Below, one piece after another: positions 1 through 64,000 of a stretch of 64,000 nt of DNA. Position numbers and translations under genes: made by a program. The stretch spans positions 1-64,000 of the forward strand of contig NZ_FNFC01000014.1 of NCBI RefSeq assembly GCF_900100385.1, given 5' to 3'. Within the stretch, counting starts at the first letter, position 1. Every line of letters starts with the position of its first letter. The notes beneath the pieces are model-generated. The model was not told where the DNA came from. It worked only from the letters and a program-made list of their open reading frames with translations, and did not search any database. This DNA comes from Halovenus aranensis. GTDB taxonomy: Archaea > Halobacteriota > Halobacteria > Halobacteriales > Haloarculaceae.

Positions 1-288
1 AGGTGGTTTCTCGAAACCACAGGACAGCCAAGTCAGTGTATTTCGGAGTTCTCGTGTGACGGGGCGTGTGCCGTAGATGCCTTTGTAGTAGCAGTGCAGG
101 AAGCCTTTGAAGAGTTCTGGTGGCTTGTGCACTCGTGTTCGCCCCCTCGCAGCGGGGGCGAACACGTCGTACTCCAGCAGAAACTCGAACTCCAAGTACT
201 CGAACAACGGTGCTGTCTCCGTAGCCGCGACATTCAAGAAGTCGTCGACCGAAGCTACGTCTTGCAGGGTTTTGGTGCTGCTGGACAC
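1..288 (-). CDS. DDE transposase, N-terminal part (runs off left edge)
   Basis: An open frame of 96 codons with no stop reads off the left edge of the window. The translation contains EFLLEYDVFAPAARGRTRVH and PPELFKGFLHCYYKGIYG, which match the N-terminal region of haloarchaeal IS4/IS5-type DDE transposases from memory. The GTG at 288 is chosen as start because an in-frame TAG lies a short way upstream and there is no ATG between; TTG at 297 is an alternative. The catalytic aspartates would lie outside the window. Four perfect inverted repeats lie in or just upstream of the gene (3-20, 134-166, 306-321, 344-359). The terminal inverted repeat and target duplication of the insertion sequence could not be assigned. 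The visible part has no frameshift. Confidence 0.8.
   Translation of the reverse strand, partial: MSSSTKTLQDVASVDDFLNVAATETAPLFEYLEFEFLLEYDVFAPAARGRTRVHKPPELFKGFLHCYYKGIYGTRPVTRELRNTLTWLSCGFEKPP
134..166. repeat. 13-bp perfect inverted repeat inside transposase gene
   Basis: Two perfect 13-bp arms, 134-146 and 154-166, flank a 7-nt loop. The arms begin CGTGTTCGCC and the structure is very GC-rich, so it should form a stable hairpin in DNA or mRNA. It lies in the codons for the DVFAPAARGRTRVH region of the transposase. Confidence 0.85.
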
Positions 289-305
289 AGTTTCCAAATC
301 CTGCG

Positions 306-359
306 GCCTCCCTTGGGAGGCTTTCTATGACACGCTCTGGACAACACTGTAAGCAGTGT
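306..359. repeat. Two perfect hairpins upstream of the transposase start
   Basis: A 7-bp inverted repeat (306-312 with 315-321, loop TT) and a 6-bp one (344-349 with 354-359, loop TAAG) follow each other just upstream of the transposase start. They may protect the transposase from read-through or belong to the insertion-sequence end. The role is inference. Confidence 0.6.
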
Positions 360-375
360 ACTGTGTGGTGCTGTT

Positions 376-580
376 TTCGTTCGTTGTACTATTTGTACTG
401 TCTATACTACTACGGTTCGTTCGTACACTACCTACTCGTTGTACTATAATATTACACGGTGATTCGTTCGTTCTATACATACTACTACAGTACTCTCTAC
501 TCTATCCCCTATAGTCCCCTTTCTCTTCTCTCGTACTCTAAACTATTTTAATATGAAATATATTATATAATACATAGTAC
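376..580. repeat. Iteron-like direct repeats next to an AT-rich tract
   Basis: The 9-mer TTCGTTCGT occurs three times, at 376-384, 416-424 and 463-471. The 12-mer TCGTTGTACTAT occurs exactly twice, at 381-392 and 436-447. CTATACTACTAC-like repeats fall between and after them (about 402-413 and 473-488). A strongly AT-rich stretch follows at about 540-580. Short direct repeats next to an easily melted tract are typical of plasmid or viral replication origins, but promoter or operator use is equally possible, and no replication initiator is visible in the window. Confidence 0.5.
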
Positions 581-744
581 CACCATAGTAGACCAACGAC
601 TACTACAGAGACAACCAGCACCGTAGCCACCGCCGAAGAGGTAGCGGCTTCAGCACCAGTAGCCCCACTCATTCCAAACCTCGAAACGACAAGTAGAGCC
701 TATCTAAAGCCACAGAAGCGTGAATAACTCCACCTACACCACAG

Positions 745-1060
745 GCCGTTCAGAAGAGCGTGAGACGGGCCGAGAGCGATTTCTTTTAATTCCGAGTGGT
801 ATGGCCCACGGAAATCTGAACGCGCTCAGAAAGCCGCTCAGGAGACCTAAGAGATTTTATAAATCTATAGAATGCTGACCAATACTTGCGAAACGAATCT
901 GCCACTACTGCCGAAGGAGCCAGCGCCGCTTAGAGCGCCCTGACGTGGGTCACAAGCGATTGCTTTCGTGACCGAGTGGTATGGGGCATAGAACAACGAA
1001 CGCTCTTAGCGCGTTGCTCAGAGAGTTTCTTAGAATCGAGTTAAGAATCTATAACGCTAT
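745..1060 (+). repeat. Diverged tandem duplication, about 130 bp each, period 180 bp
   Basis: Two copies share CCGAGTGGTATGG (793-805 and 973-985) with flanking similarity AGCGATT-CTTT before it and GAACGC-CT-AG and GCTCAG-AGA after it. The shared ATG is at 801 and at 981, exactly 180 bp apart. Copy A encodes a 25-residue peptide ending at 878. Copy B opens a longer frame to 1235. The two peptides share an M-H-NAL-LR pattern. A promoter-like TTTTAAT lies before copy A, and copy B has GGTCAC/GTGACC arms before its ATG. These may be tiny paralogous genes, structured RNAs or relics of a duplicated gene. Confidence 0.45.
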
Positions 1061-2051
1061 AAGAGACTGTAACGCCGCTCTGCTGATAGGGGTATCAGGA
1101 CGAGGTACTGACTTGACCAGTTCGGATTCGGAACTTAATCAAAAGTATAACAATACCAGTATACCGTGTTATATGATATTTTGTGGTAGTGCCGGGTCAA
1201 GCCAAAGACGAACTCGAATAGAACCCGCCACCTGAAGAGTCGTAGGACAACTGGCTGAATCCGGAGTCTCTTTTTCATTCCCTATTCGGGGATGAATTGT
1301 CCCGGAAGGTGCTTCAGATTGAATTTTGTGGGACTCATACGCGACTTCTGAATTTGGCACCCCCATGCTATAATAGACAAATATTTGATATATGGGGTTG
1401 CTCGATTTCAGCGCGGCGACGGCTATCTCGGTGTCCTTGCCGATTAACCCCACCGTCTCGCGGAAGAAAACCGGCATTTCAGACGTTCTAATGCCTGTTC
1501 AGGAGTATTAGAGAAGGCCATAGCGAGTCGCTACGGGCCTGTGGGACTGTCTCTGGTGGGGCTAGCCCGACCCGTAGGCCACCCGACCTGCGTAGGCGTA
1601 CAGCAGGCACAGACACCACCAGAGCGCGTGACACCATATCACATACCCACCGGGTACCGGGGGACGACCGTCGGGGTGGCGGGACTGGTGGCCGGGCCGC
1701 CGGGACTGGCCCGGCTGGTGGGGGACGGGAGTCGGGCCGGGACAGCCGGGGTGGGGTTCAAGCGGTGGCGAAACATTTCAGCGGCTCCGGCTCTCTGAAT
1801 GTCCGTCTGTCGCCCCGGTCGAAGGGGCACCTTTGTTCGTTGATAGGAAACAAGCGAAGCGCTCGAAATTTGGGCGAATCTCGGCCACCGAACGTGAGGT
1901 GTGTTTTATTAATTTTTTAGGTGAGGTTGTTAATTCTGTGCCACCTACGAGAATGTTAATTTTCATGACATTAGTCTGCTTGAAGCGCCTTGACTCGCAC
2001 CTACGCTTATGCCCACGTAGCGGCAATCCTACATCAAGGGAGTCGCCACCA

Positions 2052-2225
2052 ATGCCGAACCCTGATTCGAAATACCGGAACGACGATGGTCGAGTGTTGC
2101 GGTGGGAGCAGATGGCCCGCTACGGGTGGAAGGAAGGCGGCGAGATAGGGCGGACGGAAGACGGCGTTCTCGTTGACGGCGACCTGTACCGCCCTGTCTT
2201 GGACGGCGACCACGACGTGCAATGA
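2052..2225 (+). CDS. Small acidic hypothetical protein of the element
   Basis: A 57-residue protein rich in Asp, Glu, Gly and Arg (it begins MPNPDSKYRNDDGR). There is no recognised domain, signal peptide or membrane segment. The ATG at 2052 is preferred over the upstream in-frame starts because AGGGAG lies 11-16 nt before it and the upstream translation is not acidic. Its stop overlaps the start of the next gene as ATGA (2222-2225), so the two are almost certainly co-translated. The function is unknown. Confidence 0.6.
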   Translation: MPNPDSKYRNDDGRVLRWEQMARYGWKEGGEIGRTEDGVLVDGDLYRPVLDGDHDVQ

Positions 2226-2455
2226 CCGGCCTACCGCTGAAAGAAGTCCTTGGCGGGATTGCTGGCGTGGCTATCATGGTTGCTGTCGTCGGTGTTGTCT
2301 ACCGATGGGCCACTCGTTACGACCCGGGTGGCCCTTTCTCCGGTATTCTTTCGGCAGTTGGTGTGACCGGTGCTGTTGCACTGGCTCTTCTCGGCGGTGG
2401 TCTGCTGGTCGCTGTTGGTTGGCTACTCGGTTTGATTTCAGACGGCGGATTCTGA
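2222..2455 (+). CDS. Small two-TM membrane protein of the element
   Basis: A 77-residue protein with two hydrophobic helices, at about residues 9-28 and 43-70, separated by a short loop containing RWATRYDPGG. It has no signal peptidase site. It overlaps the preceding small acidic gene by ATGA. Small two-TM proteins of this kind are common in haloarchaeal viruses and plasmids as holin-like, envelope or unknown proteins, but nothing here fixes a role. It could anchor the small acidic protein encoded just upstream. Confidence 0.65.
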   Translation: MTGLPLKEVLGGIAGVAIMVAVVGVVYRWATRYDPGGPFSGILSAVGVTGAVALALLGGGLLVAVGWLLGLISDGGF

Positions 2456-2464
2456 AGAAGGGCG

Positions 2465-2878
2465 TCAGTCGTAGTAACTCACGCGTTCGACAACTTCTGC
2501 GAAGGCAACGTTCTCTCGCACATCAGTAATCTCAACGGTGACGCGCTCTCCTTGCTCGGTGTCGGGAACAATGACGACGAATCCACGTTCGACACGCGTG
2601 ATACCGTCGCCTTGGTCGCCAAGGTTTTCGATTTCGACGGTGCGCTGTTCTCCCTCTTCGACGGGTGGCTTCGGCGGCCCACGTTCGCGCTCTGGTTCAG
2701 TGTCGGTGTCGCTGGCGTCGTCGTTAGACGGAGACGGCAGAACAGCCACGCGATACGTCTCGCCTTCCTGAAGGTCGCCAAGTTGAATCTCTTGCTCCGG
2801 CACCTCGACCACATACGACCCGTCGCGCTCTTCAACAGTAGCAGAATACAGACACCGAAGTTGGTCGGAAATCTCCAT
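2465..2878 (-). CDS. TRAM domain-containing protein
   Basis: A 137-residue protein. The first 45 residues are a conserved haloarchaeal N-terminal segment (MEISDQLRCLYSATVEER). An acidic linker follows at about residues 50-75. A TRAM domain of about 60 residues ends the protein, with the pattern VEIENLGDQGDGITRVERG and EVTDVREN-like strands. TRAM is a small OB-like fold that binds RNA, and haloarchaea carry several chromosomal single-TRAM proteins that are thought to act as RNA chaperones. Finding one inside an integrated element suggests cargo able to affect host RNA. It faces the two-gene operon at 2052-2455 with only 9 bp between them. Confidence 0.85.
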   Translation of the reverse strand: MEISDQLRCLYSATVEERDGSYVVEVPEQEIQLGDLQEGETYRVAVLPSPSNDDASDTDTEPERERGPPKPPVEEGEQRTVEIENLGDQGDGITRVERGFVVIVPDTEQGERVTVEITDVRENVAFAEVVERVSYYD

Positions 2879-2932
2879 TTGTAGACCTTACATCTGATAC
2901 ACGACGAAGAACACTTGACTCTGCTGTCTCCG

Positions 2933-3088
2933 CTACTCCGGTGCTACAACGTCCGCACAGTCGGGACACTCCGCCCAAATGCCGGTCTCACCGTCGTCTT
3001 TCTCGTACTTGACCAGAAGCCACGCAGTAGGGATACGTTCGCCGCAGTCCGGACAGCGACCGAGTATCTGCGTGTCGTCGGGCGTCAT
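2933..3088 (-). CDS. Small zinc-ribbon protein
   Basis: A 51-residue protein with two CxxC knuckles (CPDC near residue 12 and CPDC near residue 44) separated by about 28 residues, the usual layout of a small treble-clef or zinc-ribbon fold. The ATG at 3088 is chosen because the longer frame begins with TTG at 3130 and adds a non-acidic extension. Such proteins bind nucleic acid or partner proteins. The specific role is unknown. It probably forms a minus-strand unit with the TRAM gene downstream (54 bp gap). Confidence 0.65.
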   Translation of the reverse strand: MTPDDTQILGRCPDCGERIPTAWLLVKYEKDDGETGIWAECPDCADVVAPE

Positions 3089-3185
3089 GGAAAGGGGGAT
3101 GGAAGGAGCGTGTGACAGTGTTCCTTCCAAGCGAAATTCAATCGCCCTCGAACGTAAGCCTTTGGCGGGGTTTGTGGGTCGAACA

Positions 3186-3201
3186 CACCGGATTTCCGGT
3201 G
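3186..3201. promoter_or_regulatory. 7-bp perfect dyad between divergent zinc-ribbon genes
   Basis: The dyad CACCGGA-TT-TCCGGTG lies between the minus-strand gene starting at 3088 and the plus-strand gene starting at 3254. An AT-rich box A (GATTAATTC, about 3221-3229) lies 25-30 bp before the ATG at 3254, so the dyad is just upstream of that promoter. It is a candidate operator. Confidence 0.4.
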
Positions 3202-3253
3202 GATAGGGGCCACCAGTAGGATTAATTCACTGTCGGCAGAACCTCGAAAACCC

Positions 3254-3409
3254 ATGAGTGTCCGCGCGGTACTCGCTCGGCTACTCTCCGGTGACGACAC
3301 AGAGGTAGTCGTGGAGTGCCGCCAGTGCGGAACGAATCTTTCCCCGGACGCGGACGAGTGTCCGGACTGCGGGTCAGAAGAGATAGGTCGTTATCGGATT
3401 TCGGGGTAG
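3254..3409 (+). CDS. Small zinc-ribbon protein, leaderless
   Basis: A 51-residue protein (MSVRAVLARLLSGDD start) with CRQC near residue 22 and CPDC near residue 37, followed by GSEEIGRYRI. It resembles a widespread haloarchaeal family of about 50-residue double-CxxC proteins. The start is supported by a box A about 28 bp upstream, the distance expected for a leaderless transcript. It is oriented away from the other zinc-ribbon gene, with a shared regulatory gap containing a dyad. The function is unknown. Confidence 0.7.
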   Translation: MSVRAVLARLLSGDDTEVVVECRQCGTNLSPDADECPDCGSEEIGRYRISG

Positions 3410-3424
3410 GTCGTCGGGACGCAA

Positions 3425-3583
3425 TCAGTCAATATCGCCAATCAACTTCGCGCATGTAACGGCGATATTGTGCCTCTGTTGTTCGGTTACTCTGGGTTCT
3501 TCCTCGTCGGCTTCAGAAGCGAGGTTCTCGGCGGCCTCTTGACTTTCGGGAACGCGGGCAGGTGGAGATTTGTCGTGGCTCAT
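3425..3583 (-). CDS. Small acidic hypothetical protein
   Basis: A 52-residue, very acidic protein (MSHDKSPPARVPESQEAAEN start) ending in a predicted helix with RHNIAVTCAKLIGDID. The ATG at 3583 is preferred because the upstream extension is not acidic. The gene stands convergent to the 3254 gene and divergent from the ribbon-helix-helix gene at 3770. There is no recognised domain. Its size and charge would suit a small partner or antitoxin-like protein, but that is speculation. Confidence 0.5.
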   Translation of the reverse strand: MSHDKSPPARVPESQEAAENLASEADEEEPRVTEQQRHNIAVTCAKLIGDID

Positions 3584-3694
3584 AGCCGTAATATCAACCG
3601 GGATACGTGAACTTCTTTCGCTGATTGGACTGCCGATTACCGTTACGGTGGACGCAGGTTGCGTAGGAAGCAGGGGGGTAGACAGTCGCACAAG

Positions 3695-3757
3695 TTTTAT
3701 TGTGGTGTATTATCTACACTAGAATACACTCAATACACAGGGTGTAATACGATACAC
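3695..3757 (+). promoter_or_regulatory. Promoter with TACAC/GTGTA operator array
   Basis: A box A-like TTTTAT lies at 3695-3700. It is followed by a dyad GTGTA-ttatc-TACAC (3705-3719), two direct TACAC copies (3725-3729 and 3734-3738) and a second dyad GTGTA-atacga-TACAC (3742-3757). That is six half-sites at roughly one helical turn spacing, ending just before a GAGGT ribosome site and the ATG of a ribbon-helix-helix gene. The layout fits cooperative autorepression by that regulator. Confidence 0.65.
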
Positions 3758-3769
3758 GAGGTAGAAAAT

Positions 3770-4270
3770 ATGGCAGAAAAGACAGTCAAAGTCGATGAAG
3801 CAGTACACCAACGGTTAGAGGAACTGAAACGAGAATACGGGGTAGAGACTTTCAACGAAGTTCTCCGTCACGAGTTGGATATTATCTCGAAACCCGAGGT
3901 AGACGAGTTGGCGGCTTTCCTTCAGGAAGACGTTAAAGAAACGGTTCAGAGCGTAGTGGAGACAATTAGGGGTATCGGCCAGTTTGACGAGGAAGTAACA
4001 GAAGAGCGGAATAGGGAAGTTCTTGAGTTTATCAGCACAAAGTCAGGGAGAGTTGTATCCCGTATCTCCTTTGACGAGCGGTACTTCCAAGTCCAATATC
4101 GCGGACAGAACGGCGAAATGAAGGACTGTGGTCGAGGGTGGTATTCATCAAACAGTGAGAACCCAAAATTCGGCAGGCATCGTGACACTCACGACCACAC
4201 TGAACCGTCGGATGTGATTGAACAGGTGGAAACCAAAGTGACAGGTGCATACGAGCGGTGGGGAAAGTGA
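3770..4270 (+). CDS. Ribbon-helix-helix DNA-binding regulator of the element
   Basis: A 166-residue protein. The first 45 residues fit a ribbon-helix-helix fold: a TVKVDEAV strand, then LEELKREYGV and TFNEVLRHEL helices. Residues 50-95 are a long acidic, probably coiled helix, and residues 100-166 form an unrecognised C-terminal domain (SRISFDERYFQVQYRG region, rich in Gly, His and Trp). The ATG at 3770 is preceded by GAGGT with a 7-nt gap. The upstream region carries six TACAC/GTGTA half-sites, which makes autorepression likely. The gene probably controls itself and perhaps other element genes. The C-terminal domain may sense a ligand or mediate oligomer contacts. Confidence 0.75.
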   Translation: MAEKTVKVDEAVHQRLEELKREYGVETFNEVLRHELDIISKPEVDELAAFLQEDVKETVQSVVETIRGIGQFDEEVTEERNREVLEFISTKSGRVVSRISFDERYFQVQYRGQNGEMKDCGRGWYSSNSENPKFGRHRDTHDHTEPSDVIEQVETKVTGAYERWGK

Positions 4271-4326
4271 ACATCAGTACGCATTGAATGGAGTTGCCCT
4301 CGGAGAGAAATCGTAGAAGAGAATCA

Positions 4327-4488
4327 CTACTTGACAATGGTCGGTTCGTCCTTCTCGAACAGCCATACGTCGCTGTCGTCGGCGTAGTGCGGGCAGGTCG
4401 CGTCTACGTGGCCGGCGAGAGGTATGGTAGTTATAGATTCGTCAGGAACTTCCGACGTTGCTCCGCTTTCTCGTCTTCTGTCCGAATA
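4327..4488 (-). pseudogene. Startless 53-codon frame overlapping the integrase 3' end
   Basis: A frame open from a TGA near 4490 to a TAG at 4327 gives an acidic, protein-like sequence including PLAGHVDATCPHYADDSDVW and LFEKDEPTIVK. It has no ATG, GTG or TTG. It overlaps the last 58 bases of the integrase in another frame and continues about 100 bases past the integrase stop. It could be the remnant of a gene that lost its 5' end, or a gene entered by a -1 shift from the integrase. No domain is recognised. Confidence 0.3.
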
Positions 4489-5468
4489 TCATAGTGTTCT
4501 GACAGCACCTTCTTCGATACATCCATCCGGTCGCTCACTGCTTGCTGTGGTATATCCCGTCGAAGGTGGAATGTGATAGCCCCCCTACGGACAGGGTGGC
4601 CGGAGACAGTCGAGGGACACTTACAAGCGTCGTTCGTCCGTTGTGCCGCTTCGCACGTCTTCGGTTCCCGACCGTGGGGGCAGTCCTGGCCAACCGCACA
4701 TGGACGCGTGGCGGCGTAGATGTTCCGTCGTATGGAGTTCTTCGCTGGTCGCCCTCTCTTCGTCGTGAACAGTGGCTTTCGCCCGTAATCATCCGTTACG
4801 TGGTGCCTGTGTTCCTCGACGTAGGCCGCCAGCACATCTGATACCTCTTCGGAGAGCGCGATGTAGCGCTCCGCGTTCTCGCCGTTCTTGAGTGGCGTAT
4901 CGGTTTCTGGTCGGTGCCGTATGCGGAGCCGGTCACGCTCGGCGTCAAGGTCTTCTACGTCAAGTCCACGAGCGGTGCCCGTCCTGATTCCGGTGTGCCA
5001 AAGCAAAGCCATGAGCGCGTGGGTACGACTCGCGTAGTGGTACTTCCGAAGGTACGAGAGGATTGGTCTCGCGTCGTCGGCTTCGAGTGCTTCTGTACAG
5101 GCATTCCGGTCGCGGTCAGGCAACACAATCCGCTCGGAGACGTTTGGCGCGACCGCGTTCATCCCCTCACAAAGCCGAACGAATTGGCGGACGGTCGAAA
5201 GGTAGATACTCATGGTGGACTGCTGGTAATCTTCCCCAATTTCGAGGCGATATTCGTTGACCGTTCGAGCGGTCACGTCGTTCATGTTGTCGATACCGTT
5301 CTCGTCACAGAACTCGACAAACGACCCGACGTGCTTGTCATGGAGTTCGAGCGACCGCTCCGCAAGTTCGTCTTTTCGTGACTTGAGATAGAGGGATTTT
5401 GCACGGGCCGGTGCGAGTGGTTCGAGGCGCTGTCCATGCGAGTTCGAGGCGTCGGTTCGGGCGTTCAT
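4431..5468 (-). CDS. Tyrosine recombinase (integrase)
   Basis: A 345-residue protein. Residues 25-115 form a SAM-like core-binding domain, and residues 125-345 the catalytic domain. Visible active-site residues are Arg162 (HTGIRTG), Lys194, His291 and Arg294 (GHPVRR) and Tyr326 (SEHYDIR). The usual second His/Trp before the tyrosine appears replaced by Asp (RMDVS). A cysteine-rich insert (Cys257, 263, 272, 282, 284) sits before the HxxR motif, as in many haloarchaeal virus integrases, and probably binds zinc. The ATG at 5468 is chosen because upstream codons read through the Azf remnant on the opposite strand. The protein should integrate and excise the element at the adjoining Azf-like gene. 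Confidence 0.9.
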   Translation of the reverse strand: MNARTDASNSHGQRLEPLAPARAKSLYLKSRKDELAERSLELHDKHVGSFVEFCDENGIDNMNDVTARTVNEYRLEIGEDYQQSTMSIYLSTVRQFVRLCEGMNAVAPNVSERIVLPDRDRNACTEALEADDARPILSYLRKYHYASRTHALMALLWHTGIRTGTARGLDVEDLDAERDRLRIRHRPETDTPLKNGENAERYIALSEEVSDVLAAYVEEHRHHVTDDYGRKPLFTTKRGRPAKNSIRRNIYAATRPCAVGQDCPHGREPKTCEAAQRTNDACKCPSTVSGHPVRRGAITFHLRRDIPQQAVSDRMDVSKKVLSEHYDIRTEDEKAEQRRKFLTNL

Positions 5469-5522
5469 TGTGATTCTCCGAACCAGCCGTACAGCGGCGT
5501 CAGACCCGGCAAGCCCGCCGTA

Positions 5523-5636
5523 TTCTTCTCCGACAACGACCGGAAGTACTACTCGCTCGAACGCGCCAAGGACGTACTCGGCTACGAGCCACGCGATAAC
5601 TCCGCGGAGTGGGACGGCGCGGAGAAAGTCGCGTAA
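5523..5636 (+). pseudogene. Azf-like dehydrogenase, 3' fragment at attachment site
   Basis: An open frame without a start encodes SDNDRKYYSLERAKDVLGYE followed by PRDNSAEWDG and ends at 5636. This matches the C-terminus of haloarchaeal Azf, an NAD-dependent extended-SDR glucose-6-phosphate dehydrogenase, as remembered from Haloferax. The rest of the gene is missing here. The fragment begins about 55 bp from the integrase start and reads toward the chromosome. The simplest explanation is integration into the 3' part of the gene, with the 5' part, possibly restored by element sequence, beyond the left edge. The integrase promoter must lie in or beside this fragment. Confidence 0.7.
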
Positions 5637-5968
5637 TCGCACCGTCTATGACGGCGTGTATACCGCAGTTTCGTCGTTCGCTGTCTGTACTACCAGCACG
5701 AAACCCTGCTGACACTGCGTGTATTACCGTGGAGAACGGTATTACTGGCGACGACCGACGGCGACGTGACGATTCGAGACCGTTTGTCAGCTGTCGGGGG
5801 TGGCTGTCAACGACACCGCTTCGCCGGGTGGATTCGCTTGCGTTGTCGTAGTCCGTTGCCGCGCGAGCAACGCGTGGTGTGTATTGGCTCGAGACGCCAG
5901 TTCGTCGACGTTTCTGGGACGGAAACTACCCTGTAACGAGTATAAACACGACGGTCTACGGTAGACTC
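5637..5968. other. Intergenic region after the attachment site
   Basis: About 330 bp with no credible gene. Near the right end it holds the promoter of the next gene: TATAAAC at about 5940-5946, some 26 bp before the GTG at 5969. Nothing else is recognised. Confidence 0.5.
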
Positions 5969-6814
5969 GTGAGCAGTAGTGGGTTTGTCACCGGTGCTAT
6001 CTTCGCCGTGCTAACGTGTCTAGTACTCTGCCTCCCAGCCTCAGTATACTTCTATAAGGGGTACCGTCGCCGACAGTGGTATCAGCGAATCACCCGAGCG
6101 ACCGTCGAGTCGCCAGATACCGCCAGCCACGGCGAAACGGCGCTCGTCAGAGCACCTGTCTACACAGATAGTGAGACGACGAGTCCTCTCTCTGGTGAGG
6201 ACGTCGCAGTGACCGCCTGGCAAGTCTCGGAATACATGAACACCAGCAACGGGTGGACGTACAAAATGCGAGGAGCGACGATTGGCGACGCTCGTCTGGA
6301 AGGCGAGGCGACAGCAGTTGCGCTCCCGACGATTCACACGAACACCGAGGTCGATGGGGTCCTGCGGGGGACACGACTCAGCGATATAACGGACCGTAGC
6401 GTCGCAACCGACAGGGTGCGATTCGAAACGACGGACCACGGCACCGATGTCGAGTACAACCCGGGCGACTCGTTGCCAGAGCACATCGCCGAGTTTGAGC
6501 GGCGAGTTGGCCTCGACCCTGCGGAGAAACACTCGGTCGTAGATATCATGCGTCACGACGGTGCACGGCGGTATGTCGAAACGGCGATTGAGCCCGGTGA
6601 GACAGTCACCGTCTTCGGAACAGTGACCGCACCCGACGCGCCAGGCGACGCTCCGACACTCACTCCGCCAGATACCGGGCAACTGCTTGTCACGCGCCTC
6701 GGCCCGGCGGCGCTCGCCCGCCGCTACCGGTGGGGATACTGGCTGGCTCTCTACGGCGTCGGCGGTATTGTCCTGCTATTCAGCGCGCTCATGGGCTATG
6801 TCGGCTATCTGTGA
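5969..6814 (+). CDS. GIDE-domain (E3 ligase-like) membrane protein
   Basis: A 281-residue protein with one N-terminal TM helix (about residues 7-28), a long soluble region and one C-terminal TM helix (about the last 25 residues). The middle part, with VRAPVYTD, EDVAVTAWQV, RVRFETTDHG and EPGETVTVFGTV patterns, resembles the GIDE domain of MULAN-type membrane proteins that haloarchaea encode without a RING finger. The GTG at 5969 is preferred over one at 5879 because TATAAAC lies 26 bp upstream, which implies a leaderless transcript. No enzymatic residues can be named. A role in membrane protein quality control is only a guess from the domain name. Confidence 0.65.
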   Translation: MSSSGFVTGAIFAVLTCLVLCLPASVYFYKGYRRRQWYQRITRATVESPDTASHGETALVRAPVYTDSETTSPLSGEDVAVTAWQVSEYMNTSNGWTYKMRGATIGDARLEGEATAVALPTIHTNTEVDGVLRGTRLSDITDRSVATDRVRFETTDHGTDVEYNPGDSLPEHIAEFERRVGLDPAEKHSVVDIMRHDGARRYVETAIEPGETVTVFGTVTAPDAPGDAPTLTPPDTGQLLVTRLGPAALARRYRWGYWLALYGVGGIVLLFSALMGYVGYL

Positions 6815-6999
6815 CCGACGGTACGGTGACAGGAACGATTTGCAAGCCATAGTATCCGCTGCACGTTTACTCTCACCGGAGTGTCCCACCCGTGAGTTGG
6901 CTGGCGGTCTGTCGCCGCTAAAGGTCGCTTCAGGAGCGCAGGGCTTCCTGAACTGCGATTCAGACATTGCTTTTGTACGTGTTTCCCCTCCCTCTCAGT

Positions 7000-7659
7000 A
7001 TGAGCGATACCGTCTTGATTGCGGACGTCGGCGAGACAATCGGCGAGGCAACAGCACGCCACCTACACGACGCCGGCTACGGCGTTGGTCTGTTCGCCAG
7101 GTCAGCACCGCTTATCGAAGGTCTCGCCGCCGACCTCGGTGCTGGCGCGGTCGCAATCCCGACCGATATCACCGATACGGCGGCGGTCGAGGCTGGTGTC
7201 GAGCGTCTGCGCGAGGAACTCGGCCAACTCGATGCAGTTATTCTCAACGCGACCGCCGGCGGCGGCCGGCCGGTCGAGGATGCAAGCGTCGAGCGCCTCC
7301 GGTCGATGTTCGACGTCCGGGTCGCGGGGTCGCTCGCCTGTGTCCAGGCCGCGCTTCCAGACCTCCGGGAGACCGACGGAACTGTCGTATTCAGCGGCAC
7401 GACCTACGCCGAGAAAACCGCGCCCGAACAGGTCGAATGGGGTGCCGTCGCGCCGGCTACGCAGGGACTTGCGGCCACCCTCGACGCCGCGCTTGCACAG
7501 GTACAGGTCACGTACGTCAGCATCGGCACCAGTGTCACACCGGCCGGAACAGACACACAGCGAAGCCTTGAGGCAGACGAACTGGCGAGACTCTACCAGC
7601 AGCTCATCGAGCGCGACCGAGCAGTAACACGGAGCATGGACGTTTTGCTCCGGGAGTGA
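7000..7659 (+). CDS. Degenerate short-chain dehydrogenase (SDR) family protein
   Basis: A 219-residue Rossmann-fold protein. The usual TGxxxGIG dinucleotide motif reads ADVGETIGEA, and NNAG reads LNATAG. The active-site serine is kept (VVFSGTTY), but the YxxxK pair is lost: the region reads VEWGAVAPATQGLA, with Trp at the tyrosine position and no lysine four residues on. Fold and length are otherwise normal. It is probably not a classical oxidoreductase and may bind a nucleotide or partner instead. The ATG at 7000 is preferred over 6967 because the upstream residues are hydrophobic and precede the typical SDR start. Confidence 0.75.
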   Translation: MSDTVLIADVGETIGEATARHLHDAGYGVGLFARSAPLIEGLAADLGAGAVAIPTDITDTAAVEAGVERLREELGQLDAVILNATAGGGRPVEDASVERLRSMFDVRVAGSLACVQAALPDLRETDGTVVFSGTTYAEKTAPEQVEWGAVAPATQGLAATLDAALAQVQVTYVSIGTSVTPAGTDTQRSLEADELARLYQQLIERDRAVTRSMDVLLRE

Positions 7660-7722
7660 CCCAGTCAAAGAGTGACTTTACTCGTCATCACTGACTTTTT
7701 TATGACGGCTGTAGCCAGTGGT

Positions 7723-8244
7723 ATGAATCGTCGACGGCTCCTCGCGACCATGGCCACCCTCGCAGGCGGGGCGCTCGCAGGCTGTCTTGGCGGCAATTCT
7801 AACCCTCCAGAGACGCCGACATCGACGCCAGACCCGACCGAATCGACCGCGGACGCTACCCCAGAATGGGTATCAGCGAACTGTGACACAGCCCCCGACA
7901 CCGACGAACTGCCCGACCCTCCCGAAACGCGGACCAGCGAGCGCGTTGTCGACTACGTAACCGAGTTCGAGCGGACCTACGTCGTGGCGACCGACGACAG
8001 CTACGACGCCGTCGCGGACATCAGCGTCACGACAGTAGAGGAGACCGGCGACGGCTACCGGGTCGCGCTCGCCGTCGAGGGTCGCGCCGAGACGCCGGGA
8101 GAAAACGAGACGCCCCAGCCCGCGGATGCAACCTCCCACCGTGCGACCTATCGGCTGTCGAGCGACCACCTGCTGCGCAAACACCAGGGGTACGCCGCCG
8201 GCCGAACGCTCTCCGAGGACTGCTGGACGGTCGGAACCGACTGA
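7723..8244 (+). CDS. Tat-dependent lipoprotein of unknown function
   Basis: A 173-residue protein with a Tat signal (MNRRRLLATMATLAGGALAG) and a lipobox cysteine at residue 21, followed by a Thr/Pro/Ser-rich linker to about residue 48. The mature part (about 120 residues) has conserved-looking strands, RVVDYVTEFERTYV and VEETGDGYRVALAVEG, and a C-terminal ATYRLSSDHLLR. It is expected to be anchored outside the membrane by a lipid. Two cysteines in the mature domain (in SANCDTAP and SEDCWTV) could pair. The ATG at 7702 is an alternative start. Confidence 0.75.
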   Translation: MNRRRLLATMATLAGGALAGCLGGNSNPPETPTSTPDPTESTADATPEWVSANCDTAPDTDELPDPPETRTSERVVDYVTEFERTYVVATDDSYDAVADISVTTVEETGDGYRVALAVEGRAETPGENETPQPADATSHRATYRLSSDHLLRKHQGYAAGRTLSEDCWTVGTD

Positions 8245-8436
8245 GCGCTCGCAACTGACACACTGACCGGGCGACTGCTCCCGTCACTCATTTTCGACGA
8301 CTGGTTGTGAACATATTCGGGACAACGTGGTTACCTGTCCACTACGCCTCGACTGACAAAAGCTAACGGGCGCTTCTTACGGCGTAATAACCCGTCGACA
8401 GCTTATCCCCGCGTACTCCAAAGCCTCGCATGTACT

Positions 8437-9594
8437 ATGACAGACCATATTGGCGCCCCCGGAACTGGCGTGTCACGACGAGAATTTCTCGCAGCGACCG
8501 GCGCGACCAGTATCTCGGCGCTGGCGGGGTGTCTCGGCGGCGGCTCGTCCGACCCGACAGAGACGCCGATGCAAACCCAAACGCAGTCTCAGTCCCAGTC
8601 GGACTCGCTCCCGTACACCAGTCCCCCGAAGGTAATCAACGTCGACGAGCAGGGCGGGAGTGTAACGATGCGGACGCTGCCTGCTCGACACGCAGTCCAC
8701 CCCAACGACACGATGGGTGGTCCCATCGAGTTCCCGCGCGTCTGGGCGTTCCAGGCCGACGATAACGACCCCAGCGTTCCGGGCCCGATTCTCCGGACGA
8801 CAGCGGGCAACGCGATGGAGGTGACACTCGACAACACCGACGGCCGCCACCCGCATACAATCCACTTCCACGGGGTCACGAAGACCTGGGAGAACGACGG
8901 CGTTCCGACGACGACCGGCATCGAGGTCCCGCCAGGAGAAAAACACACGTACGAAATCCCGGCCAACGTCCCGGGCACGCATCTCTATCACTGCCACTAC
9001 CAGACCCACCGTCACATCGACATGGGGATGTACGGCATCCTCCGGGTCGACCCCGAGGGGTACGAGCCCGCCGACCGCGAGCACTTCATGACAATCAAAG
9101 ACTGGGACTCTCGCATCCCGAAGAAATGGGCCGGCGAAGCTGACTTTACCTTCGACACGACATCGCGAAACCCAGACGTGTTCACCGTCAACGGCAAGAG
9201 TGCACCCCGAACGCTTCACCCGGAACAGGGGTCGCCGATTATCGTCGAGGAAGGCGACACGGTCCGGGTTCATCTCGTCAACGGCGGGTACATGTCACAC
9301 CCGATTCACCTCCACAACCACCGCTTCCAGCGCGTCGAGAAAGACGGCGCTCCCGTTCCGGAGGTCGCCCGACACGATATGGATGTCACGAACATCGCGC
9401 CCGGCGAACGACACACGATTGAGTTCACGGCCGACGTTGACCCCGGTATCTATCTCATGCACTGTCACAAGGTCAATCACGTCCTGAACGGCTCATTCTA
9501 CCCTGGCGGAATGATTACCGGCGTCGTCTACAAGTCCGTGATGGACACGGACGTGTTCAAACAGCTCATGGAGTACGCGGGCTACTCCGGGTAG
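8437..9594 (+). CDS. Two-domain multicopper oxidase, Tat lipoprotein
   Basis: A 385-residue protein with a twin-arginine motif (SRREFLAA, residues 13-20) and lipobox Cys32, so it acts outside the cell membrane. It has two cupredoxin domains. Domain 1 has HPHTIHFHG (138-146) and HCHYQTHRHIDMGM with Cys186, His191 and Met196, a complete type 1 copper set. Domain 2 has HPIHLHNH (288-295) and HCHKVNH with Cys343 and His348, but no Met or Leu at the axial spacing. The HxH and HCH motifs give the trinuclear-centre ligands. Likely substrates are Cu(I), phenols or another reductant. Two-domain laccases work as trimers. The following gene is convergent. Confidence 0.85.
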   Translation: MTDHIGAPGTGVSRREFLAATGATSISALAGCLGGGSSDPTETPMQTQTQSQSQSDSLPYTSPPKVINVDEQGGSVTMRTLPARHAVHPNDTMGGPIEFPRVWAFQADDNDPSVPGPILRTTAGNAMEVTLDNTDGRHPHTIHFHGVTKTWENDGVPTTTGIEVPPGEKHTYEIPANVPGTHLYHCHYQTHRHIDMGMYGILRVDPEGYEPADREHFMTIKDWDSRIPKKWAGEADFTFDTTSRNPDVFTVNGKSAPRTLHPEQGSPIIVEEGDTVRVHLVNGGYMSHPIHLHNHRFQRVEKDGAPVPEVARHDMDVTNIAPGERHTIEFTADVDPGIYLMHCHKVNHVLNGSFYPGGMITGVVYKSVMDTDVFKQLMEYAGYSG

Positions 9595-9766
9595 ACCGGC
9601 GGTTTACGAGTCCGCAGGATTCTTTGGCTGTCTCGTGTTTGACTGCCGACCAGCGTGTCAGAGAACACCCGAATGAACCCGTTCTCTGGCAATTCTATCT
9701 GTACATGCTCTTATTGAAGACAGTGACACAGAGTAACCCTCCAGAGACGTGTCAGAATTGCTCGTT

Positions 9767-10357
9767 TCAGTCGTCTGCCTCGGCCCGCTGGACTGTCAGG
9801 TTATAATCACCGTCTCCGTCTTTGGACACAGTGAAAAAGATTGTTAGCTTGGCCTCCGAGTCGGCTGTTATCCTCAGATTGGTGACTGCAGTGCTGAGGC
9901 TACCCTCCGATATATACGGTGAGTCTCCATTTTTTAACTTTCGTCTCCCGATACTAGCTGTGAGACTAAGTTGATTGTACTCTCCTGGTGCTATCTGCTC
10001 TGCGTTGACTACTTTGATAGGTTCTCCTGATATATCGATAGTATCTACTATTCTGTGTTCACTGGAGTCGGCTTCACTGTTGAGAGTGACTTTCCCTATC
10101 CCCAACTCAAGCTGGGTGAAATTTTCTACTGTCTTTTCATCGGCTGCGACACTGATCGTGATATTCCCCGTTTCTTGATTTGTACTGCTACCACCCTCTG
10201 GACCGTTGGAACCGGTTACCGTTGTCCTGTTATAAGACTGATTTGTCTCTTCGGACTGTGTGTTGTCTTCGGTCTCAGACGTTCCACCAGAGAGACACCC
10301 ACACACCGCTAGTGAGGCACTTGCTACTGTTGTCTTGATTGCTGTCCGCCGGTCCAT
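9767..10357 (-). CDS. Low-GC lipoprotein, DUF4382-like
   Basis: A 196-residue protein with a twin-arginine-like start (MDRRTAIKTT) and a lipobox cysteine at residue 21 (VCGC). A Thr/Ser/Gly/Asn-rich spacer runs to about residue 65, and a beta-rich domain follows (ITISVAADEKTVENFTQLEL, IVDTIDIS, EYNQLSLTAS). The domain order resembles DUF4382-type secreted proteins. Codon use is clearly more AT-rich than its neighbours and the protein is rich in Asn and Lys, so recent transfer is likely. Box A ATATTTTATC at about 10383-10392 lies about 30 bp before the ATG. Confidence 0.65.
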   Translation of the reverse strand: MDRRTAIKTTVASASLAVCGCLSGGTSETEDNTQSEETNQSYNRTTVTGSNGPEGGSSTNQETGNITISVAADEKTVENFTQLELGIGKVTLNSEADSSEHRIVDTIDISGEPIKVVNAEQIAPGEYNQLSLTASIGRRKLKNGDSPYISEGSLSTAVTNLRITADSEAKLTIFFTVSKDGDGDYNLTVQRAEADD

Positions 10358-10740
10358 GCACGCTGTTTGCCAAATATGTAGATAAAATATTCGGTCGAAT
10401 GTTTCAGCTCGGTAACAGCCTTTCGAATCATATCTAGATTGAAATATACTTAATCGACGAACGTACTCTATCTCACAGTCTCGTATCTTACTAACTGAAT
10501 AGGTCTCTCGACGGACAGTTCACCCGGAGCGATGTGACACCAACGACGACCAACTGCTGAATCTACTCTCTGGGTCTTTCACATCATCTCTGCTATATTC
10601 TAAATAACACAGTACACTGGCCGGTCTCTTCCTCGCATCTACTGACCGCTGTTGTAACCATGTAGCGTTTTTATGCTACGTTCTGTCGACAGCTGCGAAG
10701 ATAGAAAAATAGGACTCGCCGCTGAGCGTTCTGTCTGGCC
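10358..10740. other. Intergenic region with AT-rich promoter and terminators
   Basis: About 380 bp without a credible gene. The left end holds the promoter of the low-GC lipoprotein. The right end holds a T-run (minus strand, about 10705-10710) that probably ends transcription of the epimerase gene. The middle is AT-rich and unlike nearby chromosome, which fits a transferred block together with the lipoprotein. Confidence 0.45.
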
Positions 10741-11703
10741 TCAGACCGGGTCCATCCCGGCGTCTTCCCGGAGGACGTTGATGTACTTGCGGAAGCCGGC
10801 TTCGAGGTCGTACTCGGGGTCGTAGCCGAGGTCGTCCTGTGCTTTGGTCATATCGAGATTCTGGGTCCAGGGTAGCTCGCCCTCGTCGGAGACCTCGATG
10901 TCGGCGTCGGGCATGATGTCCTCGACAGTTTCGGCGGCTTCTCGGACCGTCGCTAGCACGCCACGGACGTTGTACACACGCTGGCTCAGCTCGGACTCGG
11001 GGGTGAACGCGCCCTTGCGGAACGCCTGGGCGATGTCCTCGACGTGTTGCCAGTCGATGGCTTGGTCGCCGTACTCGACGCTGTAGGGCTCGCCGAGGGC
11101 GGGCTTTTCGATGATGTTCGCCAGGAACGCGGAGCCACCCGTCTCGCGGTAAGGGCCGTAGGCGACCGTCGGGCGCAGCGCGACGTGGTCGAGACCGTAG
11201 TCCTCTTCGTAGATACGGGCCTGGTGTTCGTTGTATTCCTTGGTCGCGCCATAGAGGGTGTCGGGGTAGACGAGTTGCTCTTCGTCGATCCACTCGGCGT
11301 CGTAGTTGTGTGGCGGGGCGTACACTGCGGCAGAGGAGGCCCAGGCGACGCGTTCGACCTGGTCGTCGAGGGTGCGCGCGGCCTCGAAGATGTTGTTCGT
11401 GCCGGTGATATTGACGTCGGCGGCCATCCGCGGGTTCTCGCGGGCAGTCGTCGTCAACAGTGCAGCCAGGTGGACGATGTGGGTCGTCCCCGTCTCTTTG
11501 ACGGCCCGAATCACGTCCGTCGAGTCGGCGATGTCGCCCCGCCGGATTTCGGTCTCCTCGGCGGCCCCGAGTTCTTCGAGGATGTCGGTGTCGGTCGAGA
11601 TGTCGTAGGCAACCACGTCGTGACCCTGGTCCAGCAGGTCTTTGACGACATACGAGCCGATGAAGCCGGTACCACCAGTGACGAGGACAGTACTGTCGCT
11701 CAT
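10741..11703 (-). CDS. NAD-dependent epimerase/dehydratase (extended SDR)
   Basis: A 320-residue protein with the extended-SDR nucleotide motif VTGGTGFIGSY at residues 7-17 and a YGATK catalytic YxxxK. HLAALLTTTARENP and RPTVAYGPYRETGG segments are typical of UDP-sugar epimerases or dehydratases. The substrate cannot be told. GalE-like and nucleoside-diphosphate-sugar epimerases of haloarchaea share these features, and no other sugar genes lie beside it. The ATG at 11703 is chosen over a GTG two codons upstream. It is separate from the Azf remnant at 5523-5636, although the family is the same. Confidence 0.8.
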   Translation of the reverse strand: MSDSTVLVTGGTGFIGSYVVKDLLDQGHDVVAYDISTDTDILEELGAAEETEIRRGDIADSTDVIRAVKETGTTHIVHLAALLTTTARENPRMAADVNITGTNNIFEAARTLDDQVERVAWASSAAVYAPPHNYDAEWIDEEQLVYPDTLYGATKEYNEHQARIYEEDYGLDHVALRPTVAYGPYRETGGSAFLANIIEKPALGEPYSVEYGDQAIDWQHVEDIAQAFRKGAFTPESELSQRVYNVRGVLATVREAAETVEDIMPDADIEVSDEGELPWTQNLDMTKAQDDLGYDPEYDLEAGFRKYINVLREDAGMDPV

Positions 11704-11757
11704 ACCCACACATCCACAGGCATCCGTGGTTAGTGCATCGATATCTCACCGGGGCTG

Positions 11758-12684
11758 TCAGGGCTCGGGCACCGCCAGCGACCGAACACCCCAGGCCCGC
11801 TGGGCCTCTGCTGTGACGGGAACGGTCCCGAGTTGTTCCCACTGTCTGCTGTGGCCGCGGAGCACTGTACCGTCGTTGGTCCCTGCGAACACGGCTTCGC
11901 CGCTGGTCGCCCACGAAATGACAAACGACTCCGGTTCGCCGGGGTAACTCACGCGGTCGAGTTTCCCGTCGTGTTCGACGAACAGCCCGGCTTCCGGTGG
12001 CCTCCACGGCGGCGCACTCCGGTTGCCCGCAGTGTAGAGCTGGCCCTGATAACAGGACGCACGGACGTACTCGTAGGGGCCGAGGTCACGCTCAGTCCAG
12101 GTCTCGCCGCCGTCGGTCGTCTCGAAGACCCCGCCCCGCTTTTCGGGGCCGCCGACTCCACAACTGAGGACCCACCGCTCGCTCGAAACCGGGACGGCGT
12201 CGTGCACGTCGTCGGGGACGGCGTCGAACTGCTGCCAGGAGTCGCCCCCGTCAGTGCTTGCGAGGAACCCCCCGACTTCGATGCCCACGAGAAGCACCGC
12301 CCCGCCCTCGCTCGCGGCGACGGTCCGGACCCAGGCCTCCTCTCGGTGAGGATTCGTCGGCCAGTCGGCCCCGTCGGCGACCCGCTGGAACTGCGCGTGT
12401 CGTGTCCAGGTTCTGCCGTCGTCCACAGAGCGGTACAGCGCGGCCGGTCGACCGCCGGCGTAGATGGCGTCGGGAGTACAACAGAGTGCGTGCACGTCTG
12501 TCAGTCCGAGGTTGACCCAGCTCTCACCACCGTCGCTCGATCGAACCACGCCCGCATCTGTCGCCGCGAGCACTGCGTCGCCGTCTGTCTGTAGCTGTCT
12601 GACCGATGCATCGAAGACTCGTTCGGTGCGTCCGGACTGTTCGGCGACGCGATAGACGCCCCCAGGTGTTCCAGCGAAGACCAT
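11758..12684 (-). CDS. BNR/Asp-box beta-propeller protein
   Basis: A 308-residue protein with repeated Asp-box motifs (SSDGGESWVN, SVDDGRTWTR, STDGGDSWQQ, TTDGGETWTE), typical of sialidase-like or YCF48-like propellers. No signal peptide or catalytic residue is visible, so it is probably an intracellular propeller. The ATG at 12684 is chosen because the frame upstream (to 12786) crosses the divergent promoter of bolA and is less acidic. A similar protein lies at 44107-45087. The role is unknown; repair- or stress-linked scaffolds use this fold. Confidence 0.75.
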   Translation of the reverse strand: MVFAGTPGGVYRVAEQSGRTERVFDASVRQLQTDGDAVLAATDAGVVRSSDGGESWVNLGLTDVHALCCTPDAIYAGGRPAALYRSVDDGRTWTRHAQFQRVADGADWPTNPHREEAWVRTVAASEGGAVLLVGIEVGGFLASTDGGDSWQQFDAVPDDVHDAVPVSSERWVLSCGVGGPEKRGGVFETTDGGETWTERDLGPYEYVRASCYQGQLYTAGNRSAPPWRPPEAGLFVEHDGKLDRVSYPGEPESFVISWATSGEAVFAGTNDGTVLRGHSRQWEQLGTVPVTAEAQRAWGVRSLAVPEP

Positions 12685-12763
12685 GCCGGCACTTACAGAG
12701 ACGAGCGGAAAATAGTCGTCGCCCAACAGGCAACTTTTGAGAGTGCACCCCCAGAGTCCATGT

Positions 12764-13015
12764 ATGAACATCGACCTATCCGACATCGAGACCCGAATCG
12801 AGCGCGAAATCGACGACGCCGAGGCGACGGTGACACAGCCACGCGGCCCCGAGGACGACGACCACCTCGCGGCGAGGGTCGTCTCGCCGGCCTTCGAGGG
12901 AGAGACGCTCGTCGACCAACACGAGATGGTCTACGATGCGTTAGAGGAGTATATGACCGACGAGATTCACGCCCTGGAATTGAAGACTTACACGCCCGAA
13001 CAGCACGACGCGTAA
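12764..13015 (+). CDS. BolA/IbaG family protein
   Basis: An 83-residue protein of typical BolA length. The variable acidic N-terminal part is followed by DHLAARVVSPAFEGETLVDQ and HEMVYDALEEYM, matching the conserved class II KH-like BolA core. BolA proteins bind monothiol glutaredoxins and share a [2Fe-2S] cluster in iron sensing or Fe-S transfer. Here a CGYS-type monothiol glutaredoxin lies at 14730, one gene away in the same direction, which supports a pair. The gene is divergent from the propeller gene, with about 80 bp between starts. Confidence 0.85.
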   Translation: MNIDLSDIETRIEREIDDAEATVTQPRGPEDDDHLAARVVSPAFEGETLVDQHEMVYDALEEYMTDEIHALELKTYTPEQHDA

Positions 13016-13120
13016 GTCACAGACGACTCGAACTGGCTGTCACGCGTTGTGAGTGATACTTTGCGTACCGAATATCTGTTCACCAAAGCTACTTACACCG
13101 ACGTTCAGAACTGGTGACAC

Positions 13121-14674
13121 ATGACAGAGTCACCGACCGGTGCGTACTCTCGAGAGGAACTCGCGGACGATGCGCGATTCCTCGCTCAGACGCTCGCCGA
13201 CAGCCATCCCTCGCCCTTTACAGGTCACAGGAACCGGGTCGCGTACTACCGCACACTGGAAGAACTGGTTCGCGAGATTCCTGAGGAAGGCGAATCCCTC
13301 GAATCGTTCTACTACCGAGTACAGAGCTTTGCCGCTGCACTCCGTGACGGACACACGACGGTGTTAGCGCCGGCGTCTCTGGATTCGGACAGCGAGGAGC
13401 GACTCCCGCTCGGGTTTCGCGTCGTCGGCGACCAACTCTACGTCTCGGAGGTCTACAGTGAGGACGCCGAACTGCTCGGCGGCCGGCTGTTGTCCGTCGG
13501 GGATATCGAGGTCCCAGAGCTTCGACGACGACACTCGCGGCTCGAGAGCGCCGACAACCGGTACGGCGACCTGAACTATCTCGGTCGTACGCTCGCGTCA
13601 GACCAGGAACGGCTTCAGCAACTACTCGACTCGTCGACGATAGAGCCGTCAGCTACCGTCGACTGTCCAGACGGAACCGCCCGGACGGTGACGCTGGAGC
13701 CAGTCGCTGCTGAAACGCCAGTGGCCACGCTTGAACAGGCCGTCGACCAACCCTCGACCGCCGGCGAACCCGCCTACACGTTCCTCGACGAGGATACGGT
13801 GTTGCTCACATTACCTGATTGTGCCTCCCACCGGGAGGTCCACGAAGTTGCTGCGGCACCCGGTGGACCAGCCGAAGACATCTATGACACTGAGGAGACA
13901 TACCGCCGACTCGTCGGCGACCCCGTTCCCGAGAGCCACGACGAGCAGGTAGCCGACCTCCCGTCGGCGACGGAGCGACTGACCACGCTGGTCACGGAGA
14001 TGGCCGACGCGGAGACAGAAACACTCGTCGTCGATACGCGACACAACACCGGCGGCATGTCCTTGCTCCCGTACCTCCTCATCTACGTCCTCTATGGCTG
14101 GGACGGCATCGCGACGGCCGCCGAGAACCAGTACGATGCCGCGCGAGTTTCGCCCCTCTCACAGGACCAACTCGGCGAGTTCGGTCACGACGCCGACAGC
14201 GACGGCGCGACGGGGTACGATTTCTCGACGTACTTCGCCGGGACGGACCAGCGCGTCGAGGAGATCCGGACACAGCTCTCACAGCTGAGCCCGACCTTCA
14301 GCGCGGAAGTAGAGAGCGGGGAACACGAGGCGCGGTACTGCCCCGACTCTGTGGTTGTGGTGACTGGCCCCGAGACGTTTTCGGCTGGCATGGAGATACC
14401 GATGCTCCTCTCGCATCTCGGGGCCGACATCGTGGGTGTCCCCTCCAGCCAGTCACCGAATGGGCCACGGGATACGGTGCTTGCGGAACTCCCGAACACT
14501 GGGCTCGAGGTTCGGCTTTCTAACCGCTATCACGTCTTTCAGCCGGCCGAAGACGGTGCCGTTCTGGAGCCAGACGTGTTGCTCACTCCAGAGCGATTCG
14601 ACCTACTCGACCGTCGCGCCGACGCGAGCCTCGAACTCGCCGTTTCGTACGCCCGTGGGGAGTTGCCGCTGTAG
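13121..14674 (+). CDS. S41-like (C-terminal processing) peptidase family protein
   Basis: A 517-residue protein. Residues 1-95 form a helical lid with SHPSPFTGHRNRVAYYRTLE. A degenerate PDZ-like segment follows at about 100-150. The catalytic S41 core starts near residue 225, with LVVDTRHNTGG and VVVVTGPETFSAGMEIPM, where Ser421 is the likely nucleophile. The usual lysine partner four residues on is replaced (SAGME), so activity may depend on another residue, as in tricorn-type members. No signal peptide is seen, so it should be cytoplasmic. It lies between bolA and the glutaredoxin gene. Confidence 0.75.
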   Translation: MTESPTGAYSREELADDARFLAQTLADSHPSPFTGHRNRVAYYRTLEELVREIPEEGESLESFYYRVQSFAAALRDGHTTVLAPASLDSDSEERLPLGFRVVGDQLYVSEVYSEDAELLGGRLLSVGDIEVPELRRRHSRLESADNRYGDLNYLGRTLASDQERLQQLLDSSTIEPSATVDCPDGTARTVTLEPVAAETPVATLEQAVDQPSTAGEPAYTFLDEDTVLLTLPDCASHREVHEVAAAPGGPAEDIYDTEETYRRLVGDPVPESHDEQVADLPSATERLTTLVTEMADAETETLVVDTRHNTGGMSLLPYLLIYVLYGWDGIATAAENQYDAARVSPLSQDQLGEFGHDADSDGATGYDFSTYFAGTDQRVEEIRTQLSQLSPTFSAEVESGEHEARYCPDSVVVVTGPETFSAGMEIPMLLSHLGADIVGVPSSQSPNGPRDTVLAELPNTGLEVRLSNRYHVFQPAEDGAVLEPDVLLTPERFDLLDRRADASLELAVSYARGELPL

Positions 14675-14729
14675 CCGTCGGAGACGCTGTCCAGAAGCCC
14701 TTTTTGTGTTCCGCCACTAACAGTGGCTG

Positions 14730-15068
14730 ATGACCTTCGACCCCAACCAGAGTCTTCCCCAGGAAGAAGTCGAGGAGACCGTCGAGACAGCTATCGAAGA
14801 CAACGACGTCGTCCTGTTTATCAAGGGCACGAAACACATGCCACAGTGTGGGTACTCCGACCGCGCGCTGCGGCTGGTCGGCCAGTACCGCGACGACTTC
14901 GAGGTCGTCGATGTACTGGACTCTCTCGACGAGTTCCGGGCCGCTCTCGAGGAGCGCAGCGGCTGGGAGACGATTCCACAGACGTTCGTCGACGGCGAGT
15001 TTGTCGGCGGTAGCGACGTGCTCGCGGAACTTGACGAGCGCGATGAACTCGAAGCGACGGTCGCCTGA
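14730..15068 (+). CDS. Monothiol glutaredoxin (CGFS type)
   Basis: A 112-residue protein with FIKGTKHMPQCGYS, where Cys40 is the active cysteine in a CGYS version of the CGFS motif. IPQTFVDGEFVGGSDVL supplies the cis-proline and glutathione-binding GG motif. Such proteins carry and transfer [2Fe-2S] clusters and pair with BolA proteins; a BolA gene lies one gene upstream. Haloarchaea lack glutathione and use gamma-glutamylcysteine, so the cluster ligand probably differs. It ends one base before the convergent ilvA stop. Confidence 0.9.
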   Translation: MTFDPNQSLPQEEVEETVETAIEDNDVVLFIKGTKHMPQCGYSDRALRLVGQYRDDFEVVDVLDSLDEFRAALEERSGWETIPQTFVDGEFVGGSDVLAELDERDELEATVA

Positions 15069-16313
15069 TTAGGGTAACATATTGGTTCCGGCGTCCTCAC
15101 CGCCTTCCAGCACTTCGATTTCGTAGCCTGCACTCTCCAGTGCCTCGAGAACCTCCGTGACGTGGTCGTCACCGCGCATTTCGAGGTCGATTTCCACCTC
15201 TGTCGAGGACATCGAGATATCACGGGACGTGCGGTCATGCTTGATAGCGTAGATGTTGGCCTCCTTCCCGGAGACGATATCAAGCAATCCGTCGAGCGCT
15301 CCCGGCCGGTCCGGAAGAACGGTCCGGATACGGAGGTAGCGGCCGGTCTCGACCAGACCGCGCATGATGACCGTCGTGAGCATGTTCATGTCGATATTAC
15401 CGCCACACAGCGTCGGGACAATGGTCTCACCCTCGTCGTACTCGAAGGTATCAGCGAGCAGTGCGGCGAGTCCAACCGCGCCGGCTCCCTCGGTGAGTGT
15501 CTTGCTTCGTTCGAGCAGCGTCGTCACAGCGACGGCAATCTCGGCGTCCGAGACCGTCACGACCTCGTCAACGCGCTCTTCGATGACCTGGTAGGTCTTC
15601 TTGCCGGTCGTCCGAGTCGCGATACCGTCTGCAATCGTCTCGACACTGTCTAACTCGATGCGCTCGCCCTTATCGAGCGAGGGCGCGACACTCGATGCAC
15701 CCTCGGCCTGGACGCCGACAACGCGAACGTCGGAGTTTTTTCCCTTGAGCGCCGTCGCAACGCCGGAGATGAGGCCGCCACCACCGATAGGAACGACCAC
15801 AGTGTCGACCTCAGGCAGTTCCTCGTAGATTTCGAGACCGATGGTCCCCTGGCCGGCCATCACCTCCCAGTCGTCGAAGGCAGGCAGGTAGTACCGCCCC
15901 TCCTCGCGTTCGAGTTTGCGGGCGTGTTCGGCAGCGGCATCGTAGTCGACGCCGTGGAGAATCACCTCTGCGCCGTAATCCTCGGTCGCCTGTATCTTCG
16001 AAATCGGGGCACCCTCTGGCATCACCACCTTCGAGTCGACTCCCATCCGGGACGCTGCGAGAGCAACACCTTGAGCGTGGTTGCCCGCGCTCGCGGTCAC
16101 GACACCTGGCTCCCGGTCTGACTCGGGAAGGGTTGCAATCCGGTTTGTCGCGCCGCGAATCTTGAACGACCCAGTTCGCTGGAGCATCTCCTGTTTTAGG
16201 TGGACGTCTGCACCTGTCATGTCCGAGAAGGTGTTCGAGTAGACGAGCGGCGTGTCCCGAGAGGTTTCGGCCACCCGGTCCTGTGCCGCGAGAACATCAG
16301 CTAACTCAAGCAT
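15069..16313 (-). CDS. ilvA: Threonine ammonia-lyase (threonine dehydratase)
   Basis: A 414-residue PLP enzyme. GSFKIRGATN places the PLP lysine at residue 51. GGGGLISGVATALK and ASAGNHAQGVAL are the phosphate- and substrate-binding loops. The C-terminal 85 residues form an ACT domain (RIRTVLPDRPGALDGLLDIV), which in this family senses amino acids. It converts threonine to 2-oxobutanoate for isoleucine synthesis, or acts in threonine breakdown if the ACT form is catabolic. The ATG at 16313 is chosen; an upstream extension would run through the promoter. A 16-bp palindrome lies at the likely transcription start. Confidence 0.9.
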   Translation of the reverse strand: MLELADVLAAQDRVAETSRDTPLVYSNTFSDMTGADVHLKQEMLQRTGSFKIRGATNRIATLPESDREPGVVTASAGNHAQGVALAASRMGVDSKVVMPEGAPISKIQATEDYGAEVILHGVDYDAAAEHARKLEREEGRYYLPAFDDWEVMAGQGTIGLEIYEELPEVDTVVVPIGGGGLISGVATALKGKNSDVRVVGVQAEGASSVAPSLDKGERIELDSVETIADGIATRTTGKKTYQVIEERVDEVVTVSDAEIAVAVTTLLERSKTLTEGAGAVGLAALLADTFEYDEGETIVPTLCGGNIDMNMLTTVIMRGLVETGRYLRIRTVLPDRPGALDGLLDIVSGKEANIYAIKHDRTSRDISMSSTEVEIDLEMRGDDHVTEVLEALESAGYEIEVLEGGEDAGTNMLP

Positions 16314-16380
16314 ATCCTGCCCGTTTGCGTCGGTGCGTGTTAGTGGTATCGGGACCGGAAAGAAAGCGGAACGTGTGACA

Positions 16381-16427
16381 TGCAGTCGCGACTGCAACCG
16401 TAGGGTTGCCCTCGGGATACTTAAAAC
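16381..16427 (-). promoter_or_regulatory. ilvA promoter with 16-bp perfect palindrome
   Basis: On the minus strand a box A-like TTTTAAGTA lies at about 16419-16427. The palindrome TGCAGTCGCGACTGCA occupies 16381-16396, where transcription should begin, about 70 bp before the ilvA ATG. It could be an operator for a dimeric regulator (Lrp-type is a natural guess) or form a hairpin at the 5' end of the mRNA. Confidence 0.55.
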
Positions 16428-17175
16428 CTAATGACCGTATCAGAATCAAAACCACAAGAAGGAAACCGGATATGCCGCCCGTCTGACGGTGAGACGACGC
16501 CTGTCTGATATATAAACAGAGGGCAGCGGCCGTGCTGTCGTTCCGGGTGTACTTCAGGTCGACCAGCCGCATTCTATATCGCGATAAATAATTTATCAAT
16601 CGCCACAATCGGTATCTATGGGTTCAAGCTCACCAACTGATTCGCGTCTCTCGGGGCACGAAACGCGCTGTCGTCGCGGATTCGTCGCTGACGGCGTAGA
16701 TACGAGACGACACACCCCGCGACAGAGCTCGGTCCTCGCGCGCGCAGCGGGGACTGCGCGACCAGTGGTCTACCCTCTGGTCGGCGTGGTGGCGATTCGA
16801 CGAAATACGAATTCGGTCGTGGTGATTGTTGCGGTACGTCTCGTGACCATGTCACATGACTGGCCGTGTCACATCGTGTGAAATGCGTCTGTTGCTACGG
16901 CCGTAACGACTCGCAATACTCACTACCGCTTGCCGTCCTCGCGTCGCTCAATTCGCTCACAACCGGCGCGTCTTATGTCTAGCTCGGGTGGTTTCTCCTG
17001 TTGTCGTCCGCCGGCCGGTTGCGTAGCTGGTAGATAGTATCTGTACTCCGGAATGTCGCCGGGGTAACGCCCCACTATATATAATATATCGCTTGCTGCT
17101 ATACAGAACCAGCGTGAGATGCGAGCCAGACGACGAGACACAATGCTCTTGTCCGTCGCAACGAGCCCTTCGAGC
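16428..17175. other. Long intergenic region before the arginine decarboxylase gene
   Basis: About 750 bp with no convincing gene. It contains a strong AT-rich palindrome at 16583-16597 and a frame starting with ATG at 16618 (87 residues, not acidic). A GC hairpin lies at 16741-16760 (CGCGCAG/CTGCGCG, 6-nt loop), and a second stretch of AT-rich sequence (TATATATAATATATCG) lies around 17080. A small RNA or a short leaderless protein could start near 16615. Confidence 0.45.
16583..16620 (+). promoter_or_regulatory. Palindromic box A ahead of a possible leaderless start
   Basis: GATAAAT-A-ATTTATC (16583-16597) is a perfect 15-base palindrome and a good archaeal TATA element. Its centre is 28 bp upstream of the ATG at 16618, the spacing of leaderless haloarchaeal mRNAs. 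Being symmetrical, it could drive both directions or be a repressor site. Confidence 0.45.
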
Positions 17176-17637
17176 ATGATTCGTATCGTCTGGGGGACTG
17201 GCACCGCCGGCACGCAGAAGGCGTCGTTCGACGAGGCGCTGGCGGCGGCAAACGTCCACCAGTACAACCTCCGTGAACTCTCGTCGGTTATTCCTGCGTC
17301 CGTGCCCGTCGAGTCCAGCGGGACCGCGCCGGAGTTGGGTGCGACGGGTAACGCGCTCAATGTCGTGTTAGCACGGCAGACGAGTCCGCCCGACACCCGT
17401 GCAGCCGCCGGGCTCGCGTGGGCACAGACCGACGACGGGTCGGGTATCTTCTACGAGGCAGACGGAACCGACCCGGCGTCGGTCCGCGACCGACTCTCTC
17501 AGGGTATCGAACACGGCTGTGCACTGCGCGACATCGACGCCGACATCGAGACCCACATCGTCACCGCCGGGCCGACAGAGCAGTATACGACTGCTGCCGT
17601 GCTCGCGGTCTACGGCGAGAGCGAGCCACTCGTGTGA
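17176..17637 (+). CDS. pdaD: Pyruvoyl-dependent arginine decarboxylase
   Basis: A 153-residue proenzyme. The MIRIVWGTGTAGTQKASFDE start and YNLRELSSVIP are characteristic of the family. Self-cleavage between Ser36 and Ser37 should give a beta chain and a pyruvoyl alpha chain. The product converts arginine to agmatine, needed for polyamines and for agmatidine in archaeal tRNA-Ile2. The ATG at 17176 is preferred over 17119, because upstream residues are basic and absent from the family. It stands alone and is convergent with the metal ABC transporter. Arginine for it could come from the cluster at 24-33 kb. Confidence 0.9.
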   Translation: MIRIVWGTGTAGTQKASFDEALAAANVHQYNLRELSSVIPASVPVESSGTAPELGATGNALNVVLARQTSPPDTRAAAGLAWAQTDDGSGIFYEADGTDPASVRDRLSQGIEHGCALRDIDADIETHIVTAGPTEQYTTAAVLAVYGESEPLV

Positions 17638-17641
17638 CCGC

Positions 17642-18598
17642 CTAGTCCGCTGCTTGCTCGGCCGGGTCCTCGACTGTTGCTCGTCTGGACTGGAGTTTGC
17701 CGAGTAACACGGCGACGACGTAGATGCCGACTGCGACGAGGACGATTGTGCCGCCGGCGGTCGCGTTGTACTGATACGAGAGTGTAATCCCCATGAGGAC
17801 CGCGAGTTCTGCGAGGACGACAGAGGCGAGTAGTGCCTCCCGAAAGCTCCGGGCGAGTTGGGTGGCTCCTGCGACCGGAACGACGAGCATCGCGGCAACG
17901 AGGATGACGCCCATAATCTGCATCGCGCCTACGACCACGAGCGCCGTCAGCATGACCATGATACGGTTGTACCAGCGGACGTTGATGCCGGCGACGCGTG
18001 CGGCAGTTTCGTCGAAGGTGACATAGAGCAACTGCTTGTATGTGATACCGACCACCAGCGAGATGACGACGAACAGTCCGACGAGGAGGATAGCGCTCTG
18101 GCTGGTGACCGTCGAGAGGTTTCCGAAAAGGTACTGATTGACACCGACAGCGAGCCCACCGGCGTTGATGCTGATGAGCACCGACCCGAGCGCGAACCCA
18201 GTCGAAAGGACAATCGCCATCGACACGTCGTTGTATGCGTCTGTCACCTCCGAGATGAGTTCGATAGCCAGCGCCGCGAGCATCCCGACGACGACGGCCG
18301 TCAGATACGGGGAGACACCCGTTCCGAGAACCGAGTTGACGAACAGCCCGACGGCGACACCGGCAAAGGCAGTATGTGCGAGGGCGTCGCCGATGAGTGC
18401 GAGCTGGCGGTGGACGAGGAAGGTACCGATGAGCGGCGCCATCACCGCGATGAGCATCCCGACCAGAAAAGCCCGGTGCATGAACCCGTACTGGAGCATC
18501 TTGATGCCGAGTTCTTCGCCGACCGCACCGAGCAAGTCGCTCCAGCGTTCGAGGAGCCACTCCACCCCGGCGTAGGGAAGCCCGACGATGCCGGTCAT
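17642..18598 (-). CDS. znuB: Metal ABC transporter permease (Zn/Mn type)
   Basis: A 318-residue, highly hydrophobic protein with about eight TM helices, of the ABC-3 permease family used for zinc, manganese or iron. The segments MLIAVMAPLIGTFLVHRQLA and LIGDALAHTAFAGVAVG are the family signature near the N-terminus. Its start overlaps the ATPase stop as ATGA (18595-18598), so subunits are made in a fixed ratio. The solute-binding protein is the first gene of the operon. The metal cannot be told from the permease. Confidence 0.88.
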   Translation of the reverse strand: MTGIVGLPYAGVEWLLERWSDLLGAVGEELGIKMLQYGFMHRAFLVGMLIAVMAPLIGTFLVHRQLALIGDALAHTAFAGVAVGLFVNSVLGTGVSPYLTAVVVGMLAALAIELISEVTDAYNDVSMAIVLSTGFALGSVLISINAGGLAVGVNQYLFGNLSTVTSQSAILLVGLFVVISLVVGITYKQLLYVTFDETAARVAGINVRWYNRIMVMLTALVVVGAMQIMGVILVAAMLVVPVAGATQLARSFREALLASVVLAELAVLMGITLSYQYNATAGGTIVLVAVGIYVVAVLLGKLQSRRATVEDPAEQAAD

Positions 18599-19350
18599 GC
18601 AAGCGTCACCTCCTCGCCGCGCCTGATGTTGGTACCGTATGCCTTGTCGAGTGCGTCGGTTTCGACGAACCGCTCTGGCGGACCATCGAAGTACAGTTGG
18701 CGGTTGAGACAGACCACTCGGTCGGCGTGTTCGAGGACCGCGCCGATGTCGTGTTCGACGAGCAACACGGTCATCCCGTCGTCGTTGAGCCCATCGAGCA
18801 GGTCGAAAAACGCTTCGACAGACTCGGCGTCGACGCCGACGGTCGGCTCGTCGAGCACCAGCAGGTCGGCCTCGCCCGCGAGCGCTCGCGCGATGTAGGC
18901 GCGCTGGCGCTGCCCGCCAGAGAGCTTCGTGATGCGCCTGTCGGCGAGGTGTTCGATGCCCACTGTCCGGAGCGCCTCGCGGGCGTGGTCTCTGTCGGCC
19001 TCGGTCAGCCGGCCGAAGCCGGCATGTGGAAACCGCCCCATGAGAACGACCTCGAAGACGGTTATCGGCATCTCTTTGGTATTCTCGGTCACGTCCTGTG
19101 CGACGTAGCCGACCCGCTCGCGCTCGACGAATGCTCGCGGCGACTGGCCGAACAGCCGTACCGTTCCACTGTCGGGGGTATGCAAGCCGAGCATGAGCTG
19201 CATCAGCGTACTCTTTCCTGAGCCGTTTGGGCCGATGATGCCGACGTACTCGCCGCTCTCGACGTCCAGCGAGATATCGGTCAAGACGGAGCTTGCGGTG
19301 TACCCGAACGTCACGTCCTCCAGTTCGATGAGTGTCTGTGTCGCTGTCAT
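18595..19350 (-). CDS. znuC: Metal ABC transporter ATP-binding protein
   Basis: A 251-residue ABC ATPase with Walker A GPNGSGKST, a Q-loop (YVAQDV), signature LSGGQRQRAY, Walker B LLVLDEPTVGVD and an H-loop (VEHDIG). The ATG at 19350 overlaps the stop of the substrate-binding protein, so all three operon genes are translationally coupled. It powers uptake through the permease at 17642-18598. Longer frames upstream run through the binding-protein gene in another frame and are not real. Confidence 0.92.
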   Translation of the reverse strand: MTATQTLIELEDVTFGYTASSVLTDISLDVESGEYVGIIGPNGSGKSTLMQLMLGLHTPDSGTVRLFGQSPRAFVERERVGYVAQDVTENTKEMPITVFEVVLMGRFPHAGFGRLTEADRDHAREALRTVGIEHLADRRITKLSGGQRQRAYIARALAGEADLLVLDEPTVGVDAESVEAFFDLLDGLNDDGMTVLLVEHDIGAVLEHADRVVCLNRQLYFDGPPERFVETDALDKAYGTNIRRGEEVTLA

Positions 19351-20402
19351 CAGTCGAAGTTTCGCCAGTTTTCGGCAAATTCCGTCGACGGCTCGTCGAC
19401 GCCGAGTACGATTTCGAACGTCGGCATGTTGATATTTCTCGCAATCTCGACGTAGCCCCAGCCGCGCTCGACCCACTCCTCTGTGGTCCCGGCGTACGGC
19501 GTCACGGGGTAGTACGCCGTCACGTCTGTCTCGTCCCGGAGCTGTCTGGCCGGCTGTCGCGGCTCGAAGACGGCCGCGCCGATGTACTCGATATCGTAGT
19601 CGGCAATCGTCTCCTGTGCGCGCTGTCTGGCTTTCGGGGGCACATCGTTGCCGGCCGCTAGGTTCGCGACGAGTGGCTGTATCGTCGCACCGTAGCGCTC
19701 GCCGACGTACTGGAATGCGTTGTGAGCGGCCAGAAAGACGACATCTCTGTCGGCGCTGTCGAATATTTCGGCCCATTCGTCGTCGATGTCGTCTAGTTCA
19801 GCGCGCACGTCCTCGGCGTTCGACCGGAGAGTAGACTCGTGCTCGGGTGCGACTGCCACCAGTCCCTCGACGATGTTGTCGACGGCCGCCTTCGCACGGT
19901 GTGGGTCGAGCCAGAAGTGGGGGTCTTTCCCCTGGCTGTCACCGACTCCCTCCTCCTCGGGGTCGAGACTGGCCGCGAGGCCGAGGAGGTCGATATCTTC
20001 GCGGGCGTTGATTTCGCTGGTGCCGGCGTCGTCGTCGCGGACCGTCCTGAGTGCCCGGTCTGCCCAGGGCTGAAAGCCCGGGCCGACGGTGATGAACGCG
20101 TCTGCGTCGATAATCCGTCGCGTAATCGATGGGTCCGGGTCCCAACCGTGGCCGTGGAGTCCCGTCGGAACGAGATTCTCGACTGTAACCGGTGTTCCGT
20201 CCGCGACTTTCCGTCCAAAATCGTAGAACGTAAAGAACGATGCGACGACGGTCGCGCCGTCGTCTGCCGCGACCCGGCCGTCGCCGTCGTCGTCACCGAC
20301 ACAGCCAGCAAGCGACCCCGCGACCGCGCCGCCGGCAGCCGCGACCAGCTGGCGCCGACTCAGTGTCGGAGACCACCGCTCGTCGATTGAATTGTGTTTC
20401 AT
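19350..20402 (-). CDS. znuA: Metal ABC transporter substrate-binding lipoprotein
   Basis: A 350-residue protein with a Tat motif (SRRQLV, residues 15-20) and lipobox Cys34, so it is tethered on the outside. An acidic stretch (DDDGDG) follows the cysteine. Metal ligand candidates are the histidines of GLHGHGWDPDPS, DPHFWLDPHR and AAHNAFQYVG, as in ZnuA/PsaA-type cluster A-I proteins. It is the first gene of a three-gene operon. The long His-rich loop of classic zinc proteins is absent, so manganese is also possible. Confidence 0.88.
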   Translation of the reverse strand: MKHNSIDERWSPTLSRRQLVAAAGGAVAGSLAGCVGDDDGDGRVAADDGATVVASFFTFYDFGRKVADGTPVTVENLVPTGLHGHGWDPDPSITRRIIDADAFITVGPGFQPWADRALRTVRDDDAGTSEINAREDIDLLGLAASLDPEEEGVGDSQGKDPHFWLDPHRAKAAVDNIVEGLVAVAPEHESTLRSNAEDVRAELDDIDDEWAEIFDSADRDVVFLAAHNAFQYVGERYGATIQPLVANLAAGNDVPPKARQRAQETIADYDIEYIGAAVFEPRQPARQLRDETDVTAYYPVTPYAGTTEEWVERGWGYVEIARNINMPTFEIVLGVDEPSTEFAENWRNFD

Positions 20403-20435
20403 TACCTGCTATTCGCAAGAGCTAATACTTCAATT

Positions 20436-20460
20436 TTTGGACTCAAATCTATTATTTAGA
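20436..20460 (-). promoter_or_regulatory. Promoter and possible operator of the metal ABC operon
   Basis: On the minus strand TAAATAAT (about 20452-20459) is a box A about 50 bp upstream of the binding-protein ATG. Between them TTTG-gact-CAAA (20436-20447) is a short dyad at the likely transcription start. Metal repressors of the DtxR/SirR type bind there in haloarchaeal metal-uptake operons, so this is a candidate site. Confidence 0.35.
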
Positions 20461-20693
20461 GGCGTCAAAATTTTGTGCAGGTCAGGGACGAACTGTCGCG
20501 ACTATTCGATTGACCTCTTCTCGCGTATCGAAAACGACTCTCTGCAGTCGAGTCACGCTATCGAAAAAACGTATCCTGGCGGCAGAACCGACGGTCCAGC
20601 CCGTCGGCCAGATACATACCGCGTGTCAACAGATATGCTGGCCACGGCCCCTGAAACGGCAGGGCGCTGCCTGCAGCGTACGGGTGCCCGTCC

Positions 20694-21518
20694 TCAGACG
20701 AGAACGCTCTGTACGTTCGCGACGAGTTCACCAGCCGACAGCGATTCGAAGGTGTCGTCGGCAAGCGTGAGTCGCTGGCGCGGCCGTCCGACACCGATGT
20801 TCTCGCTTTCGGTCGCCACGACGCCGACATCTTCGAGTTGCTGTTTCAGCTTCGAGACCGTGCCCTGGGTCGCGAGCGTCGTGGTCTCGGCCCACTCGAC
20901 GACATCGCGTAACAGCAAGTCATGTTTCGCCCCGACCAGCAGGCCGACAGTCACCGGCTCAGGCCTGTTGTCCGGCGCCCGAGTCCCGACCGCGGCGTAC
21001 GCGTCGTCGAGGTCCTCGCTGACGTTCGTCCCCAGTTTGTGTTCAGCCAGCGTCAGCAGCCGCGAGTACGGCGGCGTGTCGACGGATTCGGGAATCCCCA
21101 TCTCCCACTCGGTGTCGTATGTCTCCCACAGCCGGCTGACAATCTCCTCGTCGACAATCTCGGTCTGGACCACTTCCTCGCCCGACAGCGGAAGCAGCGA
21201 GACTGCTTTCTCGGGACTCACCAGCAACGTCGGCGTGGTCCCCGCTTCGTCGGTCCCCGACCGTATCGACAGTTGACCGTCTGCAGCCAATTCGCTCGCC
21301 TTCGTGGCGACGAGAAAGTCTTTTTCGAGTTGCTTGAGCGTCGCGGAGTCACAGAGCCATTCGACGGTCGTCTCGTTGTCCTCGGCTTCTTGTAGTGTGT
21401 CGATAACCGCAACGAGAAACGCGCTGTTTGCGCTTCTGATACGCCACTGCTGTGCTGATGCCCCGATGATATGGTCAGTTACGCAGTCGGAATACGTACT
21501 TATCCCGATAGAATCCAT
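20694..21518 (-). CDS. TbsP-like transcriptional regulator
   Basis: A 274-residue protein that matches, from memory, the haloarchaeal TbsP/DUF5821 family: N-terminal GASAQQWRIRSANSAFLVAV, a middle acidic sensor-like region, and a C-terminal winged-helix segment (LLRDVVEWAETTTLATQGTV, SKLKQQLEDVGVV, RPRQRLTLAD). In Haloferax, TbsP acts together with TrmB on glucose-metabolism genes. No target can be inferred here, although the disrupted Azf-like gene in the same window is also a glucose-metabolism gene. The ATG at 21518 has a long AT-rich region upstream (about 265 bp). Confidence 0.75.
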   Translation of the reverse strand: MDSIGISTYSDCVTDHIIGASAQQWRIRSANSAFLVAVIDTLQEAEDNETTVEWLCDSATLKQLEKDFLVATKASELAADGQLSIRSGTDEAGTTPTLLVSPEKAVSLLPLSGEEVVQTEIVDEEIVSRLWETYDTEWEMGIPESVDTPPYSRLLTLAEHKLGTNVSEDLDDAYAAVGTRAPDNRPEPVTVGLLVGAKHDLLLRDVVEWAETTTLATQGTVSKLKQQLEDVGVVATESENIGVGRPRQRLTLADDTFESLSAGELVANVQSVLV

Positions 21519-21783
21519 ATCTATGTTAGACGGATTTACTCGAATAAATGTGACGATGTGAGTGACTGGTATCGTCCAATATCTACTTTTACAACCGCAT
21601 TTTATTGAATGAATGTTCGTTTTATTCTCCTTATTTTGTGATTGTTTCTATATTGTGGTAGTTACACATTGCTGTCATCGCTGCGCCAGCTGACAGTCGC
21701 CATGTTCGTGTGCATGGACGCACGCCTCTCAGAGCCGGAAACCTGCCCCGGGTTTATATACGAAGCGGGATACACTCTCGTGC

Positions 21784-22635
21784 ATGCAACTTCTCCGGCG
21801 TCTCAAAACAGGGTTCGTCCTGACCAAGGACAGCCTGCTCGTCATGCGGCACAATCCGGAACTGTTTCTTTTCCCGGCAGTCAGTGGTCTGGCCGGGCTT
21901 GGTTTTCTCGTGGTGTTTCTCGGCGTGACGTTCGGCCTGCTGGCGGCCAGCCTGGACGCTCTCGCTCTCGTCGGTCTGTTCGTGACCTATCTCGTGCTGA
22001 CGTTCGTCTCGTCGTTTTTCGCCGCTGCGATGGTCCACCAGACGCGCGAGGTCCTCGCCGGCAGCGACGCTTCGCTCCGGGAAGGGATGGCCGCGGCCTG
22101 GGAGGTGAAAGGGTCGCTGTTGGTTTGGTCGCTCATCAGCGCGACTGTCGGCATCCTCATCAACGCTATCGAGAACTCGGACTCACGACTCGGGCGCCTC
22201 GTCGGTGCCGTCTTTGGGGTCGCCTGGACGCTGATGACGTTTTTCGTCGTTCCCGTCATCGTCTTCGAGCGCGTCTCGACGAAAGAGATGTTCACGCGCA
22301 GCGCCGGCACGTTCAAACAGACCTGGGGTGAGACGCCGATTAGCCTCCTCGGTATCAACGTCGTCTCGGCCGTCGTGGCGCTCCCGTTTGCTCTCCCCGG
22401 CATCTACTTGTTCGACGCTGGATTCGCTCTCACCGGCATTGGACTGTTGTTTGTCGGCGCACTACTGTCGTTTTTGATCGCACAGACACTCCAGGGCGTG
22501 GTAAAGACGACGCTGTATCTCTACGCCAGTGACGGCACGCGTCCCGAGGAGTTCGATAACGTCGACTTCGACGGGCTGGCAAGCCAGCGCCAGGGGACGG
22601 GCCGTCGCTCACCGATGAGCGGCGGATTCCGCTAG
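21784..22635 (+). CDS. Polytopic membrane protein, DUF6159-like
   Basis: A 283-residue protein with about six TM helices (for example LFLFPAVSGLAGLGFLVVFL and LVTYLVLTFVSSFFAAAMV-like segments). A soluble loop carries EVLAGSDASLREGMAAAWEV, and there is a short basic C-terminus. The N-terminal KTGFVLTKDSLLVMRHNPEL and FKQTWGETPISLLGINVVS patterns are those of a haloarchaeal family of unknown function. The ATG at 21784 follows GTTTATATACG at about 21750, a good box A. It ends 4 bp inside the convergent cysS gene. Confidence 0.8.
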   Translation: MQLLRRLKTGFVLTKDSLLVMRHNPELFLFPAVSGLAGLGFLVVFLGVTFGLLAASLDALALVGLFVTYLVLTFVSSFFAAAMVHQTREVLAGSDASLREGMAAAWEVKGSLLVWSLISATVGILINAIENSDSRLGRLVGAVFGVAWTLMTFFVVPVIVFERVSTKEMFTRSAGTFKQTWGETPISLLGINVVSAVVALPFALPGIYLFDAGFALTGIGLLFVGALLSFLIAQTLQGVVKTTLYLYASDGTRPEEFDNVDFDGLASQRQGTGRRSPMSGGFR

Positions 22636-24122
22636 GGGAGGCGGTACTCGGTCCCGTCGCCGGTGTCCTGGACCTCAATGCCCAGCGCGTCGAGTTCGTC
22701 ACGCAGGGCGTCGGCGCGCTCGTAGTTGCCGTCGTCGCGCTCCTGTTCGCGCACGTTGAGAACCAGTTCGACGAGGTCGTCGGCGACTGAGACGGTTCCC
22801 TCGTCAGTCGCCTCGCCAAGGGCAAGCCCCAGGACGCCGCCTCCGAACTCCTCGAATGTCTCGATAGCGCGCCGCAGGTTCTGGTAGTCGTATGCCGCGT
22901 GTCCGTCGACGTGAGCGTGAACGGCGCCCACGAGTTCGAGCAATCGTGCGGTCGCCTTCCGGGTGTTGAAGTCGTCGTTCATCGCCGTCTCGAAGCCCTC
23001 GCGGGCGGCGTCGACGGCCGCGCTGAGCTGGTCGTCGGTGACGGTCGTGGTCGCGTCGACGGAGTCGGCGGTCTCGACGGCTCGTTCGTAGCCGCGTTCG
23101 AGCCGCTCCCAGCGCTCGATTGCCTCCTCGATAGTGTTGCTGCTGTAGGTCGCCGGACTGTGGTATGCCGTCGACAGCAGGAACGTCCGGACGACGTTCG
23201 GCCCGTACGCCTCGATTGCCTCGGCGACGGTCTCGAAGTTGCCCAGCGAGGAGGACATCTTCTCGTCGTCGGGGGCATCGAGCAGGCGGACGTGCAGCCA
23301 GTAGCGAGCGAACGTCTCGCCGGTGGCAGCCTCGCTCTGGGCGATTTCGTTTTCGTGGTGAGGGAAGACGAGGTCCTGCCCGCCGACGTGGATGTCGATT
23401 GTGTCGTCGAGATGGGTCATCGACATGGCAGAGCACTCGATGTGCCAGCCCGGTCGCCCCTCGCCCCACGGCGAGTCCCAGGTCTGTGCGGCCGCGGCGG
23501 CCGTCTCGGGGTCGGCCGCCCCCTCGTGTTGGTGACCGGCGATTTCGTCGGGGTCGACTCCGTCGGCCTTCCAGAGCGCGAAATCCGCCGGGTTGCGCTT
23601 CTCGGCTCGCTCGGCGTCGGTGCCCTGGGCCTCCATCTCCGCGGGGTCCTGGTTCGAGAGCTTACCGTACTCATCGAAGGCGGTCACGTCGAAGTAGACC
23701 GAGCCGTTCGACTCGTAGGCGTAGCCGGCCTCGACCAGTTGCTCGACGAGGTCGATAATCTCGGGGACGTGCTCGGAGACGCGGGGGTAGACCTCCGCCC
23801 GGCGGAGGTTCAGCGCGCGCATGTCCCGGATGATGTCTTCGATGTACGACCGGGCGACCTCGCGTTCGTCGTCGCCATTCTCGCCGACCCGGGCGACGAT
23901 TTTCTCGTTCACGTCGGTGAAGTTCTCGACGTGGCGAACGTCGTACCCGAGCCACTCCAGCCAGCGGTGCATCACGTCGACGTGGACCCACCCGCGGGCG
24001 TGGCCGAGATGGGCCGGGTCCGAGGTCGTCAGGCCACAGTAATACAGCAAGACGGAGTCGGGGTCCTGTGGCTCGAACGCCTCGCGTTCGCCGGTGAGCG
24101 AATTCGTCACTCGGAGCGTCAT
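22632..24122 (-). CDS. cysS: Cysteinyl-tRNA synthetase
   Basis: A 496-residue class I synthetase. The HIGH motif reads HLGH within GLTTSDPAHLGHARGWVHVD. Zinc ligands come from YYCGL, WHIECSAM and HHENEIAQSEAATG. KMSKS reads KMSSSLGNF. A C-terminal helical anticodon-binding domain follows. It charges tRNA-Cys. The ATG at 24122 is the natural start (MTLRVTNSLTGEREAFEPQD). The long plus-strand frame across this gene is a composition artefact. Confidence 0.95.
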   Translation of the reverse strand: MTLRVTNSLTGEREAFEPQDPDSVLLYYCGLTTSDPAHLGHARGWVHVDVMHRWLEWLGYDVRHVENFTDVNEKIVARVGENGDDEREVARSYIEDIIRDMRALNLRRAEVYPRVSEHVPEIIDLVEQLVEAGYAYESNGSVYFDVTAFDEYGKLSNQDPAEMEAQGTDAERAEKRNPADFALWKADGVDPDEIAGHQHEGAADPETAAAAAQTWDSPWGEGRPGWHIECSAMSMTHLDDTIDIHVGGQDLVFPHHENEIAQSEAATGETFARYWLHVRLLDAPDDEKMSSSLGNFETVAEAIEAYGPNVVRTFLLSTAYHSPATYSSNTIEEAIERWERLERGYERAVETADSVDATTTVTDDQLSAAVDAAREGFETAMNDDFNTRKATARLLELVGAVHAHVDGHAAYDYQNLRRAIETFEEFGGGVLGLALGEATDEGTVSVADDLVELVLNVREQERDDGNYERADALRDELDALGIEVQDTGDGTEYRLP

Positions 24123-24167
24123 TACCCGTCTCTACGTGGGCCAGCGCTTGAAGCCTGTGGAACTACC

Positions 24168-25100
24168 TCACTCCGCCAGCCAGGCCAACAGCCCGTTCTG
24201 GGCGTGCAGGCGGTTCTCGGCCTGTTTCCAGACGATGGCGGTCTCGCTTTCGAGGGCTTCGTCGGTAATCTCCTCGCCGCGATGGGCCGGCAGACAGTGC
24301 ATCACCGGGCGGTCGCCGACAAGCGAGGGAGTCACCTGAAAGCCCGCGAAATCGTCGAGACGCTGGCCGCGCTCGTCGCCCTGGCCCATGCTGACCCACA
24401 CGTCGGTGTAGACGAGGTCGGCGTCCTCGACGGCGGCCGCTGGGTCGTTCGTCTCGGTCGGGGCCTCGCCCAGCGCCGCCGCCCGCTCGCGCACGTCGTC
24501 GTCGATTCCGTACCCCTCGGGGGTGGCAATCGTCAGGTCCAGTCCCGTCATCGCCGCGCCGAGGGCGAAGGACTGACAGACGTTGTTCCCGTCCCCGACC
24601 CAGGCGACGCTGGCGTCGAAGCCGCCGAACTGCTCGCGAATCGTCAGCAGGTCCGCGAGCGTCTGGCAGGGATGGGCGTCGTCGGTCAACGCGTTGATGA
24701 CCGGCACGCTCGCGTACTCGGCGAGGTCGAGTACGTCGTCGTGGGCGAACACGCGGGCGATGATGAAATCCACGTAGCCCGACAGCGCCCGGGCGGTGTC
24801 ACGGATTGGCTCCCCGTGCCCGAGGTGGATGTCCTCCGGACCGAGGAAGATGGCGTGGCCGCCGAGCTGTGTCATCCCCGTCTCGAAGGAGACGCGAGTA
24901 CGCGTCGAGGGCTTCTCGAACAGCATCGCCATCGTCTGGCCCGCAAGCGGCCGGTCTCGCTCGGCCGGCGCGGCCGCCTTTCGCGTGGCGGCACCGTCGA
25001 GAATCGCCCCCAGCGCCTCGGGCGTGAGGTCGTCGATAGTGACCAGATTGCGGTGCTCGTCGCTCTGTGGGTCGTTCATCGTGGAATTTGCCAGACTCAT
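24168..25100 (-). CDS. argF: Ornithine carbamoyltransferase
   Basis: A 310-residue enzyme with the carbamoyl-phosphate motif KPSTRTRVSFETGMTQLGG, the HPCQTLADLLT motif and the ornithine-side HCLPAHRGEEI. It makes citrulline from ornithine and carbamoyl phosphate. Its start overlaps the argE stop by 4 bp (25097-25100), so it is the last gene of the arginine operon. No carAB genes are in the window. A second ATG at codon 8 is an alternative start. Confidence 0.94.
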   Translation of the reverse strand: MSLANSTMNDPQSDEHRNLVTIDDLTPEALGAILDGAATRKAAAPAERDRPLAGQTMAMLFEKPSTRTRVSFETGMTQLGGHAIFLGPEDIHLGHGEPIRDTARALSGYVDFIIARVFAHDDVLDLAEYASVPVINALTDDAHPCQTLADLLTIREQFGGFDASVAWVGDGNNVCQSFALGAAMTGLDLTIATPEGYGIDDDVRERAAALGEAPTETNDPAAAVEDADLVYTDVWVSMGQGDERGQRLDDFAGFQVTPSLVGDRPVMHCLPAHRGEEITDEALESETAIVWKQAENRLHAQNGLLAWLAE

Positions 25101-26143
25101 GGGTTCAGTAGCTGTTCGGTCGCTGTCGTCAGTACGTCGCGTGCCCTGTCCAGTTCGGACAAGAGGAGGTGTTCGTTCGGCGCGTGGTCGAGTGCCGAGT
25201 CACCCGGCCCGTAGGTAACCATCGGACACTCCCACGCCGCCGCGAAGACGTTCATGTCGCTGGTTCCGGTCTTGCGGAGCAGGCACGGCTCGCCGCCCGC
25301 CTCGCGGATAGCGACGCGAAAGGCCCGGGCGACCGGCGTCCGCGGGCTCGCCATAACCGGCTCGATACCGTCAGAGAAGCTGACATTCCCAGTCGTCGTC
25401 TCGGCGCGGACGCGCTCGCGGATGTCGGCGACGGAGTTGCCGGGCGGAATCCGGACCTCCACCTCCATCGTCGCCGCGACCGCCATCCCGTCGTCGGTCG
25501 GCCCGCCGTCGACGGCCAACGGCTTGCAGGTCACGCGGTCGAATGTCTCGCCGTCGGACGAGGCGAGCGCCGCCTCGATGCGGTCGTACCACGCCAGCGC
25601 CGCCTCGATTGCGTTGCTCGACGGGCCGGCCGCGTGTGCCGAGTCCGTCTCGGTCTCGTAGGTCGCGGTCAGGATACCGCGATAGCCCAGCGCGACGGCG
25701 TCCCAGCCCGAGGGCTCGCCGTTGATGACCGCCTCGGGTGCCTCGCGGGTCTTGACCGCGTGGCGTGCCCCCCGCGAGTCGGTCTCCTCGCCGACGACGC
25801 CCAGAAAGCTCGCGCCGGTCTCGACGGCGGCGACGGCCATCGCGGCCAGCGAGCCCTTCGCGTCGACGCTCCCACGGCCCCACAGCGCCGGCTCGCCCGC
25901 CTCGGTCGGCTCGACGCGGACGGGAATCTCGCCGGGGACGGTGTCGAGATGCGAGGTGAGCAACGCGCCGTCGTCTGCGGGCGCGTGGACGTTGCCGACC
26001 TCGTCGGTCCAGGCCTCGCGGCCGTGTTCCTCGAAAAACGCGAGGAGGCGCTGTGCGCACGCCGCTTCGTCGCCGCTCACAGACGGCGTCTCACAGAGTT
26101 CGACGAGCAGGTCGCGAACGGCTGTCTCCATCGCTGCGGTCAT
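25097..26143 (-). CDS. argE: [ArgW]-ornithine hydrolase (LysK/ArgE type)
   Basis: A 348-residue M20 metallopeptidase. LLTSHLDTVPGEIPV and GRGSVDAKGSLAAM supply the first metal ligands, GVVGEETDSRG the catalytic Glu pair, and KTGTSDMNVFAAAW the C-terminal ligand. In the carrier-protein pathway it releases ornithine (or lysine in other organisms) from ArgW/LysW. The ATG at 26143 overlaps the argD stop (26140-26142). A second ATG four codons later is possible. Confidence 0.9.
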   Translation of the reverse strand: MTAAMETAVRDLLVELCETPSVSGDEAACAQRLLAFFEEHGREAWTDEVGNVHAPADDGALLTSHLDTVPGEIPVRVEPTEAGEPALWGRGSVDAKGSLAAMAVAAVETGASFLGVVGEETDSRGARHAVKTREAPEAVINGEPSGWDAVALGYRGILTATYETETDSAHAAGPSSNAIEAALAWYDRIEAALASSDGETFDRVTCKPLAVDGGPTDDGMAVAATMEVEVRIPPGNSVADIRERVRAETTTGNVSFSDGIEPVMASPRTPVARAFRVAIREAGGEPCLLRKTGTSDMNVFAAAWECPMVTYGPGDSALDHAPNEHLLLSELDRARDVLTTATEQLLNP

Positions 26144-27267
26144 CCTACCACCGTCCCGAGCGCGTCGACGGCCCGGTCTATCTCGGCCTCGGTCGCGACA
26201 AGCGGCGGGAGGAGGCGAACGACGGTCCGGCCCGCGGTCAACACGAGCACCCGGTGGTCCATCGCCAGCTCGCGGGCGACGGCACCGGCGTTGCCTTTCA
26301 CCTCGACGCCGACCATCAGCCCGTCGCCGCGGATGTCCCGGACGCTGTCCCCGAGTTCGGCTTCGAGTGCCTCGCGCAGGTACGTTCCCATCTCGTCGGC
26401 GTGTGCCGGAATCGACTCTTCTTGGAGCGCCGAGACGGTCGCCTCGGCCGCGGCGGCGACGACGGGGTTGCCGCCGAAGGTCGAAGCGTGGTCGCCGTAC
26501 CCCTCGGCAATCCAGTCCCGACACAGCGTCGCCCCAATCGGGAGGCCGTTTGCCAGGCCTTTCGCGCTCGTCACCATGTCGGGGACGACGCCGGCACGCT
26601 CGCAGGCCCACAGCTCGCCGGTCCGGCCGAGCCCGGTCTGTATCTCGTCACAGACCAGCGCCGCGCCCGCCTCCTCAGTTGCCTCGCGTGCGGCCGTCAT
26701 GAACTCGGCCGAGGCGGGGTTGATGCCACCTTCCCCCTGGATGGGTTCGAGGATGACCGCCGCGGTGTCGTCGTCGACAGCCTCGGTAATGGCCTCGCTG
26801 TCGTTGTACGGCACGAACTCGACACCCGGCATCAGCGGCTCGTAGGGCGATTTGTACGTCGACTTCCAGGTCGTCGCGAGCGCGCCCATCGTCCGCCCGT
26901 GGAACGCCTGCATCGTCGAGACGATTTTCGTGTTGCCCGTCGCCGCGCGGGCGAACTTGAGCGCCGCCTCGACGGCTTCCGTCCCGGAGTTACAGAGCCA
27001 GACGTTGTCGATACCGTCCGGCGCGGCCCCGGCCAGCGTCCCGTAGAGCCGGTCACGGACCGCGACGGGATAGGACGCCTGGACGTAGGTGAGCGCCGAG
27101 AGCTGGTCGACGGCTGCGGCCCCCACGGCCTCGTGGCCGTGACCGAGCGGCACGCAGGCGTAGCTCGCGCCGAAATCCAGGTAGTCGGTGCCCGCGCTGT
27201 CGGTGAGGTCGAGGCCGTCGCCCGATTCGATCTGTATCGGCTTCTGTGAGTAGACGAAATCACTCAT
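26140..27267 (-). CDS. argD: [ArgW]-glutamate semialdehyde aminotransferase
   Basis: A 375-residue class III PLP aminotransferase. The PLP lysine lies in TSAKGLANGLPIGA, the aspartate in LVCDEIQTGLGRTG, and phosphate contacts in CNSGTEAVEAALKFAR. It is the LysJ/ArgD member that transaminates the carrier-bound semialdehyde with glutamate. It overlaps both neighbours by 4 bp, or 3-4 bp at the argB junction if GTG is used there. Length is typical. Confidence 0.92.
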   Translation of the reverse strand: MSDFVYSQKPIQIESGDGLDLTDSAGTDYLDFGASYACVPLGHGHEAVGAAAVDQLSALTYVQASYPVAVRDRLYGTLAGAAPDGIDNVWLCNSGTEAVEAALKFARAATGNTKIVSTMQAFHGRTMGALATTWKSTYKSPYEPLMPGVEFVPYNDSEAITEAVDDDTAAVILEPIQGEGGINPASAEFMTAAREATEEAGAALVCDEIQTGLGRTGELWACERAGVVPDMVTSAKGLANGLPIGATLCRDWIAEGYGDHASTFGGNPVVAAAAEATVSALQEESIPAHADEMGTYLREALEAELGDSVRDIRGDGLMVGVEVKGNAGAVARELAMDHRVLVLTAGRTVVRLLPPLVATEAEIDRAVDALGTVVG

Positions 27268-28118
27268 GTCGCGTCCACCTCCGGAGCGTCGCTGTCAGCT
27301 GTCACTGCGCTCGGCGCGACGTGGGTGCCGCCGCCGTCGAGGGCACTACACACCGGCTGGTCGGCACCCGCGTCGGCGATGACCGCCGACGGCGCACCGT
27401 CAGAGAGTGCATCTTCGATAGCCATCACCTTTCGGCCCATCCCACCGTCGGCGACCGTCTCTACGGTACGCCATTCGGCCGGCGTCTCGACACGCTCGAT
27501 GAGGGTTCCCTCGCTATCGAAGACGCCGGGCACGTCGGTCAGGAAAACGACAGTCGCCGAGAGCGCGCCGGCAATCGCCGCCGCCACGCCGTCGGCGTCC
27601 GTGTTGACCGGCGTCACGTCGCCGTCGTCGGCACCCGCCATCGGCGGGCAGACGACCGGCGTGTACCCGTCTGCCAGCAGCAAGTCGAGCAGGTCGGTAT
27701 CGACCGACTCCAGGCGGCCGGCGTGGTCGCCCCGGCGTATCTTCCGTTTCCCGTCGTCGAGGACGCGCACGGCCGAGGTGCGCGGCCCGGAGAGGAGGCC
27801 GCCGTCGACTCCCGAGAGACCGACCGCATCGACACCGGCCGACCGGAGCGAGGCGACCAGCTCCGTGTTCACCAGGCCGGGAAGGACCATCTCGAAGACC
27901 TCCATCGTCTCCGTATCTGTGAACCGACCGACGACGCCGTCGGGCGTCTCGACGTACTCGGGAGTCATACCCAGCGCGTCGAGCGTGTCGTCGACGGCCG
28001 TCGACCCGCCGTGGGTGACGACGACATCCCGGCCGTCTGCGACCAGCTCGGCCACGTCCTCGAGTGCGCCCGCCGGGTCGACTGCCCGGGCTCCGCCGAC
28101 CTTGACGACGACGGTCAC
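27264..28118 (-). CDS. argB: [ArgW]-glutamate kinase (LysZ/ArgB type)
   Basis: A 284-residue amino-acid kinase. VTVVVKVGGARAV is the glycine-rich N-terminus, VVVTHGGSTAVDDTLDALG binds substrate, and VNTDADGVAAAIAGALSA and LTDVPGVF are the nucleotide-side motifs. It phosphorylates the glutamate attached to ArgW. GTG at 28118 is chosen because GGAGG lies 8 nt upstream. The GTG at 28127 would start inside that ribosome site. The same GGAGG-to-GTG arrangement occurs at the argX start. Confidence 0.92.
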   Translation of the reverse strand: MTVVVKVGGARAVDPAGALEDVAELVADGRDVVVTHGGSTAVDDTLDALGMTPEYVETPDGVVGRFTDTETMEVFEMVLPGLVNTELVASLRSAGVDAVGLSGVDGGLLSGPRTSAVRVLDDGKRKIRRGDHAGRLESVDTDLLDLLLADGYTPVVCPPMAGADDGDVTPVNTDADGVAAAIAGALSATVVFLTDVPGVFDSEGTLIERVETPAEWRTVETVADGGMGRKVMAIEDALSDGAPSAVIADAGADQPVCSALDGGGTHVAPSAVTADSDAPEVDAT

Positions 28119-28167
28119 GCGAGCCACCTCCAGTAGCGAGACAGGTCACAGCACCGCCCCGGTGCAG

Positions 28168-29202
28168 TCATGGCGAACCCACCGGGTGGAGTCCCCGAGC
28201 GTCGAGTCCGGCCGTCTCCTCGATGCCGAGTGCGACGTTTGCGGCGTGGACGGCCTGACCCGCCGCGCCTTTCATTACGTTATCTAGCGCCGAGATGACG
28301 ACGACGCGTTCACTCGATTGGTCGAGCGCGAACCCGACCTCGGCGCGGTTGGTGCCGGCAACCGACTTGGGTTCGGGGTAGCGATAGACGCCGCTCCCGC
28401 CCGCGACGAGGTCGACGAAGGGTTCGTCCTCGTAGCGTTCGCGGTAGGCCTGCCAGAGGTCGGCCTCCGAGACGGGCTCGTCGGGGAAGACGTGACAGGT
28501 CGCAGACGCCCCGCGAACCATATCGACGGCGTGTGCGCTGAAGGCCACATCGAGGCCGAGATAGGCCGCAATCTCGGCCTCGTGGCGGTGGCCGGCCGGT
28601 GCGTACGGCCGGACGACGCCGGACCGCTCGGGGTGAGAGGCGGCGTCGCCGCCGCCCGTGCCGCCCTCGCTCGACCCGACTTTCACGTCGACGACGACCT
28701 GTTCGTCGCCGTCGAGGATGTCCACAACAAGAGGCAACAATCCGAGTATCGAGGCCGTCGCGTTACAGCCCCCGGCAGCGACGAGGTCGGCACCCGGCAG
28801 GGCCTCCCGGTTGAGTTCCGGCAGGCCGTACACCGCGGATTCGAGCAGTTCCGGGCGGCTGTGGCCGTCGTAGTACTCCTCGTACAGCCCGACCTCGGGG
28901 AGTCTGAAATCCGCTGAGAGGTCGACCACGGTCCCGGCGGCGTCCCGGAAGCGGTCGATTTCCGCCATCGAGACGCCGTGAGGCGTCGCCGCGAACAGGA
29001 GGTCGACGCTCGCCAGGTCCTCGGGAGTCGAAAACCGGAGGTCCACGTCCCGGAGGTTCGGGTGGGCGTGGCCGAGGGTGCGGTTTTCTTTCTTGCGGCT
29101 GGTGGCCTGCACCAACTCGACGGCCGGGTGCTCGACCAGCAGGCGACAGAGCTCGCCGCCGGCGAACCCGCTCGCGCCGACGACACTCGCAGTGTAGCCC
29201 AT
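28168..29202 (-). CDS. argC: [ArgW]-glutamyl-phosphate reductase
   Basis: A 344-residue NADP enzyme of the LysY/ArgC type. GASGFAGGELCRLLVEHP is the dinucleotide loop, and GGCNATASILGLLP holds the catalytic cysteine. RPYAPAGHRHEAEI and HAVDMVRGASATCHVF complete the active site. It reduces the carrier-bound acyl phosphate to a semialdehyde. The ATG at 29202 is one base after the argX stop, so translation is probably coupled. The longer frame to 29268 reads through argX and is rejected. Confidence 0.93.
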   Translation of the reverse strand: MGYTASVVGASGFAGGELCRLLVEHPAVELVQATSRKKENRTLGHAHPNLRDVDLRFSTPEDLASVDLLFAATPHGVSMAEIDRFRDAAGTVVDLSADFRLPEVGLYEEYYDGHSRPELLESAVYGLPELNREALPGADLVAAGGCNATASILGLLPLVVDILDGDEQVVVDVKVGSSEGGTGGGDAASHPERSGVVRPYAPAGHRHEAEIAAYLGLDVAFSAHAVDMVRGASATCHVFPDEPVSEADLWQAYRERYEDEPFVDLVAGGSGVYRYPEPKSVAGTNRAEVGFALDQSSERVVVISALDNVMKGAAGQAVHAANVALGIEETAGLDARGLHPVGSP

Positions 29203-29203
29203 C

Positions 29204-30076
29204 TCAGTCACCTCCCGCCGGAACCGCGGCTGTCTCGACGGTCGATTCGAGCCAGTCGACCACCGCACCGGGAACGTCGACTGCCACCGCGTCGTTCAAC
29301 GCCTTGAACTCGACGGTGTGGTTGATTTCGTGGACGGTGTAGCCCGTCCCGGTCTCCATCAGGTCGATACCGAGCAGGCCGCCGCCGACGGCCGCACTCG
29401 CCTGCGCGACGAGGGCAGCGAGGTCGTCCTCGACCGCGAACTCCTGGGTTTTTGCCCCGTTGGCGGCGTTGGTCACCCAGTGCTCGCCAGAGCGACACAT
29501 CGCGGCGACGGGCTCGCCGTCACAGGCCAGCACGCGGATGTCCCGGCCCGGCTTGTCGACGAACGCTTGCACGTAGAAGACGCTGTGCTCGTAGTGGCCC
29601 AGCGTCTCCTTGTGTTCGAGTATCGCCTCCGCGGCCGACCGGGAGTCGATTTTTGCCAGCAGGCGACCCCACGAGCCGACGACGGGCTTTAAGACACAGG
29701 GGTAGCCAAACGCCTCGATTGCCTCTAGTGCCGCCCCCGTCGTGAAGGCCACTTTTGTCTCGGGGGTCGGGACACCTGCGGCCTCCAAGGCGAGGCTCGT
29801 CTCGACTTTGTCGGCACAGGTCGTTGCCGTCTCGGCGCTGTTGACCACTGGAATCCCGTAGGCGGCGGCGAACTGCGTGAGGTAGGTGCTCCGGCTGGTC
29901 GCCAGACAGCGGTCGAGCAGTACGTCGACTTCGGCCAGCGCCGCCGGCGGGTCGGCGAGGTCGAACTGCTGGTCGCGCACGTCGATTTTCTCGACGGCGT
30001 GACCGCGCTCGCGCAGCGCCGAGAGCAACAGCTTCTCGTCGTGGCGAATCCGCGAGTAGCAGAGCCCGACTTTCAC
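29204..30076 (-). CDS. argX: Glutamate-[ArgW] ligase (LysX/ArgX)
   Basis: A 290-residue ATP-grasp enzyme. VKVGLCYSRIRHDEKLLLSA is the family start. The ATP-grasp core includes YPCVLKPVVGSWGRLLAKI, FYVQAFVDKPGRDIRVLACD and GIDLMETGTGYTVHEINHT. It joins the amino group of glutamate (or aminoadipate) to the gamma-carboxyl of the C-terminal Glu of ArgW. GTG at 30076 is chosen because GGAGG lies 8 nt upstream, exactly as for argB; GTG at 30085 is the alternative. ArgW lies 33 bp upstream. Confidence 0.93.
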   Translation of the reverse strand: MKVGLCYSRIRHDEKLLLSALRERGHAVEKIDVRDQQFDLADPPAALAEVDVLLDRCLATSRSTYLTQFAAAYGIPVVNSAETATTCADKVETSLALEAAGVPTPETKVAFTTGAALEAIEAFGYPCVLKPVVGSWGRLLAKIDSRSAAEAILEHKETLGHYEHSVFYVQAFVDKPGRDIRVLACDGEPVAAMCRSGEHWVTNAANGAKTQEFAVEDDLAALVAQASAAVGGGLLGIDLMETGTGYTVHEINHTVEFKALNDAVAVDVPGAVVDWLESTVETAAVPAGGD

Positions 30077-30109
30077 TGACACCACCTCCCGAGCCCACCT
30101 GTGTGCACG

Positions 30110-30274
30110 TCACTCACCCCAGTCTTGCTGTAGCTCGGGTGCCTTGTCTACCTCGACGGGGTCGACCTCGAGCACTTCCAGCTCGGCACCGCAGGTCGAA
30201 CAGTCGAGTATCTCTCCGGCTTCGATATCGTCGTACAGGGACAGCTCGCCCCCGCACTCGATGCAGTCTACCAT
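30110..30274 (-). CDS. argW: Amino-group carrier protein LysW/ArgW
   Basis: A 54-residue, very acidic protein with CIECGG and CSTCGA forming a four-cysteine zinc ribbon, ending in the diagnostic DWGE. The C-terminal glutamate carries glutamate (arginine branch) or aminoadipate (lysine branch) as an isopeptide, and the acidic surface steers each enzyme to it. The gene is short and easy to miss. It is followed by argX after 33 bp. An AT-rich box A (around 30310-30330) precedes it, so argW may begin its own transcript separate from argGH. Confidence 0.93.
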   Translation of the reverse strand: MVDCIECGGELSLYDDIEAGEILDCSTCGAELEVLEVDPVEVDKAPELQQDWGE

Positions 30275-30369
30275 TGTAGCTTCTACTCGGCGACGGATTG
30301 ACTTAATACTTTTGAAAATACAAAATAAATTACATTACTGCAGGCGCCGCTAAACGCGCCGAATCCGTC

Positions 30370-30431
30370 CAAAAAACGCGTGTTCTGACTCCAACATCAG
30401 AAGTATGTCACCATCCCCAGACGGGGATGGT
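30370..30431 (-). terminator. Hairpin plus T-run between argH and argW
   Basis: A perfect 9-bp inverted repeat (30410-30418 with 30423-30431, core CCATCCCC/GGGGATGG, 4-nt loop AGAC) lies 91-112 bp after the argH stop. In the direction of transcription it is followed, about 35 bp later, by a T6 run at 30371-30376. This fits a terminator or attenuator that separates argGH from argWXCBDEF. Confidence 0.55.
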
Positions 30432-30521
30432 CGTGGCAGTCGTCGCCGCGCCGTTCCAGGCGAAACGGTGGCGTCGGCTCTCGGACGGCTGGCGGCGAGC
30501 GTCGCGCCGGGAGTGTGGGTA

Positions 30522-31982
30522 TCAGACATAGTTCGAGACTGCCGTGTCGCGTTTCTGGTGTGCGTCTTCGAGCGATTCGTGGTGTGTGACGAGCGTGCTG
30601 CGGTGGTCGTCGAGCGTACTTTTGGTGCGGTCGAGGTGAGCGGCCACCGTTTCGGGTGCAGACCCACCCCGGGAGTCACGACTCGCGACACTGCCCGCCG
30701 GGTCGAGGACGCGGCGGAGGGCGTCGATGTCGACGACCGCCGACAGCGGTTCGCCCAGCACTGTCTCTGCAGTCGCGTCGAGGGTTTCGACCGACGGTGT
30801 GCCGTCCGCGCGCTCGGCCGCCTGCGCGACGACCTCGTGTGCCGTCCGGAACGGGACCCCAGCCTGTGCGAGCAGGTCTGCGACGCCGGTCGCCGTCGAG
30901 AACCCCTCGCCGGCGGCCGAATCGAGCGCGTCGGTCTCCCACTCGGCGGTCGTGAGCGCGCCGACGGCAACCTCGGTGGCCGCGGTCACAGAATCGATGG
31001 CATCGAAGGCGTGCCCGCTCGCGCGCTGGAGGTCGCGGTTGTACGCACGAGGAAGCCCCTTCAGGGTCGTCAGGAGCCCGTCGAGTCCAGCGGTCGCGTC
31101 ACCGACCCGACCCCGAACGAGTTCGAGCGTGTCGGGGTTTTTCTTCTGGGGCATGATGCTCGACGTGGAAGCGTACTCGTCGGCAAGTGTCAGGTACCCT
31201 TTGTTGGCAAAGAGGACGCTGTCCTCGGCCAGTCCAGACAGGGTCGTTCCCAGTCCCGCGACGGCGGCAGTCGTCTCGACCAGGAAGTCCCGGGCCGAGA
31301 CGGCGTCCATCGCGTTTTCGACCAGGCCGTCGAATCCCAGCAGCTCGGCGGTACGCTCGCGGTCGACTTCGAATGGTGTCCCTGCGAAGGCAGCGCCGCC
31401 AAGCGGCGAGCGGTTGAGGCGGCCGTATGCGTCGAGTAGCCGCTCGGTGTCCCGGGCCAGCGCCCCCTCGTAGGAACACAGCCAGTGGGCGACTGTCGTC
31501 GGCTGTGCCGGCTGAAGGTGCGTGTACCCCGGCATCACCGTCTCGGTGTGCTCGCCCGCGGCGTCGAGCAACGTCGCACGCGCGCCGACGACCGTTTCGA
31601 CGGTGCCGAGCACGTCCTCGCGAAGGCGGTACCGGAGACAGGCTGCCACCTCGTCGTTGCGCGAGCGGGCCGTGTGCATCCGTCCGCCGGTCGGTCCGAC
31701 GCGCTCGATGACGGCCGTCTCGATTGCCTCGTGAACGTCCTCGCCGTCGGGAAGAGCGCCGTGTCCCGCGCGCTCGATATCCGCGAGTGCGTCGAGAATC
31801 GCACCGGCGTCCTCGGCCGCGACAATCCCCTCCTCGGCGAGCATGACGACGTGGGCGCGGTCGACGGCCAGGTCTGCCGCGAAGATGCGTTCATCGGCCG
31901 ACAGCGAGGAGAGAAACTCCCGGGCGGGGCCGCCGCTGAACCGGTCGCGGCGAACGACGCTCTCGGCGTGGTCGTCGGTCAT
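30522..31982 (-). CDS. argH: Argininosuccinate lyase
   Basis: A 486-residue member of the aspartase/fumarase superfamily. The signature STSSIMPQKKNPDTLELVRG is present, with TARSRNDEVAACLRYRLR and GYTHLQPAQPTTVAHWL. It splits argininosuccinate to arginine and fumarate. The ATG at 31982 is 4 bp after the argG stop, so the two are co-transcribed. The longer frame to 32147 overlaps argG and is rejected. Confidence 0.95.
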   Translation of the reverse strand: MTDDHAESVVRRDRFSGGPAREFLSSLSADERIFAADLAVDRAHVVMLAEEGIVAAEDAGAILDALADIERAGHGALPDGEDVHEAIETAVIERVGPTGGRMHTARSRNDEVAACLRYRLREDVLGTVETVVGARATLLDAAGEHTETVMPGYTHLQPAQPTTVAHWLCSYEGALARDTERLLDAYGRLNRSPLGGAAFAGTPFEVDRERTAELLGFDGLVENAMDAVSARDFLVETTAAVAGLGTTLSGLAEDSVLFANKGYLTLADEYASTSSIMPQKKNPDTLELVRGRVGDATAGLDGLLTTLKGLPRAYNRDLQRASGHAFDAIDSVTAATEVAVGALTTAEWETDALDSAAGEGFSTATGVADLLAQAGVPFRTAHEVVAQAAERADGTPSVETLDATAETVLGEPLSAVVDIDALRRVLDPAGSVASRDSRGGSAPETVAAHLDRTKSTLDDHRSTLVTHHESLEDAHQKRDTAVSNYV

Positions 31983-31986
31983 GGTG

Positions 31987-33180
31987 TCACGCTGTGGGGT
32001 CCCCGTCCGCGAGGCGGGCCTGGAAGCCGTGATACTTCGCGACGCCGGTGGCGTCGGCCTGCTCGATGCCGCCGCCCACGTCTGCTTCGTTGAACGAGGC
32101 CGCGCGCTCGCTGTAGACCGCGTGTGGACTCTCGCGGGCGACTGCACGGCAGTGCCCGTTCTCGAGTTTGACCGTCACGGTCCCGGTTACGCGCGTCTGT
32201 GTCTCGTCGATGAATCCATCGAGTGCCGCCACGAGCGGTGCGTCGACGAGACCCTCGTAGGCCTTCTCGGCCCACTGCTGGTCGACGTGGTTTTTGAACT
32301 GTCGCTCGTCTGCAGTCAGCACGAGTCCCTCCAGTGCCTCGTGTGCCGTCAGGAGAACTGTCGCTGCCGGGTGTTCGTAGTTCTCGCGCACCTTCAGGCC
32401 GAGCATGCGGTCTTCCATCATGTCGGTCCGCCCGATGCCGTACGCGCCGGCGGTCTCGTTTAGCGTCTCGATGAGCGCCACGGCGTCAGTCGCTTCGCCG
32501 TCCAGCGCGACCGGGGTGCCGTCTTCGAACTCGATTGTGACGAACGCCGGGTCACTCTCTTCGGGTGTGGTCGTCCACTCGTAGATGTCGTCGTCGGGAA
32601 TCGTCGCCGGGTCTTCGAGTTCCGAGCCTTCGACCGACCGGCTCCAGAGGTTCGTGTCGACGCTGTACTGGCCTTGTGACCCGCCCTCGACAGAGAGGTC
32701 GCGTTCGGCGGCGTACTCGGTTTCCCACTCGCGGGTGAGTCCGAGTTCGCGGACCGGCGCAATCACGTCGAGGTCGGAGTCGCGCCAGACCGCCTCGAAC
32801 CGGAGCTGGTCGTTCCCCTTCCCGGTACAGCCGTGGGCCAGCGCCGTACAGCCTTCGTCGAGGGCCACGTCGAGAATCGCCTCGGCGATGACCGGCCGAG
32901 CCAGCGCCGTTCCCAGCGGATACCCCTGATAGGTGGCGTTTGCCTGTACTGACTCCAGGCAGAGGTCAGCAAAGGCTTCCCGGGCGTCGACGACGTGATG
33001 TTTCAAACCCAGGGCAGCGGCCGTCTCGGCGGCTTCCTCGAACTCGGCCGCTGGCTGGCCGACGTCGACGGTGACGCCGATAACCTCGTCGTAGTCGTAC
33101 TCCTCTTCGAGCAGCGGAACGCATACTGTGGTGTCGAGCCCGCCAGAGAAGGCGAGCGCGACACGCGTGGTGTCTGTCAT
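31987..33180 (-). CDS. argG: Argininosuccinate synthase
   Basis: A 397-residue enzyme with the P-loop-like ATP motif LAFSGGLDTTVC at residues 8-19. LAHGCTGKGNDQLRFE and DTNLWSRSVEGSELEDP are family segments. It condenses citrulline and aspartate. It is the first gene of the nine-gene arginine cluster; upstream (33181-33398) is a non-coding stretch that should hold the promoter. Confidence 0.95.
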   Translation of the reverse strand: MTDTTRVALAFSGGLDTTVCVPLLEEEYDYDEVIGVTVDVGQPAAEFEEAAETAAALGLKHHVVDAREAFADLCLESVQANATYQGYPLGTALARPVIAEAILDVALDEGCTALAHGCTGKGNDQLRFEAVWRDSDLDVIAPVRELGLTREWETEYAAERDLSVEGGSQGQYSVDTNLWSRSVEGSELEDPATIPDDDIYEWTTTPEESDPAFVTIEFEDGTPVALDGEATDAVALIETLNETAGAYGIGRTDMMEDRMLGLKVRENYEHPAATVLLTAHEALEGLVLTADERQFKNHVDQQWAEKAYEGLVDAPLVAALDGFIDETQTRVTGTVTVKLENGHCRAVARESPHAVYSERAASFNEADVGGGIEQADATGVAKYHGFQARLADGDPTA

Positions 33181-33398
33181 AGCTTGTGTGTCATGGATGT
33201 GACCGCCCGACTGTCGGGCGGAAACTGCAACACGATACCGGTCGACGGATGGAAAATAAGTGCGGGCCTAACGGCCCGGTCGTGGTCGGCGGTCGACGGA
33301 CTCACTGTGTGGCGAACCGACGCCTGCGTGGTGAGTCCAGCGCATCTGTCTATTGTTAATCCGACTGCCGTATTAATAGTTTCCGGTCGTTTGCCCAG

Positions 33399-33872
33399 TT
33401 ATCCGGCATCGACGACCGCCTCGACGAGACGGAGCGCGTCGGGCCCGTCCCGGCGACCGACGACGACCGCGAGCATCTCGTCGGTCACGGCGGCTGCGGT
33501 CACGTCTACGCCCGCGACGCCACACCGGCCAAGCACCCGCTGTGCGGCCGCGGGACCGACATCTCCGGTCGCCAGAATCGCTGTCAGCGACCCGTCGCCG
33601 GGCACGAATCCTGTGTCGCCGACGACCAGCACACCGCGACGCTCGCTGACACGTTCTAGGCCACTCGTCATCCGGACTCGGGCCGACCCGCACGCTGGGG
33701 ATGGCCCGTCGAGTTCGTCTGCATACCGCCGGAGCGCAGCGGCAACGGCATCGCTGTCCCCGACATCGAGAAACTCCGCCGCGGCGGTGTAGTTGACGAC
33801 GCCCGACCGTAGTGCCTCGTAGAGAAACGGGTGTTCTCGGACGGCTTCCCTGGCTCGCTCGGCAGTCGACAT
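33399..33872 (-). CDS. Haloarchaeal conserved protein with HTH-like start
   Basis: A 157-residue protein. Residues 1-60 resemble a small helical DNA-binding or dimer unit (AREAVREHPFLYEALRSGVV, NYTAAAEFLDVGDSDAVAAA). Residues 65-157 resemble an ACT-like sensor half (RRGVLVVGDTGFVP, DGSLTAILATGDVGPAAAQR, VAGVDVTAAAVTDEMLAVVV). I recall a DUF7523-type family, but this is tentative. A position beside argG and an ACT-like half would suit an amino-acid-responsive regulator, which is inference. The ATG at 33872 is chosen over 33908. Confidence 0.65.
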   Translation of the reverse strand: MSTAERAREAVREHPFLYEALRSGVVNYTAAAEFLDVGDSDAVAAALRRYADELDGPSPACGSARVRMTSGLERVSERRGVLVVGDTGFVPGDGSLTAILATGDVGPAAAQRVLGRCGVAGVDVTAAAVTDEMLAVVVGRRDGPDALRLVEAVVDAG

Positions 33873-33973
33873 GCGTGGTGGTGAGACGCTGACCGTATAA
33901 ATCGCCACCTATCGACCGCGCCGACAGCGCTGGAGTGGCTGGCTATTTCAGAACGCGGCTCCGAGACGTAGGT

Positions 33974-35218
33974 ATGTCTGAGGACGCCGCCGGACTGGGG
34001 CGCTACAGCTACCCCCTCGCATCGATGCGACCGGACAGCGAGACGCTCCGGCCGTTTACCGACACCGTCGAGGACGCGGCTATCGTCGGTCTGGGTGAGG
34101 CGACACACGGGACACGCGAGTTCTTCGAGCTGAAAGGCGCCGTCCTGCGTCACCTCGTCGCCGACTGTGGCGTCCGGACGGTTGCCCTCGAGACGGACTT
34201 TGCGACGACACTCGCACTCGATGAGTACATCCGCACCGGCAACGGGTCGGCGGTCGGCGCGCTCGACAACCTGGTTCTCTGGGTCTGGCGCGTCGAGTCG
34301 ATACGGGCGACCGTCGAGTGGCTACGCACGTTCAACGAGGGACGACCGCCCGGCGACCGGGTCCGCGCAGTCGGGGTCAGCCTCTCGGACCCGAGCGCGC
34401 CAGCGAGCAGACTCCGGGCGCTGCTCCGTGAGGTCGCCGAGATACCGGTTCCGGGCCGACTCGACGCGCTCGCCGACGACCCGGTTCCCGACGACGCCGC
34501 CGCTCGCGAGTCGTTTCTCGACAGCGGTGTCGCCGTTGCCGAGAGCCTCCGCGACCGACTCGACACCTATCGCCCGGCTGTCGTCGATACACGCTCCTCG
34601 CGAGAATGGACGCTCGCCAGACGGCTCTGTCGCCACCTCGAACAGACCTGCGAGTGGAACCGGCTGCGCCTCGCGACCGAGGGGTTCGACCCCGAGGCCT
34701 TCGAACAGCGGGACCGACACATGGCCGAGACCGTCGGCTGGTGTCGCGAGACGGACCCCGGCGACGGCGTGGCCGTCTGGGCGCACAACACCCACGTCAA
34801 ACGCGGTTCGTTTGACATACCTCAGGACTGGGCGGCTGGCGAGACGATGGGAGAGGTCATTGCACAGGACCACGGGTCGGCGTACCGACCCTACGCGACC
34901 GACTTCACAGAGGGGAGATACCGTGCCGTCGCCGACGGGACTGACAGCGAGACGTTCGCGGCCAGCGGCCCACCGACCGCGGTGACGGCCGCGACGCTCG
35001 AGGCCGTCGACGCGCAGGCCGGCTTCCTCGATATCGAGAGCGCGGCCGCCGACCCGCGGCTCGATTCCTGGTTCGAGCGGGACAGGGAACTTCGGGCCGT
35101 CGCCGCGCTAGTCGACCCCGACGCCGGCCCCAGTCGGCGGCGCACGGAGACGGACCTGGCAGCGTCGTTCGACGGCCTGTTCGCTGTCGAGACGACGGAG
35201 CCGTCGGTTCCCCTGTAG
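33974..35218 (+). CDS. Erythromycin esterase-like protein
   Basis: A 414-residue protein with the family motifs IVGLGEATHGTREFFELKG, ALETDFATTLALDEYI and VAVWAHNTHVKRG. Catalytic His and Glu come from GEATHG and the HNTH region. Proteins of this family hydrolyse macrolide lactones or act on other succinoglycan-like substrates; many have no known substrate. No signal peptide is seen. A host use against macrolides is unlikely in a haloarchaeon, so a role in another ester or lactone is more plausible. The ATG at 33974 is chosen over 33935. Confidence 0.8.
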   Translation: MSEDAAGLGRYSYPLASMRPDSETLRPFTDTVEDAAIVGLGEATHGTREFFELKGAVLRHLVADCGVRTVALETDFATTLALDEYIRTGNGSAVGALDNLVLWVWRVESIRATVEWLRTFNEGRPPGDRVRAVGVSLSDPSAPASRLRALLREVAEIPVPGRLDALADDPVPDDAAARESFLDSGVAVAESLRDRLDTYRPAVVDTRSSREWTLARRLCRHLEQTCEWNRLRLATEGFDPEAFEQRDRHMAETVGWCRETDPGDGVAVWAHNTHVKRGSFDIPQDWAAGETMGEVIAQDHGSAYRPYATDFTEGRYRAVADGTDSETFAASGPPTAVTAATLEAVDAQAGFLDIESAAADPRLDSWFERDRELRAVAALVDPDAGPSRRRTETDLAASFDGLFAVETTEPSVPL

Positions 35219-35269
35219 GGTCGTCCCGAGTCGATACGCGTTTAGCCGTCGGTCGGTGACACTGGAACG

Positions 35270-36220
35270 ATGAGAGTAACGTTCCTCGGGACGAGCGGTG
35301 CAGTGCCGACGACGGTCCGGAACCCGAGCGGGCTGTTGGTCGAACGGGAAGGCGACCGGCTGCTCTTTGACTGTGGCGAGGGGACCCAGCGCCAGATGAT
35401 GCGTTACGGGACGGGCTTCGATGTGGAACACGTCTTTCTGACACACATGCACGGCGACCACATCTTCGGGCTGCCAGGGCTCACCCAGACGTGGGATTTC
35501 CAGGACCGTGACGCGCCGCTGGCGGTGCATGCCCCTGCCGGGACGCGCGAACGCATCGAACACCTGCTGTCGGCAACGGGCGATAGCCCGTCCTATCCGG
35601 TCCGCATCACACAGGTGTCTGCCGGCGACGTGGTGGTAGACCGTGAGGACTATGAGGTCCGGGCAGTCGGTGTCAACCACCGGACGAACGCCGTCGGCTA
35701 CGCGCTCGTCGAAGACGACCGGAAGGGCGAGTTCGACCGCGAGAAAGCCGAGCAGGAGCTGGGGATGTCTCCGGGACCGAAGTACTCGAAGCTCCACGCC
35801 GGTGAGCCGGTCGAACACGACGGCCGGACGGTCCAGCCCGAGGAGGTCGTCGGCCCGGCCCGTCCCGGCCGGCGGCTCGTCTATACGGGCGACACCCGGC
35901 CAACTGACGGTGTCGTCGAGGCTGCTGCAGACGCTGACCTGCTCGTCCACGACGGCACCTTCGGCGAGGACCACCGCGAGCGTGCGCTCGAAACGGCACA
36001 TTCGACGGCTCGGGAGGCCGGTCAGGTCGCCAGCGACGCCGGCGCGAAGCGGCTCGCGTTGACACACATCTCGACGCGGTACACCGGCCGCGGGGCCGAA
36101 CTCGAAGCCCAGGCTGCCGACCGTTTCGACGGTACCGTCTTCGTGCCCGACGACGGGACACGGGTGACGGTGCCGTACCCGGACGCAGACCGCGAGTTCC
36201 AGGTCGAACAACTCGATTAA
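35270..36220 (+). CDS. rnz: Ribonuclease Z (tRNase Z)
   Basis: A 316-residue metallo-beta-lactamase fold enzyme. LTHMHGDHIFGLPG supplies His59, His61, Asp63 and His64. LVYTGDTRPTD and LALTHISTRYTGRG give later metal ligands, and residues about 155-195 form the short exosite arm. It removes the 3' trailer from tRNA precursors. It starts 51 bp after the esterase-like gene and ends 4 bp inside the convergent MinD-like gene. Confidence 0.93.
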   Translation: MRVTFLGTSGAVPTTVRNPSGLLVEREGDRLLFDCGEGTQRQMMRYGTGFDVEHVFLTHMHGDHIFGLPGLTQTWDFQDRDAPLAVHAPAGTRERIEHLLSATGDSPSYPVRITQVSAGDVVVDREDYEVRAVGVNHRTNAVGYALVEDDRKGEFDREKAEQELGMSPGPKYSKLHAGEPVEHDGRTVQPEEVVGPARPGRRLVYTGDTRPTDGVVEAAADADLLVHDGTFGEDHRERALETAHSTAREAGQVASDAGAKRLALTHISTRYTGRGAELEAQAADRFDGTVFVPDDGTRVTVPYPDADREFQVEQLD

Positions 36221-36888
36221 CCCACCCCCGTCTGTACCTGCTTTGCGAGGGTCGCAAACGCTTCCGTCGCCTCCGCCGCTGTCTCGACCGCGCGGACCGG
36301 GAGCCCGGCACGCTGTGCGCGACGGACCGCCACGGAGTCCGGAATCTGTGTGACCGGCCCTTCGAGCGTCCCGGCAAGCCGGTCGAGTCGTCGCTCCGAG
36401 AACGCGCCGTCGACGCGGTTGAGGACCACCTGTGCGAGCGGCGTCTCGACGGCACGGGCGAGTTCGCGGGCTCGGAGTGCGTCTGCGACCGCCGGTCTCG
36501 TCGGACGGGTGACGAGCAGACACGCCTGTGCAGCCAGCAAGGCGACGCCGACATCACACCGGAGACCGGCCGGGGCGTCGATGATGACGGTCCCGTACTG
36601 TCGCTCGACGGCGTCGATGGTCTCGACGAGCGCGGTCGGGTCCGCGCCGCGACTACCCGCCAACGACCGGCCACACGGCAAGAGTGCGACGGGACCCGCT
36701 TCGGAGACTGCCTCGGCTGGCGTCGCGCGGCCGGCGAGCACGTCGTGGAGGTCGGGGCCGCGCCGCGTGGGCAGGTCTGCCATCCCCAGATCGCCGTCGA
36801 CGACGACCCCGTCGAGTTCGGCTCCCAAGTTGTACGCGACCGTCGACTTGCCGACGCCGCCTTTCCCCCCGGTGACAGCCAGCTTCAT
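36217..36888 (-). CDS. MinD/ParA-like ATPase
   Basis: A 223-residue deviant Walker ATPase with GGKGGVGKSTVAYNLGAEL at the N-terminus, a switch aspartate in VVDGDLGMADLPT, and VIIDAPAGLRCDVGVALL. It is shorter than Mrp and lacks an obvious membrane-targeting amphipathic C-terminus, so it is likely a partner-loaded ATPase. Its start overlaps the stop of the upstream coiled-coil gene by ATGA (36885-36888). It is the last gene in a minus-strand cluster of six unknowns. Confidence 0.85.
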   Translation of the reverse strand: MKLAVTGGKGGVGKSTVAYNLGAELDGVVVDGDLGMADLPTRRGPDLHDVLAGRATPAEAVSEAGPVALLPCGRSLAGSRGADPTALVETIDAVERQYGTVIIDAPAGLRCDVGVALLAAQACLLVTRPTRPAVADALRARELARAVETPLAQVVLNRVDGAFSERRLDRLAGTLEGPVTQIPDSVAVRRAQRAGLPVRAVETAAEATEAFATLAKQVQTGVG

Positions 36889-37613
36889 ACGACTCGTTCG
36901 AGTGTCGCCAGCGGCAGGTCGGCGGCCGCGAGCTCATCGGCGAGTGTCTCTGCGCGCTGGCGAACGTCCTGAAGCTGTTGCCTGTCGACGTCGAGCTGTG
37001 CCTGGAGCGCCCGGACTTCTTCGATGCCGCCAGCCGCTTCGACCGCCTCGCGCACCTCGGCGGCGTCTGTCGCCGCTGCCAGTCGCTCCGTTTCGGCGAG
37101 CCGGTCTTCGACAGCCTCGAACCACGCTGTCGGCTCTGTCTCTGCGCCTGCCGCGGCTGGGGTCGCCTGTCGCTTCCGAGCGGCGGCTCCTGTGCTGTCT
37201 CCCGGATCCTGTTCCACTCTATTCACGGTGGCTGCTCGGGGCTCTGTGTTTGTGTCGGGTGGTGGTGTCGCCGGTAGCACATCCCGAGGCGGCCGGGCAT
37301 CGCCGAGTGCGCGGACGAGACGGCGCGGTGTCGGCCCCGATTCCTCCGGACCTCCGGTCGTGGCTATCTCGACGGGTGGCTCCTGTGGCGGTGCAGGTGT
37401 CGCGTAGCCGACGACGAGTGGCGCGTCCGCGGGGACTGTTCCCTCGAAACTGTTCTCTTGCCAGCCACGCGCCGGCACGCCGCACTCTCTCGGTGGCCAG
37501 ACAGGCTGTAGGTGGCTCTCGATACACACCCGTGTCGCGTGGTCGGCTCGGACCGAAAGTTCGACGAGTGTCACCCCGTCCATGCGTCTGAGTTGCCAGT
37601 CGAGCGTCGCCAT
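36885..37613 (-). CDS. Beta-domain plus coiled-coil protein of the MinD cluster
   Basis: A 242-residue protein. Residues 1-75 have alternating strands (MATLDWQLRRMDGVTLVELS, RADHATRVCIESHLQP) that resemble a small beta-sandwich. Residues 75-155 are a Pro/Thr/Arg/Glu-rich disordered linker. Residues about 160-242 form an acidic coiled coil (RLAETERLAAATDAAEVREA, VRALQAQLDVDRQQLQDVRQ). It is coupled to the MinD-like gene, so direct partnership is likely. The function is unknown; I recall only unnamed haloarchaeal families here. Confidence 0.7.
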   Translation of the reverse strand: MATLDWQLRRMDGVTLVELSVRADHATRVCIESHLQPVWPPRECGVPARGWQENSFEGTVPADAPLVVGYATPAPPQEPPVEIATTGGPEESGPTPRRLVRALGDARPPRDVLPATPPPDTNTEPRAATVNRVEQDPGDSTGAAARKRQATPAAAGAETEPTAWFEAVEDRLAETERLAAATDAAEVREAVEAAGGIEEVRALQAQLDVDRQQLQDVRQRAETLADELAAADLPLATLERVV

Positions 37614-37638
37614 GGGCGGTCTGGTCGCCCGCTCGTAT

Positions 37639-38475
37639 TTAAATGTAGAGGACGGGTGCCTCCAGCCACGCGCTGGCCGCCACAGCAGAGCCAAATCGGT
37701 CGATACCGACGACGACTGGCGCAGATATGTCGCCCAGATGCGCGACCGCGAGCGCCGCGGTGACAGAGTCGACTTCGAACGGTTCCGCCGGCTCGTCGGT
37801 GACTGTCGCGCCCGGCACTCTCGATAAGACTCCGCGGAACTCGTCACGAAGGCGGTCGACAAGGTGAGAGCGAGCCTGCCGTTCGAGGTTGGCGACCCGC
37901 TCTTCGAGCCGGAACCGGCGTTCACGGCGGTCGCGGCGCTCGCGTTGGCGGCGTCGGTCTCGTTCGTAGGCCTGTCTGGCGGCGATAGCGTCGGTCTCGG
38001 CCTCGGAGAGTGTCTGTAACGCATCGTCGAGTTCGGACTCGGCCGGGGCTGGATCCAGACCGCTTTCGCTTCGTTCGCGGACGCGTCCGCGCGCCTCCGC
38101 CGCGCGAATCCGCGCCTGCTCGACGGCGGCCTCGGCCTCTGTGACTCGCTCGCGGTGGCTCTCCAGTGGCTCCGTCTCGACAGCTATCGCATCGAGCTCG
38201 CGCCGTGTCTCCCGTAGTTCCTCGTCGTACGGCGTCTCAAGACCCCGCGTTCGGCCGGCCCGGGCGAGTGCCGTCCGGGTTCGCAGGCCCATCTCGGGAC
38301 GGATACAGCCGACAGCGTCGTGTAGCGGCGACGGCTCCGGGCAGTCGACGGCGATTCGCTCGTCGGACGCGCTGTCGGTTCGTCTGACCGCGGCGGCGAC
38401 CGCTCTCGGGTCGACATCCATCGCGACCGACACCGCCTCGCCACGCCAGACGGCATCACCCAGACGGCAAATCAC
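37639..38475 (-). CDS. Central coiled-coil protein of the MinD cluster
   Basis: A 278-residue protein. Residues 1-85 are a small mixed domain (MICRLGDAVWRGEAVSVAMD, VGCIRPEMGLRTRTALARAG). Residues 90-215 form a long Arg/Glu-rich coiled coil (RRRQRERRDRRERRFRLEER). Residues 215-278 are a globular end (LRDEFRGVLSRVPGATVTDE, VVVGIDRFGSAVAASAWLEA). It overlaps the upstream small gene by 20 bp. The layout suggests an elongated spacer between two binding heads. Confidence 0.75.
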   Translation of the reverse strand: MICRLGDAVWRGEAVSVAMDVDPRAVAAAVRRTDSASDERIAVDCPEPSPLHDAVGCIRPEMGLRTRTALARAGRTRGLETPYDEELRETRRELDAIAVETEPLESHRERVTEAEAAVEQARIRAAEARGRVRERSESGLDPAPAESELDDALQTLSEAETDAIAARQAYERDRRRQRERRDRRERRFRLEERVANLERQARSHLVDRLRDEFRGVLSRVPGATVTDEPAEPFEVDSVTAALAVAHLGDISAPVVVGIDRFGSAVAASAWLEAPVLYI

Positions 38476-38803
38476 GCTCTTTCATCTCCGTCGGTGAGGG
38501 GAGGTCTGACCCGGTCTGGAACTGTTCGTACGGAAGGAACGGTGTCTCGCGGTCTTCGTAGGCGGCTACAGCCTCACGCACGTCTGGCCTCACAGACTCG
38601 AACTCGTTGAATGGAACCGTCTGTTCGAGCTGGATTGCCTCACCGTGTTTCTCTCGGAGCCGAAGCGCCTGGAACGCGCCAAACTCGGTCGCCTCGAACA
38701 GAGCGACGCGTCCGAACCGACGGATAACGCTCTCGTCGTGGCTCCGGCAGACGTTTCGCAGGCTCTGTCGCGCCTCCCGCGAGTACGCGATGACCAGCAG
38801 CAC
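38456..38803 (-). CDS. Small conserved protein of the MinD cluster
   Basis: A 115-residue protein with hydrophobic strand LLVIAYSREARQSLRNVCRS at the start and FEATEFGAFQALRLREKHGE in the middle. The C-terminal third is acidic and Pro-rich (FLPYEQFQTGSDLPSPTEMK). No known domain is recognised. Overlap by 20 bp with the next coiled-coil gene means they are made together. The TATA-like AAACGTATCTATTTTCG region upstream (about 38835-38850) may be the promoter of the four-gene distal unit. Confidence 0.7.
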   Translation of the reverse strand: MLLVIAYSREARQSLRNVCRSHDESVIRRFGRVALFEATEFGAFQALRLREKHGEAIQLEQTVPFNEFESVRPDVREAVAAYEDRETPFLPYEQFQTGSDLPSPTEMKERDLPSG

Positions 38804-38850
38804 AGCGAACGATGGCGGCTGTCGGCTACCTAAACGTATCTATTTTCGTG

Positions 38851-39426
38851 TCACTCGCTGGCCGCGAGCAGTTCCCGGGTACGGACACTTGGGCCGCCGC
38901 CGAGCGAGACTTTCGCGTCGAACAGCGAGGTAATCGACGCGACGTGTCGCTCGTCGTGTGCGTCGGGGTCGATGTGAAAATGAGACCGTGCCCCGGCGGC
39001 GTGAATCTGGCCGGTTATCGCGTGCAGAAACTCGTATGCGGTCTTGAGGTCGACGTACTGAAGCATCGACGTGAGCGAGTCGAAACAGACAACGACGGGT
39101 CCGTCCCACTCGGAGAGGAACTGTCCGATTGCGATACCCAGGCCGGTCAGGTCACTCGGTGATGACACCGTCTCCGTGACGACGCCATCACGGGCGTCTG
39201 CCGAGGTGTCGCCGACAGTGATGACGCCGACCGTGTCGAGGTCGCCGTGCTCGTCGAGTTGGGCAACACAATCTCTCGCCGAGCGGGTATAGCTTACAAA
39301 CAGCACACTCGGCGTCTCCCGGCGGTCACACAGCAACGAGGTACAGACATCTCGCCCCTGCCCCATCGGTGGCTCCGCGAGTAAGACGTTCGTCGTCCCG
39401 TCGAGTTGGTCGTGTATATTCTCCAT
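38851..39426 (-). CDS. RecA/KaiC-like protein with degenerate Walker A
   Basis: A 191-residue RecA-fold protein. The Walker A position reads PPMGQGRDVCTS (residues 19-30), with Arg in place of Lys and Asp in place of Ser/Thr. Walker B (VVVCFDS, residues 111-117) is kept. The family resembles the haloarchaeal DUF7504 RadA/KaiC-like proteins (tentative). The later HFHIDPDAHDERHVASIT is the usual beta-strand/RecA core. ATP hydrolysis is unlikely, so it may be a pseudo-ATPase or sensor. Confidence 0.75.
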   Translation of the reverse strand: MENIHDQLDGTTNVLLAEPPMGQGRDVCTSLLCDRRETPSVLFVSYTRSARDCVAQLDEHGDLDTVGVITVGDTSADARDGVVTETVSSPSDLTGLGIAIGQFLSEWDGPVVVCFDSLTSMLQYVDLKTAYEFLHAITGQIHAAGARSHFHIDPDAHDERHVASITSLFDAKVSLGGGPSVRTRELLAASE

Positions 39427-39489
39427 CGTCGCCTCGTATCCGTTGGCTGATACTGTGGCCTTGAGATATAAACCGCTTTGGTCGTCTGT

Positions 39490-40095
39490 TCAGAAATCCA
39501 CGTCGACCTCGGCGTCCTCTGTCGCCTCGTCGAGGCCGTCACGCTGGGTGTCGACCGCGAGTTGTGTACTCAACTCGATATCGGTCAGGCACTCCTCGAA
39601 CGTCGTCTGAAACCGGTTGCTGACGCGCCGCGAGCGGGCGTTTGCGCGGACGACCGCCAGGAGACGCTCGACATCGGCAGTCGGGAGGTCGACCGCCTCG
39701 GCGACTGTCTCGGGGTCGTCGTCGACTCGCTCGCGCAGTTGTTCCCACGCGGGCTCGTCGGCCGTGACGCCCGGCGGGTCGTCGTCACGAACGAGGTGAA
39801 ATGCCATGCGCGTCTCGAACACCGTCTCCGCCGAGACCGACAGCTCAGCCGCCAGCGTTTCGTCGTCGGCCCCCCCGTAGAACCGCTCGACGAGGGTCTG
39901 TAGCTCCTCGGTTGAGCAGTCGGATTCGATGTCGAATTTCTGTTGCATCTCCTCGATTGTCGCCACAAGACGCTCTCTGTCGACCTCGCCGCTGTCGGCC
40001 ACAGACCCGCGTAACTCCTCCTGTGACTCTGTTACGGACTCCTCCTCCGACACATCGAGAAAGATATCCCGGAGTTCCTCGGTCTTCTCGTCCAT
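39490..40095 (-). CDS. CMI4-like (conditioned medium-induced protein 4) protein
   Basis: A 201-residue acidic protein. The N-terminal 65 residues are helical (MDEKTEELRDIFLDVSEEE). Residues about 70-180 have two HTH-like units (AAELSVSAETVFETRMAFHL and TVAEAVDLPTADVERLLAVV). The family is known in haloarchaea as CMI4 (from memory); the molecular role is unknown. The ATG at 40095 is chosen because upstream residues in the frame are hydrophobic and basic. It is the first gene of the minus-strand cluster and is divergent from the Fe-S oxidoreductase. Confidence 0.75.
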   Translation of the reverse strand: MDEKTEELRDIFLDVSEEESVTESQEELRGSVADSGEVDRERLVATIEEMQQKFDIESDCSTEELQTLVERFYGGADDETLAAELSVSAETVFETRMAFHLVRDDDPPGVTADEPAWEQLRERVDDDPETVAEAVDLPTADVERLLAVVRANARSRRVSNRFQTTFEECLTDIELSTQLAVDTQRDGLDEATEDAEVDVDF

Positions 40096-40225
40096 GTGAC
40101 ACAGAAATCTATCGGTCGGCCATAAAAATCTGACCCACCATTGCACGCGCGGGCAGGCAACCGAGAACAACGGGCACAGGGTGGAGAAAAGGTTTAAGCA
40201 AATTGCCTTCTCGGGATTATATACT

Positions 40226-42340
40226 ATGAGCAGCGAGCCCACACGGGAGACGTTCTGGCAGATAACCTCCGTCGGGGAGATTATCTTTTATTTCCTGACG
40301 GCAGTCACGATACTGGTCTTCGTCTACGGCGTCTACAGCCGCTTTGCACGCTATGCACGGGGACGTGAAGACCCGTTCCCGCGACTCGACGACATCGGGA
40401 CGCGAATCAGAGAGGCGTCGCGTATCGCCTTCTCGAATGAGAAACAGTTCAACCGCGACCTCGTCGGCGGACTGATGCACTCGTTTATTCTCTGGGGCTT
40501 TCTGACGCTTCTCATCGGAACGACTATTCTGTCTGTCGATAAATACGCCTACAAGCCCCTCGTGGGCGAGTCGTTCTACGTCGGCGATTTCTTCCTCTCG
40601 TATTCGTTTGTCATGGACCTGATGGGCCTGCTCTTTGTCTGTGGCATCTCCATCGCTATCTACCGGCGCTATGTCGTCCGCAACGAGCGACTGTGGGGCA
40701 AACACACCGGATACGAGGACGACCTGTTCGTCTGGTCGCTGTTCGTCCTCGGTGTCGGTGGCTTCGCGCTCGAATCTGTCCGGGTTCTGGGCTGGCAGGG
40801 CGGTCCACAGGACTTCGAGCAGGTGAGTTTCGTGAGCTATTTCCTTGCAAGCAGCTACGAGTGGCTCGGTGTCACGGCGAGCCAGGCCGAGGCCATCTAC
40901 CCGGCGGTCTGGTGGGGACACTCGCTGGTCGCGCTGTGGTTCATCGCCTGGATTCCCTACGCCAAGCCGTTCCACATGCTCTCGTCGTTCGCAAACGTCG
41001 TCACGCGGGACCCGAAGGCGGGCGCACGACTGCCGGGTGTCCCGGCCGACCCCGCGGCCGACACCGCGACCGAAGAGATAGACGACTTCTCCTGGAAACA
41101 GATTCTCGACCAGGACGCCTGTACGAAATGTGGCCGGTGTTCGTCTGTCTGTCCGGCCAAAGCCTCGGGGCGACCGCTCGACCCCCGTGACGTCATCCTC
41201 GATTTGAAGGGGTACCGAGAGGAACACGACGCCGGCGAGGAGGATATCCCCATCATCGCCGACGGCGGGACGAGCGTCATCGACAGCTCGACGATGGAGT
41301 CCTGTATGTCCTGTATGGCCTGTATGGACGCCTGCCCGGTCGAAATCGAGCATCTCACGCATTTCACCGACATGAACCGCCAGCTCGTCGAGCAGGCCGA
41401 CGTGGACTCGAACGTCCAGGACGTCTTCCAGAACGTGATGCAGCAGGGCAACACGTTCGGCGACCCGGCGCGCAACCGCCCGGACTGGACCGAAGAGCTC
41501 GACTTCGAGGTGCCCGACGCCCGCGAGGAACCTGTCGAGTTCCTCTGGTATGTCGGCGACTACCCGAGTTACGACGAGCGCAACCAGGAGGTCGCAAAGA
41601 GCCTCGCACGAGTCTTCGAAGCCGCCGACGTAGAGTACGGCATCCTCTACGAGGACGAGGTTTACGACGCAAACGACGTTCGTCGCATGGGCGAGGAACT
41701 GCTCTATGTCGACCAGGCATCCCAGCTTATCGGTGCCTTCGAAGCGTGTGAGTTCGAGACTGTCGTCTGTACTGACCCCCACTCGTTTAACACCATCACC
41801 AACGAGTACCCCGAAATCGACTTTGGCGAGTACGCCGACGACCCGATGATGGAGGTGCCCGTCGAGGGATACTGGAACGCAGACGGCACCTACGACGTGA
41901 AACACTACACGCAGGTCGTCGCCGACCTCGTCGAGTCCGGAACGCTCTCGGTGCCCGGTGCGCTCGATTACACCGTTACCTACCACGACCCGTGTCACCT
42001 CGGCCGGTACAACGATATCTTCGAGGCGCCCCGTGAGTTGGTCGTCGAGACGGGCTGTGACCTCCACGAGATGCCCCGCAACCGCGCCGACTCGTTCTGT
42101 TGTGGCGGCGGCGGCGGTGGCCTCTGGATGGACTACGAGGAAGAGACCAAACCGAGTGAGGAACGCCTCCGGGAGGCGCTCGAAGACACCGACGCCGGCG
42201 ACGCGGTCGAGAAGTTCGTCGTCGCCTGCCCGATGTGTATGACGATGTACGAGGACGGCCGCAAGACCGGCGACTTCGAGGACGATATCGACGTTGTCGG
42301 CCTGACCGAACTGCTCGCGGAGTCTGTCCAGGCCGCGTAA
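40226..42340 (+). CDS. Membrane Fe-S oxidoreductase (ETF:quinone oxidoreductase-like)
   Basis: A 704-residue protein. Residues about 15-290 are a NarI/DUF3483-like membrane part with five or six TM helices. Two [4Fe-4S] motifs follow, CTKCGRCSSVCPAKASG (from residue 299) and CMSCMACMDACPVEIEH (from residue 360). Two CCG-type heterodisulfide-reductase domains end it. The second has PCHLGRYND and FCCGGGGGGLWMD (near residue 625), but the first has lost its CCG cysteines (VVCTDPHSFNTITNEYP is all that remains). The architecture matches electron-transfer-flavoprotein:menaquinone oxidoreductases (EMO). It should pass electrons from beta-oxidation to quinone. The ATG at 40226 is chosen over 40181. 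Confidence 0.88.
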   Translation: MSSEPTRETFWQITSVGEIIFYFLTAVTILVFVYGVYSRFARYARGREDPFPRLDDIGTRIREASRIAFSNEKQFNRDLVGGLMHSFILWGFLTLLIGTTILSVDKYAYKPLVGESFYVGDFFLSYSFVMDLMGLLFVCGISIAIYRRYVVRNERLWGKHTGYEDDLFVWSLFVLGVGGFALESVRVLGWQGGPQDFEQVSFVSYFLASSYEWLGVTASQAEAIYPAVWWGHSLVALWFIAWIPYAKPFHMLSSFANVVTRDPKAGARLPGVPADPAADTATEEIDDFSWKQILDQDACTKCGRCSSVCPAKASGRPLDPRDVILDLKGYREEHDAGEEDIPIIADGGTSVIDSSTMESCMSCMACMDACPVEIEHLTHFTDMNRQLVEQADVDSNVQDVFQNVMQQGNTFGDPARNRPDWTEELDFEVPDAREEPVEFLWYVGDYPSYDERNQEVAKSLARVFEAADVEYGILYEDEVYDANDVRRMGEELLYVDQASQLIGAFEACEFETVVCTDPHSFNTITNEYPEIDFGEYADDPMMEVPVEGYWNADGTYDVKHYTQVVADLVESGTLSVPGALDYTVTYHDPCHLGRYNDIFEAPRELVVETGCDLHEMPRNRADSFCCGGGGGGLWMDYEEETKPSEERLREALEDTDAGDAVEKFVVACPMCMTMYEDGRKTGDFEDDIDVVGLTELLAESVQAA

Positions 42341-42471
42341 GCCGAGTGCGGTTGTTCTTTTCCAGGGGCAGCCTCTCTGGCTGTCCGATTCGGCCAGTTG
42401 ACACAGCTCCGGGAAACTGACGGTGAACCGGAAGTTAATACATATATCCGACGACGGCGTAGCCGCTTCGT

Positions 42472-42789
42472 ATGCAATTCTGTGACGAGTGCAGTTCGAT
42501 GATGCACACGGAAGGCGACACGTGGGTGTGTCGCTCCTGTGAGAACGAGGACCCGCGTGACTCGCAGGCAGAGGCGGCGATGACGACCCAGGACGGCCAG
42601 CGAGACGACGGAGCACCCGCCGTGGCCGACGCGACCCAGGGCTCGGGCGAGACGATGGAAGAGCCCTGTCCGGCGGAGGACTGCGACAGCGACCAGGCAT
42701 ACTACGAGATGATGCCCAAGCCGGGCGGCTCCTACGAGGTTCGGCTGTTCACCTGCGTCGAGTGTGGCAACAAGTGGCGAGATTCTTGA
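42472..42789 (+). CDS. TFS/RPB9-like transcription factor paralogue
   Basis: A 105-residue protein. The N-terminal zinc ribbon uses Cys4, Cys7, Cys20 and Cys23. A disordered acidic linker runs from about residue 28 to 64. The C-terminal ribbon uses Cys66, Cys71, Cys95 and Cys98. The loop between strands reads MPKPGGSYEVRLF and lacks the Asp-Glu pair that in TFS/TFIIS reaches the polymerase active site to stimulate cleavage. It may bind RNA polymerase without cleaving, as inhibitory TFS4-type paralogues do. It follows the Fe-S gene by about 130 bp. Confidence 0.85.
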   Translation: MQFCDECSSMMHTEGDTWVCRSCENEDPRDSQAEAAMTTQDGQRDDGAPAVADATQGSGETMEEPCPAEDCDSDQAYYEMMPKPGGSYEVRLFTCVECGNKWRDS

Positions 42790-42819
42790 CATAACTAATT
42801 TTACACGAACACAACGTCT

Positions 42820-43023
42820 ATGCAACTGGGAGTCGAACTTCGATGTATGGACGATGACCCATTCTTCTGTGAGGATTGCGGGAAAGAACTAGGCCACGAC
42901 GACATTCAGGTCGCTACCGGTGTGCCAAAGATTGATGTAGAGACATTCGAGATGTTTACCGAGACAACCGAAGTGTACCAGTGCAGTGGCTGTGGGTTGG
43001 TTATCGGATTTAACTCTGAGTGA
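42820..43023 (+). CDS. Small zinc-ribbon protein
   Basis: A 67-residue protein (or 58 residues from the ATG at 42847) with CEDCGKE and CSGCGLV forming a four-cysteine ribbon. The remainder is acidic. The ATG at 42820 is chosen because TAATTTTAC at about 42794-42800 lies roughly 25 bp upstream, the distance for a leaderless start. It lies beside the TFS paralogue, but no functional link can be shown. Confidence 0.65.
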   Translation: MQLGVELRCMDDDPFFCEDCGKELGHDDIQVATGVPKIDVETFEMFTETTEVYQCSGCGLVIGFNSE

Positions 43024-43058
43024 CATCCTCCGCGCCGTGAACGGAGAGGTCGTCAGCC

Positions 43059-43250
43059 TCAGAACTGCGGCGGCTGTTCGCCGGTAATCTCTTCGACTGC
43101 CTCGCGGAACCGCTGGATGTTCGCGTCGGAATCGGGCTCGGTGGCGGCTTTCGTCCCCGGCAGGTTCGTCTGCTTTGCCAGCTCGATTTTGCCGTCCAGC
43201 CCTTCGCGCTCTTCGACGAAGCTGTAGTATTCCATTAGTTTCTCTCCCAT
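43059..43250 (-). CDS. Small protein paired with the V4R gene
   Basis: A 63-residue protein (MGEKLMEYYSFVEEREGLDG start) with a predicted N-terminal amphipathic helix and a C-terminal helix (NIQRFREAVEEITGEQPPQF). Its ATG is 2 bp after the stop of the V4R gene, so it is translationally coupled. No known domain is found. A likely role is as a partner or regulator of the V4R protein. Confidence 0.65.
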   Translation of the reverse strand: MGEKLMEYYSFVEEREGLDGKIELAKQTNLPGTKAATEPDSDANIQRFREAVEEITGEQPPQF

Positions 43251-43252
43251 TG

Positions 43253-43861
43253 TCACACCTCCGCGAAGAAGTCTTCGAGCGCATCGACGTACGGTTCGGC
43301 CCGCTCGTCCCACTCCTCAAGCGGCTTGATTTCCCACTCACAGACGTCGTCACCCATGCCGACACACCGCGATTCCAGCTCTAAGACCGGTTTGCCCATG
43401 AAGCCGCTACACCAGGCAGAGCCGTATCCCATCTGACTCCAGCAGACTGGATGGTCGCTCTCGCCGTTGTGTATCAGGTGTTGCTGGGCTTCGTAGGAGT
43501 TGTGCCACAGCCCCCTGAAATAGAACTCCCCTTCGTCTCTGTCGTACTCCATTTCGATTGGCTCGACTGCCACGATTCCCTCCTGGGTGTGCATCGCTGG
43601 TCCCACCTGCAGGAGGTCGTCTTCGGTGTCGAAGTCGTAGCTGGTCTTCATCTGGAGGAAATCGGCGTATCCAGACTGAAACCCAAACCGGAGGAGCAAC
43701 TCGCGTGCGGTCTCCGTGCCGACGGCTTCGATTATCTGCTGGCGGAGTAACCCGATTGCGTCGGCGTTGAACGTTACCATCCGGTTGTTCTTGAACGTAT
43801 TGACGCCCTGTTGTGCCCCGTATTCGAGATCTGCCTCGAGGTCGAAATCCGATGCTTGCAT
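43253..43861 (-). CDS. V4R/XylR-N-like ligand-binding protein
   Basis: A 202-residue protein. Residues 15-75 match the XylR-N/activator segment (MVTFNADAIGLLRQQIIEAV, ELLLRFGFQSGYADFLQM). Residues 90-190 match V4R (FYFRGLWHNSYEAQQHLIHN, CWSQMGYGSAWCSGFMG, CVGMGDDVCEWEI), with the conserved cysteines Cys, Cys, Cys and Cys that bind metal in the family. V4R senses small hydrophobic ligands. No HTH is fused, so signal output must come from another protein, perhaps the coupled 63-residue gene. Confidence 0.85.
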   Translation of the reverse strand: MQASDFDLEADLEYGAQQGVNTFKNNRMVTFNADAIGLLRQQIIEAVGTETARELLLRFGFQSGYADFLQMKTSYDFDTEDDLLQVGPAMHTQEGIVAVEPIEMEYDRDEGEFYFRGLWHNSYEAQQHLIHNGESDHPVCWSQMGYGSAWCSGFMGKPVLELESRCVGMGDDVCEWEIKPLEEWDERAEPYVDALEDFFAEV

Positions 43862-44106
43862 CGCACGTTCTACTATGCTGGAACAGACAAGTATGTTACT
43901 TCCAGCGTATCAAAAATTGAAAAGCACGAAACGCCCACAGCGTCCTGTTTTGTCGTCTGTGAATAAACATTCACAACAATATATAATCTATGTGTTTATT
44001 TCTCTCTCGTTTGAACGGAGTTGGGTGACATACGTTATCACGTTCGGTGGCTGTTTTCTGTAGCACCTTCGTTCCGGGCCGTTGCTGTCCGAGTCGACGC
44101 TCCCGG

Positions 44107-45087
44107 CTACGGCTGTGCGTTGGTGGCCGCCAGCCGCCACGTCCTGGGAAGCCCGGCGTCCAGTCGCTGCCAGGACTCGCCGGCGTCGCGGCTCACGAAC
44201 AGCCGACTCTCTCCGTCGATTTCACCGGCATAAAAGAGTACCTCGGGTCGGTCGGGATGGACCGCGAGCGCGTCGGCGGCTCCGGATTCGGGGAGGTCCC
44301 TACCGAGGGCACGCCAGGAGTCACCGCCGTCTGCACTCCGGTAGAGCACCGGGCCGTCGTCCGCCGCGTAGACGAACAGCCGCTGGGGGTCGTCGGGGTC
44401 GAAGACGATGCTGTGGGCGTACTCGCCTGCGAGCGCGGGGAGTTGTGTCCACTCCGTGCCGGCGTCATTGCTCCGGTACAACCCCGACCCGGTGGCCGCG
44501 AACACCAGGGTCGGGTCTTCGGGATGGACCGCGAGCCGGTGGGCGTCTGCGCCGACCATCGTCTCCGCCCACGTCTCGCCGCCGTCGGTCGAGTAGATGA
44601 TAGCGCCGTGTTCGACACCCGCGAAGATGCGCTCTGGGCGCTCGGGATGGACGGCGATGCCATGGACGTGACCGGCTTCGAACGGGTCGAAGAAAAACGA
44701 CCAGTCCGGCCGACTCGGGAGGTCGTCGACAGCCGACAGCGCCTCGAAGGAGTCGCCGCCGTCGGTCGAGCGATAGACCATCGGCGGCTCTGTCCCGACG
44801 TACACCGTCTCCGGGTCCGTGGGGTGTCTGTAGACGCCCCAGACCCATGACTCCTCGAAGCCGAGCGACGCAAACGAGTCACCGCCGTCGGTCGTCCGGT
44901 ACAGCCCCCAGCCGCGCAGGCCACAGCCGACGAGGACGTCGTCGGGGTCGGTCCTCGACACGTCGAGCGACCGAACTGCGTTCCCGCCGAGCCCGCTCGC
45001 TATCTCGGTCGTGCGGTCGCTGTCGACCCGTACTGTTCGGAGGCCGTCCTCGGTTCCAAGATACAACCGGCACGAACACTCGACCAT
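44107..45087 (-). CDS. BNR/Asp-box beta-propeller protein
   Basis: A 326-residue protein with at least six Asp-box repeats (TTDGGDSFAS, STDGGDSFEA, STDGGETWAE, SNDAGTEWTQ, SADGGDSWRA, SRDAGESWQR). No signal peptide or catalytic residues are visible, and it resembles the propeller at 11758-12684 in repeat spacing, so the two are probably paralogues. It is likely intracellular. Function unknown; scaffolding or sensing is a reasonable guess. The start is ATG at 45087, before an AT-rich promoter region. Confidence 0.75.
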   Translation of the reverse strand: MVECSCRLYLGTEDGLRTVRVDSDRTTEIASGLGGNAVRSLDVSRTDPDDVLVGCGLRGWGLYRTTDGGDSFASLGFEESWVWGVYRHPTDPETVYVGTEPPMVYRSTDGGDSFEALSAVDDLPSRPDWSFFFDPFEAGHVHGIAVHPERPERIFAGVEHGAIIYSTDGGETWAETMVGADAHRLAVHPEDPTLVFAATGSGLYRSNDAGTEWTQLPALAGEYAHSIVFDPDDPQRLFVYAADDGPVLYRSADGGDSWRALGRDLPESGAADALAVHPDRPEVLFYAGEIDGESRLFVSRDAGESWQRLDAGLPRTWRLAATNAQP

Positions 45088-45158
45088 ATGCCCTATTCAG
45101 TCGAGAGCAGTATAACTATTCGCTGAACTGAAATTCAGTAACTGCACTGGACCCGAAG

Positions 45159-46547
45159 TTACCGCAGCGACCGAAACTCGCCGTCGGCGGTGTCCGCGAT
45201 CACCTGCATCCGTCCATCAGTCCCGGAGTCGATGCCGTGCTCGCGGGCGTAACCGACGAGTGCGTCGTGTTGTGAGCCGTGGTCGGCCTCGATGTAGTCT
45301 TCGTCGAGAACAGGGTAGAGCTCGTCACTGTACAGTTCGAGAGAGGGTGCAGCGACGACGTAGGTCTCGCTCGGGGCAGGTCGTTGTCCGCCGACGGTCG
45401 CGTCGACGAGGTCGAGTCCTCCGTCGTCCCGTCGCCACGAGAGGGTCGCGCCGCTGACGTGACCGTACACCTCTCCGTCGAGGTCGAGAAAGTCGGGGGA
45501 GTCGAGGCTCTCGAACAGCGCCAGGAGTTCCTCGCCGTCGAGACGGGTCGAGTGGATGCCGTTGTCGAACGGCGTCGTCGAGCGCACGTCACCGACCGAC
45601 ACGTCGCCGGTCAGCGGTGGGCCACTGCGCAACATGAGCGGATGGACGACGCCAACGTCGGCGTCGGCGACCCAGCGGATCGCATCCACGACGAAGTTCC
45701 CGATTGGCGTTTCGGGATACCGGTCGGTCTGTGTGCGGCCGATGGAATCGTCGACCCGTGTCACCGTTTCGTTCAGGCCAAGCTCGGCGAACAGGTCGCG
45801 ATACGTCTCCGCCATCTCCGCTTCGACGGGAGCGTCGGTCACGTCGTGCAGCGTCACCGTCACCTCGTCGCCGAGTTCTGCCTCGGTGAGGCGCTCGCCG
45901 CGCTCGCCGGGGTGTGCGACAGGCGTGCCGGCGACGGCGTCGGCCCGGCGGTCGTGTTCGTGGCCGCCCACCACGAGGTCGACGCCCGCGATACGGGCGA
46001 GTTCGTCGTCCCGGCCGCCGGCATGGGAGAGAACGACCACGTGGTCGCAGTCGGCGGGCAGGTCGGTGACGGCCGCCTCGGCGGCGGCGACTGGGTCGGT
46101 CACGGTCACCTCGCCTGTGGTGACGTGGTCGCCCAGCGTCACCGGGTCAGTCACGCCGACCAGTCCGATGCGCTCGCCGTCGACGCCGACGGTCGCCGTC
46201 TCGCGGACACCGAGGTCGTGGGCGAGCGGGCGGTCGCCGTCACGGAGGTTGGCGACCAGCCACTGCTGTGGCGAGTCGGCGACGACGGTACGGAAGGCGT
46301 CGACGCCGTTGTCGAAGTCGTGGTTGCCGGGGACCGAGAAGTCCGGCTCGATAGCCTCGAAGAAGGGAGTGATATGCTCGCCGTCGGTCTCCATCGAGAG
46401 CAGTCCCGGGGCGGTGGTGTCCCCGGTGCCACAGACGAGCGTGTCTTCTTCGCGGCGTGTCTGCAGGGCCTGCGTGAGCCGGCCGATACGTCCTGGGTCG
46501 TCGGTCGCGTTCTCGATATCGGAGTACTGGAGGATGCGGACGGCCAT
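45159..46547 (-). CDS. 5'-nucleotidase/UshA-like metallophosphoesterase, cytoplasmic
   Basis: A 462-residue protein. Residues 1-250 form the metallophosphatase core: ILQYSDIENATDD (the usual DxH reads DIE), GTGDTTAPG, VPGNHDFDNG, VVLSHAGG and VVGGHEHDRR. Residues 270-440 form the 5'-nucleotidase C-terminal domain (GNFVVDAIRWVADADVGVVH). No signal peptide is present, unlike classic UshA, so it should act inside the cell. The DxH-to-DxE change was recalled as usual for haloarchaeal members. The substrate is not known. Confidence 0.8.
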   Translation of the reverse strand: MAVRILQYSDIENATDDPGRIGRLTQALQTRREEDTLVCGTGDTTAPGLLSMETDGEHITPFFEAIEPDFSVPGNHDFDNGVDAFRTVVADSPQQWLVANLRDGDRPLAHDLGVRETATVGVDGERIGLVGVTDPVTLGDHVTTGEVTVTDPVAAAEAAVTDLPADCDHVVVLSHAGGRDDELARIAGVDLVVGGHEHDRRADAVAGTPVAHPGERGERLTEAELGDEVTVTLHDVTDAPVEAEMAETYRDLFAELGLNETVTRVDDSIGRTQTDRYPETPIGNFVVDAIRWVADADVGVVHPLMLRSGPPLTGDVSVGDVRSTTPFDNGIHSTRLDGEELLALFESLDSPDFLDLDGEVYGHVSGATLSWRRDDGGLDLVDATVGGQRPAPSETYVVAAPSLELYSDELYPVLDEDYIEADHGSQHDALVGYAREHGIDSGTDGRMQVIADTADGEFRSLR

Positions 46548-46638
46548 GTCGATACTGGTCGTATCGCCTCGGTCTCAAAGAGTCCTGGTATCGCTTCGAC
46601 ACCAGAACATGTTAGTTGATACCTCGTGATGCACTCGT

Positions 46639-47595
46639 ATGGCTGGCAGCACCGGCGTCGTGATAGCGGCGATGATTGCCAACGGCGGGATTGCGATACT
46701 GAAGTTCGTCGGCTTCCTGTTGACCGGGAGTCCGTCGATGCTCGCAGAAACCTATCACTCCGTCTCCGACACCGGCAATCAGGTCCTGCTGTTGATCGGC
46801 ATCAAGTACAGCCAGAAAGACGCCTCGGAACAACACCCCTTCGGATACGGCAAGTCCCAGTTTTTCTATGCGTTTCTGGTGTCGGTGTTGTTGTTCGGGG
46901 TTGCTGGCTGGAAGAGCCTCACACACGGTCTCGAAAAGATACGCGGCGGCGGACACGAGGAGGGGACCGCCGAGTTCCTCGGCTTCTCCCTTGGCTGGGA
47001 GGCGCCGGTCGACCCATTCTACATCTCGGTCGCTATCCTGCTCGGCGGCATCGCCTTCGAGACCTACGCGTTCCTGAAAGCGCGGGGCGAACTCCGCCGG
47101 CAGATGAGCAAGTACGGGTGGTCGGGTTATCGGGAGGCCTTCGAGCGCACGAGCGACCTGTCGACGCTGACCGCCTTCGTCGAGGACACGGTCGCACTGC
47201 TCGGGCTGTTCGCCGCGCTCGCCGGTATCGTCGCCACGCGCGTGACGGGGAATCCGGTGTACGACTCGATTTCGGCCGTTCTCATCGGCGTCTTGCTCAT
47301 GGCCTTCGCGGTGGCACTGGCTATCGAGAACAAACGTCTCCTCCTCGGCGAGAGCCTGCCGGCGGCGGTCGAAGCCGACCTCCGCGCGGTCGTCGAGGCA
47401 CACGACGGGGTGACCGCGGTCAAGGACTTCCGGACGATGTACGTCGGCGTCGGCCGCGTGCTGGTGACCGGCGAGGTGGCATTCGATTCGGGGCTGTCGA
47501 GCGAGTCGGCCACACGCGACATCGACCAAATCGAGCGCGCACTCAAAGAGACCGACGACCGCGTCCAGCGTATCTATCTCGAACCGGAGCTGTGA
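46639..47595 (+). CDS. Cation diffusion facilitator transporter
   Basis: A 318-residue protein with six TM helices and a C-terminal cytoplasmic domain. The metal-binding motif HSVSDTGNQ (His40, Asp44) is in TM2, and GYGKSQFFYAFL is typical of CDF proteins. It exports divalent metals such as zinc in exchange for protons. The DUF-like insert at residues 95-150 (EEGTAEFLGFSLGWEAPVDP) is larger than in bacterial CDFs. Divergent from the nucleotidase gene, with about 90 bp between. Confidence 0.88.
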   Translation: MAGSTGVVIAAMIANGGIAILKFVGFLLTGSPSMLAETYHSVSDTGNQVLLLIGIKYSQKDASEQHPFGYGKSQFFYAFLVSVLLFGVAGWKSLTHGLEKIRGGGHEEGTAEFLGFSLGWEAPVDPFYISVAILLGGIAFETYAFLKARGELRRQMSKYGWSGYREAFERTSDLSTLTAFVEDTVALLGLFAALAGIVATRVTGNPVYDSISAVLIGVLLMAFAVALAIENKRLLLGESLPAAVEADLRAVVEAHDGVTAVKDFRTMYVGVGRVLVTGEVAFDSGLSSESATRDIDQIERALKETDDRVQRIYLEPEL

Positions 47596-47717
47596 GCGGT
47601 CCCGGTCACAACTGCGTGACTTTCGCCTGAATACGGCCGTCGTCGACGGTTTCAGGTCACAAGAGCCCGGCTTCAACACGCCTGAAAAAAGAGAGAATAT
47701 CGACCGCGAGAGCGTCG

Positions 47718-49682
47718 TCAGTCGTCAGCAGGTGCAGCGCCGCCTTCGTTCTCGTACTGCTGTTTGGTGTGTGAGAGCTTGCCGCCGGCCGCGAGGATGT
47801 CGCGCTCGCGCTCGGAGGCATCGAGGACGCCCGTCGCTTCCCAGTCGTCGTTGACGCGGATGGTGAACTCTTCCTGGCCCGAGCGGACGGCCTCGGCGAC
47901 GTCGTCGACGATTTCGATGTCGTCGCCCTGGTCGATGTTCGCGTAGGTGTCCTCGTCGATTTCGAGCGGCAACAGCCCGAAGTTAAAGAGGTTCGCACGG
48001 TGGATGCGCGCGAAGCTCTGGGCGAGGACGCCCTCGATACCGAGATACATCGGACACAGCGCGGCGTGCTCACGCGAGGAGCCCTGGCCGTAGTTCTCGC
48101 CGGCGACCAGGAAGCCACCGTCTGCGTTGAGCGCGCGGTCGGCGAAGGTGTCGTCGACACGCGAGAGGGTGAACTCCGACAGCTTCGGAATGTTCGACCG
48201 GTACATCAGGATGTCCTGGGTTGCCGGGATGATGTGGTCGGTCGTGATGTTGTCGTCCATCTTCAGCAGGGCCGAGCCTTCGATGTCCGCACCGAGGGGG
48301 TCTTTCAGCGGCACATCGCCGATGTTCGGCCCCTTGATGAGGTCGTCGTCGACGGCCTCGTCGGGCTCGATGATGTCGTTCTCGGCACCCTCGAAGGCCT
48401 CGGGCATCTCGAAGCCGGGCGCGCTGACGTCCTCGTCGAGGTCGCGCGGGTCGACGATTTCGCCGGCTATCGCGGAGGCTGCGGCCACCTCGGGCGAGCA
48501 GAGATAGACGTTGTCGTCCTCGATACCGGAGCGGCCCTCGAAGTTGCGGTTGAACGTCCGCAGGGAGACGGAGTCGCTGCCGGGCACGTGGCCGATACCG
48601 ATACACGCGCCACAGGTGGCCTCCGAGAAGTTGACGCCGGCGGCCATCAGCTCTGCCGTCCAGCCCTCGCGGGCGAGCATCTCGCTTGCCTTCTTCGAAC
48701 CGGGCGCGACAATCATCTCGGTCGAGAGGTCGATTGTCTCGCCTTCGAGCATCTTCGCGGCGGGCAGGATGTCCTCGTAGGCACCGTTGGTACAGGAACC
48801 GACCATGACCTGGTCGACATCGGCACCCGCGGCCTCGCGGACCGGGACGACGTTGTCTGGCATCGACGGCTCGGCAATCAGCGGTTCGAGTTCCGAGAGG
48901 TCGATGGTGAGTGAGTCGTGGTACTCGGCGTCGTCGTCGGGCTGGAGCTGTTCGTACTCCTCGCCGCGGCCGACGCGTTCGAGGTAGTCTTTGGTCTGCT
49001 CGTCGGACGGGAAGATACTCGACGTTGCGCCGAGTTCGGTCCCCATGTTGGTGATAGTCATTCGCTCGGGAGCGGTCAGGGAGTCGACGCCTGGACCGGT
49101 GTACTCGAAGATTTTGCCGACGCCGCCCTTGACGGAGAGACGACGGAGCATCTCGAGGATGATGTCCTTGGCGGTCGCCCACTCGGGGAGTTCGCCTTCG
49201 AGACGGACCTCGGTGACCTCGGGCATCTCGATGAAGTACGAGCCACCGCCCATAGCGACAGCCACGTCGAGTCCGCCCGAGCCGATAGCGAGCTGACCGA
49301 GCCCGCCAGGGGTCGGCGTGTGCGAGTCAGAGCCCAGCAGCGTCTTGCCGGGTGCGGCGAAGTTCTCGCGGTGGACGTTGTGACAGATACCGTTGCCCGG
49401 CCGGGAGAAATAGGCCCCGAACGTGCCTGCGGCCGACCGAAGGAAGCGGTGGTCGTCGGTGTTCTTGAAGTCGAACTGGTAGGTCTGGTGGTCGCAGTAC
49501 TGGGCGGCAAGTTCGGTCTGGACCTCGTCGAGGCCGAGCGCCTCGAACTGGAGCCAGACGAGCGTGCCGGTCGTATCCTGCGTCAGCACCTGGTCAATCT
49601 CGATGCCGATTTCCTCGCCGGGCTCGAGTTCGCCCTCGACGAGGTGGTCATCGAGAATCTTTTCGGTAAGTGTCTTTCCCAT
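47718..49682 (-). CDS. acnA: Aconitate hydratase
   Basis: A 654-residue enzyme. The [4Fe-4S] ligands are in GSCTNGAYEDI and ATCGACIGIGHVPG. GSDSHTPTPGGLGQLAIG and GSSREHAAL are active-site segments, with the swivel domain at the C-terminus (residues about 490-654). It interconverts citrate and isocitrate in the TCA cycle. It is the short single-chain type, like LeuCD-related haloarchaeal aconitases. The start at 49682 (MGKTLTEKILDDHLVEGELE) is the natural one. Confidence 0.93.
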   Translation of the reverse strand: MGKTLTEKILDDHLVEGELEPGEEIGIEIDQVLTQDTTGTLVWLQFEALGLDEVQTELAAQYCDHQTYQFDFKNTDDHRFLRSAAGTFGAYFSRPGNGICHNVHRENFAAPGKTLLGSDSHTPTPGGLGQLAIGSGGLDVAVAMGGGSYFIEMPEVTEVRLEGELPEWATAKDIILEMLRRLSVKGGVGKIFEYTGPGVDSLTAPERMTITNMGTELGATSSIFPSDEQTKDYLERVGRGEEYEQLQPDDDAEYHDSLTIDLSELEPLIAEPSMPDNVVPVREAAGADVDQVMVGSCTNGAYEDILPAAKMLEGETIDLSTEMIVAPGSKKASEMLAREGWTAELMAAGVNFSEATCGACIGIGHVPGSDSVSLRTFNRNFEGRSGIEDDNVYLCSPEVAAASAIAGEIVDPRDLDEDVSAPGFEMPEAFEGAENDIIEPDEAVDDDLIKGPNIGDVPLKDPLGADIEGSALLKMDDNITTDHIIPATQDILMYRSNIPKLSEFTLSRVDDTFADRALNADGGFLVAGENYGQGSSREHAALCPMYLGIEGVLAQSFARIHRANLFNFGLLPLEIDEDTYANIDQGDDIEIVDDVAEAVRSGQEEFTIRVNDDWEATGVLDASERERDILAAGGKLSHTKQQYENEGGAAPADD

Positions 49683-49899
49683 AGCGTCTTGATATCGACG
49701 ATGCGTGCCAATAAAAGATGTTATTCACACCCCGTTGACTGAGAATCCGGCGGAGGAGTCTGTCTCGTGGTTGTCTCGGGGCGATTCGCGCGCTCAGGTT
49801 CGGTGACTGTCGGCACTGTTGCCGACCGATGGGCGCGGCCGACGGTCGTAGATGTGGTGAATCGTCAGCGTTTTGCGGGTGCTCGTCCCAGCCACCCTC

Positions 49900-50361
49900 A
49901 TGTTCAAAAGCGGCCAGTTCGTCGCCGACCATCTCGGCGAACTCCGGGAGACCCAGGTCCAGCCAAACGGCGTCGACCTCACTGTCGACGCGGTCTTCGA
50001 ACAGACTGAGCCGGGCCGTATCGGCCGCGACGGCAAGACGGTCGGCGAGCGGCGAGAGCTTGCCCCAGAGGACGGCTACTATAGCCTGCCATCGGGCGGG
50101 TACATCGTTCGATACGGCGAGCAGATTACGATTCCAGCCGATCACATCGGCTTTCTGTATCCGCGCTCGTCGCTGTTGCGGAACTCCTGTATGCTCGATA
50201 CCGCAGTCTGGGACGCCGGCTACGAGGGCCGAGGCGAAGGGCTGCTCGAAGTCTTCCACGAAATCGACATCGAACGCGGCGCTCGTATCGCACAGCTCGT
50301 CTTCGCAGACGCGGCACACGTCGACAGCTACGACGGGTCGTACCAGGGCGAAAATCTGTGA
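49900..50361 (+). CDS. dUTPase/dCTP deaminase-family protein
   Basis: A 153-residue protein of the trimeric dUTPase fold. VQPNGVDLTVDAVFEQ, IPADHIGFLYPRSSLLRNSC and TAVWDAGYEGRGEGLLEVFH are the family motifs, with ARIAQLVF near the end. It removes dUTP or deaminates dCTP, keeping uracil out of DNA. It lies near uvrC and ligA but not in their operon. The ATG at 49900 is chosen over 49873 because the first nine codons are not in the family. Confidence 0.85.
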   Translation: MFKSGQFVADHLGELRETQVQPNGVDLTVDAVFEQTEPGRIGRDGKTVGERRELAPEDGYYSLPSGGYIVRYGEQITIPADHIGFLYPRSSLLRNSCMLDTAVWDAGYEGRGEGLLEVFHEIDIERGARIAQLVFADAAHVDSYDGSYQGENL

Positions 50362-50544
50362 GTGTTTCTGCCCATTTTTGCACAACACAGGCCGTTAACC
50401 GACAGTAATCGGCCGACGGAAGCAGTACTGTTATATGGTCGCACACGAAAATGAAAACAGCCGCGTTGGGAGAGAGAAACCCGGACCGTGCCTCTGACAG
50501 CTTCTGACCGGATTTCCCCCAACCGGCGATTTTACACGCGACAG

Positions 50545-52296
50545 CTACAGCTGGTCTGTGAGACGTGTTGCCGTCTTCTCGCCGACGCCCTCGACGCTCG
50601 TGAGTTCGTCTGTCGAGGCCGTCCGGACACCCTCGACGCTCCCGAACCGCCCGAGGAGCCGTTTGCGCGTCTCTGGGCCGACGCCCGAAATCTCGTCTAA
50701 CGGCGTCGAGACGTCGTCTCTGACGGTTTCGTGGTACTGCACTGCAAATCGATGTGCCTCGTCACGGACCCGCTGGAGCAGGTGTAATTTCGGGTCGTCA
50801 CTCGGCCAGTTGTACGTCCTGTCGGGGGTGACGACGCGTTCCTCGGCTTTCGCCAGTGCGATGACGGGCACGTCCCAGCCATCGAGTGCGTCGCGGGCGG
50901 CGTCGAGTTGACCGTGGCCGCCGTCGATGAGCAGGAGGTCCGGCTGAGGGCGGTCGTCGTTTCCTGCCTGTGCGCGCTGTGCCCGCCAGCCGACGAGTTC
51001 GGCCATATTGCCGTAGTCGTCGTTGGTCTCTGTGAGCCTGCGCCGGCGGTACGCGCTCTTTTCGGGCGTGCCGTCGACGAAGACGACGTTGCTGCCGACC
51101 ACACTACGGCCCTGGGTGTGGCTCACGTCGAAGCCTTCGATGCGGGTGGCCGCGTCGATGCCGAGCGCGGCGGCAAGCGCTGTCGTCTCGTCGCGGTCAC
51201 GGGCAGGTCGGCTGGCGTTTTTCATCGCGAGGTCGACCAGTGTCGCCTCCCGGCCGGCACCGGGGACGCGCAACGCGACACCGACACCCTCCAGCCACGA
51301 CTCGATATCTCCGCCGGCGGGCTGTTCCGGACAGAGTATCACGTCCGGCAGGTCGGCCGCGGCGTAGTATTGCGGGAGGAAAGCCCCCAGAACCGTCGCT
51401 GGCTCGGGAACTGCTTCGGGTGCATCGAGGGTGTGTTGCTCTCGCCCGACGAGTTGGCCTCCTTCGGCGCGTAACACCGCGACCGTCGGCTCGTCACCGG
51501 CCAGGGAGACGCCGAGTACGTCGGTCTGGCGGCGCGTTCCGTCGGCGGTGTTGACCGCGGCCGCGCTGGCGTCCTGGAAGCTCTCGACGGCCGACAGCGT
51601 ATCCCGGAGGTTTGCTGCCCGCTCGAAGCGCTCGGCCTCGGCCGCGGCCTCCATCTCGCGCCGGAGCGGGTCGGTCAACACCCCCGTCTCGCCGCCGAAA
51701 AACCGCTCGACCGCCCCGACGTCGGCGACGTAACTCTCCCGGTCTATTTCGTCTGTACAGGGGGCGGTACAGAGTCCGATGTCGTAGTCGAGACAGGGAC
51801 GGTCGCGGGTGCTGTACTTGTGGTCCGAACAGCCGCGCAGGCCGTACACGTCTCGCAGTGCCTTCACGACGCTCTCGACTTGCCCGCGGTCGGTGAACGG
51901 TCCGAAGACGGTCGAGCCCGACTCTGGGTCTCTGGTCACCCGAATCTGAGGGAACTCGTGGCCGGTCAGCTCGACCAGCGGGTAGGATTTGTCGTCTTTC
52001 AGGCGGACGTTATACCGGGGGCGGTGGCGCTTGATAAGGTTCGCTTCGAGCAAGAGCGCCTGTGACTCGGTTTCAGTGACCGCCACCTCGATTTCCCGCG
52101 CGTGAGCGACCATCTGACGGATGCGCTCGCTGCGACTCCCGCTCACGTCGCCGTGGTCGGCGTACGAGCGGACGCGGTCGCGCAGGTCGACAGCCTTGCC
52201 CACGTACAGCACTCGGTCGCCGTCGAGAAACTGGTAGACGCCCGGCTCGGTGGGCAGGTCGTTTGCGCGCTGGCGGACCGCCTCGCTGTCCATCAT
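50545..52296 (-). CDS. uvrC: Excinuclease ABC subunit C
   Basis: A 583-residue protein. GIY-YIG nuclease: [20 protein letters not shown] Cys-containing block ([13 protein letters not shown]) follows at about residues 165-180, then a UVR-like helix ([20 protein letters not shown]), the RNase H-like core ([35 protein letters not shown]) and tandem HhH repeats at the C-terminus. It makes both incisions in UvrABC repair, a bacterial-type system kept in haloarchaea. No uvrA or uvrB is in the window. Confidence 0.95.
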
Positions 52297-52377
52297 CAGG
52301 GAGTACGGCTCGACAACTATGACGGCGTCGGTCGCGGTTTCAGTGGGCGTAAGTCTGCCCGCTCCCCTACCTGCGAT

Positions 52378-53088
52378 ATGCGCCTGCGCGAAGCCGGACC
52401 AACCAGCGGACCAGACGTTGTCATCGTGTTAGGGTGGGGGAACAGGCTCCACCACGAGAACGTCCAGTGGCTCTCAGACCAGCTTACCGAGGCCGGCTAC
52501 CGGACACACACGTTCCAGATACCCGACGTTATCGACGACTTCGAGCGCGAGTACCTCGCGCCGGTCCGTGAGTACGTCGCAGAACTCGGGGCGGTCCGGC
52601 TCGTCGGCCACAGCACCGGCGGGCTCATCACCGCCTTCCTCGATTGGGCCAAGACCAACACGTATCTCAGCCCCTGGTGGGGCATTCCGAGCGGACCTGC
52701 CGGGCTGGACGTGGCGGTTCTCTCGGCACTGTCCCGGATTCCCACGCGTCGCCCGCTCGTTCCTGTCGGTCAGAGCGACCGCCAGTCGATTGGTGACCGC
52801 GCGACGGAGAAACAGCTTCGTGAGGGACCGACGCGGGCCGCGCCGTCGTTTCTCCGTGAGATACGGCGCGCTCACAGCGAGCGGCCACCGGTCTCGTCCG
52901 ACGCTGTCGTCTTCTGTTCGCCCCGCGATACCGTCGTCAGCGTTCGCGCAATTGCGGAGGCAGCGTCGTTCGACCAGCTCGTCTTCTACGACGGCGGCCA
53001 CGAGCTGTTTTCCTCGAAGAAACGAGACACGTACCGCGAGACGCTGCTCGATGCTGTCGCGAACGGCCGCGACGCGCTCGACGCGTAA
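52378..53088 (+). CDS. Alpha/beta hydrolase
   Basis: A 236-residue protein with the nucleophile elbow GHSTGG (Ser near residue 82), an acid in CSPRDTVVS and a histidine in [30 protein letters not shown] is the start of the fold. A small insert ([11 protein letters not shown]) follows the elbow. The substrate is unknown. The ATG at 52378 is chosen; upstream residues belong to the shadow of uvrC. Confidence 0.8.
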
Positions 53089-53739
53089 TCAGACGGGGTC
53101 GTCTTCGATGAATCCCTGACTGTCGTCGTCGCGTCCGTCTGCCGCCGTCGTCTGGCTGTCCGGGTCGGGGAAAATCGCCGCTTCGAGGCGGGTGGCGGCG
53201 TCCTCGGCGTCCTCGGGCCGAGGCACGTGCAGGTCCTCTTCTTCGCCTGCGAGTCGGATGACGAGCGTTGGCGTCCGCAGGTACCAGTAGACGCCGAGCA
53301 GGACCATCGCCAGCAACAGCGCGAGCGCGCCAACGTTCACCAGCAGCGTGTCGAGGTTCCGCAAGAGGGCGAACACCGACCGGGTGGCGTCCATGATGCC
53401 CCCGAGACCGACACTTCCGGCCGTTCCGGTGCCGAGCCCGAGACTGTCACCGAATATCGATTTCGGGTCGAAGGCGAGGCCGGCGACCAGGAGGGTAGCG
53501 CCGGCAGCGCCGGCGACGAGTCCGCGACGGCGCAGCCCCGACCAGGCGAGTGCACTGGCCTCGACGCCGGTGACGTTGGGGCGGTCTGCCTGTCTGAAGT
53601 TCTCGCCGTCGAGAGCCGGCGTGAACGCGATGACGCGGTGGCTGGTGACGACAACGCGGGCAGTCCCAACGTCGAGTTGCTCGCGAACTGTCTCTCCGTC
53701 GTAAAGCAGGTCGTCGACACGACGCTGCCAGCGCGACAT
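53089..53739 (-). CDS. PH-like domain membrane protein
   Basis: A 216-residue protein. Residues 1-65 form a PH-like/YdbT-type beta domain (LLYDGETVREQLDVGTARVV, VTSHRVIAFTPALDGENFRQ). Two TM helices follow (about 70-90 and 130-155), then an acidic soluble tail with RLAGEEEDLHVPRPEDAEDA. It ends one base after the hydrolase stop and is probably unrelated to it. Function unknown. Confidence 0.7.
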   Translation of the reverse strand: MSRWQRRVDDLLYDGETVREQLDVGTARVVVTSHRVIAFTPALDGENFRQADRPNVTGVEASALAWSGLRRRGLVAGAAGATLLVAGLAFDPKSIFGDSLGLGTGTAGSVGLGGIMDATRSVFALLRNLDTLLVNVGALALLLAMVLLGVYWYLRTPTLVIRLAGEEEDLHVPRPEDAEDAATRLEAAIFPDPDSQTTAADGRDDDSQGFIEDDPV

Positions 53740-53814
53740 GGCGCGCTCTACGTGACGGGCAATAAAGTACTCTCGGGTCCAGCAAACCCCGGCGACTCTC
53801 GTCGCAGGTATCTA

Positions 53815-54498
53815 CTAGCTGTCGTCTGTGTTTGTCCGGACGTACGGTGCGATAACGGACGCGAACGCGTCCATGTCCCGCGTCTGGTACCAGGCACTGC
53901 CGGGACCGGTGAACTCGAAGACGAGTCCCTCGCCGCTCAGGACCGTCGACTTGAGGTCGCCGACCCGCCGAACCGAGTAGTCGATGTCGTCGTCCCAGGC
54001 AATCAGGTGTTCGTTGTCGAGGACGTAGGATTCACCGGCGGCTAGCTCCAGCTTTTCTAAGCCGCCGTAGGCGTCGATAAAGGTCGTCCCGGTCCCCCTG
54101 AGCGCGAGCGGCGTCAGACTCGCCTCACCGAGCATCGACTTGAGACCGCCGATTTCGGAGTCGATGTCGATGCCGTCGGTCGCCGCGAGGAAGGAGCCGT
54201 CCGTGGAGTACAGCGTCTCGTCGTGCAGGTCGTGGGACTTCACGTCGCCAGGCGTCGGCGGCGCGAGCGTCACCTGGCCCCGACTGCCCTCGGCGGTAAA
54301 CTCGTTTGCAAAGGCGGACTCACCGCCGAGCAGCGACTTCGCTGAGCTGAGCAGGCCATCTCGGCTCGTTCCGGTAGAAATCGAGACGTTTTCCGAGTGG
54401 CCGACCATCGCGCCCGGCTCGGCGACAATCGACTCGCCGGCTTCGAGCGTGACAATCAGGTGTGTGTACGACGGCTTGTGGGTGAACTCGTAGTCCAT
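53815..54498 (-). CDS. AIM24/TIGR00266 family protein
   Basis: A 227-residue beta-rich protein. MDYEFTHKPSYTHLIVTLEA, EPGAMVGHSENVSISTG, GTGTTFIDAYGGLEKLELA and DNEHLIAWDDDIDYSVRRVG are typical of the AIM24 family (TIGR00266), which forms trimeric beta-barrels. The role in archaea is unknown; in mitochondria AIM24 shapes membranes. No signal or TM is seen. About 75 bp from the PH-like gene on the same strand. Confidence 0.88.
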   Translation of the reverse strand: MDYEFTHKPSYTHLIVTLEAGESIVAEPGAMVGHSENVSISTGTSRDGLLSSAKSLLGGESAFANEFTAEGSRGQVTLAPPTPGDVKSHDLHDETLYSTDGSFLAATDGIDIDSEIGGLKSMLGEASLTPLALRGTGTTFIDAYGGLEKLELAAGESYVLDNEHLIAWDDDIDYSVRRVGDLKSTVLSGEGLVFEFTGPGSAWYQTRDMDAFASVIAPYVRTNTDDS

Positions 54499-54609
54499 TG
54501 GAGAGACTCATTGGGCCTTCTGTCGCCACATAAGTATGTTCTGTGGACTGTTTCATCTGCAGAGACTCGTACTCGGAGGATACAACAGCGACGAGTGCGA
54601 ACGCCGGGT

Positions 54610-54879
54610 ATGAACGACGAGACTGTCCAGACGTGGCTCGTCGAGCGCAGCTACGGTCAGAGCGAAGACCTCGTCACGCTGGTGTACGCGACACGCGACG
54701 GCGAGCGCCACGTGAAACAGCAGTTCTCTCATCGGATGCTGTTCGACAAGGAGGTCACCGCCGGACGCGACGTTCCTCCCGACCGCCTGGAAGCCGTCGC
54801 TGACGGCGACACGCGGGAGCGCTACCGTCAAGAGGCCGCCCAGATGGCCGAGAACCACGACCCCGACGAGGAGGTCTAA
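54610..54879 (+). CDS. Small haloarchaeal hypothetical protein
   Basis: An 89-residue acidic protein (MNDETVQTWLVERSYGQSED start) with VTLVYATRDGERHVKQQFSH in the middle. No known domain. Its stop touches the ligA stop (convergent, no gap). The ATG at 54610 is chosen because the upstream frame crosses the divergent AIM24-like promoter. Function unknown. Confidence 0.7.
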   Translation: MNDETVQTWLVERSYGQSEDLVTLVYATRDGERHVKQQFSHRMLFDKEVTAGRDVPPDRLEAVADGDTRERYRQEAAQMAENHDPDEEV

Positions 54880-56973
<2,094 letters not shown>

Positions 56974-57089
56974 CTAAAACGTGCGGGTTGCCGGTCGACA
57001 CTCGCACTTGCTGATTTTGTTACGATTCTCACATGTATCGGCCACCAGATACTTTATCGACGCGAACGGATTTAGGTCCAACGTGTAGC

Positions 57090-58454
57090 ATGGTGGGCGA
57101 TAGCACACCTGGGGCTGGCACGGACGAGAGTGAGGACGAGACCAATCGGCTGCTCGCCGAGTTCAGCAGAGAGGACCTCGCTCGCCACCTCGCACTGTTC
57201 TACCGAGAGCCAGCGACGCAGCTATCGGCTGCGAGTACGTTCATTCGGTACGGTCTGCACCTGGGGCGGCGGTGTTTCTACCTGACCGACGCAAACACGA
57301 GAGATGCGATTAAGGCGGCGCTTCGGGACGCTGGAGTCGACGTAACACAACGGATGGCTGCGGGCGACCTCACGATTCGGGACGCCTCAGAGGTCTATCT
57401 GGACTCGGGTTTCAATCCCGAGGAGATGATAGCCACGCTCGAATCGGCCGTCGAGGAGAGCATCGAGATGGGATACGAGGGGTTCTGGGTGGCCGGCGAA
57501 AACACGTGGTGTTTTCACACCGAGGCGTCGTTCGACCACATTCTGGACTTCGAGGCCGAGTTCGACGCCACCTGTCCCGACTATCCCGTGACCGCGCTGT
57601 GTCAGTACGACATCGACCGATTCGGTGAAGAGTCCACCGCCAAGGCGCTGTGGACACACGAGCAGATTATCTACCGTAGCACCATCTGTGAGAACCCATA
57701 CTACCTCACGCCGGACGCCTACCAGTCAGAGGCCGACTCGCAGCTGAACGCCAAGCTCATGCTCGAACAGACCCACGATCTCGCTCGCTCGCGCCGTCAG
57801 GTCACCCAGCGCGAACAGCGCCTCGACGTCGTCAGCCGTATTCTCCGGCACAACATCCGCAACGACCTGAACGTGGTGCGGACGAATCTCGAACTCATCG
57901 AGGAGGAAAACAGCCTCACCGAAACCGACAGCAAACGCCTCGAAACCGCAATCGAGCACGTCAACGACGTGTTCGAGATTGCTGACAAGGCTCGTGCCGT
58001 CCAGCAGACCCTCGACCACCTGCGAGTCGAGACACTCGCGCTCGACGAGACGCTCGCTCGGGCGGTCGACCGGGCGGAGGCGGCCGTACCCGGGGCGACA
58101 ATCAGTATCGACGGCGAATCCGAGACGACAGTCGTCGCGGACTCGAATCTCGACGACGCGGTGGTCGAACTGCTGACGGCGATTCTCGACAACCAGGAGG
58201 AACAGCCGTCAGTCTCGCTCACTTGTTCGACACCTGCCGAAGGAACGCTGCGACTCGACATCCAGGCACCTGATGCCCTCTTTCCCGCGAGCGACCGGGC
58301 AGCCCTCGAGCGCGGGAGCGAAACCCAACTGGAACACGGACGCGGCCTCGGCCTCTGGCTCGCCAACTGGATTATCGAGAACGGCCACGGGACCCTCGCG
58401 TTCCCCGCTGAGGGCCCACAGCTCCGAATCGAACTCAACCGGGTCGCCAACTGA
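57090..58454 (+). CDS. MEDS-domain sensor histidine kinase
   Basis: A 454-residue protein. Residues 25-200 form a MEDS domain (methanogen/methylotroph DcmR sensory domain: FYREPATQLSAASTFIRYGL, AAGDLTIRDASEVYLDSG, EMGYEGFWVAGENTWCFHTE). The H-box is RILRHNIRNDLNV with His254. The ATPase part has GRGLGLWLANWIIENGHG, but the N-box is weak (ELLTAILDNQEE). The sensor side shares ancestry with DcmR and RecA-like folds. No response regulator is adjacent. The ATG at 57090 is chosen over 57033. Confidence 0.82.
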   Translation: MVGDSTPGAGTDESEDETNRLLAEFSREDLARHLALFYREPATQLSAASTFIRYGLHLGRRCFYLTDANTRDAIKAALRDAGVDVTQRMAAGDLTIRDASEVYLDSGFNPEEMIATLESAVEESIEMGYEGFWVAGENTWCFHTEASFDHILDFEAEFDATCPDYPVTALCQYDIDRFGEESTAKALWTHEQIIYRSTICENPYYLTPDAYQSEADSQLNAKLMLEQTHDLARSRRQVTQREQRLDVVSRILRHNIRNDLNVVRTNLELIEEENSLTETDSKRLETAIEHVNDVFEIADKARAVQQTLDHLRVETLALDETLARAVDRAEAAVPGATISIDGESETTVVADSNLDDAVVELLTAILDNQEEQPSVSLTCSTPAEGTLRLDIQAPDALFPASDRAALERGSETQLEHGRGLGLWLANWIIENGHGTLAFPAEGPQLRIELNRVAN

Positions 58455-58464
58455 CGGGACCACC

Positions 58465-59067
58465 CTAGCCGTTTGCCTGTATCGAGCTGAGTAGCTGTCG
58501 CGTGATATCGTCGTAGCCAAGGGTCTGTCCGCCGTGGTCGTCGACGAAGGCATCGGCATCTCCGTCCGCCGAGAACGGGAACAGGTCTGGTCCCATTCCG
58601 CCGGCCACGTCGCTGTTGACGACGTAGGTCAACTCGGTCGCGTCGGCGAACGTCTCGGGAGCGGTCGGTGACGGCATCCGGGGTCGTCCCTCGCGTTCTG
58701 TGAGACTCCAGTCGACACTGGTGTAGTCGGTGACATAAACTACCTCGGCCTCCCAGCCGCGGTCGCGACGCTCGAAGTGATAGGGAAAGAGCCCATCGGC
58801 GAGCGTGTGAAACCAGGCCAGGCTCGGGTCTCCCTCTCCCTCGGACTGTTGGAGGGGTTGTGGCTCGTTGTCCGCGTAGAATATCTGGCCGTTCGGGCCA
58901 CCGTGTGGGCCGATTTCCATCCCGCCCTGGTAGTCGAACTTGCCGCCCGAAAGCGGTACCGGCTCTGGCACGCCCTCCTCATCAGACCCAAGGATGTCGG
59001 TACAGCCGGCAAGCACGCTCGTGCCTGTCGCCGCTAGTGACCCGCGAAGAAACGTTCGCCTATGCAT
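58465..59067 (-). CDS. NosL-like lipoprotein lacking the CxxCGM cysteines
   Basis: A 200-residue Tat lipoprotein (RRTFLRGSLA, lipobox Cys22). GPHGGPNGQIFYADNE, WFHTLADGLFPYHFER, VVYVTDYTSVDWSL and SDVAGGMGPDLFPFS are NosL patterns. In typical NosL a copper-binding CxxCGM lies before IGPHGGPNG; here it reads FDYQGGM (residues 44-50), so both cysteines are gone. The later Met-rich segment and Met50 are kept. It may bind another metal or a different copper form. No nos genes are near. Confidence 0.8.
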   Translation of the reverse strand: MHRRTFLRGSLAATGTSVLAGCTDILGSDEEGVPEPVPLSGGKFDYQGGMEIGPHGGPNGQIFYADNEPQPLQQSEGEGDPSLAWFHTLADGLFPYHFERRDRGWEAEVVYVTDYTSVDWSLTEREGRPRMPSPTAPETFADATELTYVVNSDVAGGMGPDLFPFSADGDADAFVDDHGGQTLGYDDITRQLLSSIQANG

Positions 59068-59119
59068 TATCTCTGCTAGCACCGACGTAGAAAAGGGAGT
59101 TCTGGTGTGTCTCTCGAAC

Positions 59120-60211
59120 CTAGAGGCCCGCCACGTCCTCGATAGCGTCGGTCAGTGCACGGATACTTTCGAGGTCGTGTTCGCCCATGTGACCGATACG
59201 AAACGCCTCCTCGGTCAACGGCCCGTAGCCACTCGAAAAGACCATGTCGTACTCCTCGGAGACGGCCTCGATTGTCGCCTCGACGTCGATGTCTCGCGTG
59301 TTCTCGACGCAGGTCACCGTCTGCGAGCGGTACCCCTCCTCGGCGAAGAGACCGAAATGCTCGCGCGCCCAGTCGCGGGTGTAGGCGGCCATCTCCCGGT
59401 GGCGGCGGTCCCGCTCCTCGTGGCCCTCCTCGAGCATGTGTTTCATCTGTCTCCGGTAGGCGAGCATCAGCGGGACAGCCGGCGTCGAGTGGGTCTGACC
59501 CTTCCGGTCGTAGTAATCGAGGGCCCGCTGGAAGCCGCCGTACCACGAGGCGGAGTCCGACGCGACCTCCCGCTCGTAGGCCGCGTCGCTGACGGTACAG
59601 ACCGCGAGCCCCGGGGGCATGGCGAATGCCTTCTGTGTCGAGGTGAAGATGGCGTCGATGCCGCTGCCCTCGATGTCGATGTAATCGCCGCCGAGACAGG
59701 AGATTGCGTCGACGATAAAGTAGGTATCGGGGTACTCTTTGAGGACCTCGCCAATTTCCTCGATTGGGTTGCGAACGCCGGTCGAGGTCTCGTTCATCAC
59801 GGCACCGACAGCGTCGTAATCGCCGGCTTCGAGCGTCTCGCGGACGTCCTCGGGCTTGACTGCCTTTCCCCACTCGTACTCGATGCGGTCGACCGCTTTG
59901 CCCAGTCGCTCGGCGACGTTCGCCTGCCGTTCGCTGAACGCTCCCGAGGTCGGGACGAGCATCCGGTCGTCGACCAGATTGAGCGTCGTCGCCTCCCAGA
60001 ACTCGGTTCCCGAGGCTGTCAACACCATCACGTCCTGGTCGGTGTCGAGGAACTCTTTGGTGTCCTCGACGATAGTCGTATAGAGGTCTGTCATCCGCTC
60101 GGAGCGGTGGCCGAACATCGGCTCGGCCATCGCCTCGATAACCTCCTCACGGACCTCCGTGGGTCCTGGCAGATACAGCGTCTTGTCGGTGTACTCTTGA
60201 TTTTTGGTCAC
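59120..60211 (-). CDS. PLP-dependent aminotransferase (AGT/serine-pyruvate type)
   Basis: A 363-residue class V enzyme. YLPGPTEVREEVIEAMAEPM is the start, VLTASGTEFWEATTLNL and VDAISCLGGDYIDIEG the cofactor pocket, and FTSTQKAFAMPPGLAV has the PLP lysine. Alanine-glyoxylate, serine-pyruvate or archaeal aspartate aminotransferase activities all occur. GTG at 60211 is chosen because AGGTGG lies 5 nt upstream. The true substrate is not known. Confidence 0.85.
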   Translation of the reverse strand: MTKNQEYTDKTLYLPGPTEVREEVIEAMAEPMFGHRSERMTDLYTTIVEDTKEFLDTDQDVMVLTASGTEFWEATTLNLVDDRMLVPTSGAFSERQANVAERLGKAVDRIEYEWGKAVKPEDVRETLEAGDYDAVGAVMNETSTGVRNPIEEIGEVLKEYPDTYFIVDAISCLGGDYIDIEGSGIDAIFTSTQKAFAMPPGLAVCTVSDAAYEREVASDSASWYGGFQRALDYYDRKGQTHSTPAVPLMLAYRRQMKHMLEEGHEERDRRHREMAAYTRDWAREHFGLFAEEGYRSQTVTCVENTRDIDVEATIEAVSEEYDMVFSSGYGPLTEEAFRIGHMGEHDLESIRALTDAIEDVAGL

Positions 60212-60327
60212 CCGGACCACCTAGCTGTACCTTTCGACGAACCCGTATGGGCGTTGTGGTCCCGGCAGCCAGCCCCAGAACACGACAGCCACGGACCGAT
60301 GCAGTTGTCGATACCGCCAGCGCTCTC

Positions 60328-60843
60328 TCACTCGGCAGCCAACAACCCGGATTCGCTGCCGTAATTCTGCTCGGCAAAGAGTAACGCGACCAGCGCGAAG
60401 ATGATGATACCGTATGAGCCAGCAGCCAGCAGCGCGTCCATCGTCGACTCGTACTCGCCCGTGCGGAAAATAATCGCTTTCCTGACCATCGCGATGACGC
60501 CGGTGTAAATGACGAGCTGGACGATACGCCGTGTCTCGTTCTCTTCGACGTACGCGAGCACTGTCTGATACACCTCGACGATAATCAAAAGCAGCAGTCC
60601 CGTGTCGATAAAGCCGATGACGACCAGCGGGTCCGTGATACTCCCCGACTGCATCGCCTCGAATATCTGCAACATCAAGTCGACGACGCCTATCGCAAAG
60701 AGTGCGGCAAAGACGGTTGCGGCGGCCAGTTCGACGCCCTGCACGAACCGGCCGATGACGAGCGAGTACCGCTCTTCTAAGGACCGCGAGCGTGTGTCGT
60801 CTGGCTCGGATGGCCCCTCTGGCGTCTGTTCGGTGTTGTTCAT
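60328..60843 (-). CDS. PsiE family membrane protein
   Basis: A 171-residue protein with four TM helices and an acidic N-terminal tail. VIGRFVQGVELAAATVFAAL, DTGLLLLIIVEVYQTVLAYV, QLVIYTGVIAMVRKAIIF and GIIIFALVALLFA match the phosphate-starvation-inducible PsiE family. Function is not known in archaea. The ATG at 60843 precedes an AT-rich promoter (about 60880-60910). It lies close to the aminotransferase gene, on the same strand. Confidence 0.82.
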   Translation of the reverse strand: MNNTEQTPEGPSEPDDTRSRSLEERYSLVIGRFVQGVELAAATVFAALFAIGVVDLMLQIFEAMQSGSITDPLVVIGFIDTGLLLLIIVEVYQTVLAYVEENETRRIVQLVIYTGVIAMVRKAIIFRTGEYESTMDALLAAGSYGIIIFALVALLFAEQNYGSESGLLAAE

Positions 60844-60972
60844 GTCTCTTTTGTGGTGCGCTCTCGCTCGGCACTCATCTGATATATTGTGTATGGACTG
60901 CCCACGTATATATCCCGCCGTGCCCCCCAGACCGCCGGCTGCGGACTCTCTCTGACCTGTGGCGTCGGTCGC

Positions 60973-62172
60973 CTATGTAACGTCGAGGCGGAGCAACACA
61001 GGTAACATGACGGCGGCGATTGCGACCTCAGCGAGTCCAACAGCGAGAAAGGCGACCTCGAAGCTGACGCCGCCGGCAAGCGTCGCCCCGCCGATGATGC
61101 CGGTCAGAAAGCCGAGGCTGCCAAAGACGTTGAATCCGCCCATCGCGATGCCGCGCTGTGTCGGGGCCGCCAAGTCGGTCACCAGCGCCATCGTCGCCGG
61201 CGCAACGAGCGCACCGAGTACCCCGACGACTACCATCGCCGCGCCCGCGGTCACAACTGTCGGCGCGTAGAAGACGCCGACGATGGCGACGCCGTAGCCA
61301 AGAGAGCCGACGGCGACGGGGACGATGCGACCGATACGGTCCGAGAGCCGGCCCATCGGATACTGCAACAGCGCGAAGGGAACGAAGAAGGCACCGAGCA
61401 GGAGGCCGGTCCCGGCCGCGCCGATATCGAACGCAGACTGGAAGTAGACCGTCCCGACGAGCGCGAAAAAGCCGGCCGTGAGACGGTCGATAAAGCCAAA
61501 CGCGAAGGGGACGACGACCGCCGGACGGTCGCGGACGCTGTCGAGGATAGCCCGCAGGTCGCGGCCACCGGACGCGGGCGTGCGGTCACTCGCAAGCGTC
61601 GCAAGCACGCCGGCACCGGCCAGCGCGACCGTCGCCCCGTACAGCGGGACGAGGGTGCCGACCTCGTATAGCTGGCCGCCCAGCGGCGACCCCAGCGCGG
61701 TCCCGCCGCCGATGGCGAGACCGGCAGCCCCCATGTTCCGGCCGTGGCCGCCGTCGAGGTCCATCAGCGTCGTGATTGCCAGTGAGAACGCGCCGATTGT
61801 GGCGACACCCTGGCAAAAGCGGAGCCCAAGTACCCAGGCGTATGGCACTGCCCCCACGCTCGGGAGGAGTGCCAGCGAGAGGTAGCCGACCGCGCCGCCG
61901 ACGGCACCGAGAGCGATAAGCGGCGTCCGGACGCCGAGGGCATCACTCGCCGCGCCCCAGAGGCCGGCACAGAGAACGAACCCCAGAAACTCCGCGGTGA
62001 GAAACCACTTCCCGGCGTCGAGGACGGCACCGACATCGCCGCCCCAGGCGGCCGGACTCGCGCCGAGTTCGGCGACCAGCGCCGGAATCCCGGGATAGAG
62101 GAGGACCTGCGCGAACAGGACGGCAAAGACGACAGCCGCGAGGAGCGGGCGGTCGCGCTGGGGTGTTGTCAC
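60973..62172 (-). CDS. MFS transporter
   Basis: A 399-residue protein with twelve TM helices. Loop 2-3 has GAASDALGVRTPLIALGAVG, a version of the MFS motif GxxSDxxGRRxxL, and PMGRLSDRIGRIVPVAVGSL marks the second half. The N-terminal TTPQRDRPLLAAVVFAVLFA and GIPALVAELGASPAAWGGDV fit drug/metabolite exporters. The substrate is unknown. Confidence 0.85.
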   Translation of the reverse strand: MTTPQRDRPLLAAVVFAVLFAQVLLYPGIPALVAELGASPAAWGGDVGAVLDAGKWFLTAEFLGFVLCAGLWGAASDALGVRTPLIALGAVGGAVGYLSLALLPSVGAVPYAWVLGLRFCQGVATIGAFSLAITTLMDLDGGHGRNMGAAGLAIGGGTALGSPLGGQLYEVGTLVPLYGATVALAGAGVLATLASDRTPASGGRDLRAILDSVRDRPAVVVPFAFGFIDRLTAGFFALVGTVYFQSAFDIGAAGTGLLLGAFFVPFALLQYPMGRLSDRIGRIVPVAVGSLGYGVAIVGVFYAPTVVTAGAAMVVVGVLGALVAPATMALVTDLAAPTQRGIAMGGFNVFGSLGFLTGIIGGATLAGGVSFEVAFLAVGLAEVAIAAVMLPVLLRLDVT

Positions 62173-62221
62173 TGCGACGGTGTTCGATGTCGATAGACAA
62201 GCAGATAACGGTCCAGCGTGG

Positions 62222-62686
62222 TCACAGGGCGCGGACCAACACCAGCGCGTCCTCGCCGTCGCCGTAGTACTCCGGGAGAGTGCGCCGGTGGTCGAAGTCG
62301 TGGCTCCGGTAGAGCCCTCTGGCGGTCTCGTTGCTCTCTCTGACCTCTAGCTTGACCGACGCAACACCCTCACCTTCGAGAACGGCGAGGGCGCGGGTCA
62401 ACAGGAGGGTGCCGACGCCGTCGCCGCGACGGGACGGACTGACGGCGAGGTCTTTGATGTGCCCCAGGTCGCGCCCGTGAGAGTCGATAACGTCGGCGAC
62501 GACGTAGCCGACGACGGACTCGTCAACGGCGACGAGAAACCCTGGTTCGCCGAGATAGCTCTGGAACGCGGTAAACGGCCAGGGCTGGTCGAACGACTCC
62601 TCCTCGATGCGATAGACCGGGAGGAGGTCGTGTCGCTCGGCCTCCCGAACTGTCGGCGTCGACCGCTCGGGCGCTGTCGTCGTCAC
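62222..62686 (-). CDS. rimI: Ribosomal protein N-acetyltransferase RimI-like
   Basis: A 154-residue GNAT enzyme. FDQPWPFTAFQSYLGEPGFL, IKDLAVSPSRRGDGVGTLLL (acetyl-CoA loop RRGDGVG) and LEVRESNETARGLYRSHDFD match RimI/ArdA-type archaeal N-alpha-acetyltransferases. GTG at 62686 (VTTTAPERST) is chosen because the family start lies there and the upstream frame is not acidic. It should acetylate protein N-termini. Confidence 0.85.
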   Translation of the reverse strand: MTTTAPERSTPTVREAERHDLLPVYRIEEESFDQPWPFTAFQSYLGEPGFLVAVDESVVGYVVADVIDSHGRDLGHIKDLAVSPSRRGDGVGTLLLTRALAVLEGEGVASVKLEVRESNETARGLYRSHDFDHRRTLPEYYGDGEDALVLVRAL

Positions 62687-62759
62687 GCGCGGGAGTACGT
62701 GGTCCTGACACAAATGTGTACTGTCGAGAACAGACGACGGCGAGACAGAAGCGACCGGC

Positions 62760-62927
62760 TCACTCGAACTTCTCGAAGGGCTGTTGACACTCGTTACAGA
62801 AGTGCATCGACCGGCACAGCGAGGGTCCCTTCGGATGCTCACGCTCGGTGTCGGTCGAGCCACAGTACGGGCACTCTGCGCCCGACGTTTCGCCGCTCGT
62901 GGTGACACTTGGGTCCTGTTCGCTCAT
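62760..62927 (-). CDS. PaaD-associated zinc-ribbon protein
   Basis: A 55-residue protein (MSEQDPSVTTSGETSGAECP start) with CPYCGS near residue 19 and CNECQQ near residue 46. It ends FEKFE. In bacteria the zinc ribbon is the C-terminal part of PaaD; here it is a separate gene whose start overlaps the paaD stop by 4 bp (62924-62927), so the two chains are made together. It was not marked as an ORF because of its size. Confidence 0.85.
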   Translation of the reverse strand: MSEQDPSVTTSGETSGAECPYCGSTDTEREHPKGPSLCRSMHFCNECQQPFEKFE

Positions 62928-63355
62928 TCTATGCTCATGCCGAACTCCCGGAGTGATTCTTTGCCCTGTTCGGTGACGAGGTCGACCGACCAGTCCGGCG
63001 ACCAGACGAGCTGGACCTCCGCGTCGTCGACGCCGTCGACGCTCTCTGCGGCCGCCTCGACGTCGTCGAGGATGAGTTCGCGCGCCGGGCAGCCACTGTA
63101 GGTCAGCGTCATGTCGATGGTGGCCGTTCCGTCCTCGAGTTCCAGCCCGTAGATGAGCCCCAGGTCGACGATGCTGACAGGCATCTCGGGGTCCTCGACG
63201 GTGTATAGCTGGCTCCAGACCTCGCGTTCGAGTCCTTCCGCGTCGTCGCCGGTCGCCGGTACGTCACCGACCGCGCGCTCTTTGGTGTCGTAGTCGGTGT
63301 ACGAGCAGGCGGTGGCGTCCGGGTCTGCACGCGGACGGTCGTAGTCGCTACTCAT
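62924..63355 (-). CDS. paaD: PaaD-like protein (MIP18/DUF59 domain)
   Basis: A 143-residue protein. EVWSQLYTVEDPEMPVSIVD, LGLIYGLELEDGTATIDM and TYSGCPARELILDDVEAA form the MIP18/DUF59 fold with its reactive cysteine in SGCPA. In the phenylacetate pathway PaaD assists iron-centre assembly of the PaaABCE epoxidase. Its start overlaps the paaC stop by 8 bp, and the zinc-ribbon half is encoded by the next gene. Confidence 0.88.
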   Translation of the reverse strand: MSSDYDRPRADPDATACSYTDYDTKERAVGDVPATGDDAEGLEREVWSQLYTVEDPEMPVSIVDLGLIYGLELEDGTATIDMTLTYSGCPARELILDDVEAAAESVDGVDDAEVQLVWSPDWSVDLVTEQGKESLREFGMSIE

Positions 63356-64000
63356 CGTCCTCGTCCATGAGTCTCGTCGCCGTGTCGCGCCCGAGGTTGC
63401 GATAGGTGCTCGTCATCTCCTCGTGCAGCGAGTGCCAGTGGTCGGTGTGGTCGTTGTCTCGGCCGACCGGCGTCGCTGGCTCTGTGTCGGTCGGGACCGC
63501 GAAGCCCTGCTCGGTCAGGAAGGAATCGACGCGCTCCGCCCAGTCGGCGCGCATCTCGTCGAGGCTCCGTGTTCGGATACCGAGCGCTTCGATGTCGGAC
63601 TCGACGTCGCCGACAGGCTCGAAGATGGTCAGCGCGTACGGGTAGAGCTTGTCTATCGCCGCCTGGACGCGCTCGCTGGCGTCGTCGTCGAGCGACATCC
63701 GTTCCAGCCAGCTACGGGCGTGTTCGAGGTGGTACTCTTCTTCGCCCTGGATGCGGTCGGTCCGGTCACGAATCGGGGCGTACGTCGACTCCTCCAGTGC
63801 GGCGAGGCGAATCTCCTCTGCAACGTCGTAGAGGTAGCCGCGCACGACGGCGTCGGCCCAGTCGCCTTCCTCGAAGGGAAGCTCGACGAGCGTGCTGTGC
63901 TGAAAGTCGTCGGGGTCGCTCTCGTAGATGAGCGACTCCTCCGTGTAGCCGAGCTGCTGGATGGCGTCGTACCACAGGCGCGCGTGGCCCAGTTCGTCCT
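63348..64000 (-). CDS. paaC: Phenylacetyl-CoA epoxidase subunit PaaC (5' end beyond window)
   Basis: At least 217 residues of a ferritin-like subunit; the start lies outside the window on the right. The visible part begins near DELGHARLWYDAIQQLGYTE, whose HAR belongs to a ferritin-type helix, and continues FHTLVELPFEEGDW-like and GYLYDVAEEIRLAALEESTY. PaaC is the structural partner of catalytic PaaA in the multicomponent 1,2-epoxidase for phenylacetyl-CoA. paaA and paaB are probably just beyond the edge. Confidence 0.9.
   Translation of the reverse strand, partial: DELGHARLWYDAIQQLGYTEESLIYESDPDDFQHSTLVELPFEEGDWADAVVRGYLYDVAEEIRLAALEESTYAPIRDRTDRIQGEEEYHLEHARSWLERMSLDDDASERVQAAIDKLYPYALTIFEPVGDVESDIEALGIRTRSLDEMRADWAERVDSFLTEQGFAVPTDTEPATPVGRDNDHTDHWHSLHEEMTSTYRNLGRDTATRLMDEDDE

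Follow-up and report, generated by a model that had tools for sequence, protein, structure and literature searches.

A predicted integrative element at the 3′ end of the azf gene of Halovenus aranensis, and the azf-associated clade to which its integrase belongs

The window, that is, the whole 64,000-nucleotide stretch of Halovenus aranensis DNA that was analysed, opens with the first base of C26, one of the 56 contigs of the genome (G000). Near its left end, a tyrosine integrase gene and a 3′ fragment of an Azf-type gene stand side by side (Table 1), and the original prediction had placed both correctly at 4431-5636. The start codon of the integrase gene is an ATG at 5468, and the open reading frame (ORF) listed from 5642 is an in-frame upstream extension of it. 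The integrase ORF is intact, and 58 bp separate its start codon from the azf fragment. A Pfam search of the protein gave a match to Phage_integrase (PF00589, E=2.6e-10) above the cut-off and a match to Phage_int_SAM (PF02899, E=0.00046) just under it. The protein also contains the catalytic-motif stretches HTGIRTG, HPVRRGAI and EHYD, and the core residues of these stretches were invariant across the azf-associated clade described below. TCCGAAC and a variable stretch were found between the integrase gene and azf in the compared integrase loci, and the corresponding interval of the window (5469-5526) would act as the int-side att arm. Neither the 64-kb window nor any of the ~4-kb Azf-clade loci contains a tRNA gene.

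Table 1 Features of the locus and of the predicted element (window positions, unless another contig is named)
Feature	Position	Strand	Remarks
ISH-type transposon end, N-terminal transposase part	1..337	-	Inside the element; runs off the contig and causes the contig break
10-bp target-site duplication GTGTTGTCCA (on - strand)	338..347	.	Same 10 bp at C24:351-360
Int-proximal part of the element	338..5526	.	Absent from the G002 empty site
Element gene, function not known, weak VapB-like match	3659..4270	+	phrog_18289, E=0.004
Tyrosine integrase, SNJ2-type, Azf-targeting clade	4431..5468	-	345 aa; directed away from the att site
Putative int-side att arm, integrase start codon to azf repeat	5469..5526	.	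Holds the TCTCCGAAC motif
Orphan azf fragment with terminus EKVA*, predicted to be the displaced native 3′ end	about 5526/5527..5636	+	C-terminus matches the G002 empty-site allele EKVS*; frame checked
99-bp direct repeat, putative int-side attachment site	5527..5625	+	100% identical to C24:8676-8774
Chromosomal flank, collinear with G002 downstream of azf	6946..16595	.	76-91% identity blocks
Remaining part of the element	C24:351-8675 (L004)

The SNJ2-type family is defined by at least 30% identity over at least 60% of the protein (PMC8371274), and the window integrase belongs to it, with 43.3% identity to the integrase of the pleolipovirus SNJ2 over 342 aligned positions; the match covers 95% of its length. 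HHPV4 and Halfgib1 are further pleolipoviruses with integrases of this type. The HHPV4 integrase was 41.9% identical to it over almost the full length, and SNJ2-type integrases likewise have SAM-like N-terminal and Phage_integrase domains.

The azf fragment comprises the final ~35 codons of an Azf-type (SDR) gene, and its translation on the plus strand is FSDNDRKYYSLERAKDVLGYEPRDNSAEWDGAEKVA*, with the stop codon at 5634-5636. It is not a chance resemblance, because 99 bp of it match an intact azf at its 3′ end with 100% identity and because the azf C-terminus was matched in 377 of 392 genomes of the order. The intact azf lies in the same genome on contig C24 (8656-9426, minus strand, 256 codons), and the identical 99 bp stand ahead of its final codons. 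No other match was found between window 1-20000 and C24:1-18700. Beyond the common block the copies diverge, the C24 gene ending in ERISNDL* and the window fragment in EKVA*, and their 3′ flanks also differ, one being native and the other element-like. Only one full copy of azf was found in the genome.

The identification as Azf, which had been part of the original prediction, was supported by the catalytic Ser, Tyr and Lys and by most of the glucose-6-phosphate-site residues at the published spacing. The catalytic residues of Haloferax volcanii Azf are S115, Y152 and K156 (PMC8506132), and comparison by published spacing gave S109, a Tyr at +37 and a Lys at +41 for the Azf of G000, in which the equivalents of N181, H186 and R193 are also present. 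In place of the NLTX2H motif, G000 and some relatives have NLNEDH, with Asn for Thr and with Asp at the H185 position, and several other Azf orthologues keep NLTX2H. The closest solved structures to the Azf protein are uronate dehydrogenases, and H. volcanii Azf was modelled on a uronate dehydrogenase structure (PMC8506132). These residues support an Azf-type (SDR) glucose-6-phosphate dehydrogenase with a putative activity on glucose-6-phosphate and NAD+.

The two contigs could be joined by means of the transposon end at the left of the window. C26:1-338 has further copies on several contigs of this genome, three of which carry it close to their start, and the other half of the transposase (the C-terminal part) was found at the start of C24. 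Copies of GTGTTGTCCA sit directly outside both transposon ends. This 10-bp duplication is that of a single transposon insertion, so C24 and C26 are adjacent across one insertion sequence (IS) copy and together hold one integrated element of ~13.5 kb plus the IS, which the assembly has split over two contigs with the middle of the IS missing. The cargo includes a SWIM-type zinc-finger protein and a member of a protein family that is present on 69 haloarchaeal plasmids, and a scan of a few of the element's proteins recognised no pleolipovirus-like genes. The cargo also includes a type IIG restriction-modification gene (C24, L004:652-4526) that is read in two overlapping frames, which reflects a frameshift or a sequencing error.

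A genome of the same genus (G002) has a single uninterrupted azf with the native end EKVS*. On one side of this gene lies the homologue of C24:9427-12738, which contains a histidine kinase gene, and on the other side that of window 6946-16595. Collinearity around this one azf extends over C24:8669-12738 and over C26:5527-5629/6946-16595, the identity blocks on the window side being 6946-8244, 10739-11744, 12762-13008 and 14686-16595. Since both flanks stand beside one azf in G002, this genome represents the empty site, and its EKVS* end together with the flanks indicates that the window holds the native 3′ end and that the C24 azf has the element-encoded end. C26:5637-6945 (1.3 kb), with a GIDE-like membrane protein gene at 5879-6814, is not in the G002 empty site; integration at azf does not account for this difference, which would reflect an extra insertion or a deletion.

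The same pairing of integrase and azf fragment was found in other haloarchaea. Among 392 sampled genomes of the order, and with the window's own integrase excluded from the match counts, the integrase matches fell into a group of six with 62-95% identity and a second group with 53% or less. An eighth integrase of the Azf clade was found in Haloferacaceae archaeon XH8. An azf 3′ fragment lies directly upstream of the integrase gene in 8/8 cases (the six close matches, the window's and that of XH8) and beside none of the 26 more distant integrases (0/23 and 0/3). The eight integrases, which are drawn from several families, formed one clade in the tree (support 98/96).

In several genomes the fragment, the integrase and the intact azf are all on one contig. 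Elements bounded by the intact azf and the fragment were 11.4 kb long in G277 (126-bp repeat, 94%), 7.1 kb in G323 (116-bp repeat, 94%), 3.3 kb in Halomarina oriensis G233 (87-bp repeat, 98%), 23 kb in G356 (111-bp repeat, 95%) and 14 kb in Natribaculum breve G235 (87-bp repeat, 99%). The frame of azf was maintained in the intact copies that were read. Apart from the integrase the elements have little in common, and most of the cargo differs. Between G000 and Halorientalis persicus (G407) the integrase is 95% identical and azf 73%, which means that the element moved between genera. This integrase lineage is specialised on azf and moves between haloarchaeal families with differing cargo. The viral contigs searched contained no relative of the clade, and the plasmids and phages searched gave integrase matches only below 60%. 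In N. breve G235 the integrase gene (L074:9952-12030) is in two parts with roughly 1 kb of other DNA in between, and this element is therefore probably stuck.

The sequence itself establishes that the repeat is direct, that the contigs join across the IS, that an empty site exists, that the azf ORF is intact and that the association holds throughout the clade. From this we conclude, with a probability of roughly 0.94, that the feature in the window is one end of an integrated element of ~13.5 kb (plus the IS) which uses the azf 3′ end as its chromosomal attachment site. There, a circular form with a copy of this end would recombine with the chromosomal gene, presumably through catalysis by the element's own integrase. 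The element copy includes the last ~30 codons and the stop codon, so azf stays a complete ORF on the C24 side, and the native 3′ end is left over as an orphan next to the integrase (window 5527-5636). The Azf with the element-encoded C-terminus probably remains active.

The original prediction of integration at an Azf-type gene by the adjoining integrase was thus borne out by the repeat and the clade-wide association, and the two things it had pointed to, a duplication common to both ends and an empty site in relatives, were found as a long direct repeat (99 bp, 100% identical) and as the azf of G002 in the same genus. It had erred in having the element bring a replacement 5′ end, as a replacement 3′ end is brought instead, or else in having the gene broken, as an intact azf stands at the other end of the element. 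The intact azf on C24 is not an unrelated copy elsewhere in the genome, which had been named as an argument against integration, but the other attachment site. Since the element supplies the last azf codons, the reading frame is restored, and with an intact gene at the other end and the fragment being the displaced native 3′ end, the suggested change in glucose breakdown is not expected beyond the C-terminal tail (ERISNDL instead of EKVA).

The position of the crossover was narrowed by H. persicus (G407). Its orphan fragment has the allele of a congener (G241) from about +12 of AAGTACTAC to beyond the stop codon, and its intact azf has a different allele over the same stretch. By this pattern the crossover falls at GACAACGACCGGAAGTACTACTC or to its left, and the final ~30 azf codons come from the element. 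In the window the crossover probably lies in the 5′ part of the 99-bp repeat, at GACAACGACCGGAAGTACTACTC, judging from these alleles. Dyad symmetry is expected of a tyrosine-recombinase core, and none that was consistent was found in the azf repeat; in most of seven sequences no dyad was better than in shuffles, read against a crossover position that is itself inferred.

A further reading overlaps with integration at azf and concerns present mobility, namely that the integrase of an ancestor brought the element in and that what is left is a relic, immobilised by the IS and the frameshifted restriction gene. The IS inserted within it, the restriction-modification gene divided between two frames, and a 1.9-kb remnant in the same-genus genome G001, in which the fragment is present and no integrase was found in between, all fit such a relic. 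We consider it rather unlikely, since the integrase ORF is intact and the 99 bp of the two att sites show 100% identity, compared with 88.6-99% in other elements, which suggests recent integration. It is very improbable that the locus is a local azf 3′ duplication or an assembly artefact with an integrase adjoining by coincidence. C26 is indeed a draft contig beginning in a repeat, and other genomes have short tandem azf 3′ duplications without an integrase, but coincidence does not sit with the pairing in all eight members of the clade, several of them with the intact azf on the same contig, nor local duplication with the differing 3′ flanks and with a G002 site that has no second copy. Less probable still is disruption of azf by the element with the C24 azf as a second, independently acquired copy, which agrees with their lying on separate contigs but not with the single full azf in the genome, with the histidine kinase gene upstream of the C24 azf and the window's right flank both adjoining the one azf of G002, or with the matching 10-bp duplication at the join across the IS.

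Integration at azf differs from what is known of the SNJ2 element. The published attachment site of SNJ2 spans just 13 bp where a tRNA ends at its 3′ side (PMC8371274), whereas the window element uses 99 bp of a protein gene. Halfgib1 has its attP downstream of int, and in the SNJ2 record int stops about 60 bp short of the end, whereas the att of the window element is on the int 5′ side. The tRNA-gene att is a property of SNJ2 itself and the family is defined by sequence similarity; the att of the window element is in azf. Archaeal integration into protein-coding genes, with an element-encoded end and stop codon repairing the gene, is known (PMC6563490; PMC8371274). In the part of PMC6563490 that we consulted, NitEve-E2 resembles the window element in that an empty site was seen in a relative, but it differs in belonging to other archaea, with other target genes and short att sites, and that part describes no single integrase clade linked to one metabolic gene. 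Halorubrum virus BJ1 integrates at the HMG-CoA reductase gene (PMC8371274). BJ1 and the window element are both haloarchaeal with the att in a metabolic protein-coding gene, but the target genes differ. Coliphage 21 and e14 integrate at the 3′ end of icd, where the element provides a substitute 3′ end. This is the same kind of 3′-end site in central metabolism, but it is bacterial and the target is unrelated to azf.

Four sister integrases outside the azf clade adjoin 3′ fragments of two other protein genes. The target is a Gate-domain membrane protein gene in G108 (14.6-kb element, 91-bp repeat, 98%), and in G276 the integrase is beside a 3′ fragment of such a gene. A DUF7331 gene is the target in G191 (6.8-kb element, 67-bp repeat, 98.5%), and the integrase of G229 is beside a 3′ fragment of a DUF7331 gene. 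The azf clade and the four sisters formed a supported group of twelve integrases in the tree (98/98), and for some more distant integrases tRNA genes lie close to int on its 3′ side. We lean slightly towards a single switch of target in this SNJ2-type branch, in which tRNA genes were given up for protein-gene 3′ ends and the attP moved from the int 3′ side to its 5′ side, followed by separate lineages for azf, the Gate-domain gene and the DUF7331 gene; azf would then be a recurrent hotspot across haloarchaea, the tail of which has been repeatedly rewritten by element-encoded C-termini.

No report of azf as an attachment site was found in the literature searched, the SNJ2 integrase paper lying outside its reach, and azf as a site with a dedicated, horizontally moving integrase lineage appears to be unreported. 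One integrase lineage can thus stay with the same metabolic gene in several haloarchaeal families, in the way that others stay with tRNA genes, and the integrase and the att site travel together with cargo that is mostly different. With its sisters, the azf clade offers about twelve natural examples of how a target is chosen among protein genes. Whether protein-gene att sites need dyad symmetry is an open question (PMC8371274), which these twelve cases make testable. The azf 3′ end is also a predictable chromosomal docking site at which the gene is left as an open frame, and element integration explains orphan azf fragments in genome annotations.

Orphan azf 3′ fragments were also seen 0.5-3.3 kb downstream of the intact azf in G033 (L084), G001 (L085/L075), G371 (L116), G284 (L117), G161 (L186) and G285 (L187), with no full Azf-clade integrase reported in between. 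G371 has an apparent remnant of the integrase N-terminus. The fragments in these six genomes are probably decayed elements.

Short tandem azf 3′ duplications, usually ~205-220 bp apart, were observed in G137, G103, G090, G110, G133, G030, G201, G189 and G180 (loci L080, L081, L082, L083, L086, L091, L092, L107 and L109, in the same order), and G133 has three copies of the azf 3′ end. They have a ~48-bp double-hairpin at the same point, GGCATC^TCTCC; the double-hairpin is near-identical across two families, and the azf copies match their own species. These duplications are possibly relics of integrated elements. The double-hairpin was considered as a specific attP arm, and this was dropped because the same palindrome is present at many other chromosomal places, some apparently within genes. 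The double-hairpin (about GTCCTCGCGAGCGAAGCGAGCGAGGGCTCGACAGACGAGCGAAGCGAGTCTGTCGGTG) is scattered through many haloarchaeal genomes (e.g. L146-L156), and its apparent location inside coding genes in places is like that of palindromic elements of other microbes.
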